A stretch of DNA of 64,000 bases from Nemophila menziesii. Its lineage: Eukaryota > Streptophyta > Magnoliopsida > Boraginales > Hydrophyllaceae. The DNA is taken from the NCBI GenBank assembly GCA_029959085.1, contig JARWIR010000003.1, positions 37,001,505 to 37,065,504 of the forward strand, in the 5' to 3' direction. Shown piece after piece: positions 1 to 64,000 of this stretch. The notes beneath the pieces were generated by a model. The model saw only the letters and a program-made list of their open reading frames with translations. It searched no databases and was not told the origin of the DNA. The first letter of the stretch is position 1, and every line of letters starts with the position of its first letter. Position numbers and translations under genes: made by a program.

Positions 1-1044
1 TGGAATATATAAAAGATTTAAAACTCCAGACTTGAGCTTTTCCTCTAGTGATCGTGTAGTCTATATCAACATGTTTGGTACGTTCATGTTGAACCGGATT
101 GGTGGACTTAGCAATAGCAAATTTGCTGTCGGAATACACAAGAGCTGGAAATGGATGAGAAAGTCCATAATCCTGTAAAGCATATAGAAGCCACTGAATC
201 TCACAAGTTGTAGCAGGTAAGGCTTTATATTCTGTTTTAGCTGGTGATTTACTTATAGTATATTGTTTTTTACTTTTCCATGAAATCAATTAATTACCTA
301 GAAATATGCAAAAGCCAGTTATACTTCGCCGCATATCAAGACAACCAGCCCAGACATTGTCACAAAAAGCTTTGATTTTTACTTCTGATGTAGAAGGAAA
401 GAAGAGGCCTTGTCATGGAGTTGATTTTATGTATCGAAGAACACATTGGGAAGCATTCCAATGATTCTTTGATGGTTTAGAGAGAAATTGACTAAGGCAA
501 TTAACAGAGTATGACAAGTCGGGACGAGTGATAGTCAAATAGAGTAAGCGTCCTATCAATCGTCGATATGATGATGGATTATCCATCAAATCAGCATCAT
601 CTTGGCGCAACTTTAGTGTAGATTCCACAGGGAAAGCAACAGGTTTTGATTCAATTAAACCACATTTATCAAGAATATCAAGAGCAAACTTGCGTTGAGA
701 TAACAAAATACCAGTAGAATTGCGTGCAACATCAATGCCTAAGAAGTATTTAAGCTCACCCAGATCTTTGATTATGAATTCGCTATAAAGAAAAGCTTTA
801 AGATTTCAAATTTCAGTAAAGGAGTTACTAGCTAGAATAATGGCATCGACATATACGAGAAGAGAAATGAAAGAGGTAGAATCTCGTTTAATAAAGAGAC
901 TAAAATCACTATCTGAGTGATTGAAACCATAAGATATCAAAGCAGATGAAAGTTTAGCAAACCATTATCGTGAAGCTTGTTTTAAACCATACAAACTCTT
1001 AGTCAACTTACACACAGCATTGGGAGGGGCATTAATACCATGAG
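1..1044 (-). pseudogene. Ty1/copia reverse transcriptase-RNase H remnant (left part)
   Basis: On the complement this is the end of a copia polyprotein. The RT palm lies at about 394-1044 and the RNase H domain at about 1-390, with the conserved HERTKHVDID stretch near 60-105; the element runs off the left edge. The copy is dead. The catalytic YVDD box reads YVDA (842-853), a stop TAA (965-967) follows the QASR motif, and another stop ends the 97-residue open stretch at 413. The insertion at 1045 separates it from the rest of the element, which resumes at 11077. Positions 394-1044 are repeated with one difference at 10426-11076. Confidence 0.93.
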
Positions 1045-1082
1045 TGGTGGTCCTTAGTGTGTTCTAAAAATAAATGCAAAAG

Positions 1083-2515
1083 TGTTGGCATATTGCCCCC
1101 ATCGATTAGGTGTTTTAATGTGACAAATCCTCTATTGTTTAGTGTGCTAATTTCACTTTATTATCTTGCACTCTAATTCATCAAAAAGCACAATTGACAT
1201 CATTTAGATCAAAGCTTTATTGTTATATCTTATGAAACTAATTCTCATTCAAATACTTTTAACCTTATCTTTGTGTACATTGAGAATTAGCTTTAGTGAT
1301 CAACTACAAAGTTTATTAGAATGATGTTCTCTACAACTCTCGTGAAGAAAGTTTTCTGATCCGAGCATCGTAGTAAAAGATATACTCATTAAAAGGTGTT
1401 TTAGACCTTTGGCGCGGTACACCGGACCTTGGGTGCGGTACACCGCAGATGTGCGGACCAGGGCACGGAGCATGGCTAGCCCCGGACTAGAAAATGAGCA
1501 ATAAGCGAAACTTGGCGCGGTGCACCTCACCAACCCCGCGGTGCACCGCAGATTAGGGTTTCCTGCACAAAATGAAGACAAAAGCAATAGATCCGTTGGG
1601 GATATTAATATATCCGTTGGAGACAAATCATATGACCGTTGGGAGCATTTTGCAGCTATAAATTGAAGGTCTTTCAAGGCTACAAACACACCTTCAACCC
1701 ATATACACTTAGGGGCTTAATTGTTATCATCCAAGAAGGTGTCAAGAGCTTCATAGTTCATATCCACTCAATTAAGGAGTTAATCCAAGGAGCTATCAAA
1801 GTTATTATCTACTCAAAGAGGAGTTTACAAGCTTATAGTCATATCTACTCTTTAGGAGATTATCTAGCAAAGTTGTTTGCACCCCTTTAAACACTTTGTA
1901 TCTATCCTCTTAAGTCTAGGTCTTGTAATAGATAGATTAAGAGAGAATTCAAGTATAGGGAGTATACTTGGTATCCTTGTGTTGAGATAGCATAAGTGTT
2001 TGAGTATCGGGAGTATACTTGGTGTCCTTGTGTTGCGATAGCACAAGTGTTTGTTCTTCGTGTTATCGAAGAGGTTGTAAGGGTTATTGTGTTATCGACC
2101 CGGTTAAGAGAGACACGGGAGCTTAGTGAAAAGCTTGAAATCCTAAGGAGGCTTCCTTAGGTAGTGGATGTAGGGAAACCGAACCACTATAAATCGTGTG
2201 TATCTTTCTATCCCTACTCTATTTACTTTCCGCACTTTATATGTTTGATAATATGCTAGTATGAATATTGTGATATTGATTATCTAGTTTATCTAACATA
2301 TTGTCATCTAGAGTAGTAAGAGATTAGAAACTCGTTTTTACTTGTATCACTTATATATCGAACCTCTTAGCTTATCCATTGTATGATCCCTTAGGAGTTT
2401 GATATATTAGTTGACTTAGAAGTTTCTTTCTTAAACTTATAATTGTCCAAAAGATTTTTTAATTAGGCATTAATCTTATTAGTAATCCTATTCACCCCCC
2501 CCTCTAGGACTTTCA
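1083..2515 (+). repeat. 5' LTR of the LARD-like element
   Basis: 1433 bp, TGTTGGCA to GGACTTTCA. It contains several GCGGTACACCG / GCGGTGCACCGC motifs (1420-1550), a TATA-like CTATAAATTG at 1656-1665, and a 51-bp direct repeat (units starting at 1952 and 2003, core GGGAGTATACTTGGT). Short open frames of 60-129 residues here recur in the other LTR and show no domain. Confidence 0.95.
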
Positions 2516-2517
2516 AT

Positions 2518-2529
2518 TGGTATCAGAGC
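2518..2529 (+). other. Primer-binding site (initiator Met tRNA type)
   Basis: TGGTATCAGAGC lies two bases past the 5' LTR end, the expected place and sequence for minus-strand priming by initiator methionine tRNA in plant LTR elements. Confidence 0.95.
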
Positions 2530-4978
2530 CTAACTCTACGTGAATAGCTTAATCGTTAGTAGAGTAAACGATTTGGAATTTAATCTTTTGGAAGTGTTGT
2601 TTTCTACACAACCTCCATTTTCTTGTAGGTAATCGTTACTTTGCTTGGAGGAAACAAATGGAAGAATTAATATACGAAAGAACGCTCAAATCTCGAAAAA
2701 GGAAAATCCGGTGATTTCTTTTCTTTATCTCGTATATTATATTGCGTTTCCTCCTTATGGCTTGCGTTTTTATTTTTGTTTTGGGTTGTGATTTGATTAG
2801 TTGTGTTTGTTGTTATCATCTTTGGATATTATCTTGTGATTCTTATCATTGTTTTAATGTTATTAGTGTTATTGCATCTAATTCTCATGAATGATGTTTT
2901 TGCACTTTAGCTCTTAGAATTTTGGTAATTGCTTTTTAGTCCCTCAACGATTATAAATTGCACTTTTTATTCTTACAAGTTTTTATATCTTTTTAAAAGT
3001 GCCTATTGATTGATAAAAGGGAAAAAGATCAAAGATATTAGTTTACACTTTCAAATCTTAATTTATCTTTGATCACAAATTTACATTTTCATATGGGTGA
3101 GTTTTTAAAGAAATTGTTTTTCAAAAATATTTTTCCGATAATCGTTTGCATTTTCCATAGCATTTCAAAAATGTTTTATGCATTGTATTATGGGAATTTT
3201 ATCCATTATTGGTCATTAACTCATTTGCATGAATTTGCTTTGCTTACTATCTTTATGATGTGCTTCATTATGTGCTTATATGGTTTATTCCCTATTGTGC
3301 TAATATCTTGTATAACTTGACCTTTTCATGCTTAAAATTGCTTAGTTTTTACATTGGGTCTCTTTGTACTTTTTAGAAAATATAGGGGTATTTATGAAAT
3401 AAACTGCTTTATGTGTTTTTGGGATTTCCACGTTGAATCTTTTCAAAACAAAAGCGTTTTTAGTTGTTTTAAAATTTCTCTATACTATTGGGGAGTTTTC
3501 GTATTAACTTCGGGTGTTTATGCAAATTGCCTATTTTCAAAATCTCTCTTCTTACTCCTTTTGGTCGAGCTTTAGTGCGGTGCACCGCAACAATGGTCCG
3601 GTACACCGCGATTTGGGGTTTATTGTTCTATCTTGCATTATGGTCCCTATTGGTTGAAAATATTGCATTGTGATCCCTATAGGTTGAAAATTTTTGATTT
3701 AAGATCCCTATAGTTTGAACATATTGCATTTAGCTTTCTTATGCTTGAATATTAGACCTTGGTCCCTATTGTCTTGAGAAAGTTACTTAGGTCCTTGAAG
3801 GTTTTCAAAATTGCATTTTGTCCCTAAACATTTGAAAAATGCATTTTGACCCCCATACTTTTCAAAGTTTAAATTTTACCCCTAGATTTCTTAAAATCGG
3901 TTTCAAATTATTCTTATTGGGTGTTTTTAATCTTCATATTATCCTACTTGGTCATTATTGTGGTTGTTTTGGTTTTTTTGGTTGTTTATGCTTTGAATGC
4001 TTATGAATCCATGTTTTGGATATTTAGGATTTCATTGCTACTTGGTTAAAATTGGATGATTGGTTTAAGATGCTATGTGTTTAACTTGGATAATTGGTTA
4101 TGTATGTATTGTTGAATGTTAGTTGCTTAAATTTTATGCTTCGGATATTATTTAAATGTGTTAATGTTGCTAACATTTTCCTTGATGATATAGGTACTAT
4201 TGCATCATTCATCCTTGATCTTATTCTATATTGTTTTATAGTCCCTTTAGTTTGTTCATATTAATCTTTGTTCTTCAAATGGTTGAAAATTGCATTTAGG
4301 TCCCTTGAAGTTTTTCAAAATTACGTTTAGTCCCTAAACTTTTGGAAAATACATCTTGACCCCTTTGCATTTCAAAAATGACAATTTACCCCATGATTTC
4401 TTAAAATTGATTCAAATATTCTTATTGGTAAAAAGGGGAGAAATTATTGGTCAAACTTTTCAAAATTGAAACAAACACTCTATGCATTTCGTGAGGGGGA
4501 GTTTTTAGTAAATTATCTTTAAAAACTAAAATGCTTGATTAATCGTTTGCACTAATCGTTTATCTTATAATTGCACTAATCGTTTGCGTTGTTAGAAAGC
4601 TTATAAGATGAAAACCTATCGATCAAGGAGTTGGTAAAATGTCTCTATCCTTAGCTCTTGCTTTCAAATTATCTATCTTTGTGCATCTCCTTCTAAAAAT
4701 TGTTTTAATCTCTAAACTCTTGCACACTCTTAGAATCGTTGCTTCAAATCTATTCACTTGATTTTTAGCTCTTCTTCCTTAGTTATGAATTACATTTATC
4801 TTGTCTTTTTTATGAAGACAAAGGGGGAGAAATATGTGCACTAAAACTTTCAAAATAATTTGCACTTTACAAAACTCACAAATGCATATCTTTTTCATAA
4901 AAATACACTTTGATTTAATGCTTTTTGTGAGGGGGAGTTAGACTCCATATGTGTTTTAGTGATTGATTTGTCATCATC
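2530..4978 (+). other. Non-coding interior of the LARD-like element
   Basis: No retroviral-type protein domain in any frame. It has two modules of similar make-up (about 3640-3900 and 4240-4400), each a string of GTCCCTAT..TTGAAAA..TTGCATTT phrases, and several GGGGGAG runs (4434, 4496, 4815, 4931) like the true polypurine tract. This suggests decay and partial duplication of the 3' interior of a parental element. Confidence 0.75.
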
Positions 4979-4992
4979 AAAAAGGGGGAGAT
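4979..4992 (+). other. Polypurine tract
   Basis: AAAAAGGGGGAGAT directly before the TG of the 3' LTR; the expected primer for plus-strand synthesis. Confidence 0.9.
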
Positions 4993-6424
4993 TGTTGGCA
5001 TATTGCCCCCATCGATTAGGTGTTTTAATGTGACAAATCCTCTATTGTTTAGTGTGCTAATTTCACTTTATTATCTTGCACTCTAATTCATCAAAAAGCA
5101 CAATTGACATCATTTAGATCAAAGCTTTATTGTTATATCTTATGAAACTAATTCTCATTCAAATACTTTTAACCTTATCTTTGTGTACATTGAGAATTAG
5201 CTTTAGTGATCAACTACAAAGTTTATTAGAATGACGTTCTCTACAACTCTCGTGAAGAAAGTTTTCTGATCCGAGCATCGTAGTAAAAGATATACTCATT
5301 AAAAGGTGTTTTAGACCTTTGGCGCGGTACACCGGACCTTGGGTGCGGTACACCGCAGATGTGCGGACCAGGGCACGGAGCATGGCTAGCCCCGGACTAG
5401 AAAATGAGCAATAAGCGAAACTTGGCGCGGTGCACCTCACCAACCCCGCGGTGCACCGCAGATTAGGGTTTCCTGCACAAAATGAAGACAAAAGCAATAG
5501 ATCCGTTGGGGATATTAATATATCCGTTGGAGACAAATCATATGACCGTTGGGAGCATTTTGCAGCTATAAATTGAAGGTCTTTCAAGGCTACAAACACA
5601 CCTTCAACCCATATACACTTAGGGGCTTAATTGTTATCATCCAAGAAGGTGTCAAGAGCTTCATAGTTCATATCCACTCAATTAAGGAGTTAATCCAAGG
5701 AGCTATCAAAGTTATTATCTACTCAAAGAGGAGTTTACAAGCTTATAGTCATATCTACTCTTTAGGAGATTATCTAGCAAAGTTGTTTGCACCCCTTTAA
5801 ACACTTTGTATCTATCCTCTTAAGTCTAGGTCTTGTAATAGATAGATTAAGAGAGAATTCAAGTATAGGGAGTATACTTGGTATCCTTGTGTTGAGATAG
5901 CATAAGTGTTTGAGTATCGGGAGTATACTTGGTGTCCTTGTGTTGCGATAGCACAAGTGTTTGTTCTTCGTGTTATCGAAGAGGTTGTAAGGGTTATTGT
6001 GTTCTCGACCCGGTTAAGAGAGACACGGGAGCTTAGTGAAAAGCTTGAAATCCTAAGGAGGCTTCCTTAGGTAGTGGATGTAGGGAAACCGAACCACTAT
6101 AAATCGTGTGTATCTTTCTATCCCTACTCTATTTACTTTCCGCACTTTATATGTTTGATAATATGCTAGTATGAATATTGTGATATTGATTATCTAGTTT
6201 ATCTAACATATTGTCATCTAGAGTAGTAAGAGATTAGAAACTCGTTTTTACTTGTATCACTTATATATCGAACCTCTTAGCTTATCCATTGTATGATCCC
6301 TTAGGAGTTTGATATATTAGTTGACTTAGAAGTTTCTTTCTTAAACTTATAATTGTCCAAAAGATTTTTTAATTAGGCATTAATCTTATTAGTAATCCTA
6401 TTCACCCCCCCTCTAGGACTTTCA
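4993..6424 (+). repeat. 3' LTR of the LARD-like element
   Basis: 1432 bp, nearly identical to 1083-2515, followed directly by the AAAAG target copy. Confidence 0.95.
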
Positions 6425-7977
6425 AAAAGATAATCGAACCACAACCGCAAGTGTACGGTTGTCCCAAGTAGTATATCTGAAAATACAGATTTGTTCCAAG
6501 GACGGAATGGTTGATCACAATGTCTAGCAAATAGTGATTGATGCACTTATGAAAATAAAAAGACAATAATATGTTTGTTTGGTTTTGTATTAATCCTAAG
6601 GAATGAAAGACTAATGCGAAAATGTAAATAAATAACTAAGACGCAAGAAATTAAAAGTGATACGCAAGTAAGAGCAGGTAGTACTTGAGAGACGCAAGGG
6701 TTTACCTAACTATCATTCATTTCATACATTGTTTAAGGGACAAATCGGTAAATTTGTATTGGTCGGGATTCTATAATCTCCTTACCCCCGTCAGGGTGGA
6801 CTAAGGAGCAACTCTCAAATGCTACAAACCCCGTCAGGGTGATTATAGTCCACTCTCAAGTGTTTAAGTTCAAATTACCCAATAGGCCATAGGTTTAATT
6901 AAGCTCGTCAGAGTCAATAATTTCTAACCTACATTCATTAACTAGTTCGGAACCTAAACCCCCCGTCAAGGTGATCCAATCGCCACTAATTGGAATAGCT
7001 TAGATACTAAGTCCTATCATTGATTGATCAGGTCAAAAATAGTAGATAAAGTGTAAATTAAAGAAAAATACAATTCACCCAATTTGATTTAAATAATAAT
7101 AATCCCAAATCCAAATGTATAAAACGAAATCAAATTGGGATTAACCCATTATGCGTTTTCAAGCACTAATTTAGTTTAGCTCATAATAATTGAAAAGATA
7201 AAAACTAAAGAAACAAATAGGTTCATCATGTTTTACAGAATAAAATAGAAGAACCTAATTACGGAATTGAATTGGCTGAGAAGTGGAGATATAGACCGTC
7301 TCCAGCTCTTGCTTCTTCTCTTCCTGCCTCTAGCTTCTTCTCTGGTGTCTGACTCTTAAGCGTATGTTGTATTATGAAAAAGATATGAAGAGTGTGTGAA
7401 AATAGAGGTCTAAAGCCCTTTTATAATGTTAAAAACGGATTAGGGCTTGGACCTAATAATAAAACATTAATTAAATGTCCAAGCCCAAATTCTAAGCCCA
7501 AAATCCCGTAACTGCTGATACACCTTCACTAAAACGGCTTTTCCCGATGCGTTATGACTCCGATTGACCTCATTCCAGTTGCTAAAGTTCCGTAACTCGA
7601 TAAGGAATGTTTTCTCTTCAAAGGTCAGCGGCTAAATCATCTCTTAAGCACCACGAAATCAGAAATCTATAGCCTGGAAAATGGATTTTCAGCTCTAAAA
7701 ATAATATCTTCGGGATTTATCTTCAAGTCTTGACTCTATATCACGATCTTTGACTTTCTCCTTGGATTCATCTTCTAGCTAACATCTAAAACCTGTAAAA
7801 TCTTCACTAAAAATACCAATATTACGCGCAAAAGCTTAATAAATAAAAAATGCTAGAAATAAAAGAGGAAAATCATATTATTGCATATTAGCACCAAAAG
7901 TCTATCTAAATAGTCAAATAAACACCAAAAATGATGTCTCCTAAGGGTCGAAAATAAGAACAATTAAAGAGACATCA

Positions 7978-10324
7978 AGACCCCCAACTCAAACCTTTGT
8001 CGTCCCGACAAAGCAAAACTAAAAACAAGGGGAGTGAAGTAGTTGCAAGAGAAAATAGAAGCTAGCAAATAAACCCTAAAGCAATGCTAAAGATAAATCT
8101 CATATAGAAAACATTAAGAACTAACATATACATACACTAATCATGCAACATCAAACATAAATAATCTCAATCATAAAATTAAAGTCGCAATGCTTGAAGG
8201 TTACACTTGTACTCATATCTGTATGATGGCTATAGGGTGGTCATTAATCCTAACTCGCTTTGAACGCTCCACCTAGTGTATTCCCTATCAACAGAATCAT
8301 AAATTCACTATGCACTTAGGAATCACGAGGTCTTTATGGTTTTAATAATGGCTTAAGGACGGTATGGATGTATATTTGGTAAATTTGAAGTGAGCTTTTG
8401 GCTCTCTCCTCACTTACCATCAACAATGTCCTCGAGCTTGAGTTTACGCTCAAAAATGTTCTCACTCACCCATTTGACGCGCTAATGTTGCGTCCCCAAT
8501 GTCAACCCAAATAAAACTAAGATGATTTCCAAAAATATTCCACTTTGCCGATTTATTTATTCTTTCTTTCTTTTTATTTTCTTTTTCATTTTTTTGTACA
8601 AGATACCCATGACCCTCGTTTTGATGTGAAAGGTCATGTCTCTTATAATATTTTTTTTTCTTTTTCTCTTTTTTCTTTTTCTCTTTTTTTTTTTTTCTTT
8701 TCAAATCCCGGCAAAGGGTTACAAATAATAATATCATCTACATTTTTGTGCCTCAATACAAACACATATAATCCCTTCCCAATGTAATTTCCCAAATGTG
8801 GACCCTCCACCCCAAACTCAAGCTCGAGACAAGTCTCAGGGTTGTGATTCAAGTGCGGGTCATTTGGTCATGCCTAATAATCTAAAGGATAATGGGCTTA
8901 TATCGTGGCTACAAAAGTAAGGCTTAAGGCTCAAAATTGGGCTAAGACGGATAAAATTATAATAAGGGATAGCAAGCTAAAAGGCTTCAAATGGCTAACA
9001 AAGAACTGCCCCTATCATTTTCCTAAGTACATAGCTTGTCTTTAGTTCATATCTAGGTGGGTTCTCTACTAATTAAGATTTCACGTTCTACACACCAAAC
9101 ATATTCCTTAAGTACAAGCTTACTTCATTTGCATTGTTCATTAATTTTTCCTATTCATTATCTATGTCCGCATGCAATTGTAAGTGCGTTTTATGTTATT
9201 CCCTAAGGTCCACTATTTACTATCATAGATTCATCAAGAGTATGCTTAAAAGGGTCATTTAAAATCTTCTACAGTCAAACGCAACTCCTAATTATTTTAT
9301 TGAAAACAATTAAAACAAATAAACACATAAAAACTGGGATGAGGCAACGAACCCCACCCCAAACTCAAAAATGAGTCGTGTCCCCACGACTCGAAAAGAC
9401 TCAAAGCAATAAAATAATTAACACTAAATGAGAAGGGAAAGAAAACGTATCTGAACCAGCGCGAGGCTGGTGTCGGTGTTGCGTCCAAGTTGAGGTTTTG
9501 AATTCTTCTTCATCAATGGTTGCGTTTAAAGTGTTCTTCATTACCTCGAACTTCTTCAAATTTCCCACGTTTTCATTTATTACTTGCCCTCTAAGTATCA
9601 TCTCCTCTATGAAAATCTTTCCTCAATACCCAAATCGCTTTCGTCACCATGTTCTTCGTACCTTTTCCTAACCTTCATGGTCATCCGATGACCCCAAACT
9701 CAAAGCTTCAAGACCCTCAAAAGGTTTGGATGAAATTGTGATTTTAGTGTTCTTGAAGGTTTGGGTTTGAATTATGGATTGTTTAGAGCTGGGTCATGGA
9801 TATTTCAAGGTTTGGGAAGGTTTAATGGATAAATTTTAGCTTTGGTGAAAGAAAACTTCGGATTAAAGTGTGAAGCTTTGGTATTTTGGAAGTTTAATGG
9901 TTTGATTGTGATCTTGGATGATGTTTAGAGGGAAGGATTGGTGGTGTAATGTTGTTTTGATGATGATTTTACGATTGGTAGGAGGCTAGGATTCGTAATA
10001 AAAGGTAGGCTTGAGAAAGAGGGTAAAAAATTATAGGGTTTGAACTCTTAAAACAGCCGATCACAGCAGTTGACCGGCATGCCGGTCACTGTGTTGGCGA
10101 AAAATAAATTTTCGAAAAAAAAAATTTGTACTTTTTTTTTTTTTTACCTCTGACGCAAGCCTCTTGCGTCATCGCTGACGCAGTGATCAGAACCTTCACC
10201 TTCATCGGCCGGCTGGCCGGCGGATTCGCCGGTATGTCGGCGGAATGTCGATGGCGCATTTCGAGACGCAGCATCCTTGCGTCGTCGCTGACGCAAGGAC
10301 CAGAACCTTCACCTTCATCGGCCG
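7978..10324 (-). mobile_element. Non-coding interior of the reverse-oriented LTR element
   Basis: This stretch lies upstream (on the complement) of the LTR at 1045-7977. It starts with a purine tract and continues with AT-rich sequence, long pyrimidine runs (8560-8700) and no recognisable pol domain. At 10149-10324 a roughly 63-bp unit (core CAGAACCTTCACCTTCATCGG) occurs twice with the GC-rich motif GGCCGG; this is base composition unlike the surroundings. The open frames of 60-90 residues here are low-complexity and not supported as genes. Confidence 0.6.
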
Positions 10325-10427
10325 GAGGAAAATCATATTATTGCATATTAGCACCAAAAGTCTACCTAAATAGTCAAATAAACACCAAAAATGATGTCTC
10401 CTAAGGGTCGAAAATAAGAACAATTAA
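10325..10427 (-). repeat. 103-bp copy of LTR positions 7865-7967
   Basis: Matches 7865-7967 with one base different (TCTACC versus TCTATC). It ends in AA, where it fuses to the copia copy. It represents the first part of the LTR on the complement, lacking its first 10 bases, and is all that is left of a 5' LTR or a templated patch. Confidence 0.9.
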
Positions 10428-11076
10428 GGAAAGAAGAGGCCTTGTCATGGAGTTGATTTTATGTATCGAAGAACACATTGGGAAGCATTCCAATGATTCT
10501 TTGATGGTTTAGAGAGAAATTGACTAAGGCAATTAACAGAGTATGACAAGTCGGGACGAGTGATAGTTAAATAGAGTAAGCGTCCTATCAATCGTCGATA
10601 TGATGATGGATTATCCATCAAATCAGCATCATCTTGGCGCAACTTTAGTGTAGATTCCACAGGGAAAGCAACAGGTTTTGATTCAATTAAACCACATTTA
10701 TCAAGAATATCAAGAGCAAACTTGCGTTGAGATAACAAAATACCAGTAGAATTGCGTGCAACATCAATGCCTAAGAAGTATTTAAGCTCACCCAGATCTT
10801 TGATTATGAATTCGCTATAAAGAAAAGCTTTAAGATTTCAAATTTCAGTAAAGGAGTTACTAGCTAGAATAATGGCATCGACATATACGAGAAGAGAAAT
10901 GAAAGAGGTAGAATCTCGTTTAATAAAGAGACTAAAATCACTATCTGAGTGATTGAAACCATAAGATATCAAAGCAGATGAAAGTTTAGCAAACCATTAT
11001 CGTGAAGCTTGTTTTAAACCATACAAACTCTTAGTCAACTTACACACAGCATTGGGAGGGGCATTAATACCATGAG
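10426..11076 (-). repeat. 651-bp direct copy of copia positions 394-1044
   Basis: Same length as 394-1044 with one base change (534 C versus 10566 T), including the shared YVDA mutation and stop codon. Here copia continues without a break through ATGAG into 11077, whereas the left copy is interrupted at ATGAG by the LTR. Confidence 0.95.
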
Positions 11077-11419
11077 GTATGGCCATAAAAACTTCTTCAT
11101 TCAATTCCCCATGGAGAAAAGCATTGTTGACATCAAGTTGATGAAGATGCCATTTATGTATAGAGGATAAAGCAATAATAAACCGGTTTGAAACAAGTTT
11201 TGCAACAGGTGGAGGAATGTCAAAAAAATCAAGTCCTTCCTGTTGATTATAGTCCTTAGCTACTAAGCGTGATTTGTGTCTTTCTAGAGTTCCAACTGAC
11301 TTGTATTTAAGTTTTAACACCCACTTACATCCTATGGGTTTGATGTTAGGTGTTAATGGAACAATTTTCCATGTATTGGTGTCTTCTAAAGCTGGTAGTT
11401 CATGTTGTATAGCAGCCAT
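10426..11419 (-). pseudogene. Ty1/copia reverse transcriptase
   Basis: The complement of 10997-11419 encodes the RT start: WKIVPLTPN, GCKWVLKLKYK, RLVAKDYNQ, HQLDVNNAFLHG and LYGLKQASR, followed by stop TAA (10997-10999) and the rest of the palm with YVDA in place of YVDD (10874-10885). RVT_2-type RT of a Ty1/copia element. It cannot be active. Confidence 0.95.
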
Positions 11420-11929
11420 CTAGTCAGTGATAAGAAGCTTGTGTATAAGTCTTGGGCTTAGTATGGAAGCAATGAAAGAAGCATAGTTTGAGGAAACCCT
11501 TTTAGTACCAAGAAAATAATTTTATAGGATATAGAATTTTAGTGATAGGGGATGAATCATGTGTGGGAGAAGAGGATGGATTACAAAAATATGTAGAGTG
11601 GCAAATGTAGTCTTTTAGGTAGGTGGGTGGTTGTCTTGTTCTAGTGGATTTGTATGGTTGATTGGGTGGATTTGGGTGGTTGTTGGTTGACAGAATAGGT
11701 GTGTGTTTTGTAGTATGTTTTGAGTATGGAGTGGAAGAAGGAGGAAATTGCAAGGTGTGTATTTTAGTAGGTGGAGTAGTGTTAGAAAAGGGAAATATAG
11801 TTTCATGGAAAACTACATTTCTTCAGATTAAAGTAATGTTGTTAGAAATATCAAGAAGTTTGTAACCTTTGGTTTCCATGGGGAATCTTAGAAATATACA
11901 CTTGATAGCCCTAGAATCAAACTTTAATC

Positions 11930-12445
11930 TGTTGTTTTTTATGTAAAATCATAGCATAGTGATCCAAAAACACTTAAATGACTCAGAACTTGGAGGTTTC
12001 TTGTATAGAATTTGGTATAGAAAAAGGTTGTTGAGTAGAAGAGTAGGAAGGCGGTTTATCAAGTGTTTAGCTGTTAAAATTGATTCAAACCAAAACTGAA
12101 AAGGAAGATTTGCCTGGAACGTCAAGGCTCTAGCAGTAGTCAAAAGGTGTTGGTGATTTTTCTCAACTAGCCCAATTTGTTGAGGTGTCTCAACATAACT
12201 TAATTGATGAACTATACCATAGGTTGAGCAAAATTCAATAAAGTGAAATTAGGATCATTATCAGATCTTAGAGTCTTGATTTTGATATTGAACTGAGTAA
12301 GAATCATCTGATAAAAGGTGAGTAATTGGCTATGCACTTCAGATTTATTGTGCATCAAATATATCCATGTAAACATAGAGAAATCGTCAACAATGGTTAA
12401 TAAGTATCTATGACCCGAGTATGATTCTTGTTTTAAAGGACCCAA
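11930..12445 (-). pseudogene. Ty1/copia integrase core
   Basis: On the complement 12212-12445 has the first catalytic Asp (LTIVDDFSMFTWIYL) and the second (RSDNDPNF). After a frame change near 12220-12235, ETPQQIGLVEKNHQHLL carries the third catalytic residue, Glu. 11949-12143 continues with TARALTFQANLP..FW..LTAKHLINRLPT. At least one frameshift and stops break it. The stretch 11420-11930 is the poorly conserved part between integrase and RT and shows only short Pro/Thr/His-rich frames. Confidence 0.9.
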
Positions 12446-12508
12446 AATATCACAGTGAATTAGTTCAAAACAAGAAGAGGTACAAATCTGAGAAATAGGA
12501 AAAACAAG

Positions 12509-13162
12509 TCATTTTTGTTTGGCAAAATGACATGAATCACACACATTAGATTTTGAGAAACTAATTAGAGAATCTAAAGACTTGAGTGCATCTAACTTGG
12601 ATTTTGAAGGATGTCCAAGTCTTGAATGGCACAAATCAAAACTCTTAGCAGCAGTTCTGAGAGATGTATGTGTTGAAGTGGATGATTGTAAGTAGTATAA
12701 GCCATGAAGTTCATATACAATCCCAATCATCTTTTGTAATTTCTGATCCCGTAGCATACAATAAGATAGGAGAAAGACAACACATACAACTGAGTCGTTA
12801 GTAAGTTTTGAAATTGAAAGCAAATTATATTTCAAAATATGTTGATTTAAACATATAATTCCTTTTTGTGTAGCAGAAACCACATCACCATTAGGTAGTG
12901 TTACAAGAATATCAACATTACTAGAATTACTAGTATAAAGAGAGTGGTTATATATAAGGTGATCAGTTTCACATGTGTCAAGAATCCAAGAAGTTTTGTT
13001 ATGATTACCTTCTTGAGTAGAAATTTGATGAACTGCAGAAGTATTTGTAGGTGTAGTTGTTGAATAAGTATGAGCTAAGGACATCAGTTTTCCAATCTCC
13101 TCAAGTGTGAAGTCATGTAAACTCAATGACTTAGACTCTTGAGCATTAGATTCTTGCACCAT
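12509..13162 (-). pseudogene. Ty1/copia protease and GAG-pre-integrase region
   Basis: 217-residue open stretch on the complement. The protease box reads WILDTCETDH where WILDTGATDH is usual, so the catalytic DTG is lost. Further on, HSRLGHPS and CDSCHFAKQK match the HHCC zinc-binding GAG-pre-integrase domain. Confidence 0.9.
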
Positions 13163-13331
13163 GGCATAATGTGCCTTAGCATTATAATGTCTTTGATTGT
13201 TATGATTAATTTGTTTTCCTTTTGGACCATCCCAACCAACAAGATAACCATGGATTTAGAAACAAGTATCTATAGTATGCCCAGTATATCCACAATGAGT
13301 ACAAATTGTTTTCTTTCTCTCAGTGTACTAA

Positions 13332-14130
13332 TTAGTTCTGGGAATATTTTTTAACATAAAATGCGTGTACAAGTATAACAATGGCTGAATTAGTAAGCAT
13401 CATTTGACTTTCTTCTTGTATGAGCATAGCAAAAACCAAATTAATGGTAGGTAAAGGATTCATCAAAAGTATTTGGCTTCTAACAACTGAATAAGAATTA
13501 TTTAAACCTATCAAGAATTTGATCACAAAGTCGTGTTGTTGCCTTTCAATAAGAGTTTCAAACAATTTACATGAACAAAGATTCATGTGACCACATCAAC
13601 AGCTAGGCATCGATCGAAAATGGATATATTCATCTCAAATTGTCTTGAATTTAGCAATAAACATAGAAATTATACTAGAATTCTAAGAAATTGAACTTAA
13701 GGCTTTTTCCAAATGAAATACACACGTGCCATTACTTTTACTGAAACACGTCTTAAGTTCATTGTAGAGATCATAAGCAGGATTAACGTATAACAAACTA
13801 CCTCTTATTTCTTTAGATATTGAGTTTAAAAGCCAAGATAATACCAGGTTATTGGCCCTGTTCCAAGCAAAAAAAAAGGACAAAAACGGTGAGAGGTGGT
13901 TGCGCAATGTCATCATTAACAAAGCCAAGTTTGTTCTTGACTGAAAGAGAGATCTCAATAGCTCTTGTCCATGAGAGATATTGTCGCGGTAAGTACCTCG
14001 GATACTAGAGAAGCACATGTGTTTACACTAGGATGAAGATAGTATGGGCTCAAAAAATCTTCTGTAATCGATGGAGTTGTCGTCATGTATAGAGAGTAGG
14101 AAGAGAAAGAAGATTGTATTAAAATATTGC
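13332..14130 (-). pseudogene. Ty1/copia gag remnant
   Basis: Two broken open stretches on the complement (13683-14018 and 13332-13586) match plant copia gag (UBN2 type): SWLLNSISKEIRGSLLYVN, LYNELKTCFSKSNGTCVFHLEK, then FLIGLNNSYSVVRSQILLMNPLP. A short CCHC-like Cys/His region near 13270-13310 is degraded. Stops and frame changes throughout. Confidence 0.88.
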
Positions 14131-14149
14131 AAAAGAGGATTAGTTCATA

Positions 14150-14159
14150 TCTGATACCA
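14150..14159 (-). other. Primer-binding site of the outer copia element
   Basis: The complement reads TGGTATCAGA, preceded by ...TTTTACA, the expected LTR end. This places the 5' LTR from 14160 upward. Confidence 0.85.
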
Positions 14160-14570
14160 TGTAAAATGAGACAAAGCAAGAAGTCATTAAAGATATCAAA
14201 ATGGAATTAGGGGCCTGAAGGATATTCTTCATCGACCTATTTCACGAGCTTGTTCTGACTGACCTATACAATAAATCTTGTTTGGGTTGAAGACTCAAAA
14301 TGGTCGCTCATTGGACCTACCTCACAAATCAGTTTTGCAACACATACAATAACACATGTTTTGTTAAGGGTTTGAAAGATGTTTCCTAAGACTATTTTAC
14401 AAGCAACCCCTAACTAACCATAAAGTATTTGAGTCTTATTTATGAATTGATCCTAACTAATCATAAAATGATTGAGTCAAGAGTTCAAATCAACTGGTTT
14501 TTAAATTTATCTTACAAAATCGTTGTTGTAATTCTATTATGAGTGGTACACAGATGAGCTAATCCTCAAA
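14160..14570 (-). repeat. Presumed 5' LTR of the outer copia element
   Basis: Sequence upstream of the primer site on the complement, with no gene content. The outer LTR boundary is not defined because the other LTR lies outside the window; a plausible TGTAAG start is near 14515 on the complement. Confidence 0.45.
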
Positions 14571-14577
14571 TTTATTA

Positions 14578-14766
14578 GAGTAGTGATATATACCACCCAA
14601 AATCATACCATCCAAATACCGCTCATGACGTGGCGTGAATTGGTTGTAATAAATCTTTAGTCAGATTTAGAAAATAAATAAATTAACGATCTATTACCAA
14701 CAATTCACTACATGTCATTGGGTGATATTTGGGTAATATGATGTTGGGTGTTATATATCATTACTC
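14578..14766 (+). mobile_element. MITE, about 190 bp (family copy 1)
   Basis: Starts GAGTAGTGATATATACCACC and ends in the inverse form (GTTATATATCATTACTC), with GTGGCGTGAATTGGTTG inside. The same structure occurs at 21925-22105. The target duplication is not clear here. Confidence 0.75.
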
Positions 14767-15416
14767 ATTTGATTATTGGACTTCTCTTTTTCCTCTTTTA
14801 TTTTTTCCTTTTCCTTTTATTATTATAAGACCAATTTTCATTTTTATTTTTTGTCGAAAATTACAAGACCAAATGCAATGATGCATTCACTCCTTGGATT
14901 TTAGATAAAGCCCAACTTTTGGTGACCGCGGGCAGTGTTTAAGAGAGAGAAACGTAATAATTTTAGAAAGAGAAAGAGAGTAAGAGGATCCGGGCAGATG
15001 GGGTCATTCATTTTCACTTAATCTCAAAGTTGGGTCAAAGGCTTTGGATTATGAGGCAAAAAGGCTTGAGTGTACAAGAAAGAGAAAATAAAACAAGTTT
15101 TGCTTGCTCCCTTCCACTTTATTCTCTTACAAATTCGATTCGATACTTTGCTCTGTACTCTCCCCCATAAACGAGACTTTGAAGCAAACAATAAACATCA
15201 ACAAAACACCAAACACAAAACATAAAACAACTCAAAAACATACATCAAACACATACATATCTATTTTTCCTACATTGTCTTTGCTTCTATAGCCTTTGTC
15301 CCTAAGTCTTGTTTGGCTTCTTTCAATTTCTCTGTACTCAAACACCACCCCTAAGCCTAAGTCTAAGAAAGAAAAAAAACTGAACCCCAACTGGTTATTT
15401 AAGCCTTTGACCTTCG
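14767..15416. other. Upstream region of the 5-phosphatase gene
   Basis: AT-rich and pyrimidine-rich, no coding sequence. AGAGAGAAAG runs at 14941-14980 and a CA-rich run at 15180-15260. Confidence 0.5.
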
Positions 15417-15424
15417 TATAAATA
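15417..15424 (+). promoter_or_regulatory. TATA box of the 5-phosphatase gene
   Basis: TATAAATA about 300 bp before the chosen ATG, giving room for a 5' leader of roughly 270 bp. Confidence 0.65.
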
Positions 15425-15721
15425 CCCCAGTAAATAAATTGTCAAGAAACTTAGATTTAGCACATTGAACAGAGTACTCTGTTTCATTCCCTTCTCTTTC
15501 TTTCACTATTAAGCTCAATCAAAAGCTTCCTTTTTTAAATCTTGTTTTACTTTGCTAATGATAGAGTAAATACATTATCTGCAAAAAGGAAAAGGGTATC
15601 TGCATGTTTCATTATATATTTAGAATTCATTTTCTGGATTTCAATTGAAAGTTGAAGCGAAGAGGACCACAAAGTTTTCATCTTTCTACTCTTTCTTGAC
15701 CAAATGTGTCGTTGTGAAACA

Positions 15722-18183
15722 ATGAGAGATATTGGATCAAAGAAAAGCAAGGTTTGTTAAGATTAATTGATTTGTTGAATCTTTTATTTTCAAGATTTTT
15801 AATAATTATGTCTTTTTTTTGGGTTGAATGTAGCTTTCATGGACTAAAACACTGGTAAAGAAATGGCTCAATATCAAAAACAAGTCCGATGATTTTCATG
15901 CCGATGATTTGTCTTTTAAAGGTGATTAGCTTCAACTGCATAAATTACTGTTCAATTTGGACTGGAGCATTTGGATTTTAATAATTTCTGCAATTTAAGA
16001 TCTACCCTTTTGTTGTTTTCTTAATTCAAAATTTTATTAATATTTTGGAATATATGAGTTTGATGGAGCAATAGTGAAATGAGGCAGCTTTAACAACTTT
16101 ATCTTTATTAACTTTTTCAGGTGTTGATGAAGAATGGAGGAACAATTTCTGTGAGAGAGAAGAGAAATGCACTCACAAGAAAAGCAAACAAGGTTCAGTA
16201 TTATTATTATCCAGACCATCACTGTTTCCTTTTTTGGACCACTAAACTAAACCCAATCTTTACTTCAAATCCACAGATAAATCAACTAAAGGAAACTCAG
16301 CTCGTGTAAGACGTAACAAGATTGATATTGATTCTTACCAGACTACAGATGTGCAAAATTACAGGTTTTGTATTCTTTAATCACCCTTAAACTACTTTTA
16401 ATACGTTAATTAATACTTATAATTTTTTCTTTTATTTGTAAATGATACAGAATCTTTGTAGCGACATGGAATGTGGCCGGAAAATCTCCACCTAGTCAGT
16501 TAAATCTTGAAGATTGGCTCCATACTTCACCTCCTGCTGATATTTATGTTCTTGGGTATGATTTTCAACTTTTTGTAAAAATTATTATGTGTTTTATATA
16601 AATTAATGACCTTATTTATGTACAGGTTTCAAGAAATCGTTCCTTTAAATGCGGGTAATGTATTAGGAACAGAAGATAATGGGCCAGCGAAGAAATGGGT
16701 AGGGCTAATTCGAAAGACGTTAAATAGTCTTCCTGGTACAAGTGGCGGATATTATAATACACCATCACCAGTACCTGATCCACTCGTGGAATTAAACGCT
16801 GATTTTGAAGGATCTACAAGAGAAAATACTCCGTCATTCTTTAATCGTCGTTCATTTCAATCACTTAGCCGTAGTATGAGAATGACTAACGATACATCTC
16901 AGCCTCAACTTGATCGCCGATTCAGTGTCTGTGAAAGGACAATGTTTGAGCATCGTCCAAGTGATTACGAACCTAATATGAGATGGGGTGGTTTTTCAGA
17001 TGAAGAAAATGTTCAAGGTGATTCACCTAATTCAACTCATTACTCACCAGTTTCATGTAATGGTGAAGCTTCAATGGAGGATCGAGAAAGACAACCTGGA
17101 CAATCACGATACTGTTTAGTTGCGAGTAAACAAATGGTCGGGATTTTTCTTACTGTTTGGGTAAGAAGTGATTTACGTGATAATGTTCGAAATATGAAAG
17201 TTTCTTGTGTTGGACGTGGATTAATGGGTTATCTCGGAAACAAGGTTCGTTAACTATATTTTTACTGTTTTATTAATTTTTTATTCTTGTCCGAAAAATA
17301 TTAACGTTTTTTTTTTTTTTACAGGGTTCAATTTCGATTAGTATGTCATTAGATCAAACAAGCTTTTGCTTCGTATGCACTCACTTAACATCCGGAGAAA
17401 AAGAAGGAGATGAGCTTCGTAGAAACTCAGACGTTGTGGAAATTCTTAAGAAAACGAGATTTCCAAGGGTTAATAACAAAGGAGATGATAATTCCCCTCA
17501 AACAATCCTTGACCATGAGTAAGACTTTGAATATTCCAGTTGACTTTCATTACATTAGTAATTAGTTAGCCGAAAAATTAAATTTTTATTTGTGTTTGTA
17601 TTTTGTAGTCGTGTAATATGGCTTGGGGATTTAAACTATCGTATAGCTTTATCTTATCGACACGCTAAAGCTCTTGTGGATATGCATAATTGGAGGGCAC
17701 TACTTGAGAATGATCAGGTAAGGAAGCTTTAAAGTTTTAAGTTTTAATCTCCTTCTTTGTTTTTTGGGTTACTCTGTTTTTTATTTAACTTTTTTTTTTT
17801 TTTTGCAGCTTCGAATAGAACAGAGCTATGGACGTGTTTTTGAAGGATGGAATGAAGGAAGAATATATTTTCCTCCGACATATAAATATTCGAATAATTC
17901 AGATAGATATGCAGGAGAAAATATGCGACCAAAAGAGAAACGAAGAACACCTGCATGGTGTGATCGTATTTTATGGTATGGTCGAGGTTTAAGACAAATA
18001 TCGTATGTTCGTGGTGAATCTAGATTCTCGGATCATCGTCCTGTTTATAGTTTGTTCTTGGCTGAGGTTGAATCTATAAATAGGAATCAATTTAGAAAGA
18101 GTGTGAGCTATTCTAGTTCAAGAGTTGAGATTGAGGAATTGCTTATGTTTACAAATAGACAACCTGAACTACATTATTACTAA
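15722..18183 (+). CDS. Type I inositol polyphosphate 5-phosphatase
   Basis: Removes the 5-phosphate from inositol phosphates and/or PI(4,5)P2 in phosphoinositide signalling. Exons by eye: 15722-15751, 15834-15921, 16121-16192, 16277-16364, 16451-16555, 16626-17244, 17325-17518, 17609-17717, 17809-18183. All introns are GT-AG and phases agree, giving 559 aa, a normal length for the plant type I subfamily without WD40 repeats. Landmarks: WNVAG (99-103), FQEIVP (129-134), CTHL (352-355), GDLNYR (405-410), PAWCDRILW (483-491) and SDHRPV (509-514); these are the metal, phosphate and catalytic boxes of the family. A Ser-rich insert lies between FQEIVP and CTHL, usual in type I enzymes. No stop or frameshift seen. 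The exact paralogue (CVP2/BST1-like group) cannot be fixed by eye. The start is the first ATG that splices in frame to a typical basic N-terminus ([14 protein letters not shown]). Confidence 0.95.
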
Positions 18184-18500
18184 GGAATAGAGTATGTGTA
18201 TGTATCTCGATGGTCAGAAGTTGAGAATTTTCAGCTTCGGAAATTGTACAATGTAAATTGATCAAGACATTATTAAAGCATGTAAGTCATCGTTAAAAGA
18301 TGATTAGAATTATTTTCTGATGTTAAATTTTTTTTGATATTTAAATCGGTTTTGCATAAACAGGACAGCATGTGATTCTCATGGCTCGAGCAGGAACTTT
18401 GTTTGTGGATAGCATGAGTATATTCTCCACCTATTGAGGTAATTTTAATGTTCTTTTATTTACATTCAATTTTTCATAATAATTATGCTATTTTTGTTAT
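18184..18500 (+). other. 3' UTR and downstream flank of the 5-phosphatase gene
   Basis: Directly follows the stop; no coding content. The poly(A) site is not defined. Confidence 0.5.
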
Positions 18501-18654
18501 AATTTCTTAAAATTTATTCGGTATTATTTAGGTAGGTGGGAAAACTATGCCTTGACAGTGAGAAAAAGTGTCATATCAAAATCAGGGAATTTATATGTAA
18601 AAAACGAAGCTCAAACTGTGATGTATACTCTCTGCAAAAGATGAGCAATAATGA

Positions 18655-18692
18655 AGAAGTTGAAGTTGAAGTTGAAGTTGAAGTTGAAGTTA
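18655..18692. repeat. (TGAAGT)n microsatellite
   Basis: About six TGAAGT units in tandem. It creates Glu-Val or Ser-Thr repeats in open frames that are not genes. Confidence 0.9.
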
Positions 18693-18913
18693 GAAGAATT
18701 AGTAATATTCTTTTTCTGCAGATGACTAATTTGATTTGCGGAAGATTATGTGAATTTAGCGAGTTTATGACCACTTTTGTATATATTTTCATGAATTTTT
18801 TTAGTGGAAACGTGTGCTTAGCACTCATTACTAATCAAAATTGTATGGGATTGGAAATAAGCTATAATTGGGAAAGAAATTCAGTACTACTTGAGTTCTT
18901 TATACACAGCTAA

Positions 18914-21110
18914 AATCCATGCTTCTAGTTTTTTGTGGTTATGTTAAAGACATATACTTGTCCTTGCTTTTTTTTATCTCCATTGGGGAGTTGATACTTT
19001 GGAACTCTGGAATTGTGGGGACCAAAGGAAAGGGATTTTCAATTATTTGATTTCCCTAGATACACACCCTTTTGCACTTTAATTTATGACAAAAGGAACT
19101 ACTATAAGACTGGAATATACCGAATTTACTCTAAAGTTTTATTGTAGGGACGGTAGTTATGTACTTGGTATGTACAAGTCGAATGGGGACCCCCGAGAGC
19201 CGTGTGTCCTCGTTAAAAACTCCTTTGAAACGGGTCCTAGTCGGTAAAAGTGAAAACTCCACCCAAAAACTTCACAGTAGATACACTTTAATCATCAATT
19301 GAAGAAAAATTTGAAAATTGAACGCAAAACCATGGTTTCGCTTCTACACTTGATTGTGTCAGAAAGTGAAAGGGAATGGTAATGGTAATGCTAAAGGAAA
19401 CAAGCAAGGTGAAAGATGAATATTTACAGTAGTATATCAGAAACAATAAATGAACAAGTTATGGGAAAAAGTAGTTGGATTCGAACAAGATTACTTTGAC
19501 CAGGAAAAGATAAAAGAAAAATTCTGATTTTTTAAGGAATGAATATTTAAACTAATACTATTGTTCCATGACATTTGTGACACATATTCTAGGAGGGTGG
19601 TGCTTTAATGAAACAATGTGGTGAAACAAATCAGCTTTGTGTTAAATCCAACGGTTAAACATTAACACGACATGTTTGGATGTTTCCTAATTTCAAGCTC
19701 GAAGAATCCCACAAAAGGCTGACCCTAGACCAGATGTGACGTTTTTTTTCTCTCTTTTCTTGGGGAATTGCAACTTCCATTCTTGTTCATCAACTTTTTA
19801 TATTCTCTGTCATTTTTATGGAAAATTAATTCAACTTCATAAAGCTTGATTTAGCTAAGATTCAATTGTTACATATTGCAGGAAGACTGAAAAATGAAGA
19901 TCTAACACTTCCACACCACAAGGTATGTTCTAAGATTATTCTAATTACATTCTGGCGCATGAGATTCATGCTAGTAAGATAAGGTAGGTGATTATCAAAT
20001 ACTTAGCATGTGAATTGGTTGTGGATGAGATAAAGAATGCATGAAGATCGATTATCAAATACTTAGCATGTGAATTTGTTCTGGATGAAATAAAAAATGC
20101 ATGAAGACCAAATTAATGGACAAATCAATTATGTCCTCTAGTTGGGTATGATACATTTCAAAGCTTTAATGATTTTGCAATCCTAAATGAATTAATTTCT
20201 AAAAAACCAAAAAAGAAAAAATTGATGTTTACAAAAATTCATATCCAAACAATTATCGGATCCCAAGTCTTGAGTATTGAAGATCCAATACTTGTAGTAG
20301 ACTCTTGACTCGTGGCCCGTCGTCTATAGTTCCTTGCAATGGTGTCAACTCGACCGTTAAGGCGTCTTGCGATGTGGTGGAAATGCACTTGATCGTACCG
20401 TTCCACCAACTCCAAAAATAAATAAATTTAAAGAGTAATGATTTTCATTTTAATTACATAAGGTACCCTACGTTGTCAACCATTAAAAATGTTAGTCGCC
20501 TGTTTTTTATCACCTATTGTATATATACATCGAGATTTTCTTTTTCTCGAGAATGAATACTTGCACAAAGCACTTACAAAAATTCTAGAGTAAATATACT
20601 ATTCTATCTTTTATACTCTCGAGCTAAAAGTGTTTAATATAGCGTGATATGTCAGACTAATAAAAATATACGATCAATAAAACTTTGACGGGTGTTACTG
20701 GTGGTATCTTTGAGTAGGGTCTGTCTTCGCTCGTGTTTGGTTACCTGAAACCAAACAAAGGTTAGGATCATAGGGAGGTGTGCCTTCCGATGTCAGTCTG
20801 ACTGAGGACCGAAGAGGATATATGGAACTAAGTTCGATTGTATATATGAAGTATGAAAATATAAGTCACCAATTTTAGACGCATATCACAGGTATTTATA
20901 AATTATAAAAGTCTAGTACACCAAATTAGTGTATTCCACTAAGAGGATGTTCTGGGAGTTATGTCCTTGATCAAGGGTGAAACAAGACGTATTTCTTTGG
21001 GTACGTGTCTCGAAACCTTCTCAAACTCGGTTGTATAATATAGATGACGACCATACAACTAACTGTGGGTCGGATATGATCGTCACGCTCAACGAAGCGT
21101 GGCCGAATCT
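18914..21110. other. Intergenic, no gene recognised
   Basis: AT-rich sequence. 19190-19260 resembles a dispersed plant repeat phrase (CCTCGTTAAAAAC), also seen near 25950. 20690-20840 has degenerate repeat-like sequence. Otherwise nothing seen apart from the tandem repeat listed separately. Confidence 0.5.
19990..20109. repeat. 60-bp tandem duplication
   Basis: Two units (19990-20049 and 20050-20109) sharing GATTATCAAATACTTAGCAT and GCATGAAGA, with a few substitutions. Confidence 0.9.
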
Positions 21111-21420
21111 ATCAGTATTACAAGTACATTTTTTGGGCCAAACGTATTCAAATGTAGCATTTTTAGGCCATTTCACTAATTCAGTGGACTATTTCATAGA
21201 TTTTAAAGGCTATTTTGACACTTTGAATAGAGTTACACACTAAAATTTATTTAAAATGTCCAAATTATCTTTAAAATCTATAAAATATTTCATAAAATTA
21301 GTAAAATAGCCTAAACATAATGATTTTAAAACGTTTAGATTAAAAATGTTTCTAAATCATAGATAATTAAAAATAAATCTATTTTTAATTGATATCTTTT
21401 TAAAGAAACAATAAAATCAT
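21110..21420. mobile_element. Fold-back (palindromic) MITE, copy 1
   Basis: The left arm (about 21160-21215) is the reverse complement of the right arm (about 21265-21315), built around AAAATCTATAAAATATTTCA and AAATTAGTAAAATAGCC. A related palindrome occurs at 42030-42340. Confidence 0.6.
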
Positions 21421-21478
21421 CTAATATAAGTTGTGGGTTTCTAAGATACTCCTATAATATTAGAAAAATGATATATAC

Positions 21479-21577
21479 CCCCATACTTATATTAACCGAA
21501 AATATGAATATTACAAATCTTACTTGGTCAAAATATCTTTGTTTAAGGTCGATGGGACTCTGGTAGTTAGAAAACTT
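21479..21577. repeat. 98-bp direct repeat, copy 1
   Basis: Identical by eye to 21794-21891 (begins CCCATACTTATATTAACCGA, ends GTTAGAAAACTT). Confidence 0.92.
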
Positions 21578-21682
21578 TTTGCGAAAAATCATATGACTGA
21601 ATCTTATCTAATCAAATTCCAATATAATAAAATAATTAGAAGTTTGGTATAATTTGACTGCGACAACAAGAATCGTTATTTC

Positions 21683-21731
21683 ATTCGGGTGCTTTGCACC
21701 CTTCCTTTGTCCAAAAAAAAAAAAAAAAAAA
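21683..21731 (+). mobile_element. Tiny poly(A) retroposon (49 bp) with 18-bp target duplication
   Basis: ATTCGGGTGCTTTGCACCC, then CTTCCTTTGTCC and about 20 A. It is flanked by the 18-bp direct repeat AACAAGAATCGTTATTTC at 21665-21682 and 21732-21749. This is the mark of target-primed reverse transcription: a 5'-truncated SINE/LINE tail. GGGTGCTTTGCACCC can form a hairpin. Confidence 0.88.
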
Positions 21732-21793
21732 AACAAGAATCGTTATTTCTTTAACTTCTAAAAATATGGATGAATCATTACTCATAATATAAA

Positions 21794-21891
21794 CCCATAC
21801 TTATATTAACCGAAAATATGAATATTACAAATCTTACTTGGTCAAAATATCTTTGTTTAAGGTCGATGGGACTCTGGTAGTTAGAAAACTT
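21794..21891. repeat. 98-bp direct repeat, copy 2
   Basis: See 21479-21577; the two copies bracket the 49-bp retroposon. Confidence 0.92.
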
Positions 21892-21924
21892 CGGACTAAT
21901 TTTTTACTTTTTTTTTTTTTTTTA

Positions 21925-22105
21925 GAATAATGATATATACTACTCAAATTCATACTACCCAAATATCACCTAATAACGTGGCGTGGATTGGTTGGTTACA
22001 AATCGTTAATGTATTTATTTTCTTGATTTGATTAAAGATTTGTAACCAAGCAATTCATATCATATATTTGGGTGGTATGAATTTGGGTGGTATAAATCAT
22101 TACTC
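21925..22105 (+). mobile_element. MITE, about 180 bp (family copy 2)
   Basis: Starts GAATAATGATATATACTACTC and ends GGTATAAATCATTACTC in inverted form; shares GTGGCGTGGATTGGTTG with 14578-14766. Flanked by TTTTTTTTA on both sides, which could be a 9-bp target copy, but the sequence is low complexity. Confidence 0.75.
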
Positions 22106-22241
22106 TTTTTTTTAATACATGAGAAAGCCACTTTGGACTCACTTTGGACTCGAAGTAAATGACTCCAATAAAATATTCGATTCCAAAACCTCTTGGTCTC
22201 TGCGAAGTAACCTAACCACTAGACCAACTATCGATCTCACC

Positions 22242-23050
22242 TAGGGGTGGAAATCGGAAGGAACGGATCGGAAAAATGGTATTTCGGAAAAATTCCAATT
22301 TTTTTCGGAATAGATTTTTTCTGTTCCAATTCCTATCTAATTTTTCGGAACTGGGAAAAACAATTCCTAATTCGGAATTTCGGAATTTACAGGAAATTCA
22401 GAAATTTTGGCACGGAAATTTCGGAACTTTGGGTTCGGAAAATTCGGAACTTTGGGTCGGAAATTCGGAACTTTTGGTTCGGAAATTGCGGAACTAAGGG
22501 TTATAAATCGAACAGTACTTTAAAACTTACACGATGAGTAACAGTAGTAAAAAACTAAACTTATAAAACTTACACGAAGAGTAACAATAGTTAAAAGATA
22601 AAGTTAAAATTTACTTACATGAAGTAACAAAATAAAAAAACAATACTAAACCGATGTTACTTTTCCAATAACATGAAAAAACAAATATTACAAAAATGCC
22701 TCGGAAAATGATTCTGCAATATTACATGTCTCAAGGACCAAAGAAACAGGCCATCGATTTTCATTTTTCAAATACTCCATGCAATATTATTTTGAAATAT
22801 AATTTATAATTCGGTAATATAATTCGGAAAAATAAAATCGGATCGGAAATATAATTCGGAAATAAAATCGGATCGGAAAACCCGGAAATTTCGGAAATTT
22901 ATATGTAGTTCCAATTCCTATCCGATTTTTTCGGAAAAATCGGAAATCGGAATTTTGGAATTTCGGAACCTTAAAAATCTATTCCGAAATCGGAATTTTC
23001 GGATCGGAAAAGTCGGAAATTGGAAATTTCGGATCCGATTTCCACCCCTA
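22242..23050 (+). mobile_element. Non-autonomous hAT-type element, 809 bp
   Basis: Terminal inverted repeat TAGGGGTGGAAATCGG, exact at both ends, with a perfect 8-bp target duplication ATCTCACC (22234-22241 and 23051-23058), as expected for hAT transposons. No transposase frame. Subterminal regions are dense in CGGAAATTCGGAA-type motifs in both orientations, likely transposase-binding repeats. The centre (22505-22630) has three loose copies of AAAACTTACACGA.GAGTAAC. Confidence 0.95.
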
Positions 23051-23058
23051 ATCTCACC

Positions 23059-24317
23059 TAATTTTTCACTTGAGATATACATAAGCAAGTTTATATTCCC
23101 GTGAAAACAAACCAAAATGAAAATAAAAATTAAAGCATTTTCCTCATTAATATTATCAATATATCATTCATTCACAATTAAACTTTATAAATTTTATAAA
23201 CCAGTTCTCGGTCCAAAAAAAGTAACTCTAAAGACCATTAATTTCTAACAATTTCATCTCTCAACTTGTAGAATTTCCCATATGCTTTAAATATCCCTGC
23301 TCAAAATACTAGTGGCTGATTCAGCTTTGCTAAAAAGATAATAAACTTAGAATCTTGTTAGCTTTTAGACTCAACCCATCCAATTGACAACTTGAGGTAA
23401 TCACTCTCTTCAGCCCATCAACCCATGCTACTTCAGACGATACAATATCATCAACCTCTTCACATTTCTCACAAACAACACATGGTTTATGTGCGAAATC
23501 TGCCAAAGAAATCTTCAAAATTGGTGGCAGAATTTTTTCTTTTATCTAACACCATAGTTGAAAGTTTTGTGACAAATCCACCTGTTGGCGTGCTAGTCGT
23601 GATAAAATGCTTACCTTGGTAGATACCTATTACATCCAGAAATTAACAATTAAATGATCAAGTTTCAAAAGAATATCTAAATTTTTATTTTATATTTTCA
23701 ATTAATAACCATTGTTAACTTTGACGTTAATAATTACGTGACGATTGCGTTATGTCTTTCGTTTGATACCCAAATATTTCTACATAAGGTATTAAAATAT
23801 AAAACAAATATTCTAAAATTAATCTAGAGATAATTACATATATTCATAACTTATCGAAACTTTTTTTAATGATTCTATAAAAGTTAAAAATATAACTAAA
23901 TTCCATAAAATATGGTTATTTGTTACACATTATACCAACTTAATTAGAATTAACTAAATTTCACAAAATATGGTTATGTGTTACACATTATACATATTTT
24001 TTTAATTTTGTTTTAAATTTTTTTATTTCATAACATTCTATATAATACAATATATATGAACTAAAAAAAATATTTCGACAACCCAGTTATCGAAATGTTT
24101 TTAACCAGTTGAGATTAGTTCACTGGTCAGGGTCTTGATTATTCAATCTAGTAGTGCAAGTTCAAACCAAGTCAATGACTCCGAATCCAAAGTGGTTCTC
24201 CTATATAACAAAAAAAATGTCTTTTTAGTTTGTTTTAAATTTTTTTATTTCAAATCTATTTAATATAATAAATATATTAATTAAAATTATTTTGACAACT
24301 AGATGTCGAAATGTATA
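23059..24317. other. Intergenic, no gene recognised
   Basis: AT-rich. The phrase ATGGTTATKTGTTACACATTATAC occurs twice (23910-23935 and 23970-23992). No protein domain. Confidence 0.5.
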
Positions 24318-24445
24318 TTTATGCAAGGGTAAATGCCCAATAAACACCTGCCACCTTAGCCACTTGCCCATAAAAGGCACTTAAGGTAAATATACCTTAA
24401 TGCCCTTACTGCTGTCTACTGGCGTCTGCTGCTGCTGCCAAGGGC

Positions 24446-24731
24446 GAGTAATGGGAATGTTTCCCAACACTCGTGCAAGTACACTTTTGTAAAGGTTGAG
24501 TAATGAGAATGTTTCCCAGCACTCGTGCAAGTACACTTTTGTACTTGTGGGCTAATGTTGAGTAATGAGAATGTTTCCCAACACTCGTGCAAGTACATTT
24601 TTGTACTTGTGGGCTAATGTTGAGTAATAGGAATGTTTCCCAGCACTCGTGCAAGTACACTTTTGTACTTGTGGGCTAATGTTGAGTAGTGGGAATGTTT
24701 CCCAACACTCGTGCACGTACACTTTTGTACT
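24446..24731. repeat. 62-bp minisatellite, five units, inside the MULE
   Basis: Units start at 24446, 24498, 24560, 24622 and 24684. The core is GGAATGTTTCCCARCACTCG then GCAAGTACACTTTTGTACTT. The first unit lacks about 10 bp. GGGAATGTTTCCC and AAGTACACTTTTGTACTT are internally palindromic. Confidence 0.95.
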
Positions 24732-24766
24732 GTCTGCTGCTGCTAAGGGTGAGAGAGAGACAGAGT

Positions 24767-24768
<2 letters not shown>

Positions 24769-24838
<70 letters not shown>
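24769..24838. repeat. (AT)n microsatellite
   Basis: About 35 AT units, still inside the MULE. Confidence 0.95.
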
Positions 24839-24840
<2 letters not shown>

Positions 24841-25013
24841 CTAACTCAATGTATACGAACTAACAACTAATAAACGGACAGCGGCTGGGGTGAGGGGGTA
24901 AAATAGGAAATAAAAAAAAGGAAGTGCCTTTTATGGGCAAGAAGAAAACGGCGGGAGTAAGGGGGCATTAATTCTAATTTGAGGTGTTTCTTGGGCAATA
25001 ATCCTTTATGCAA

Positions 25014-25428
25014 TTACTTTTATCAATAATGTTTATTGCTATTTATTTTACAAAATGGTACATTTAAAAAAAAAAAACTCCAAAGAAATGCCCAGGATGG
25101 CCACGCACGCACCTCACAACAATAGAGCCGTTCGATTTACTTACTAGAGTAGTTTTGCACGCGCGATCCTAACGAATAAGATGGTTTCACATCTATCACG
25201 TGGTCATCACGTGACGTAATGAATTTCCTCTTTGATCTGAATATACTAGGACCATAAGAAATTTACCTAGTAAAAGTAACCGTTTAGTATTTTACCATTT
25301 TGGGGAAATATATACTACTCCTACACTTTTAGCACTACATGCTACATATTGATACGACCCCAATACCCTACAATAGAAACATTTAATGAAAAACTTTAGT
25401 ACTAGTATAAAACAAAATGCTTTAAATG
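25014..25428. other. Intergenic, no gene recognised
   Basis: Nothing identifiable beyond short AT-rich sequence and a GC-richer patch at 25090-25220. Confidence 0.4.
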
Positions 25429-25436
25429 GCTTTAGG

Positions 25437-27941
25437 CTATGATGTAGATCTCAGTTTTGCAGCTTAGCGGTCGACCGGAGCTTAACGCTTAGGCGGAATT
25501 ACACGGAACCTAGGCAGGAGTACACAATTTTAAAACCTGCCATGTAATTTTGTATATAGTAATATATATATGTAGTAATTGTAAAAAAGATTAATTATTT
25601 AAGTTATAAAATTCATCTAACGTTATATAGTAAATATAAAAATTCTAATGTTTGAGTTATAATATCAATTCAAGAATTATAGAGACTAAGAAAAATAAAA
25701 ACAAGACATATGTGGCCATTTTTTGTTATTAATCGACGCCTAGGCAACCATTTTTTCCATTAATCGACGTTATGGCCGGTCCGGAAACTTAGAGGGCCCT
25801 GGGCGAAACTAAAAAAATTGGTCCCCTTTAATTAAAAAAACAAATTTAAACTAAATATTAACAAAAAATAATATGATTCGTGAATCAAAAAAATAAATCT
25901 ATACATCCGTAAAACTTATTTTTCATTAAAATTAATGATACAATACAGAGGCCTCGTTAAAACCTTGTTTGAGAAAAATCCAATGAGACAAAACTCCAAA
26001 TTAAGGAAAAAGAGTACCCCATACTGGTAAAATCTCATAACGAAAAACATGATTAATGATCAACTTAAAGTACATACTCTTTAACTTCTTTCGTGCTCAT
26101 TAAAAAGTCACATTTAGTATCTTGATTTAATTTTCTCTAGGCTCTAACCAATGTGATGGGATAGATAGACATTTAGATTTGCCTTATGGTGCAACATCTT
26201 GTTTGCCTCGCAAAAAGAACAAGTTTTTGATTAAAAAACCAAACATAAAAAGAACAATTAAGTAAAATGATTGAGGGGTGTTTCAAGCTTTGTGTGATAG
26301 TTCAGTATTTAATGAAAATGTACCTTGATCAAAACTTCAATCAAAGGTATTAGATTAGTTTTAGAATCTTTTTCTTTCTCCATTACTTTGTTTTGCATTG
26401 CCACCTATTTAATTTTTTTACTCCATCTACTATATATTCTATAAAAAAATGAATAACATGCTCATATTTCAAAAATTCAATTTTTATGTGTAAAAAAAAT
26501 ATACCTTTGCCTTTATAAATAATACAGACGAAATAAAGGAGAATAGGTAAAATTAAACAAATAAAAGTGTAAGAAAATAGACTTACGGGATTAGGCAAAG
26601 TTAATTCTTATGAAACAACAAAACAATCCCTAAAGCTATAAGTTTCTACACATTCAACCTCTTGTCTAATTCTAACTGAGCCAGAAACCTAATATAAGTC
26701 ACACCTTACTATCCAAACCAATAATTTTATTTAAAATTCAGGAATTTACTGCAAATTATTTAGACTTTTGCTAATTCTAATATAATAATCATCGAAATTA
26801 GTAATTTGTTATTCTTACTTTGTCTAGATTGCCATCGATCGGTACCCTCAATTTTGAGTTGCGTACATATTGTTTAGAATTTAGCTAATTCTAATATAAT
26901 AATCATCAAAATAGGTAATTTGCTAATTCTTACTTTGTCTAGATCAAGGGACTAGATTGCCATCGATCTGTGCCTACAATTTTGAACAGTCTTGATGATT
27001 GCCCACATAATTTACAATGATACTTAAGAATATTATACATTAAACAGAGATATTTAATCAAGAATATATATATATACATATAGCTATATATAAAGGGACA
27101 AACATGTTGGAAGAACTTGAAGCTGTCAAGATTTAGATTTAGGGAATCAAATATGGTCTCGCTTTGGCTTCTTTCTGTTGCAGTAAATTATAGTCTATTA
27201 AATAACCCATCACTTAATCGCTCTTTGAAATATGCTTAACTAATATATTGCTAAACAATTTCTATATTGTTAGACCTTATTCATAAACTATTAATCAATC
27301 ATTTATGAATAAAAAACAAAAATAAGGTGGATAGTGAGACTAAGAATGAAGATTGAAGACTCAATTTACCTGTTTTAGCAACAATCATCTTTTACCGTAG
27401 TAAAAATATAACATCAATTTGAAAATCAATAGATACAAATATAGGAAAAAAGTCAAAACACACTCGTGATTGATTTCTGAAAAACGGATAAACTAGAAAG
27501 TTTTGTGTAATTTTTTTATAAAATGAAAAATAAAACTCGAACCAAGACAAAGTGTTATATAAAAAATATTGAATCATATTCTTTACAATTATCTAAAATT
27601 CAAACGGTATTATATTTTGAAAAATAAATTTATCAATGGCGGATGAAAACTAAAAACCGCAAAGTCGTTTTTTATATTTGTTGTTTTTTTCAAATCTTCT
27701 CAATATAGGTATATAAAAAGTTTTTTTTTTAAAATGTGCCCCTTTTAACTTGGGCCTTGGGCGGTCGCCCAGATTGGCCAGGTATATGGTCGGGTCTGGT
27801 CGGCGCCTAAGCGGGTTAGGCGCCTCTTCCACGACGACTAAGGTGCTAAAAAAAACGCCTAGAACTTTCACTAGGATGAGGAGGAAGTTGATGCCTTAGG
27901 CGGTGCTTAAGCTCGCCTAGGTGGCGAGATCTATAACATAG
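25437..27941 (+). mobile_element. hAT-type element (family copy 1), interrupted
   Basis: Left end CTATGATGTAGATCTC, right end inverted (GAGATCTATAACATAG), with subterminal GCCTAGGCG motifs. The same family is at 59982-60459. The flanking 8-bp sequences GCTTTAGG and CATTTAGG differ at two bases, a decayed target duplication. Its own sequence is 25437-25769 plus 27803-27941, together about 470 bp, matching the 478-bp intact relative. The rest is a later insertion. Confidence 0.8.
25770..27802. mobile_element. Unclassified 2-kb insertion inside the hAT copy
   Basis: Bounded by comparison with 59982-60459, which lacks it. Ends carry TGGCCGGTCC near 25773 and CAGATTGGCCA near 27780, with GGGCCCTGGGCG and its loose inverse CTTGGGCGGTCGCCCAG. 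No intact protein; internal frames are short. It holds a diverged tandem duplication of about 120 bp (units near 26770 and 26885, core CTAATTCTAATATAATAATC). Superfamily not determined. Confidence 0.55.
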
Positions 27942-27949
27942 CATTTAGG

Positions 27950-28261
27950 TGTAATATTTATGTGATCTCCTATTTTATTTTTTATTATCCAAAAAGAATT
28001 TAAATAATATATATGCTCCATAACTCTCATTTTCTTTCTATTTTTTCAATTTTAATAATTTTGTAACTAATTTTAAAATTTAATTAAAGCTACGTCAAGT
28101 AGATTTGAGTGTATGGTCTTTAAGTAGAATCTACTTAAAGTTTATATTTCAAATTATTTTGAATTTTGTAAAAATTATAAAAAGTTGAAATTTAATAACT
28201 AAATTATTAAAAAAAATAAAATGATAAATATCTTAAAAAACTTGAGCTCTTGATCGTGTGT
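27950..28261. other. Intergenic, no gene recognised
   Basis: AT-rich, nothing seen. Confidence 0.4.
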
Positions 28262-30970
28262 CTTTTTTTTGGTCAATTGCATAATACATTAAAATAAACA
28301 TAAGTTCATTACAAATTAACCTATCCCTAAAGGATGAAAATCACACTTAATCAAATTAACTAATCGGGGAGGGGGAAAGAAATTTCAAAGGCTAAACAAA
28401 TAGCATTTAAGCTCTTGTTTAGCCACCCAATCAACTGTCATGTTGTTTGATCTCTTGACAAAAGAGATCTTGAGTTTATACTTAAGTTTACACAAAACAA
28501 TATATCCTTAAGCAAGACTTTAATATTATAAAATAATCGCTAGGAGGTTTAGTTTGTTTAGTAACATTCAAACAATCATTCTCTATCTCCACACTTCCAA
28601 GAGGAAAATTAGATGTCAAAGAGCAAGCTTCCAAAATCCCTCTTGCTTCTGCTTCTTGAATAGAATTGAATTGAATCTTCTTAGCAACTCCTCCTCGCAA
28701 AGTACCTGTTGAGTCCCTAATAATACAAGCAAAAGCAACTTAGTTAGTTTTTGAATTAACTGATGCATCACAGTTAAATTTAAAGTTCCCTGCAGAAGGT
28801 GGTTTCCAATTTGATATATTACTTCCAGTTGAAGTATTAGTAACTTGATTCACATTGTTTTCATCATATCCTAATTCAGATTCAGAGACAATTGATGTAA
28901 ATATTTTAGCCTCAGAGTGTTGTCTTATAGAAAGACTAAATTCATCATAGGCTTTGATAGCTTCTTGTAATATATACAAAGGGTCAGGTTTAATTCCTCT
29001 AAAATCATTTCTCCCTTTCCAAATATGCCATGCTGATGTCTCCTCATTTATGATGATTTAATATTAGTTAGTGACATCATTTTTAGTGTTTTAGAAGTCT
29101 TTCCAGTCGATTTTCTTATGAATTATTACACTTTCCTATTTCTAGTCTTGATTTAATGAATTATTATTTTTAGAGCATATTAGGTTTAATTATTTATTTA
29201 GTGTGAAGCTTTAAAGATATATATGGAGATTAATTAGATGTCAAGTCAATTCTAAGAGATCAAGGAAAGAAGATATGCATGGAAATTGGAGATAAGGAAA
29301 CAAAAGCTAAAGTATGGAAAGATAAAGCTGCCAAATAAATCTGAATTTCACCACCCACGACCACAAATTGGCTTATATATAATAATCGGTGAGGAATTTG
29401 GAAGAACTGTCAAGAGCAAAGTTAAAGATCTTTCCGAGATGATAAATTTCGGCTACTCATACGCATCAAACGGATAAGTATTGAAGCTGTTACGACAAAA
29501 AGAGATGGGGCTGATTCTATATTTTAGGGTTACGAATTTGAGTTGGGCTTGGAGTCCATTACTTACCTTCTCCTTCAAGAAAACGAATTAGGGCTTCTAA
29601 ACACCTATAAATACACCCTTATATCACTTGTAAATCATTCTTGCCTCCCATTAATTAGTCCTTAGGTTTATTATCATTAGAGTTATTGAAGAGTGCAAGA
29701 TGAAGTCTTTTATTATTTCTTTTAGTTTATTTCCTTCAGGTATGAACTAATTTTCCCATAACTTGGGTTTTACATTATATATAATCTATGAATTCTATTT
29801 TATTTCTATCTAAGTTTCTTTGGAAATTATATGTCTTAATCTGATATTAGCTGCTTACTCATATATTTATTTATGTGTTTTGAATTATTGTCTGTCCTAA
29901 ACCTGATCACTTTAGGCTTTCTTAATAGTAGTTAGATGATCACCTTAGCTGGGTGTCTAATTATTGAAACACCACATAACGTCTAGTGTCCGATATTGGT
30001 CTTGACAACACTAATTCTAACTAGATAGTCATTAGGGTATATTTTAATCAGTATCACCATGTTTGGAATTGATTTGCTTAGGGCCTCGGTAGCGCTTGAT
30101 AACCTTATTTTAAACAGCCTCGTGGTGTGTCCGTAGCACCCTTAGTCGCTCTCAAGGTCTAAGAGAGGGAATTTAGAATCCTGACTAAGTATCTAAGAGC
30201 TAATTATCTCCCTTATTAACTAGAATTTGATAGAAATAATTAGAAGGATTAGTGCATACTAGCAAAACCTAAGTTATATTTCTCATCTCATATTTCTTGG
30301 TATTTTATTTATTGTCTTTTATTTTCATTAGTTTAATTAATATTCTCTCAATCAGTCACATTTATTTTATGTCTTTTAATTAATTATTCTCTACTCTTAA
30401 TTATTACTCATTCGTATAACACACTAAGTCCCTGAGAACAAATCTAACTTATCATTAAAACTTGCATACGTTTTGTAATACTTGCATTACCGTGCTTGTC
30501 TAGGGTGCTTTAGTGCATTGTTTTCAGCGTTTATTTATCATCTTTTTATCACACCCTAGGCGACACCACATGCAATGAAAAAAGAAAGTTCTCCTAGTTT
30601 GTTATCCTCGAATTCCTTCTCTTCTGATATATTTTTTATAAAGTTAATCCATCTCTTGACATTGAAAGAAAGATCTGTAGAAGAATTAAAGCACAAGGGG
30701 CTCGCAATCCATACAGCTCTTGCCCAATAGCAATGAAACAACAAGTGTTCATACTCTCATCAAATTCCCCACAAATATTACAAATTGCTTGATCAATGGA
30801 ATTCCTTTTCTTTTTATTTTCATTAGTTGCTAATCCATTCTCACAATATTTCCAAATGAAAATTTTAACTTTTGGTAGTACTTTACTCTACCAAATAAAC
30901 TTCTAATCTGCATAATCCATCCTAAAGGATGAATTTCCCATTTTTTCAGATTTAAGTTCTTCACACTTGA
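28262..30970 (-). pseudogene. LINE (L1-type) 3' portion, split by a solo LTR
   Basis: On the complement: a zf-RVT-like region (CNICGEFDES, LLFHCYWARAVW; about 30556-30900), then FIAWHIWKGRND across the insertion point. A plant LINE RNase H domain follows (WKPPSAGNFKFNCDASVN, AFACIIRDSTG, EAEARGILEAC, IENDCLNV; 28488-28979). The 3' end near 28262 has an A-rich tail (complement ...TTGACCAAAAAAAA). Stops and frameshifts show decay. Removing 29034-30568 and one target copy restores the frame. Confidence 0.88.
29034..30568 (+). mobile_element. Solo LTR, 1535 bp, inserted in the LINE
   Basis: Starts TGATGTCTCC, ends GGCGACACCA, flanked by the 5-bp target duplication CATGC (29029-29033 and 30569-30573). 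Same family as 1045-7977 (GACATCATTTTTAGTGTTT near the start, identical terminal pattern). TATA-like CTATAAATACACC at about 29608. No interior sequence remains, so it formed by recombination between two LTRs. Confidence 0.92.
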
Positions 30971-30974
30971 TTTT

Positions 30975-32706
30975 GGAAAGAGCAAAGAAGATGTGGGATG
31001 ACGCGAATGTAAAGGTACAAAAGTTTAATTTTTTCTTAGCTATAATAATATTTTATAAGTCTTTATTTATTAATTTTATAACTCTTTATTTATTAATTAT
31101 AACAGAGTGAGACGGAGATTAATAAGAAAAATCGAGAGTTGCAGACAGTTCCAAGCAAGACGGGGTCTAGGAACTTATCCCAAACTCATGGAGGTTATCA
31201 TAGAGATATAATTTCTAATAATAAAAATTTAATTTAGTATTTTATTAATTTAATTTTTAATTAATTATTATTTTTTATTGTATACTGTCTAGGGTAAGCT
31301 GAAGACCGTGATGAAGGAGCTGTTGTCTTTCTTTGACGATGAAACCCAGGAGGAGATTGAGCTTCCTCCTTTAAGCGGCTATTTCGATCACCTTTCTTAC
31401 GACCCGATTACAGATACCTGGCTTGACCAGCGTTTAGAACGAGCTAGCGTAAGTTCTTTTTTTATTGCTTTAAATTAAATATTTATCTTTAACTTTACTT
31501 TTTTATTAATCTAATTTATTTTTAAATTGAAATCTAAAAAGAAGGATGTGGAGGCTGGAGTCGAGGGTGCTGATGTTTCTGTCCAGGAACAAATGGATGC
31601 GATGCTGGAGACTATCATGGAGGTCATCGCCCCACCCAAGTCAAAACATTGGGTGCCAAGTACGAAAAAGAGTTAGCACTCCTACACAGCTGGATAGGTA
31701 GAACGAAGAGCTACTCTAGGTGATCCTAGCAGGTATGAACGAGTTTCGCGTGGCTCAAGGACTTGACCCTATACCGGATCCCGCCTCCACATCGACTGGG
31801 TCCACAACTTCTTCGAGTCAGCAGCTGAGCATGGTGGACACGCTCCTCGAAGCGTTGAACGGCATGAGACTCGCCCAAGGTCTTCCCCCTTTCACCGTCC
31901 CCGAGCCCCCCCCCCCCCCCCCCCCCACCCCCCCTCCCCGAAATGAAGAGAGAGAAGATGAAGACGATTTGGATGATACTTGATTATATCTGTTTTTTTG
32001 TGTTGGTGTTTGATTTGACTTTACGTTGGTTTTTGTTGATTTTTATTATTCGGTTTGGATGTTGACTTTTAGTTTGACTCGATTTTGATTTTAATTACGG
32101 TATTTTCTATTAATTTTTGGATTATTATTTATTTATAAATTTTATTTGCATTATATTTATATAAAAAAATTGAATTAAAACAATTTTTTGTTAATTTTTT
32201 TTTGACAAATATACAATTAAAATTATATTTTAAAAAAATTTAATCAAAACAAATTTTTAAAAAATAATATATAAAAATACAATTAAAAATTATATTAAAA
32301 AAAAAATTAGCGACGGACGAACTCGTCGCTAATATATAAAATAAATAAATTAATCATTTAGGCCGGATAAAGAAAAAGAAATATACTTACCGGCGAAAAA
32401 TCGACGGTAAAGTAATAAAAAATGTAAACCAATAATTTACGAAAGACAAAAAAATTAATTATTTAATTACCGACGATATATGTCAGTCGCTATTGTATAA
32501 ACTTTGTGACGACACTGGTCGTCGTTAAACTTCTGAGCAATTAGGGACGACAGCCACAACTTTCGTCGGTAAGTGGCCTTTTACCGACGGAGTTCTAGGG
32601 ACGAAATGTTTACTGACGAAATTTCGTCGGTAATCCAGAATACCGACGAATTACGGGTTTTTACCGACGAATTCTCTCGTCGGTAAACGCCCGTAATGTT
32701 GTAGTG
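30975..32706 (+). mobile_element. CACTA (En/Spm) element, right half
   Basis: Right terminus at 32706: the complement reads CACTACAACATTACGGGCGT, a CACTA terminal repeat. 32300-32706 is packed with TACCGACGA and its inverse, typical subterminal binding repeats. The left end is missing; the preceding LINE sequence stops near 30970. Confidence 0.9.
30981..31983 (+). pseudogene. CACTA Transposase_24-type gene fragment
   Basis: Spliced pieces read MWDDANVK, then (after an AG at 31105) SETEINKKNRELQTVPSKTG then SRNLSQTHGG, then KLKTVMKELLSFF and TDTWLDQRLERAS before GTAAGT at 31450, then KDVEAGVEGADV. NK.NR....KTGS and the TW..R motif resemble the plant Transposase_24 protein of CACTA elements. 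The tail is out of frame. 31720-31983 has a low-complexity 87-residue end with a Pro tract encoded by a C-run (31907-31937) and an acidic end. The N-terminus is missing. Confidence 0.7.
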
Positions 32707-34180
32707 ATGGGCGGAAGAGAATTTGGGTATAAATTTTAGGTGAGTCAGGGTTTAGCTTAAAGCTTGTGTCGGAGCGATGGCTGTTCAAAGAGAAGGTGGT
32801 TGCTCGGGGTTCATGAGCTCATATATCATATCTGAACATGGATCATGATCTCATGTCTCAGAAGAAGGCATATATGTTTGGTGGTGTGTTGGTGGTTTGT
32901 GAGCTCGAATATGGTTGGTATCCGTGGTTGCTCGGTCTTTGGAAGAAGATGAGGCTAACATGAGATTCAAAGGTGATGAAATCATCAGGCTGACTTGAGC
33001 TTTAAAGGTTGATCGACTCGTGTACATGGTGTTTGGTGGTTGGAAGGAGAAGAGGTTGATCTGAGATTCTAAGGTGATGACAACATCATGTTAACGTCAC
33101 TCTACTAGTGTCGCTCTGCCAACTTCAGCCATATTTTTTTTTATTTCGACTGTGTACAAATGTCATATCCCATTTCTTAATTGTTATGTTTTTTGCAATT
33201 TTATTAACTGTAATGGTTGAAAATGGAATGTTGTTAATTGTAATGGTTGAATTTAAAAAGGAGGAAATTACTTTGTAAAGCCTCAAATTTATAAAGTTTA
33301 TATTAAACATCCCAACTAAAAAACAATTCTATAAACATCCACTTTTCCAACTAGCTGGTTAGATTTTTTACCATACTACCCCCGTCGTAATGGGTACAGA
33401 CCCACCAAGTGTTGTACAATTTTTCCATGTATTACATATTTCTCGATGGGTACATACCTGCGAAGTGTTCTTTAAATTTTCTTTACTTGGTTCTTATAAA
33501 TTCATTACACTTAAAGCCTATAAGGCATGGACCCATATAGTTTATTTTTCAACAAGTCTTTTCTTAAAGGCCTAAGAAGCATTTCAGATATTTAATGGGG
33601 CTGAACCCTTGTTGCCCAAATCCTTACAACACTCCTAATGGGCCTGGCCCCAACAAGAACAAAAATTCTTTTTGGGCTGGCCCCTCCATGACCAATTACC
33701 CAATTAGCAAAGTCCAACGGGATTTTTATACTGGACAAAAAACACAACATCAAATTCAAACTAAATTCAACGAACCCAGATCAACAATTGAAGAACAACA
33801 ATGGAGGTACAACCGAGAATGTTTCATATACAAGAATTGAAGATTACAAATCACGTTTTGAAATCAGTAAAACAATGACAAAAATAAAATCATGTTCAAA
33901 ATTCCAAATCGCCGATGGTGGAGATTGGACCCATCACGGGATGAGAGGCCTCAACGTTTGGACCCATCAAGAGAATCGGCTTCAAAGGTATGGACCCATG
34001 GTGGTGTTGCAGATGGTGGGAAGCGGTGGTCCATCTGTGTTTTTCAAAATGAAGATGAAACTAATTCGAAATTTGATTCAGCAGGAGAACCCAATGACGA
34101 TGACGAGATGGGATGGGGTTGATGGTGTTGATTTGGTAGAGATGGTGTTCATGGCGGTGAGCAGGTGAACAGATTTGGTA
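32707..34180. other. Intergenic, no gene confirmed
   Basis: 32707-33130 is GC-richer with ATG-rich phrases but no domain. 33250-34180 includes open frames of 60-126 residues without recognisable domain. Confidence 0.4.
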
Positions 34181-34184
34181 GTGA

Positions 34185-34720
34185 TTTGGTTTCGGGTGGT
34201 GGTGGCTGCTGGTGTGGAGGTAAGTGACGATGGTGGATGGTTGTTGATGGGAGCTGTGGATGCCGATGCTGGTGGTGATGGGAGGTGGTGTTGGGTGGGT
34301 GGTGGGAGGTGGTGATGTCGACAGCTATTGGTGTGGAGGTGGGGGTGGGTTGGTGTCGGTTTGGTCAGACATTGGTGGTGATTAGAGGTGGTGTTGGGTG
34401 GGTGGTGTTGGTTAGATCAGAGAGGGTGGTGGTGATTAGAGGTGGTGTTGGGTGGGTGATGGTGGTTTGGTCAGATATTGGTGGTGATTAGAGGTGGTGG
34501 TGGTTTGATGCCGAGAGGGGATGGTGGCGGGTTTGATGATGATGGTGGCGGAGATGGGAGGTGGGGGTGGATTGGTGTCTTTTTGGTCAGATAGTGGTGG
34601 GTCGGTGGAGGGTCGGTGCAGTTACAGAGAACTGGAGGGGAGTTTAGGGGAGGGGGGTAGGTTATGCCGAGGGAGAAGAAAGGAAAATGGGGGCAGGGTT
34701 TATATAATGGTCTTAGAGGG
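34185..34720. repeat. GGTGGT-rich minisatellite region
   Basis: Purine/G-rich on the plus strand, built from loose repeats of GATTAGAGGTGGTGTTGGGT (34380, 34434, 34486 region). Translated frames are Gly/Val-rich artefacts. Confidence 0.8.
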
Positions 34721-34989
34721 TTTGTTTGGACATTTTGCCCATATTAGTTAGCTTCTAATTTCTAGTTGGGCTGGTGGAGGTATATTATAAACAGAGGTGA
34801 GTGATAGGCCTTAAAACTTAATGGCCCTTTAAAACGGCTCATCAACAACGGTGTTGTTCAGATTGATATGTAAATTGACATCTTAGTAAATAGATAATGT
34901 GAAAGGTACTGTCCATTTGCTTGGTCCTTTGGTTGTAAATTTGTGTAGCATATGTGCATGCCAATTTTCGAACAATTAAAGGGTTTATC

Positions 34990-35209
34990 CAGTGGCGGAT
35001 CTAGCTAGGGCCCAGAGGGGGCTCAAGCCCCCCCTAACCCGTAAATTTTTTTATATGTAAGTGTAATTTTCGCCCGAAAAAAAAAAAAATTAGTCCCCTA
35101 TTGACGTTTATATTATTCATTCTTGCACTAAGGTGTATATAAGATGTTATAGCTTAGCGGATATTTATGCTTGGTTTACAAGAGTTTGAATGGAGGTTGT
35201 GTGCCACTG
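34990..35209 (+). mobile_element. Small hAT-type MITE, 220 bp
   Basis: Ends CAGTGGCGGATC and, inverted, CAGTGGCACACA, with a perfect 8-bp target duplication GGTTTATC (34982-34989 and 35210-35217). The GGGGGCTCAAGCCCCCC stem near the left end is a known feature of common plant repeats of this kind. Confidence 0.9.
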
Positions 35210-35217
35210 GGTTTATC

Positions 35218-36304
35218 GAACAACTTTTTACATCGATCAATACCAACACACAGAAAAAAGACTTCACCTAGTTGTTATAAGTTGAGAAAGAAAAAAGATA
35301 TCAATTGAAGGGTTTATCGAAAGCATGAGATCGAAAAATTGGATGCTTAGACGTGGAACTAAAATGCAGTAACAATTAAAAAGACTTCACCTAACAATTG
35401 AGAAAGGATAAAGATATCAACCCAGGTTTCAGAATAATGACTTTTGTAGACCCAAAAAAATAAATAAATAAATAATGGCCTTCAAATATACCTAGCAAGT
35501 AGCAACGATAAGTCTACTACAAAAGTAAAAAGCAATAGAAATGATTTAATTACAAGTGCATTATTACCTGACCACCGTCTTTAGAATTATATAATTGTAA
35601 GAATCTAAAATTGGGTATTATGTGTTGGTGGTGATGTCACGTACGTACTATTAACAATTACCAATTGATACTACCTATGATGAGATGAGATCATACCCAT
35701 GTGGTTTGTTTACCTTACCTTTGCTTGTTACAGAAGTTGTCAGATAAATGACAGATACTAATTCATTATGATCATCAGTAGTAGCAGTAGGCACACGAGG
35801 GAGGGTCATTGATGTGGATACTTGGGGTGTAGTGTAGTGTAGTCAGCAAGGCATAAATTTAATACAAACCCCCATGGTTGGGTGTAGTGAGTAGCTTTCT
35901 TGGCATTGCCATTGATGACGTCATTATGAATATATAGAGTTTTTAGTAGCGTAGAGGAAGAGTCAAAGTAAACTTAACATTAGATTGGCAAATTGGTATA
36001 TGGAAAACCGGTGCTTCCTTTCTTCTTGCAAAACTCACGGCTTTCTTTTCTTAGCTAAGTTAAGTTTCTATGCTGCTCCTCTGTCACTTCCTACTCAGTA
36101 TTGCATTCTACTCTTAAATTCAACCATAAATAATGACGTCAATTGTTTATTTCTTTTTAAATTCGCCAATCATATGACGATCCTTTCAGCAATTGTGTCA
36201 ACAGTACTGATGTTGATTTTTTTAAATCAGGAGTATAACTGGAGGAGGGGCCTATATGCAATATATGAAGATATTTGTGTTTAGCTATAAATTGTATAAA
36301 TTGA
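35218..36304. other. Intergenic, no gene recognised
   Basis: AT-rich. An (AAAT)n run at 35456-35476. A 99-residue open frame at 35985-36284 has no recognisable domain. Confidence 0.4.
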
Positions 36305-36317
36305 AGATGTTTTGTTT

Positions 36318-36581
36318 TTTTTTTTTTTTTTTTTTGTCACCGAAAACAGTAAAAGAACGTAAAACTCCGACTCCTCATCCGATTCCCATCCTATTCATTT
36401 CTACCGTCAATCGTGTTGTCTCTTCCCGATGATGTTTGGCTCCGTGCCTAGCGTGTTTCGCAAGATGGTCTGCCTGACCGTTAATCCTCGGAATAAATTT
36501 GAAGGATAATGATCCTGCTTCTTCCGCCTTCCGCCAGATCTGACGGATGATCGGTTGAATTGTCCATCGTGCCACTGACAC
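36318..36581 (-). pseudogene. 5'-truncated LINE copy (RNase H end), 264 bp
   Basis: The complement encodes the end of a LINE RNase H domain (RQIWRKAEEAG, FKFIPRINGQADHLAKHAR) followed by an A-tail (T-run at 36315-36335). A 13-bp target duplication AGATGTTTTGTTT flanks it (36305-36317 and 36582-36594). It comes from a LINE with a different C-terminus from the one at 54.9-60.7 kb. Confidence 0.9.
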
Positions 36582-36599
36582 AGATGTTTTGTTTCACAA

Positions 36600-39500
36600 T
36601 GTGTTTTTTTAAGTCAAAAGCCCAATGTGCTGGATTGTCATAATTTAATGGGTTATTATTATTAAATTTCAATGAGTTTTTATAAAATAATAGGCCTAGC
36701 ACTAACACAACTAGAAGAGATCCAACTCCAGCAAGGCCCTTAAACTAAAATAAAAACCCACGAATGCTAGAGGCCCACACCTAAGCGAAACACTTTTTTT
36801 TTTTCTTCTTTGTCAAGAAGCGAAGCACAAGCAAGAAACAAATTTACTTAAAGGAATTTTTCTCTACAGAATTTGTTTATTTGGTAGGTCAATATCACGA
36901 AGATAAAGGTGTAAGGGTAAGATTTCTATCTAATATTGAATGATTTAATATTTACCTCACACTTACAGATTATTATAACAAAACATATATCATTACATTA
37001 ATAAGTTAATTATTTTTATAAGTTTAAAATATATATAGAATATGTGTATAAATATAATTAGTGTAGGATCCATCAATATTGAATGAAAGAATTTTACAGG
37101 TGATAATGATAAGTGATTCACTTATCCTATTTGTAACTCATTTTCTACTTACCTTATTTAAATGGTAGATAATCAAGGATTTTAATGAGTTTGGTTTATA
37201 AAATACTCTTAGCTCATTGTGTATTAGTAAATGAAATCTTAAAAATAATTATTAATGTTTGGTTTATAAAATAAACTCTAAACTCTATTTTTATAGCTCG
37301 GATTGAGTCATATAGAGAATGAACTTTATCTCTTTGACATTCAGAGTTCCTTAATACGACATCTCAAGACGATTCCAAATCTCATGCGTCGTCTTGCACT
37401 CGCTTACATGGCTATTCTGTGACATACTTAAACCAAATATGAGTGTGTTTAGTTTAGTGTCTTGTCTTTCCTTGTGATCTTTATTAGACTACCTTCCGTG
37501 AGCTTCTCATCTGTTTTCACAATTCGTACGACAACATCATTGTAAGAAATAAATGGTCTGTTTTGAGTGATTTTCAATAAGGTGTAACCAATCATCCCTT
37601 TCAAATACATTTATTTTGTCTACTTTTCGTGAATATAATATGTGCTTACAAACAATAAAGATCTAGTAGTACTTGTACATTATGATTAGTTAAATTACAT
37701 ATTGTATCACTCGAGGTGTGGTCAAGCACATTCAAAATTATATCTAGACTTTTATACCGATTTAAACCTAATAAATAGTCCAAGATGAAGGGATGAATAA
37801 TACCAATAAAGAATAAAAAAAATCTAATACAAATAGACTTATTTAACTCTATCTAAAAACCAATCTTGTAGGATTTTAGATACTTTCGTTAGAGGTAAAC
37901 AAGAGTTGTGATATGAGAGTAGAGCACTCTATCAAACACTTGGTGTGTATACGCAATGAAAATATTAGCCAATAATCAAAGAGACAAATTCTACAAGTAC
38001 TAAGCATGCAATAATCAATACTAATAGATAAGATGCAAGTGTTGAGGCAATAGAACAAACAATTAGCATGCCAAAAATGAAGAGATAAAGGAAGATTAGA
38101 CGAAAAATCAATTTCAAGGTAGTTTAACTCCCGTAGACTTAATCCACCACCTAAGGTCTATGCATCCTTAGGCTTTCAAACTCCACCACTAGAATCTTAT
38201 GTGTCCTTGAAATGGAGAGTACAAAACCTTAAAACCTCTTTGAAACTGAATTTGAAGGAAACTCCTAGTGTTATCATTAACAATAGTCAACCAAGTGCAC
38301 AATCCACCCTCAAGATATACCATTTAACGAGCCCGTAAAAGCCTTCCACTTGTGTATCACCATATAAGTACGAGTGTACAGTCTACATTCCTGATCTATA
38401 ACTTTAGACCCCCTTGAAGCCTTCAAGATCTGTATTTACACAATACAAGCTCTAAAATACTCTTGTCTAGACTATGGAAGATCACACATCTTCACTAGAC
38501 CAAGAGCAAACCATAGGTTGTATGATTAAGCGTAATCTACCTGGCTTAGCCTTTATATCCCTTGATGAGTAAATAAATACAAGTGGTTGTGTTATATACA
38601 AAGAAATATAGATAAATGGTATATGGATTGCTATGGGGATCTCTTTGAAGATATGCTTTTTAAAACTTCAAATTTAGTGTAGAAAAGAGTAATTTTTTGG
38701 AGTATTCAAAATGCTATTTATAGGCAAAATCTTCCCGACGGACTTGTACATGTGTCAGCACCTCATTAGATGATTTTCTTCTCATCCGTACCTCTCTTGG
38801 TCGGATGGCTGATAGAAATTATTTCTCTGAACTTCTAAGGACTCTAAATGTTCGTATACCAACGATTCTAATTTCATCCTTTATAGGTATTAAATGGTCT
38901 ATTCTCGGATACTCATCTTCATCTCATAGGATATCAGTTAGAGTCTAGTCATCAAATTTTGACGATTAGCGGATTGGGTATTCGATACCTTTCCTTGGAA
39001 CGTCGGCCATCAACTTTCTTGACTCTCCATCTGATGGACTTAATAGTCTGGGTTTTCTTCTCGTCGGAGATCTGAAATTCGTGTTTTGCAAGACTTTTTC
39101 AGCTAATGCACTTAGGTAGCCCGACACTTCACTTGCTCAGAGACCTATTGCCTCTATTTCTTGTCTCTTTCTTGAATGGCCTTTGACAATCTGGTTTGTT
39201 GCTTCTCGTAGGTTCGGCGTCTAAGCTCTTCCTTCATGTTTTTAGCTAGTTCTATTCAGCAATCCAGTGCTTTTCTTTTAGGGGGTCTGGTGACCCTGTT
39301 CCTGCATAAATTCCATGCCTTTTGGAACCTGCAAGACTTATACACAAATATCTACAATCTCGTAAGATCAAACAGATCAATACTTAATATTTTGTCAACA
39401 ATCTCATCAATCAAAATATAGCCTTTAGACAAACAGTCTTATTTGTCTTAGTTTACATAGTTGACATAATTATCTCCAACTTCAGTTATGAACTAATTCT

Positions 39501-42030
39501 TGACCTTATCGCTACATTTTAGGTTCATGCTTCTCACTGAAAGACTTGGGAAATCTTAGACTATCTTTTAGGTGTTCAAGTAGTTCACACAAGAAGTATT
39601 GTTAAAATTTGCCCCCTAAAATCTCCCCAAACTAGAAATTACCCAAAAAAATTCACAACTCCCGTCCAGAACCCCGTAGATTTCTCTAGTTTTTCGGTCC
39701 CAGGAATTTCATCTTGGATCCACCCTTATATGACGTCAACAAAGTATATTAATTCATGTGTTGTCATTCTGTCTCGCATTGGACTTTCAACAAACAAATT
39801 ATTTATTATCTCAAGTCCATAATTTCTTGTGTACATTTTCTCTACATATCTACATCCATGAATCTCTAAGCCTACTCGGGTGTTGATTGGACGGTAATTT
39901 GGATAACAAAAGTTTTACTTTTGTATACATAATTTTTCTTGGAAACGTCCCCATTAGTTGGTACAAAAAGAAGCAATGTGTCATCGGTAGATTGTCCATG
40001 GAAGATGAATAGAGTGTTATCTCTATAACAATAACTAAGGTAAATTGGATACAAAATTTACTTCACAAACTTGGTTTCTCTCTTCTGATCGCGCCTACTA
40101 TATATTGTGATAATGTTGTAGCCATCTACTAGTGTACAAATCTGTTGTTTCATCTCATATAAAGCATATTAAGTTTGACTTTCATTTTTTCTGCAATCAA
40201 ATTGCAAAGAAATATGTTCAGATATCGCATGTTAATTATGTAGCTCAACATACTAATACGTCAACCAAGCTTATCTTGCGGGCATGGTAAGGATAAATAT
40301 GGTTAATCTTCAAGCCTCTTTCCATTATTTTACTGATTAATATGATTGTAAGTCACACACACATGATTTCTACTTTTGTGTTTTGATTTTGCTGGAGACG
40401 CCGAGACGAGACTTTAGTTTCCTCTTTCTAATTATACTAGGTTGTCGGGTGATTTGGTGTTGGGGGGAAGAAGACGTGTAGCGAGAGCCCGATGGGGAAG
40501 AGCTTTTGTTCGCCGGTGGGGGGTCAAATGGAAGATACATGGTGGGGTGTTGACTACTAGTTGGTTGCATGCGAAACTTTGCATAGTCGAGAAGCCATGG
40601 TTTGTTTCTGGAATCGGGTATCAACCATGTTAACACAACAACATCAAAAGCCGTGTGGGGTTCTTTGGGTGCGACTCTCAACAACGGGGATGTTTGCAGT
40701 CACAACCATGGCAAAATTGACAGATATGGTTTAGATTTTACTAAGACATGGGCGACGAGATAGGTATGGGTTTGGTTCTTGATAGAGGCCAAAACTGTAA
40801 GATAAATTTTGGATACATGCTATGAATGACGTTGGAGTTACTAAACATTTTTCAAAAGTTAGTTAGTTGGATTAGTGGTGTAGAACCAATAGGGAAGGGT
40901 TGGGGAAAATGATATAGGGCACTGATGGAGAGAGGTTTGGTTCGGGCCATGGTGTTTACTTTGGTACAAGGCCCAATGGGGATGTTGGGCCAATTTGAAG
41001 GCTACAAATTTTATTGGATACAAGGTTTTGCGAAACGAGTGTTAGGCCGAGTGGGGATGGGAGATTGCAGTTGTAGATGTTGTTTAAACGAAGACATCGA
41101 TGTTGCAGAGGTAAGCTTGTTACATTGTCTTGGGATTATGTTGATTTACACTCTAACAATGGTCGGTGTGTTATTGTGGAATTTACAATTTATTTTTCTT
41201 AATCAAAGATATAATATATTAACCTATAAAGTAGTGTTGGATTTTGTTGTAACATGGGTTAGGTATGCCTGTTAAGTGGTACCTTGTAGGGGATGGATTT
41301 TGACACTAGTACGATTGAATTTTGTGAAGTTATGGAGGATCAGATATATGAAGTGGGGGATTAGGTCCTATATAGGCCCAGATTTGTTTGTTTTAGATTT
41401 TTCAATTGTAATTATGAGTCTAATAGTTGGATTATCAAAAACCTGGACAAAGTGAAAATTGTAAAGTAGTATTGAATAGGATTGACTGGTATCTTGTTGG
41501 TATGGTAGGTTTTCAAATGTTGAACTACCCTTCGCCTATCCAATCCTCCGTGGTCCAAACTATTTTTGGGTTATTTGGGAGAATTTGCGGTCTTTAGCAT
41601 TACTATAGGTCACGGTTGTGGAGTAAACTGTGCTTAGGTAACTCCGTGTGTCTCTGGTTTTTGGATTTGATTTCTCCTTTGTTTGGGTAGTTTTTTCTCT
41701 CACGGAGAACTGAAAAGGGGTGAAGGGATCAATGGTTGATGATACATGTTTGGGCAGACTACTACGGTTTGTGTTGATGAAATATCACTTGGGATGACTA
41801 CTACGAGTTGTACTGTATATAGGGATAAGGATAGTTGGTTCGGTTTTGTGGTTGTTTGGGAATTACTTTGTTTTGTGGTTGCTTGGGAACTACTTTTTGT
41901 GTAAATAGCGTGAGAATAGATAGTGTTTGTAGATTTTTTGTTTTGATGTAATGAACATTTGATTTTTGAATAAAAATCTATTGTAAAAGATAATAAAGAA
42001 TATTATCATTCTCATCAGAGCAAATTTTAT
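36600..42030. other. 5.4 kb without a recognised gene
   Basis: Repeat-like AT-rich sequence. 37300-37600 and 38100-39450 look like old LTR-element leftovers (no domain proved). 40430-41990 has a G-rich plus strand and ends in a TGAATAAAAATC run near 41970, possibly an old retroelement 3' end. Open frames of 60-116 residues have no clear domain. Confidence 0.4.
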
Positions 42031-42340
42031 TTTTAAGCTATTACTTATAACCTAAAAATACTTTAAAGACACATCTCTCATAAGTACCATTTTAAGGCCA
42101 TTTCAAAAATTATTTGAAATATTTTATAGATATTAAAAATAATTCAAACATTTAAAATACCCTATATTTTTATTTGACCACATCATAACTAAAAACTTTA
42201 TTTGAAATATCAAAATTACCTTTAAAATCTACTAAATATCTTATAGAATTAATAAAATGATTTAAAAATATAATTTTTAATTATATCTGACTTAAAAATA
42301 ATATTTTTGAAATACATATCTTTTTAAACTAATCGCCTAA
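42030..42340. mobile_element. Fold-back MITE, copy 2
   Basis: Palindromic arms (AAGGCCATTTCAAAAATTAT at about 42092 and its loose inverse at about 42210-42260) and similarity to 21110-21420. Confidence 0.55.
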
Positions 42341-42359
42341 AACTAGAATTTGAGCTTCT

Positions 42360-43048
42360 CATTAGTATTTGATAAAGGCCCAGTAGCTCATCTTTTTCTT
42401 TGGTCCAACATTAGCTCAACCGGCAGTGCGTGAATCACCCATAAAGATAAGGACCCATTTATTGGGTTATATTCGATAAAGGAGGTGGTGAATCAAAAAG
42501 AGGTTTAAATAGAGTAATAGGAATATTGGGCTGCATTAAAGTAGAGTAATTGGGATATTGGGCTGGAGTAGATACACATGATATTTGGGCTTGTACTAGG
42601 AATAAAGAGTTTCAGTATAATCTGAGAAGAAACCTTAAAAAGTTATCAATCAACATGATCACTTACGACATGCTAGCCTGAGGAAAAGCAAGAAGGTGGT
42701 TTTACAAAACCAGGAGAATATCTTTCCGTAGAATAAGACACATGTTTATGGATAAGAGTTGCTCTAAGCCAAGCCACAAGAACATGATAAAGAAGAACCA
42801 AAGATATTAGCATCTAAAGCAATTTTACCACATAATACTTTACAAAGAAAAAGATATTGATATAAAAGCATTAAAAATACAGAATCATAGTTTTGATGAA
42901 CTAGAGTTTAGATTCTAATGGGTGCGTCAGTATATTTACAGCCTTTCACCTACAAAGACACAATAATATGGGAAAGGCAGCTTATCTCCAAAATTTGACA
43001 GCTGCACCACCTCTAAAAACTCTCTATACTCTTTAGTCTAACTCCATA
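42360..43048. other. Downstream region of the FLZ gene
   Basis: No coding sequence; likely includes the 3' UTR of the minus-strand gene at its right edge. Confidence 0.4.
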
Positions 43049-43880
43049 TCATTTCCTATTCTTCTTCTGCTGTGAACTCTTAGGTAAAATACTCTGTTCC
43101 TCTGGGTGCCCGTTACACTTAATTTGATTCTCACGACATTCTTTTGAGCAAAATGCACAAAAATCCCTGCATTACATTCTCATATTCACTTCTCTCATAA
43201 TAAAACAATAGTACTTATTTCTCATTATATACAAATTGGAAACAGTAAGAGCTTTGAGTAGCATTACTAAATTGAATCGATATATAAACATTGTTGCAAT
43301 ATCAGGTTCCACAATTACTATACCGTTAACCCAAGCTTATACACTTACCGTAATTATAGTCTAATTTGGCCTAAATATTTTACAATTATGGCATGAAAAT
43401 CTCTTAAAACTATAATTCTGACATTATTATAATTCTCAAATAAAACCACTCACTCAACCGACAAAATTAACATGAAAATTAATTTATAATATTAGAAAAA
43501 GAGACATGTTAAATTGTAATGCAGAAATTAAACATATATATGTTATCACGGTGAATCGATTATATAAAATAAGTTAAATTACAGATAAATAGCAAAACGT
43601 CGTCGTTAAAAGAACAGTATATTGTGAGTGTGTCGGAGTGATACCTGTACATAAAAATTTCAGAGCTCGGTGGAATTTTCTTGCCACAGTAGTGACACGT
43701 GTCAAGAAATCCAGCAATCGGTGGAGGAGTTGGAGCGATCAAAGCCTCGGGAGAGAGACGCAAAGACTTATTCGGATTGTTTGGCAGGTTCGCCGGAGCT
43801 GCAGAAGGAAGTAGCGTCGGTGAATCAGCCTCAAATATGGTGGAGCCGTCGCAGACACGTAATCGCTTAGGAGTCGACAT
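43049..43880 (-). CDS. FCS-like zinc finger (FLZ, DUF581) protein
   Basis: Two exons on the complement: 43645-43880 (236 nt) and 43049-43166 (118 nt), joined by a GT-AG intron that splits an Arg codon. The product is 117 aa. The C-terminal half is the FLZ domain: GFLDTCHYCGKKI (57-69), IFMYR (75-79) and FCSKECR (84-90), with Cys62, Cys65, Cys85 and Cys89 as zinc ligands, followed by a basic tail. FLZ proteins are plant-specific and many bind SnRK1 kinase subunits as adaptors in energy and stress signalling; that role is inferred from the family. The start is the first ATG; the upstream GTG is not needed. The intron position inside the domain (after MYR) is usual for the family. The gene looks intact. 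Confidence 0.9.
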
Positions 43881-44026
43881 TAGAATCACCTAGGGTTTTA
43901 CGGAAGAGTGTAGAAACTAGAAAGAGAGTAAAACAAGAAGTTTATGGTCAAAAGAGAGTAGAAGTCGGGTCCGTACACGAAAGAGTAGCAGAGAGAAGGG
44001 AAGGAAGCGGCTAGAAGGAGGCAAGC

Positions 44027-44036
44027 TATTTATAGG
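44027..44036 (-). promoter_or_regulatory. TATA box of the FLZ gene
   Basis: The complement reads CCTATAAATAG about 150 bp upstream of the ATG. The Pack-MULE begins only about 250 bp further out. Confidence 0.7.
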
Positions 44037-44544
44037 CTAGCTTTGGGCCCATATATGCTTTTTGGACTCTGACAAAAGTAACCAGGTTTATATTTGTTTA
44101 GTGCCACATCACGTTAATTTCTGTAGTGACTAAGGATTATATTTTGGATAATTAATAATTATTTTTCCTTCTAAATTGTTCTTCCTATTATATATTTGGA
44201 CCAAAATACTTTAATAATTTCTTTTAAATAAAATGAGAAAAATAATTAAATCCTTCTTTTTCTTATTCTCATCAAATATTATATTGGGATAATGCCCATT
44301 TAAATCATGATTCATATTGTTTATTCCCAAATATTGACAGGTGAATATTTCTTCCCAAATAAATTAGACAGTTTCCTATTTAAATCAAATTCACATTGCA
44401 CAATTACGTTGTTACCCTCCAGTCAAAATCAGCTTTTTTTATTCTCGTAGCCGACGGTATAAAGCCCCGTCTCTCTCATTTTCTTAATTAATTTTAAAAC
44501 CCAGTTTCTATGAAGCAGATTCGTTTAAATCGAACAGGTTCAGG

Positions 44545-45015
44545 GTTTCACCATTTGGAGATACAACTTTTACAAAGGTGTTTGTTGGAGGACTTGCTTG
44601 GGAAACTCAAAGTGAGACTATGAGACGGTATTTCAAGCAGTTCGGTGAGATCCTTGAAGCTGTTGTCATCACCGATAAGAACACCGGCCGATCCAAAGGC
44701 TATGGTTTTGTTAGTCTCTTTTCCATTTAATTTCCTCTCTATTTTTCATTATAAATTCGTGAAAAAGATTCTGCCTTTTTCTCTGTTTCTTATTCAAATA
44801 CTTTCATTTATTGTAATTCGTATCTTATGATCAATGATAGTTTTGGAGCTAATTCATATAATCATTTCTTTATACTATAATTAATAACTTGATTAATTTG
44901 ATTGTAAATGTTGTTTTGTCGAGGGTTTAGGTGACTTTCCGGGATCCTGATTTGCTAGAAGAGCATGTGCTGATTCAACTCCAATTATTGATGGTAGACG
45001 AGCCAACGAGTAAAA
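44545..45015 (+). pseudogene. Captured RRM RNA-binding protein fragment
   Basis: [35 protein letters not shown] and GRSKGYGF encode RNP2 and RNP1 of an RRM. A GT-AG intron (44710-44930) follows and the next exon gives VTFRDP. The frame is then broken by small indels; the shifted frame reads RRACADSTPIIDGRRAN, the usual end of plant RBM24-like RRMs. Intron phase 0 is as expected. Non-functional. Confidence 0.88.
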
Positions 45016-45125
45016 TCACAGAATTGGTTAACAAGGTAGATGAACCACGAGAAGTGAGTCTTATTACCTTATAACCATTCACCTGTTTGTTAAAACACCT
45101 CAATGAGAAAACTTCTCTATTAAAG

Positions 45126-45243
45126 GGAAAAACACGTGCTGATATGACAGTTGAGGAAGGAATTAGTGCAGCTGATCGAAGAAAAATGAACGGGAATGCT
45201 TTATTTCAAGAGGAAAAACTGAATGAAGCTATGCTAGAGTATA
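45126..45243 (+). pseudogene. Captured FKBP42/TWISTED DWARF1-like fragment (exon a)
   Basis: GKTRADMTVEEGISAADRRK then MNGNALFQEEKLNEAMLEY closely matches the start of the TPR region of the plant immunophilin FKBP42 (TWD1). It begins at a splice acceptor (TTAAAG at 45120-45125). The preceding short stretch 45015-45053 ends in a GTGAGT donor and is not assigned. Confidence 0.85.
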
Positions 45244-45245
45244 GT

Positions 45246-46086
45246 TGGGTTAATAACTAATGATTTGCCTAAACAAACGTTGGAATTTTATTCCAACATG
45301 CGAATGGTTCATGGGATTGTTCCTGATAAATATACTTTCCCATGTGTGATTAAGGCTTGTTTTAATGGTGTAGAGGTGTAAAAGATTTATGCGTCGGTGT
45401 TTAAACTTAGGTTGGATTCAGATTTGTTTATAGGTAGTGTGTTTGTGATTGGTTATTTAAATTTTGGATTAGTGGTGGATGCGTTAAAGGTGTTTGATGA
45501 ATTACCTGGTAGAAACGATGTAGTTCTTTGGAATGCGTTAATAATTGGGTTTTCACATATTCGTAAGTTTGATAAATCTATAGAGGTTTTCAGGAGTATG
45601 ATTGAAACTGGGGTTATACCAAGTAGATTTATCGTTACTGGTATTTTATCGGTTTTGGGTATTGTGGAGGATTTCTATAATGGATGGGTGATGCATTGTT
45701 TTGCGATAAAGATGGGCTATGATTCAGGAGTTCAAATTTTGAATGCATTGATTGATATGTATGGAAAATGCAAGTGTGTACACAAGGCATTAAATATTTT
45801 TTAAGAGATGAATGAGATGGATATATTTTCTTGGAACTCGATTATTTGCGTTTTTGAACAATGTGGGTATCATGAACGGAGTTTGAAGCTTTTTCAGCGG
45901 ATGTTATTTGACGGTGTTATGCGTGATTTAATTACAATTACTAGTGTTCTTCCTGCTTGTGCTCGTTTAGCTGATTTGATGCATGGTAAAGAGATTCATG
46001 GTTATATGATTATTAATGGATGGGTAGGAAATAGTGATTCTAGAATATATAATGATACGTTTATCGAAAATTCTGTAATGGACTAA
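45246..46086 (+). pseudogene. Captured pentatricopeptide repeat (PPR) protein fragment
   Basis: Reads as consecutive PPR motifs of the PLS class: FYSNMR, GIVPDKYTFPCVIKAC, ALKVFDELPGRNDVVLWNAL, IEVFRSMIETGVIP, ILNALIDMYGKC, DIFSWNSIICVFEQ, LKLFQRMLFDGV and ACARLADLMHGKEIHGY. In-frame stops at 45379-45381 and 45802-45804 and abrupt ends make it non-functional. It separates two pieces of the FKBP42-like gene. Confidence 0.9.
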
Positions 46087-46549
46087 AAATGTAAATATAA
46101 TTTGCTGAATTTTTAGTAAAGTTCAATTAACTAGTAGCTCTATGTTATTTTTTTTTTCTGATAAAATGTTAATTTCTTTTTAACTTAGATTTCATCTTTA
46201 TAATTTGTATTAAGTTTTAGATGATTAATGATTATTAGTTGGATGAACTAAGATTGGATAAATGATTGATAATTCTAATTAAATTTTAGATGATTAACTA
46301 TCTTAGATGATTAACGTAGCTTTCTTCTATATGTAACATTTATTAGATTTAAATTATCCTCTTTCAACTTTGGAGTATGAAGAATTTGGGAATTCTCATA
46401 TACAATCCGATTTTGAATAATATCATGAAGTATTTTCTGTATGATAATATTCCACAAGGTGTTTGTTGCCCTGCTATGATCCTAACCACCTCATTTAATG
46501 ACACCAGGTACATGCATGCAAAATGTGAAAGTATGAAGGAAGCGAATAT

Positions 46550-46640
46550 ATAATGACAAGTGAAGAATCCTTGTCATTTTAACATGGCTGATTGTTTAAT
46601 TAAGCTTAAACGTTACGATGAAGCTATAGCACAAATGTAG
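46550..46640 (+). pseudogene. Captured FKBP42/TWD1-like fragment (exon b)
   Basis: VKNPCHFNMADCLIKLKRYD then EAIAQ matches a later TPR stretch of FKBP42/TWD1, which in the source protein lies some 30 residues after the piece at 45126-45243. So the PPR fragment sits where an intron and exon of the source gene should be. Confidence 0.85.
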
Positions 46641-46785
46641 CATTGTATGTATAGTTTGTAAAGACGGAAAGCTTTAAATTGCAAAAAATCTTTTTAACAA
46701 CCTATTATCTAAGCACTTCAAACACTGTTTTAATAGTTTATCATTAAAGCACTTCAAACTTAAGTTTTCAGTGAAGAAACAAATC

Positions 46786-47036
46786 CCATCTTAAATTGAA
46801 AATAGAGATGGGACAAACCAGATATGGGACAAATCCCATCTTAAATTTGTACCTCGCGAAACAGCACATCACCATCTCCAACACATTATACCTTTAATTA
46901 ATTTTATAACAGAGATGGGATAAATCCCATCTTAGTTAAACAATAGAGATGGGACAAATCCCATCTCAGTATTAGAATGGAGATGAAACAAATTCATCCC
47001 AATCTTAAAATTAGAGATGGGACAAATCCCATTTGT
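46786..47036. repeat. Palindromic GATGGGACAAATCCCATC repeat block
   Basis: About six loose copies of GAGATGGGACAAATCCCATC within the Pack-MULE. Each unit is nearly self-complementary (GATGGGA..TCCCATC), so single strands could form hairpins. Confidence 0.85.
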
Positions 47037-47224
47037 AAAAAAAAGTTTAAAAGAAAACCAAAAAAACAAAAATTTAAAAAAAATCGAAAAAAATCATAGT
47101 CGTAAATATTAATATGTCTCGTCCAAAAATGCATTTGTTTTATTTTTTTTATTTTTTTAGAATTAGTTATGACGATTTTAAAAAAATTTCACGGACGCGC
47201 GCGTGATGGAATTAGTAGTAGTAG

Positions 47225-47424
47225 TAGGTGGTAGGGGTGGGGGTGGGGGTGGTGGGATGGGGGGTGGTGGGTGGGGGTGGGGTGGTGGTGGTGGGGGTGG
47301 TGGGGGTGGGGGTGGGGGGTGGTGAGTGGGGGTGGGGGTGGGGTGGTGGTGGGGGGTGGGGGTGGGGGTGGGGTGGTGGGGGGTGGTGGTGGGGGGTGGG
47401 GGTGGGTGGGGGTGGGGGGTGATG
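47225..47424. repeat. GGTGGGGGT minisatellite (G-rich)
   Basis: 200 bp of almost pure G and T on the plus strand (GGTGGGGGTGGGG units), with many runs of three or more G; G-quadruplex capable. It gives a Gly/Val/Trp open frame that is not a gene. Confidence 0.95.
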
Positions 47425-47614
47425 GTTTTTAATTAATGTTTTTTATTATTTAAAAATATAGATGAACTTTCATGTTTAGATAATGTTTGATTTAAATGGG
47501 AATAACAACTACAATAAGGGTATTTTTGTAATGTTTGAACCTAAAATATTGTATAATCTAAATGGGAAGGTAGTTTGTTATTTTGATTTAAGAGGGCATT
47601 GACCCTATTATATT

Positions 47615-50170
47615 TTATCCTAATTAAATTTAAAAGTTAACCTTTTACTAAAATTAGGTCAAACATATTATTAATTTTTACTATATATTACATTTGCACT
47701 ATTTCTTTTGAATTCAAAACATTACCAAATTCTTTTACTAAAATACATTTTTCATTTAATTGTTTAATTCTATTTTCATTAATATACTATAAATATATAG
47801 TTTCTCTATCCATTTCTTGTCTATTTTTATCTGTCTACCTTTTTAGTATACAAAAATTAACAAAATATTTAATACTTTCATCTTTACACAATTATCCTTA
47901 ATTAACATACATGAGTTATTTATTACAATAATTTTTCAACTATTTAATTAGGCATATTATTGGAAAAAGTAGGAAAAAAATATCTTGATATTGAAAAAAA
48001 GACCAACAATATTGGACATTCTCTTTTAGAAAGTTGGACAAATAAAACTAGACATAAGAACTATTAATTATTTATTTTATCACCACCACCATCACTTCTA
48101 GACAGACAACTTCAGCGGTCAATGGTCAACTCCAACGAGTTTTGTTTAATTATCTTTTTTTTTACTGTTTTTGTATAAAAAAAAATTTACTGTGGTTTTT
48201 TTGATTTTATTTACCAGTTCCGACAAAAAACTGTATAAAAAATAGAACAATCTGTAACTATAGTATTGTAGTTGCAAAACTTTTAGTTGTAGAGTTACAA
48301 TATTGGAATCTAGAATTAAACTTTATAGTTATAGAACTAGTAGTTGTAGAACTACATCATTACACTCTGTAACTACAATATTATTGTTGTAAAATAATCT
48401 ATGATTATAATATTATAGTTATAGAACAATTAAAAGTAACAATTTTACAACTACAAACTTTTAGAAAAATACACAAAAATAATATAATTCAATTAAAAAT
48501 TACAATAATAACATAATTCCTAATTTAACAACAAAATAAAAAAATTTACAACAAAAAATGACAAAAAGAATATCTTACTTAATTTGAAAATAAAATAAAA
48601 TAAATTATTCTAGTCAAAATTTGTCACATATCCTTCTCTTACTAACATATTATCAATAGCTAAATTTAGAATCATAAGCTAATCCATGAAACCTAATCAA
48701 TCCGCCCGTGTTACAAAAACAATGCTTCATATTTTAACCACTATTAGCGCTCACTCATCATTCTTTTTTTCTTTGACTTTGACTTTTTACTTCTGCTTTC
48801 TTTCTTCTTTATTTTACTTCATTAACACTTTCTAGCTAATAAGATATAGGTGATGTTTTATCAACATTTTTTGTACAAGTAAGATTCATAAGAATGAGTT
48901 TACACAAATAAGAAAAAACTAACATTACTTTGTAAAATGAGATCAAATACAACACAAGTTAAATGCTGCTTGAGATAAACTTGTATTTAATGGTCAACAC
49001 AAATACAAAATAATATAAGAATATTAACCTTCATACATATGCAAGCATTATAGCTATCTAATAGTTCAATAACGTATCGAAGATAAACGTTGTCTTGAAT
49101 TTACATCCCAAAACCGTACATAGCTATCAAGCCGTACAAGAGTGTCATTAATTATAAATTTAAAATATATTCAAAAAATAAAAATCACAGACTCAAAATT
49201 TTGAGAGTGCTAAAGTACACATTAAATCCATGGACAACAAATTTCTTTTCAGACAATAAAGATGAATTTGAAAATTACAACCTTCGTACTAGCAAAACTC
49301 CTGCTCAAAGTAATTAAAGACAATACAAACTAGGGATGATTCTGTTCTAGTAGGAAATTGGAAACACGCCAAGCACATGATTAATAATACATCATGAAAT
49401 TCAGACTTTGAGCAGTTTTCTTTTGGTAAACACTGAATAGTCATCAACTCCATCAAAGAAGCCTTAAAGGCCGTTGATTTGGTGTGAAGCCTTTTCAACA
49501 TCTTCTTCATAAATTGTGTAAGAATTTTCCAAACTAACTTCTTCAAGAAAGTAATTTTCAAAGAGGTTCTTACGAAATAGGAAGATAATATCCGCTTGGA
49601 TCATAGGAGGATAAGAATGTGTTCAAATGGTTCAAATGTCACAACTCTCCACATCAAACATCACCATCACAAAGCATGATCAACCTAACCAAAACAACAC
49701 ATTACAACAACCAATTGGACAAGATGTTGGATATTCGTTCTTGATCTTCAACAACAACAACACCACCAACAAACCCACCACCATATTATCCGTGAAACAA
49801 TCATTTAGAACAAATTAGAATTATGATGGCGAACAAACATCTTAACCATGACACCACTAACGAACACAAATCTGCATTTAAAAATACATTGTCATCTGAA
49901 TCAGAGAGCAATATGAATGAGAAAGTAATCGCGAGAGATGTGTTAATTAGATTACAAGAGAACGAAAGAATAATTACAAGATAAATGTTAAATGCCTAAT
50001 TTAAACACACTACAATCAAGTTTCCAAGACATAAACCATCAATTGACACAACTTTGAAAACCTTACTCAAAATTATGATTAAAAAATTCCCTTAAAGAAT
50101 ACATATCGGTGCCCCAATATTAAGCTTCCACTTCTTCACAATGTATTGAACGAAAAGACTCTAGTGCAAC
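47615..50170. other. Intergenic, no gene confirmed
   Basis: Strongly AT-rich. 48230-48430 is a set of short TTGTAGAACTACA-type inverted phrases. A 90-residue minus-strand open frame at 49289-49561 and its surroundings have no domain I recognise. Confidence 0.45.
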
Positions 50171-51167
50171 AAAGTGAGTTGTCGTTTCCCAAGGTGTGAT
50201 AAAATAACCTAAAATTTCATACCTTGAGAGAGCTAACTACCACAACTGTACGAGCCGTTGACAAGTAACAAAAAGTAGGTAATATAGGGTATCATCTCTA
50301 CATGGACTAAGATGGTTAATTCTTAAGCAGTGTTCTTATAGAGTTTCTAAGAATGAATTGCGAAAGTAAACAAAGGAAAGATAAAAGACATATAATTATT
50401 ATTATTTTGATGACTAAAATGCAATAAAGTAAATTATCTAACGATTTAAGATTAAACTAATGACGAGGAACTTAAATAACTAAGGAGAAGAAATGAGAAT
50501 ATAGCTCGAGAACTCGCAAGTAATCCCCACTAGTCTTGATTTTTTATGTTTTATTGATTAAAGGTGATTTGGTGATTATGCAATAGTCGGGAGTCTAACT
50601 TCTTCCTAACTCCCGTCAGGGTAGCTTAGGAAGCTACTTCAACAGTACTAGGGGACTCGGGTGAGGTGAACCTACGCACTCAGTGCTAAAATTCTCTGAA
50701 CCTATTAACTATCTATCTAGTCAAGTCTGCTAGGATCACTAACGCACACCGGACGATTATGTATCGTTTTTTTGTAACCACACCCCCCGCCAGGGTGACA
50801 GTCCTAATTACTAAGGACAATTCTATACTTGGACAGAGCAATGGTTGAATTTATACTACAAATACAAAATCAAAGAATGAAAATAACAATTCTATTTAAA
50901 TAAGCATTATATCAAATTCAATTATCGTTGTAAATTCAAACCAGGGTCCATACATAATGCCGTTCTCAAGCTATGAGAATTTAGTTCATAGTAAAAGAAT
51001 TAAAACTAGCAATTAAAAGTATAATAATAATTGATGACAGTTGATGGAACATAGAGTTGGAATGGCATGAACTACTTCCAAACTTCTTCTACTCTTCTCT
51101 GCACTGCTCTAGGAGATTTCTTTTTATTACTAATGAATGGGTACCCCTTTCTAAATGTTAAAAACTG

Positions 51168-51269
<102 letters not shown>

Positions 51270-51374
51270 ACGTTTTATGGGTTGTGGACCCCTTTTAAGT
51301 GACTAGTCCAACCCAAAAAGGTTATAGTATGTGAGTAGACTGGAGACCGGTTCGAACCACAACAACAACAAAAT

Positions 51375-51650
51375 TAATAACTTTCTCAATTCAGCTCTAA
51401 ATCATAAACCGTTAGTTCCTATGCCCTCTTGACTCCAAGTATCTTAAAACCAAAGGTCTCCTCTAGAATCTTCATCAATCTTGCGTAGAAACTCAAACAA
51501 GTCAATTAATATATAATAACTTTCTCAATTTAGCTCAAAATCATGCATCGTCAGTTCCTACACGCTTCTGATTCCAAGTACTACCTAGAAACTAACGGTT
51601 TCATCCAGAATCTTCATCAATCTCATATGGAATCTCAAACAATTCAATTT
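51375..51650. repeat. 139-bp tandem duplication
   Basis: Units start at 51375 and 51514; they share TAATAACTTTCTCAATT and AGAATCTTCATCAATCT, and diverge by about 15-20% by eye. Confidence 0.88.
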
Positions 51651-51810
51651 CCATATATAGTTAGCTCATGCTCCCGCTTTCTAAAAGTGGTCAAATTATC
51701 CTTTTACGCCAAGACTAAAGAGAAATATTGTTTTCTTGACTTCTTATCATTCTCTCGGAGTATCTTATCATTCAAGTACCTAAAATATGCACACCTAACA
51801 TACAAATTAC

Positions 51811-52364
51811 TAGGGATGGCAACAGATAAGTTTTTTGCCAAAATTCCAAAATCCATAACCATAACCATTTCTATAATTAAAAACCATATCCTAACTTACA
51901 TTTTTCAAAACCATAACCATATTATTTGGTTTTGTTTTTTTAAACGGTTTTGCGGTTTTTAACCATATTCAAATGATAATTTAATAAATATATTAAATTT
52001 CATAATATAAAACCACACATATAAAAGAAAACTATAAGGTTTATAAAAATTTGTGTTGGTAGTTGACTAAATTGCATATTTATTATTTAATTAGTTAAAT
52101 CTAGTATTTTGATTTTGCTTTTAGAATTTCAATATATCTAATTTAACCTAAATTATTATGTAATTTGAAAATATATATGATAATAAACGGTTTTCGGTTT
52201 TTCGGTTTAATTTTTATCCAAAACCATAACCTAACGGTTTTAACCATCGGTTACACTTTTCAAAACCATAACGTAATGGTTTTAACCACGGTTATATAAT
52301 TCGGTTTTCAATCGGTTCGGTTATCACCGGTTTCGGTTTTTAACCGTAACCATTTCCATCCCTA
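51811..52364 (+). mobile_element. Non-autonomous hAT-type element, 554 bp
   Basis: Ends TAGGGATGG at both sides (inverted) with a perfect 8-bp target duplication CAAATTAC (51803-51810 and 52365-52372). Subterminal regions are rich in AACCATAACC and its inverse GGTTTTCGGTTT. No transposase. Termini are of the same general type as 22242-23050 (TAGGGGTGG), but the subterminal motif is different. Confidence 0.94.
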
Positions 52365-52534
52365 CAAATTACGTACAAAATCTCTAAAAGTGCATAAAAG
52401 TAGAAACTAGACAAGAAATTGTAAAATATTAAATAATAGGGAAAAATCTCTCAACTAATCCCTTAATATCTCTAAAAAGATGTCTAGTGACTATAATAAT
52501 TTATCACACAAGAAGAGACATCACGAGAAAATCA

Positions 52535-52719
52535 TCTATTACTCATTATTCCTTTTTTCTTCTACCATAATCTGATTTGCCTTCTTGCTCATAGAGCTTC
52601 TCTGATGTGCTTTGGTTAAAGCACAAAAAAACAGAGGTTGAGATGGATTTTGTAGTGGTTTCTGATTACCAGGAAGAGGTAGTGATATGGTGGCAGCTAT
52701 GGTGGTGGCATTGAGTTCC

Positions 52720-52785
<66 letters not shown>

Positions 52786-53302
52786 TGGGAGAGAGAGTGG
52801 GAGAGGAGAGATGACATCTAGTCGGGTGAGAGAGATGTAGTAATTACGGGTTTATAATTTTCAGTATAAAATGAAATGAAAATAGAATGCTAGGATATCT
52901 CTGTTTTGTTTGTAATTTGTTATATAAGGGTATTTTAGTCTATTTTGGTAAAAAAATCCAATAATTGAAAGAAAGATTTTCCTGACATATAATTAGAAAA
53001 GAGATAACATTCTAGGCCTATAAAATGAATTATCCCTATCAAAAAAACCCTTCTCCACTGTGAGAAGGCCAAACCACCAACATCAAGGTCACACCACCAC
53101 CACCTTTTCCATGCACCACCACCAAGTTACATTGCTAACAACAACCATAAATTCACCTCTATCTACTCTTTTTTTATTTCACCCAACAGTGATGACGCAA
53201 ACCATTGAAGTGTCGATGCCATTAGAAGCTGGTGGGGACAAAGGTGTGATAAATAAACAGATAATTAAGATAATAATAAAGGGCACACACCCTTGACTAC
53301 CA
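52535..53302. other. Unclassified stretch with (GA)n
   Basis: (GA)n at 52722-52783; CAC-rich sequence at 53060-53130. No gene. It is flanked by the 13-bp direct repeat CACGAGAAAATCA (52522-52534 and 53301-53313). Confidence 0.5.
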
Positions 53303-54061
53303 CGAGAAAATCACTGCAAGTATTACAGATCGTTTGCAAGTTTAGTTGATAAGAAAAGTTTGTTCGCGGGGATTTAATATGTTATATGTACTTGTATTCA
53401 ATAAGTGTAGAAATAAGTGTAGATGAATTTAGATGTTTAGATAAAAATAGAATAAGATGAATAATTATCTAACGCGAATAAATAAATAATAGAAACAAAT
53501 AAATATGAATGTAAGTAGAATAAATTAGGGTTATTAATATGAGTCTATCTTACTAAAATGTTATTCTAACCTTAAGGGTGAATTGAGCATTCTATATTAA
53601 TCGGGATTCTAAATTCTTCCTAACCCCCGTCATGGTGGACTTAGGAGCAAACTCTCCACTACCAGGTGACATGGGTAAGGGGACCCTGAGTAATGATCGG
53701 TGGTTAAATCAAACCTTTATGGCTATCTAGTTAGGCAAGCCCGTCAGGATCACTACTGCACACTAGACGATTATGTGGTGTTGTCAATAATTGAATCCCT
53801 ATTCCAGGTGTTAACTCAATTACTAAGGATAGTCCTAAGATTGGCCAAATCTAGGGCTGGGAAAAGTAAGTCAAAGCACACAATACAAATATACGCCAAG
53901 CTCAAATCTATTAAAATAACAAATAGTATTATGAAATTTAAGACAAAATAATAACCCAACAATTAATAGTAAAACTTACAGAATAAAAGTGTAGAAATAT
54001 GGCGAAGCCACAATCTATAGCTAATTACCCTAAATATAGAAGCGTAGAAATCCCGTCTCTT
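53303..54061 (-). repeat. Partial LTR of the CCCGTCAGGG family
   Basis: Similar to 50.2-50.9 kb and 6.43-7.25 kb: ACTGCAAGTATTACAGATCG, CTAACCCCCGTCATGGTGGA, CCCGTCAGGATCACTACTGC, ACTAGACGATTATGTGGTG. It ends near 54061, short of the LTR start. Confidence 0.7.
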
Positions 54062-54926
54062 GCCATTTTTAAATTTAAAAAAAGCTTTCAAACACTACTG
54101 GTCATCGTCGATGGTGGCACCCTGTTGGTGATGGCGGCCCGCCCCCCTCTTTTCCTTCTTCGTTCCATTTTATTTCTTTGTTTTTCTTTCCCATTTGTTT
54201 CGTTTTGTGATTTTCCCTTGTCCCCATCACCGTTCCTCTTAGGTCGGAAACCATATCTTCTTTCTCTCTTCCCAAAGAACTACACTATTCTCTCTTTGGC
54301 TGATCTCCGGATCTGCCATGCAGGGTTGTCGCTTCCTTGTTGTTTTGGGATTCTTAGGCTTGGTTCATTGTTGAATATTTCTCCCCCGATCTTCTACCTT
54401 TTGGGGACAAGTTTCTTGAATGATGAGGAACTGAACTTGCTCGTTGGTTTCATTGTGGTGGCTCTGTGGAGTGGAAGAATGTGGAAGGTAGCAGATCTGT
54501 TATCATGTTTTTCTCTTTGTTTTGAGGCTTTGTGCCTTGTTGTCCAACTGGGTCCTCTGGCCAACTATGTCTTGTCCAGTTTTGATAGAGCTTGGCTCGA
54601 TCCAATGTTCTATGCGGAAACGATTCTTTTGGGACGAGATGGGCCAGTGGCTAGTGGTTCAAATAGGGTTTGGGATTTTCCGTCACCCTTTTCTATCTCA
54701 GAGACATGGGTCGCTTTGCGTGTTGTGTTTTGTGTTTTCATTATCATGTCTTCCCAGAGGTGGTACGGGTGGTGATTCACTAAGGGTTGGGTATTTTGGA
54801 TTAGCAGAGGTTGGAAAGAGGAGCCTTGAGTGTTTTCCCTTTATTCGAGACTTATGTTTTTTTGTACCTTTCTTGGTTTATTTGCCTGGCTCGTGTCTGT
54901 GTGGGATTTCAGAAGAAGCACTTTGA
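54062..54926. other. Unclassified T-rich stretch
   Basis: A 258-residue open frame (53999-54775) runs across the LTR boundary and has no domain; it is a chance frame in pyrimidine-rich DNA. Possibly a captured 5' leader or an old element; not resolved. Confidence 0.4.
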
Positions 54927-55077
54927 CTTTTTTTATCAACTTTATATTTTATAGCATAAAAAATTGTTCATACATCATTAAGCACTCGATTAGATGAGCC
55001 TTTTGTAATGGATAGAAAGATAATACAATATATAATCTAAGCTACCCTATTACAAAACTTGTTTATTGAGAAACACT

Positions 55078-56907
55078 TTAGCATACTTTAGAGACATCTT
55101 GTAATTTCCAAGCCTCCACAATTACTAATCTTTCATCTTTAACTTTGAAATTATGCTTACCCTTGCTCTTCACATATAGGCAATACATTATGTTGTGCAT
55201 AATTTCTTCTTCATTCCTAACTCTACCCTTATGTATATGGGCATTACGAGTACTCAAAATTTGGTATATAAAGGAGGTGAACCAGCCTGAGTATATCATA
55301 TCCATGAACTCGTCCTTAGCTTTAGACCATATGAAATTCACAAGCTCATCCCATGAGAGAATAATTGGCATTTGAACACCACACAACATAAAGCATCTTT
55401 GCAACACTCTTTTAGACATGGAACAAAGCACAAATAAGTGATCTCTGTTCTCAATGGACCAATGTCAAAACACACAAAGTGTATTAATTTACACTCCGCA
55501 TTCCATCATCCTAGCTTTTGTAGTTAACATGTCAAGACTAGCCATCCAAGAACAAAAAGAGTTTTTTTTGGAATTTTCATAGTATTCCATACAATCCTGG
55601 TCCACTCAATAATCTGACCATGATCAAATAATTCACTCATTTTTTTTCATGAAGGAAAATTTATCCTTAATACTCACTTTCCATATGATTTTTTCTTCAG
55701 CTGCAGTTTAAAGAAGGCATTACTTCAACTAAACCATTCAAAGAGGGTGGTAAATGCCATCTTCCCCTCCTGTAACAACTTTGAATAGTTTTTTTCAACC
55801 ACAAAGGGCAATAATGTGTATCTCTATGAAGAATATCATTTACATTAACACCTGTTATCCAATTATCCCAAAATATAAAAGTTTGAGCACCATTATTAAC
55901 TTTATAAGAAATGAATTGAAAAGCAGTTTCTCTGAGCTTGAGGATCTTTTTCCAAGTCCAAGCCAAGTCTTGTTTAATGGAGTACATCCAATACACTCAC
56001 CTTTGAAGATATTTTGATGAGCCCATTGACTTAGTAGATTTTCACTCCTCTTATACATTCTCCGGAACACTCTAAGCAGGCAAACTATATTCAAAACTTC
56101 AAGGTTAGAAATGTTTAGTCCACCATATGCCTTACCTTTGCAAACTTCAAGCCACACAACTTTTTCCCCCTTAGCCCCTTCAAGATTACCTCTCTAAAGA
56201 AATCTAGAGAGTTTCTAATTCAACTTATATATAACATTATTTGGCAAAATAAAAACTCTACACCAATATAGCATTTTACTAATCAAAACCATAATTACTA
56301 ATTATAACCTTCTTGCATAAGTGAGTAGCATATTTATCCAAATTGAGATGTTTGAGCATATATCCTCAACAAGTGTATTGGAGTCAGTCACACTAATCTG
56401 ATTTGAGTTAAGAGGTACTCCAAGGTACTTAAATGGAAAAAACCTTCCTTAATACACAAAATCCTCATAATCTCCTCTTTAACTGGATTTGAAGTATTCC
56501 CAAAATAAATTTCACTCTTAGCATTGTTTATTCTCAGTCTTGAAAGTCTTGCAAATATACTAAGTCCTTCCTTTACTATTAGCAGAGTTTACATTAGACT
56601 TCATGAAAATTAACAAATTTTCTGCAAATATAATATGATTCAGTTTCAGATCTTCACATTTTGGATGATAAGAAAAACTTCTATTCTCTCAAAGTTTCTG
56701 AAATAAAGAAGTAAATACTTGCATACACAAATCAAATAGATAAGGAGATAATGGATCTCCTTGTCTCAAACCTATCTTCCCATCAAAATATCCAACCATT
56801 TCACCACTAATACAAAGAGAATAGGTAGGAGTTGAGACACACATTTCAATCCAACTGATCATAACTTAAGGAAAGCTAAAAGCATGTAAAACATTAAACA
56901 AGAACTT
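55078..56907 (-). pseudogene. LINE ORF2, RT second half and zf-RVT region
   Basis: Broken into frames on the complement. CVSTPTYSLCISGEMVGYFD and GLRQGDPLSPYLF lead to FAEN (56617-56628) in place of the catalytic FADD. Then LEVCKGKAYGGLNISNLEVLN, WKKILKLRETA, FWDNWITG and finally the zf-RVT-like end (SKRVLQRCFMLCGVQMPI, WDELVNFIW). No RNase H domain seen after it. Confidence 0.85.
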
Positions 56908-58059
56908 TCAATTTAAGATATCATATGCCTTTTGAAGATCAAAATTAATGGTATTTCTTGAGGAGATATTACCTTTATCATAACCACTTAAGATATCTTG
57001 TGCAACCATAATTTTGTCACCAATATACCTATCACATACAAAGGCAACTTGATTGTAAGAAATGAGAGAGTTGAGAACCTTTTTAATTCTATTAGTAATG
57101 ATCCTTGAAAGTGTCTTGTAAGGTGTATTCACACAAGAGATAGGCCTGAATTGCCTTTCATTAGTAGGTGTCTGAACTTTAGGAATAAGGGAGATGTTTG
57201 TGGGATTAGCCTCCTTGAGCATAGTATTACTCTCCATTGTATCTTTAACTGCTTTACAAAAGTCATCACCTACAATTCCCCATGCCTTTATATAGAAGAA
57301 AGAAGTGAAGCCATTTGGCCTAGGACACTTAGACTCATCAATTGAGAACAAAGTAGCTTTAATTTCATTATTTGTGATAGGCTGACTCAACCACTTCACT
57401 TGTTCCTTAGTAAGAGTTACATTCATAAGTTCTTTAAGTGTATTTACAGAGAAAACCTCTTGAGAAGAGTCCTCAGATCCAATAAGTTTAGTATAAAACC
57501 CCAAAAATTCCTCCTTAATCTGGCTAGGAGCTGTCAATACATTTCCATTATCATCCACTAATGTGCACACCTTATTCCTTGCTTGTCTAGCTTTGATGAT
57601 TTTGTAGTAGTAAGATGAACTACAATCACTATTTATTGACCATGTATCTCTAGCTTTTTGCTTCAAAATATCTTCTTCATATAACATAACTTTTTCAAGA
57701 TTAGTCAGAGCAATCTTCTCCTCAGCTAAGATAAAATCTATCCTGTTACCACTCATAATAACATTATGCAATTCCTCAAGCTTCATCCTCAGTTGATTAA
57801 TATAATGAGGAGTTTTCTTAAAGTACTTAAGGTTAAATGATTTCAAAGCCTTCTTAACTGACCTTTGTTTGGTGTACAATATAAAAATACTCGAGCCTTG
57901 AACTTGGACACTCCAAGCTTTCTTTACAATGTCCTGAAATTCCATATGCTCAGTCCAAATGTTAAAGAATTTAAAGGAACACAGACCTCTTTTGTGTGGT
58001 GCACTAATTGAGATTAGTAATGCACAATGATCCGAGGTAGAAAGAGAAAGGCTAAGCAC
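56908..58059 (-). pseudogene. LINE ORF2, RT first half
   Basis: 383 residues open on the complement. SDHCALLIS closes the endonuclease. Then SKCPRPNGFTSFFY, ISLIPKV, RQFRPISCVNTPYKTLSRII and FDLQKAYDILN, the RT fingers and first catalytic Asp motif. Bounded by an in-frame stop TAA at 58063-58065 and a stop after FDLQKAYDILN (about 56908). Confidence 0.92.
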
Positions 58060-58062
58060 ATT

Positions 58063-58701
58063 TTACTGCACTTGACCCAACCATCTAGCATTTATAAGAA
58101 CTCTATCAATTCTACTTGCTCTAAGTTGTATTGCAATTTTATTTGTCCAAGTGAAGAAATTACCACAAGTTTGGTGTTCAAAAAGTTCTGCATCTTCCAA
58201 ACACTCTATGATTTGTTTTGAACATTCATCTAATTCCTCACAATTTAATCTTTCCTCAATTCTTAAAATCTCATTATAGTCACCCACACAACATAGATGC
58301 TCACTCTTACATAGATTTCTCCACCTAATCATATCTCTACAAAGCACTATTCTCATATTATCATCATTATTTGCAGACACAACACAGAGAATAAACTTAC
58401 TATTGTTTGATAAGTCCATAACCTCAACAAGTATGGCCTGCACTGTAATTTCAATGAGCTTAACTGAAACCCCATCTTGTCTCCATAAAATCCATACTCT
58501 ACCCTTATGATCATTAATATAGTTATGAATTATGATATATTTATTAAATTTTTCTTTCACTATACTCTGCATATTATGGAACTGAACCTTAGTCTCCATA
58601 AGACACATAATCTGAACCTTCTTTTTAAACATGAAATTTGAGACATCTAATTTTCCCAGGGCCATGTTTAAGTCCCTTACATTCCATGACCCTAAGATCA
58701 T
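58063..58701 (-). pseudogene. LINE ORF2, apurinic endonuclease domain
   Basis: Starts MILGSWNVRDLN; METK carries the metal-binding Glu; VGDYNEIL, FTWTN and SRIDRVLIN are further exonuclease-endonuclease-phosphatase motifs. The final SDH lies just beyond the single TAA. Usually GDFN; here GDYN. Confidence 0.92.
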
Positions 58702-59510
58702 GGATCAGGAGGTTTAGTCTTATCACCCCCTTTTTCACTCTGAATAATCTTCAAAATATCATTATCAAGTGCATATAGAGGGCTATTAAGTACATTAAAT
58801 GAATTCATATTAGCTTCAAGAGAGTTGTAACTACATTCAACTTCATTTTGAACTTTAGATCCTCTAGTTACATGATTCCAAGCTTCCTCACTATTTCCTT
58901 GTGAATTTATAATTCTTTCGTCATCTTTCACCTTATTTTTGCTATTAATATTAGCATTTACAGGAGTAGAACCATTAGTTTTATCCTGTTTCTGAACAAA
59001 CACCTTATTCTCCTTCTTACAAGTTTTATGTTCAAAAATCTTGCAAGTAGAACATTGCACTGGCTTCCAATCATAATCAGTATCAAACTCATGAAGCTCT
59101 TTGTTTCTTGTATCCACATAAACTTTCTCAACAAGCTTTTTGTTCAGATTGACCTCTACACAAACACGTGCATAACACAACCTTGACCTTGACTCGGTAA
59201 TAGAGTCCATCTGAATCGGCTTCCCCACTCCACTAGCAATGTAACTAAAACCATTTCGAGTACACAAGTTCATAGGAATGTTCTTAAATTTGATCCATAA
59301 AGGCACACTATTATAATCAACCTTACCAAATTGCATATTTGGACTCCACTCTCTCAGAAACAGAGATTTCCCTCCAACATGCCAGATCTGTTCAAGTGCC
59401 TTTCTACATTTAATATCACTAGCAAAGATAAAGATGAACATATTTCCGTGTGATTTAATGTTCACCCTTCTGAATTCCTTCCATTGATATCTAACAAAGT
59501 TAGTAATCAT
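58698..59510 (-). pseudogene. LINE ORF1, DUF4283-type and zinc knuckle
   Basis: On the complement, 270 residues: a DUF4283-like domain (FIFIFASDIKCRKALEQ, WSPNMQF, VPLWIKFKNIPMNLCT) and a zinc knuckle CSTCKIFEHKTC, which is two residues short between His and Cys compared with CCHC knuckles. Its beginning is separated from 59538-59900 by a stop or frame change near 59510-59540. The end overlaps ORF2 by ATGA. Confidence 0.88.
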
Positions 59511-59537
59511 GTAAAATTGCGGAGGAGAACCTATAAA

Positions 59538-60475
59538 TTATCCAACTAAATAGTTAGACCATACTTTAGCTCCTTCATCAAATATATCTTGAGGCGGTTT
59601 TATAACAGTGTTTCCCTCCTGTGTTATTGGTTCATGGAAATCCAATTTCAAATTATCCTTGATTTTACCTACAAAAAGAGAAGACCACTTCGATGTGTTT
59701 ATGATCTCCACTTCCGCAACTTTTTGTATCTCATCATTTAATACTTCCGGCGAAACATTAGTCGAAGCGGGAGCATCTTTAATCGGACTAACCTCCCTCA
59801 TCGCAACACTCCGTTTTCCATTATTAACTGCTCTTATACTCTGTGTTCCTACTTTACTGTTGTTCCTATGAACACTCTTATTTCCATTGCTAGACCTCAC
59901 TGCAATATTCGATCTTACATTTTGACTCTCCTCAAATATATCTCTAGTAATATTACGTTGTGTAGCATGTTTAGTTGGAGCCTATGTTGTAGATCTCGGT
60001 TTTGAGGCCTAGGCGGTCGACCCGGGCCTAGCGCCTAGGCGGGATTACACGGGGCCTAGGCGGAATTATACGGTTTTGAATCCCGCTGTGTAATTTTGTA
60101 TATTTACTAATATATATGTAGTAATTATAAAAAATTAACTATTTAAGTCATAAAACTTCATCTAACAACACTATTGTATATAAAAATACTAAAAATTGAG
60201 TTATAATATCAGTTAAAAAATTCTCGAGAATAAAAAAAATAACAAAAAGGTCTATGAGGGCATGTTTTGCCATTAATCGGCGCCTAGACGGCCATTTTTT
60301 GCCATTAATCGGTGCCTAAAAGGGTTATGCGCCTATTCCACAGCGACTAAGGCGCTAGGAAAAAACGCCTAGAGTTTTAACTAGGCGTAAGCGCCTAAGG
60401 GGGGAGTTGACGCCTAGGCGGCGCCTATGCGCGCCTAGGCGGGGAGATCTACAGCATAGGTTGGAGCCATATCAG
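59538..60475 (-). pseudogene. LINE ORF1 N-terminus, interrupted by a hAT
   Basis: Removing 59982-60459 and one target copy gives ATGGCTCCAACTAAACATGC on the complement (MAPTKHATQ...), which continues in frame to RSSNGNKSV and the 120-residue open stretch 59538-59900. This supports the start codon lying at the insertion site (ATG about 60470-60472). Confidence 0.82.
59982..60459 (+). mobile_element. Non-autonomous hAT-type element, 478 bp (family copy 2)
   Basis: CTATGTTGTAGATCTC at the left end, GAGATCTACAGCATAG at the right; perfect 8-bp target duplication GTTGGAGC (59974-59981 and 60460-60467). Repeated GCCTAGGCG motifs near both ends. Same family as 25437-27941. No transposase. Confidence 0.94.
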
Positions 60476-60734
60476 TTTTGGTATTAAGGAAAAGAAGAAA
60501 CGGAAATGGAAAATTTTGTAGGCTAAGAAAAGAAAAATTGGACTAAAATCAGAAAAGGAATTGGGCTGAAAAGTTTTATGAATTTAATGTAGATCCCAGA
60601 AATTATAGAATAAACAATAAATTCAGGAAAAGAGAATCCCGAAAAGTGTGGAATTCTATGGTTTTTTTGCTGAAATCAGTCCAAAAAAGATGTTTAAAAG
60701 TATGAGAGAGAGAGAGAAAAAAGGAATATCTTGC

Positions 60735-61500
60735 CAGCTAACCATTATCACCGCGCGTGTAGGCGCGTTCTCTTTACATCACGTAAACTCTATAGCATTT
60801 TGAGTTTTAGGTTGCCACTGTTTTTTGTTCCTTTGTTTATTGCAGGTGCCCTTTTAGCTCACGTGGTGATTCACGGGTGACCTTGATCTTTGGACCTGAC
60901 GTTTTTGTCATAAAGAGTTTTGGGTGATTGCCATTCATCCGATATTTTTGGTGTGCGAATCTTTTGTACTCGATTTTTGGGATTCACGATTGTAAGGATA
61001 TGTGCGGAGTTTGTTTCCGTAGTTGTCATTTTGCGCGTCGTGTCTCGTCTAGATTGCTCTCCTAACCTATTGTCTTTACCCCTCCTCGAGAGTTACATTT
61101 TCTTGGCCTAAAAAAGCACCCTTAATTGTGGTAATTCAGTTTGTAGGTATGGATTAGCACCTGACTTTGCTCCTAACGAATTTTCCTACCTCTTTGATTT
61201 GGTGTCGATTGTTGCAGGTCTTTGGTTCTGCTTACTCTTGACTCGTTAAAAAGCGTATTAGTACATCTCAAATAAGGTGGATGGAGTTGCAAGGAACTCT
61301 TTGGCCGTATTGTAATTGCTTGTTTTTGTGGTTTTTCATTTAGGATGGGGAAGAAACTAACCCTACATAGTTTGTGTTTTGTCTTTTGGATGAGGACTCT
61401 CTCTTTGCAATTAGCCCCGGAAGTGCTAGCCTCTCTTTTATTCGTGTAATTCACGTTTTTTCAATATAAGTTCTCGGTAAATAAACAAATATCAATGAAA
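60735..61500. other. Unclassified stretch between the LINE and the vicilin gene
   Basis: T-rich plus strand with no recognised domain. The style (CTTTTATTCGTGTAATTCACG then TTTTTTCAATATAA) suggests an old retroelement 3' end; unproven. The downstream part may include vicilin 3' flank. Confidence 0.4.
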
Positions 61501-61638
61501 AATAAATTAGGTAAGAAGGCCTTCTAGAACGGGCGCTCAAGTTTTATTCATCTTAAAGGTACATCATCTTACAGAAGCAGCGTACTGATTTATTTAAACT
61601 TCGAACAAAAAGAAAAACTTAATTTACATTTCTCAGAC

Positions 61639-63549
61639 TTATTCGTCATCAGCACGTCCCTGGTGCTGCTCTCTTGGTCCCTTGAAGAAATACTCTCCTT
61701 CTTGGCTACCAAAGACTTGATCAACTTCTCTTGAAGATACACCAAACGCCAACTCTTTAGCTTCTGTGTGGTAATAATTCACAACATTCTTCTTCCCTGG
61801 AAAGAAATTCAAAATATTATTTCAATAGTAGCTTGAAGTGAAGAGTTTAAAATATTTTTTCAGTCAATATACCTGCAAGAGGGATTTTCTGGTTGTGTCG
61901 AGCATTCAAATCAAAGCAAACAACTTCCAAATTCTGATTATTAGATGCGACAGCAACAAAAGGATGACCTGTTGGGATAACAACTACTGTACCACGTTTT
62001 AGACGTGCACTAGCTTTTTGGTATCTAACCCCACCCTTGCTTTGCTCCCCAGATTGCGAAGACAAGTGAGGACATGCCATTTCAAATTTACCTTCACCCT
62101 GTAAAACTATACCGATTTTGGTTGCCCTTGAGTTATATATTGGTCCTAACATAGCACCCTACATAGCCAAGTATATATACTCCAATTAAGTAATTAATAA
62201 GGTTAAAGACTTTTCTAGCTTAATTAATTAATTAAGGGTGAAGAGATTGATTTACTTGAGTCATATTAATGTAAGAAACACCAACGTCAAGGTGTTGTAG
62301 TTGTTGATGGTCTTCAGGTCTAACTACATGAATTCTTCCATATTGGTTTTGATGTAATGGTTGTTCCTGGAAGATGTTGAATCTTGTTTCACTTTCTTCA
62401 TTCTCGCTCAGTGCTCTGATTTGCTCCTTAGAAGCTTTGATGAACACCCCTTGCTTTTGTTGTCCTAATAACTTTTGAAATCTTTCACCCCTCACCTAAT
62501 TTATCAAATTATGAACAAAATCAAAATCATGCACTTACTAAAATCAGTTATTAATTATTTGAAATAAATATTAATGTACTATATGCATAACTCACATTAT
62601 AAGCAGCTTCAAGGATCTCATTGCTGAAGACCTTGTAATAGGATTCCGGATTTTCCGAGCCAGAACCAAAGAAAGCCTGCACCACACATTAATTTTAATT
62701 TTAATTTTAATTTAACATTAACAATATATAGTAGATTAATTGCAGTAATATATAGTGTACCTGGAAACGGTCAGGAATTGAAACGGGCTGAATAAGCTTA
62801 GCTAAAATTAATTTCTCGTTATCGTCTCTATTAATAAGATAAGTTGTAGTTCCAGGTGGAATCCTCACAATATCTCCACGTCTGAAATTAAAGCTCTCTC
62901 TCTTGTCAGCGCGAATCATGCTCACACTTCCTCTTCCTATATATATATATATATATATATATTTAATTAATTAATTACTCAATAATTGATACTAAGGAAT
63001 TAATTAATTAAGCATATATATAATTAAATTACCTTTGGCTACGAAGAGGGTGACCTCAGCATCCCAGTGATTTGGTACAATAAAAGTTTGAGGTTCAGCT
63101 TCAAGTATGCTTATACGATAGTTTTCGATGCCACGAAGAAGCTCAGATCTCTCTGTGAACCTCTGAAGTGTACGAAGTCTTCCTTGTTGACTCTCAAATG
63201 GTGTAGAGAAATGTTGATCCTCAAAGACGTAAGGGTTATTCTCTTGCTCTCCCTGCTGTTTTTCTTCTTCTTCTTGACCGCCATGTTGTTTATCAAGTAA
63301 TAGATCTCCTTCTCCTTCTCTACCACCTTGTCTGCCTTCACTTTCTTCTTCTGCATACTTCTTTTGGCATTGACTCACACAACCTTCATGTTTGACTGGA
63401 TGTGCTTCCCGTTGATCGCATTGCTGTAAGCAGACACGTAGGCGTTCTTTCTGACTGTCATGGTCTTGTGTAGCTGAAGCTTTTGAGGCTGCAGAGACCA
63501 GTAATAACGCAAAGAGTAACAGAGCAAGCTGCTTGGTTTTGAACAACAT
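61639..63549 (-). CDS. Vicilin-like 7S seed storage globulin
   Basis: Six exons on the complement: 63033-63549, 62761-62936, 62596-62676, 62256-62495, 61873-62158, 61639-61796. All GT-AG; phases agree; 485 aa. Residues 1-26 are a hydrophobic signal peptide ending ASA. Residues 40-61 hold CxxxC-x12-CxxxC. A Glu/Gln-rich linker (about 66-103) leads into two cupin barrels (NNPYVF..FESQ..LRTLQRF; PGTTTYLINRD; then GAMLGPIYNSRATKI, RGTVVVIPTGHPF). It is a trimeric storage protein of protein storage vacuoles, made in seeds. The start is the ATG before the signal peptide; an upstream GTG is ignored. Intron 1 has an AT run. Intact by eye. Length agrees with 7S globulins. Confidence 0.95.
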
Positions 63550-63642
63550 ATTCACCAGATATCTGATTATATGAATATGATTGATTTCTCTTTATTCTTA
63601 TATATGGTTTATTATTTGATGATGAACAAGAAGAACTAGGAG

Positions 63643-63656
63643 GGTGTTATATAGTG
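63643..63656 (-). promoter_or_regulatory. TATA box of the vicilin gene
   Basis: The complement reads CACTATATAACACC about 95 bp upstream of the ATG. Confidence 0.75.
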
Positions 63657-63699
63657 TGGAAATGAAGTGAAGAGATAGAGATCATATTTGAGATGTTTT

Positions 63700-63721
63700 T
63701 GCATGGATGAATCAACGTGGC
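63700..63721 (-). promoter_or_regulatory. Seed-type elements: RY-like CCATGCA and ACGT-core GCCACGTTG
   Basis: On the complement, GCCACGTTG (63713-63721) is followed by CCATGCA (63700-63706), about 50 bp upstream of the TATA box. RY (CATGCA) and ACGT boxes are the sites of ABI3/FUS3-type and bZIP factors in seed storage promoters. The RY box is partial (not CATGCATG). Confidence 0.55.
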
Positions 63722-64000
63722 AACTATCAAGTTCCGTGGCGATTCGACTCACCGCTTATGAGTGAATACAAATTAAGAAGACATAGTGTGATGTACGTAT
63801 GAGAAATGACAAGAATAAAAATGTCATGGTTTAAATACAAATAGTTCTCTTCATAAGTGACACTTTATGTTCCATATACATTGATGAAGTTTGTTATTTC
63901 TTTTTTTGGTCGGACTCGGGGGAGTTTGTTATTTATGTGACCTCATTTATATGTGGAGATAAGTACTAACCCATTGAATTTTCTTTTATTTTGGTTAAGC
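63722..64000. other. Upstream flank of the vicilin gene
   Basis: AT-rich, nothing else recognised. Confidence 0.4.

Follow-up and report, generated by a model that had tools for sequence, protein, structure and literature searches.

Structure of the element and its gene fragments

The window, by which we mean the whole 64-kb stretch of DNA that was analysed, carries a Mutator-like element (MULE) at 44286-47605, upstream of an FLZ gene. The following features have been assigned in this part of the window.

43563-43880, - strand: first exon of the FLZ gene (ATG at 43880; zf-FLZ, E 1.3e-7)
44277-44285: left target site duplication, TATTATATT, identical to 47606-47614
44286-44307, + strand: left terminal inverted repeat (TIR), GGGATAATGCCCATTTAAATCA, 18/22 against the right end
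44293-44389, + strand: left subterminal repeats of TTCCCATTTAAATCAAA, at 44293 and 44373 (<=3 mismatches) and at 44352 (4 mismatches)
44537-45007, + strand: RBM24/ARP1-like RRM gene fragment, with part of the 5' exon, a 221-bp intron (44710-44930) and part of the next exon
45008-45039, + strand: 31-bp patch of a coiled-coil gene, reading SKITELVNKV, its final base shared with the TWD1 piece
45039-45242, + strand: TWD1/FKBP42 fragment A, AtFKBP42 residues ~163-203, including an intron at ~45054-45125
45240-46083, + strand: PPR fragment of the At3g14730 kind, with two in-frame stops and no frameshifts
46084-46509: 426-bp insert interrupting the PPR fragment, absent from copies L015 and L016
46510-46547, + strand: continuation of the PPR fragment (YAKCGSMKEA region), 89% to L017:3843-3880
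46548-46558: filler of ~11 bp at the PPR/TWD1 join, explained by neither donor
46559-46651, + strand: TWD1/FKBP42 fragment B, covering AtFKBP42 residues 228-251 and running into the next intron
46660-46760, + strand: P-class PPR motif, tentatively a fifth gene fragment; degraded in the window and better preserved in L010 and L039
46763-47036, + strand: 34-bp-spaced repeats with the palindrome GATGGGACAAATCCCATC, a right-end module common to many relatives
47224-47435, + strand: G/T-rich array of the GGGGGTGG type, whose length differs from copy to copy; L015 and L016 lack it
47486-47598, - strand: right subterminal repeats of TTCCCATTTAAATCAAA, at 47486, 47552 and 47582
47584-47605, - strand: right TIR, inward reading GGGTCAATGCCCTCTTAAATCA
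47606-47614: right target site duplication, TATTATATT

The first-pass annotation had proposed a Mutator-type element with inverted ends and a perfect 9-bp duplication at these positions, and its coordinates proved exact at both ends. Using 9-bp exact repeats, inverted ends of >=10/12 and a spacing of 300-10,000 bp, the window gave three candidate repeat/end pairs; 40 Markov resamples averaged 0.6 with a maximum of 2, and GGG at both ends occurred in 0/40 of them. The left end is common, in identical or near-identical form, to 17 related elements. Helitrons have 5'-TC and 3'-CTRR ends and produce no target site duplication, and a Helitron was rejected because the 9-bp duplication is present and the ends begin with GGG.

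Since the tips of the TIRs agree at 18/22 positions and an ungapped comparison over 130 bp gives only 53/130, this is a short-TIR element. By contrast, MULE TIRs are usually long (>100 bp), and most Pack-MULE surveys rest on long-TIR MULEs. A 17-mer, TTCCCATTTAAATCAAA, drawn from the element's own right end and used as a query with <=3 mismatches, has six sites on both strands of the 64 kb, and five of the six lie within the outer 130 bp of the element ends, all pointing inward. When 5 mismatches are allowed, 70 sites are found in the 64 kb, six of them in the element ends, so only close copies are distinctive. These subterminal repeats are possibly transposase-binding sites. MULEs without long TIRs exist (PMC2528002).

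There is no ORF of >=100 aa starting from ATG in 44286-47605, making the element non-autonomous, and no transposase family was recognised among the eight pieces scanned. Host gene fragments lie between MULE ends, and four donors are present in the same genome; the assignment of 44286-47605 as a Pack-MULE, a Mutator-like element that is non-autonomous, is confirmed. An intron-containing RRM piece, FKBP42/TWD1 pieces and a PPR piece in one orientation had been reported at first pass; each was recovered, and all gene pieces are on the + strand. Their identities stood and their arrangement needed revision, since the PPR piece sits between two TWD1 halves and is itself interrupted by the 426-bp insert. 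For that insert, L015 represents the empty site, in which the PPR piece continues uninterrupted; inspection of the insert's ends gave no convincing duplication, and a 66-aa frame at 46353-46550 matched no family in Pfam. The L010 version of the tentative P-class PPR motif matches designed PPR proteins (E 3.2e-10), and the motif has no match in Pfam.

Donor genes and joins

Three donor genes had been claimed, and at least four were found, the 31-bp coiled-coil patch having been missed earlier. The RRM donor is at C68:4083691-4084142 (92.9% including the intron), the PPR donor at C329:20323334-20324177 (90.2%) and the TWD1/FKBP42 donor at C329:54960604-54960807(-) (87% for fragment A). The coiled-coil donor is a 640-aa ORF matched at C200:42975031-42975079 (86% over 49 bp, E 1.6e-6), and identity in the patch is 29/31 in the window and 30/31 in L015 and L016. 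The TWD1 pieces match AtFKBP42; this identity came from the PDB comparison and the genome, while a TWD1 protein search gave seven candidates with none at E <= 0.001. The introns of the RRM and TWD1 donors have been carried into the element, and a processed retrogene was rejected on that ground.

Whether the donors lie side by side elsewhere, as a simple segmental duplication would have it, was a point raised by the first-pass annotation. The fragment search of the host genome places them apart, the RRM donor at 4.08 Mb of C68, the coiled-coil donor at 42.98 Mb of C200, and the PPR and TWD1 donors at 20.32 and 54.96 Mb of C329. A segmental duplication made in one step, or a rearranged pseudogene block in which the MULE ends are incidental, would fit the common orientation of the pieces and the sharing of one contig by the PPR and TWD1 donors. 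However, the donors are on three contigs and the pair on C329 is 34.6 Mb apart. The PPR piece is moreover nested inside the TWD1 piece, where it replaces 148 bp of donor sequence missing between fragments A and B, and this excludes a simple segmental duplication. Nine elements carry parts of the block, each with its own ends and 9-bp duplication and without colinear flanks. On the donor positions and the shared ends we have rejected this explanation, which is extremely improbable.

Joins were examined in 12 elements; the three left joins are found in five and the PPR/TWD1-B join in nine, and each join is the same in all elements holding it (0-2 mismatches). The joins show microhomology of just 0-5 bp, and the ~11 bp of unexplained sequence lies at one of them, which together make template switching plausible rather than demonstrated. 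An account without gap filling is the neighbouring-insertion model (PMC8903248), where elements flanking genes are mobilised jointly as a larger element and trimmed later. It draws on a fold-back repeat with part of the right-end module that ends ~0.2 kb upstream of the first ATG of the PPR gene, and on a further copy, ~1.6 kb away from the coiled-coil match, that has the left end of this family. Against it, trimming hardly yields a 31-bp patch between larger pieces or a PPR piece replacing 148 bp within TWD1, and the stretches fetched around the RRM and TWD1 donors match the element in the captured part only. We regard this model as unlikely for the present element.

Relatives and sequence change in the copies

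The element search of the host genome (1.52 Gb) scored 40 out of 3104 candidates and gave at least 71 matches. Whether other copies share the ends and the 9-bp duplication was a check proposed by the first-pass annotation, and 18 of the 19 relatives fetched and scanned have matching ends with a perfect 9-bp duplication. The first scan found them in 17 of 18 element loci, L026 having none in the fetched stretch, and L039 was added when three end mismatches instead of two were allowed. The duplications of the relatives are all different except those of L010 and L039.

The PPR piece is common to nine elements found, including that of the window, and the full mosaic is present in four copies (window, L009, L015 and L016), which have different duplications and no colinear flanks. 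When flanks of 700 bp on each side were compared among nine copies (36 pairs), there was one match, of 95 bp and in opposite orientation. The mosaic has therefore transposed as a unit with its gene fragments, because copies that share their internal joins differ in their 9-bp duplications and lack colinear flanks. Over 2654 bp, L015 and L016 agree at 99.74% of positions, and their duplications differ; a likeness of ~99.7% at unrelated sites means that the mosaic moved recently. L010 is a recombinant, composed of the left half of one Pack-MULE and the right half of another with a 4-5-bp overlap. For the insertion in the window, no empty site was found and the flank was single-copy (1/1 candidate). 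In L011 there is a 204-aa ORF, for which Pfam gave nothing above the cut-off.

In the PPR piece, differences at the three codon positions are 11/12/12 between the window and L015 and 3/7/1 between the window and L009, with no excess at third positions. The first stop codon is present in 9/9 copies and the second in 7/9. In their present state the gene pieces resemble neutral DNA, and since the copy-to-copy changes appear neutral in their codon distribution, a protein product is unlikely. A working chimeric gene with a protein function is a very improbable reading of the mosaic, even though the RRM intron keeps the GT...AG splice signals of its donor and the PPR frame is open save for two stops, with few departures from conserved columns; against it speak the frameshifts that the window copy has in its RRM and TWD1 pieces, the first PPR stop in every copy and the spread of changes across codon positions. 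Stops aside, departures in the PPR piece at three column cut-offs are 1/28, 3/50 and 16/96, and those of the highest working orthologue are 1/29, 4/53 and 20/101. Since the former are no greater than in some working orthologues, the encoded protein sequence has decayed only slightly. Dating by stop codons was abandoned as too loose, because two stops fit a divergence from ~1-2% to >20%.

Differences that set the extant PPR gene apart from all nine copies number 11/6/36 of 251/249/251 sites by codon position, mainly at third positions (P 1.8e-7), and this bias is at odds with direct capture from that gene. The extant PPR gene, and perhaps also the TWD1 gene, look like close relatives of the sources and not the exact sources, judging from these substitution patterns. 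The sources may accordingly have been other gene copies, either paralogues or homoeologues that have since been lost, or genes that came from a related lineage by hybridisation or horizontal transfer, which we hold to be possible and on balance doubtful. Third-position changes on the PPR stem (36/251) exceed those in the RRM intron (9/210; P 2.4e-4), and differences on the stem of the TWD1 exon look largely synonymous by eye, as such sources would predict. On the other side, the RRM piece fits the extant gene, with fixed differences of 3/161 in exon 1, 0/76 in exon 2 and 9/210 in the intron, and one non-element match each was found for PPR (40/3104 candidates scored) and TWD1 (8/8 scored), so there is no sign of the supposed other sources. 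The pattern may also be due to fast synonymous change in the PPR and TWD1 donors.

Proposed origin, known systems and the FLZ neighbour

The element is very probably a short-TIR, non-autonomous Pack-MULE whose gene load was built by DNA copying, after which it transposed and its copies exchanged parts. Mobility would depend on a transposase of Mutator (mudrA) type acting in trans. Host genes may have been the templates from which breaks within an ancestral element were filled, through short template switches; the TWD1 piece would have been captured together with its introns, and the PPR piece would have replaced 148 bp of it, later or simultaneously. To the left of TWD1, the coiled-coil patch and the intron-containing RRM piece would have been added, in an order and number of steps that we infer. 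The finished mosaic then transposed, and its copies swapped parts, L010 combining halves of two Pack-MULEs. The window copy inserted upstream of FLZ, ~0.25 kb from the TATA box. A rather improbable variant brings the TWD1-PPR core from another lineage (a lost subgenome, hybrid parent or horizontal donor); arriving as a Pack-MULE, it would have acquired the RRM piece locally and exchanged halves with Pack-MULEs already present. If this variant is true, exchange between elements contributes as much as fresh capture to the growth of multi-gene loads in this family.

Multi-gene capture had been called uncommon in eudicots. The multi-gene load stands here, with the qualification that both Pack-MULEs and multi-locus capture are already known from eudicots. 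PMC3310237 counts 220 Pack-MULEs for tomato and 46 for Arabidopsis, PMC4053705 gives 1,447 for sacred lotus, and PMC8903248 describes multi-locus Pack-CACTA elements of Arabidopsis. With Pack-MULEs of rice, maize, Arabidopsis, tomato and lotus, the element shares MULE ends, a 9-bp duplication, host gene fragments, multi-locus mosaics and the lack of a long transposase ORF. It differs in its 22-bp TIR with a subterminal repeat array, in its size of 3.3 kb (the tomato size peak is given as 1.0-1.2 kb in PMC3310237), and in having four identified donors, a nested order and copies that recombine mutually. Non-TIR MULEs, namely Arabidopsis KAONASHI-type elements and grapevine Mutavine-6 (PMC2528002), likewise have 9-bp duplications without long TIRs and gene transduplication in eudicots, whereas here there is a multi-gene load, and no ULP1 gene or transposase was recognised in the pieces scanned. 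Animal Pack-TIR elements, with the gap-filling and FoSTeST models outlined in PMC8277862, are similar in TIR-bounded foreign sequence, microhomology or filler at joins, and single and multicopy forms; the host here is a plant, with several fillers per element and the two-element recombinant L010. Unlike Arabidopsis Pack-CACTA as presented in PMC8903248, the element has Mutator ends and not CACTA ends.

This is a known kind of element with an unusually complete record, in which copies, donor relatives and joins are found in one genome and the assembly history is largely readable. The mode of gene uptake by Pack-MULEs is still debated. Since one genome keeps donor relatives, exact joins, forms with and without the later insert, four full mosaics, a ~99.7% sister pair and a recombinant, gap filling by template switching can be tested against neighbouring insertion locus by locus in a eudicot.

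The position of the element makes it a candidate for a role in FLZ control, and any such effect would act via promoter distance or silencing. A multi-gene element 0.25 kb from a TATA box may serve as a natural assay: does it affect FLZ expression, or give small-RNA feedback on the four donor genes? A distance of about 0.4 kb upstream of the FLZ start had been estimated at first pass, in agreement with the 397 bp between the FLZ ATG and the element's duplication, and the FLZ TATA box TATAAATA, at 44027-44034, is 243 bp from that duplication.

Ends of the element and its family

The element spans 44286-47605 (3320 bp) and carries on both sides the perfect 9-bp duplication TATTATATT claimed in the first-pass annotation; its tips are inverted, as also claimed, and match at 18/22 positions over repeats of about 22 bp. 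Inward of the tips, the likeness of both ends consists mainly of inward-pointing repeats of TTCCCATTTAAATCAAA, and five of its six copies in the 64 kb (up to 3 mismatches, both strands) lie no more than 130 bp from one of the tips. No pair combining such ends, a duplication and GGG tips was found in 40 resampled windows; the window itself holds three pairs of a looser kind, one being the element and another lying within an LTR pair. Apart from a reservation about its short TIRs, the element has the Pack-MULE features tested.

Searching the host assembly, 361 contigs with a total of 1.517 Gb, with the element gave at least 71 matches, 40 of 3104 candidates having been scored, so that match counts are lower bounds. 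Twenty loci, 18 relatives and two donor genes, were fetched, and the related element L039 was added later. Scanning detected tips resembling TIRs, together with a perfect 9-bp duplication, in 17 of the 18 relatives and in L039, and other copies thus have these features too; they were not found within the fetched stretch of L026, and the duplication of L025, TTTTTTTTA, is of low complexity. All copies differ in their duplications, except that TTATTTTAT is common to L010 and L039, whose flanks have a sole match of 34 bp in opposite orientation. Since flank comparison among nine copies matched 1 of 36 pairs (95 bp, opposite orientation), the copies are separate insertions. The element has transposed as a unit, and transposase would have been supplied in trans.

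L009 is a second copy of the window type (96.9% identity over 3158 columns), and L015 and L016 (99.74% over 2654 bp) represent a second form without a 426-bp insert and without a G/T array, whose identity with the window copy is 93% across the leftmost 1.8 kb, 89% across the 0.7 kb that follows and 75% towards the right end. In L011-L014 the element is retained to the right of position 1018 and is preceded by another left part, and L010 is of mixed composition. Eight relatives (L019-L024, L027 and L028) have only the ends and right module in common with the element, as does L025 at lower similarity. The G/T-rich array (47224-47435 in the window), with G-quadruplex potential as judged by eye, is absent in L015 and L016, exceeds 600 bp in L014 and thus grows and shrinks rapidly. 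A 288-bp stretch, L016:5986-6273, with similar GGG tips and the 9-bp duplication TTTTTATTA, is a possible miniature relative.

Donors and assembly of the cargo

Donor loci of the captured pieces, and the related element L039
RRM donor: C68:4083691-4084142; 92.9%, intron included
Coiled-coil donor: C200, 5.9 Mb from the window; 640-aa ORF; 49-bp match, 86%, genome-wide E 1.6e-6
TWD1/FKBP42 donor: C329:54960604-54960807, minus strand
PPR donor: C329:20323334-20324177; 90.2%, within a 604-codon open frame of the At3g14730 kind
L039 element: C200:83581504-83585223, 1175-3220 of the reversed strand; 2046 bp

Three host genes had been proposed as sources. The RRM, TWD1 and PPR donors were recovered, and the number has to be raised, a fourth donor (coiled-coil, C200) having been missed. 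The donors do not lie side by side: they are on C68, C200 and C329, and the PPR and TWD1 donors on C329 are 34.6 Mb apart. The RRM piece, whose relatives bear the names RNA-binding protein 24 or ARP1, matches its donor through the intron (differences of the window copy 7/162 in exon 1, 12/211 in the intron and 3/77 in exon 2), and fits this extant gene; capture took place at the DNA level, introns included. The coiled-coil patch, 31 bp between the RRM and TWD1 pieces, agrees with its donor at 29/31 positions in three elements (window copy, L009, L010) and at 30/31 in L015 and L016. TWD1 matches in two stretches, 4798-5001 and 5150-5241 of its reversed donor locus L037, with the 148 bp between them missing, and the PPR piece is nested within TWD1. 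A P-class PPR motif directly after the second TWD1 stretch is tentatively a fifth captured piece; it is better preserved in L010, whose version matches designed PPR proteins (E 3.2e-10), and Pfam comparison gave no family.

None of the joins seems to coincide with a donor splice site. The overlap is about 0-1 bp at both joins of the coiled-coil patch, TAT is common to both pieces at the first TWD1/PPR join, and about 11 bp at the PPR/second TWD1 join are explained by neither donor. Among 12 elements examined, the three left joins are kept with 0-2 mismatches in all five elements reaching them, and the PPR/second TWD1 join likewise in all nine PPR-bearing elements; because the same joins recur, the mosaic most likely arose once. 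We infer the sequence in which the captures occurred. The 426-bp insert (46084-46509) is a later insertion into the mosaic, since the PPR piece of L015 is uninterrupted at that site. This insert is AT-rich, lies inside the PPR piece, is common to L009 and, going by continuous matches, to L010-L014; neither ends nor a duplication were recognised in it.

Capture by neighbouring insertion, as outlined in PMC8903248, accounts poorly for a patch of 31 bp and for PPR sequence lying within TWD1. Gap filling with template switching, as modelled for animal Pack-TIR elements in PMC8277862, probably applies here. Two features close to donors, a fold-back repeat beside the PPR donor and a family copy some 1.6 kb away from the coiled-coil match, serve as leads to the capture mode, not as tests. 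The former (L017:713-2498 of the PPR donor locus, directly upstream of the extant gene) is a long inverted repeat, 82% self-complementary, which has part of the element's right-end module and possibly represents another MULE family. Multi-locus cargo like that of this element is already described, in PMC8903248, for rice Pack-MULEs and Arabidopsis Pack-CACTA; what is new here is the completeness of the record.

L010 is a recombinant formed between elements, to which an L039-like Pack-MULE contributes its positions 1-1515 (95.2% overall, 149/151 of the last bases) and a window-type element the part from about position 665, with an overlap at the join of ATTT, or ATTTG using the window's own version of the module. 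Exchange of captured cargo between Pack-MULEs of the family is thereby well supported. L039, the left-parent type, carries a P-class PPR piece and two exon-like pieces from one gene, presumably resembling a T-complex 11-type protein.

Source and fate of the PPR piece

A protein role of the mosaic is unlikely. PPR differences between copies hit all codon positions (11/12/12 for window and L015, 3/7/1 for window and L009), the first PPR stop is present in 9/9 copies and the second in 7/9, and the window copy has frameshifts in the RRM and TWD1 pieces. At orthologue-conserved columns the PPR piece departs at 1/28, 3/50 and 16/96, against 1/29, 4/53 and 20/101 for the highest orthologue; strong decay is disfavoured because departures are no greater than in the most divergent working orthologues, and we read the piece as recently released from selection.

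Fixed differences between the extant PPR gene and all nine copies fall 11/6/36 by codon position (third vs first and second, P 1.8e-7), and change at third positions is more frequent than in the RRM intron stem (36/251 vs 9/210, P 2.4e-4). Simple capture from the C329 gene does not fit such a pattern; since fixed differences concentrate at third positions, the captured copy probably split from this gene while both were still coding. TWD1 exon differences also look largely synonymous, by eye. On the plain reading the source was a lost paralogue or homoeologue, and on a bold one it came from another lineage. In a FastTree analysis of 107 orthologue-like proteins, out of 120 listed, the PPR piece clusters with Lithospermum erythrorhizon (local support 0.988), and the donor protein shares 66% identity with that of L. 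erythrorhizon and 64% with that of Nicotiana attenuata. By these affinities the host would be an asterid, possibly a member of Boraginales. The extant gene (L017:2636-4447) may itself be shortened; its frame stops where the usual C-terminal tail starts, earlier than in seven relatives compared.

Position beside FLZ and neighbouring elements

The FLZ gene is read from the minus strand, its exon starting at 43880 (zf-FLZ, E 1.3e-7), and the element's duplication begins 243 bp upstream of the gene's TATA box, TATAAATA, at 44027-44034. Because the flanking stretch 43400-44276 is present as a single copy (one candidate, one match), there was no empty paralogous site to compare.

L025 (C24:35061073-35065773, element 51-2701) has a right end of the same kind and pieces resembling starch synthase 4 and plastid fructose-bisphosphate aldolase, and by this cargo is another two-gene Pack-MULE. 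Within the window, 21633-23949 is a candidate for another element (9-bp duplication TAATTAGAA; inverted ends GTTTGGTATAAT, 10/12). Direct repeats of 1.43 kb at 1083-2516 and 4993-6425 (99.8% identity) look like LTRs of a very young retrotransposon, and a further pair outside them (394-1044 and 10426-11076, 99.8%) suggests nested insertions. Remains of a Copia-type element lie at 10997-13162, and those of a LINE-like element (reverse transcriptase, endonuclease and DUF4283) at 56911-59510.
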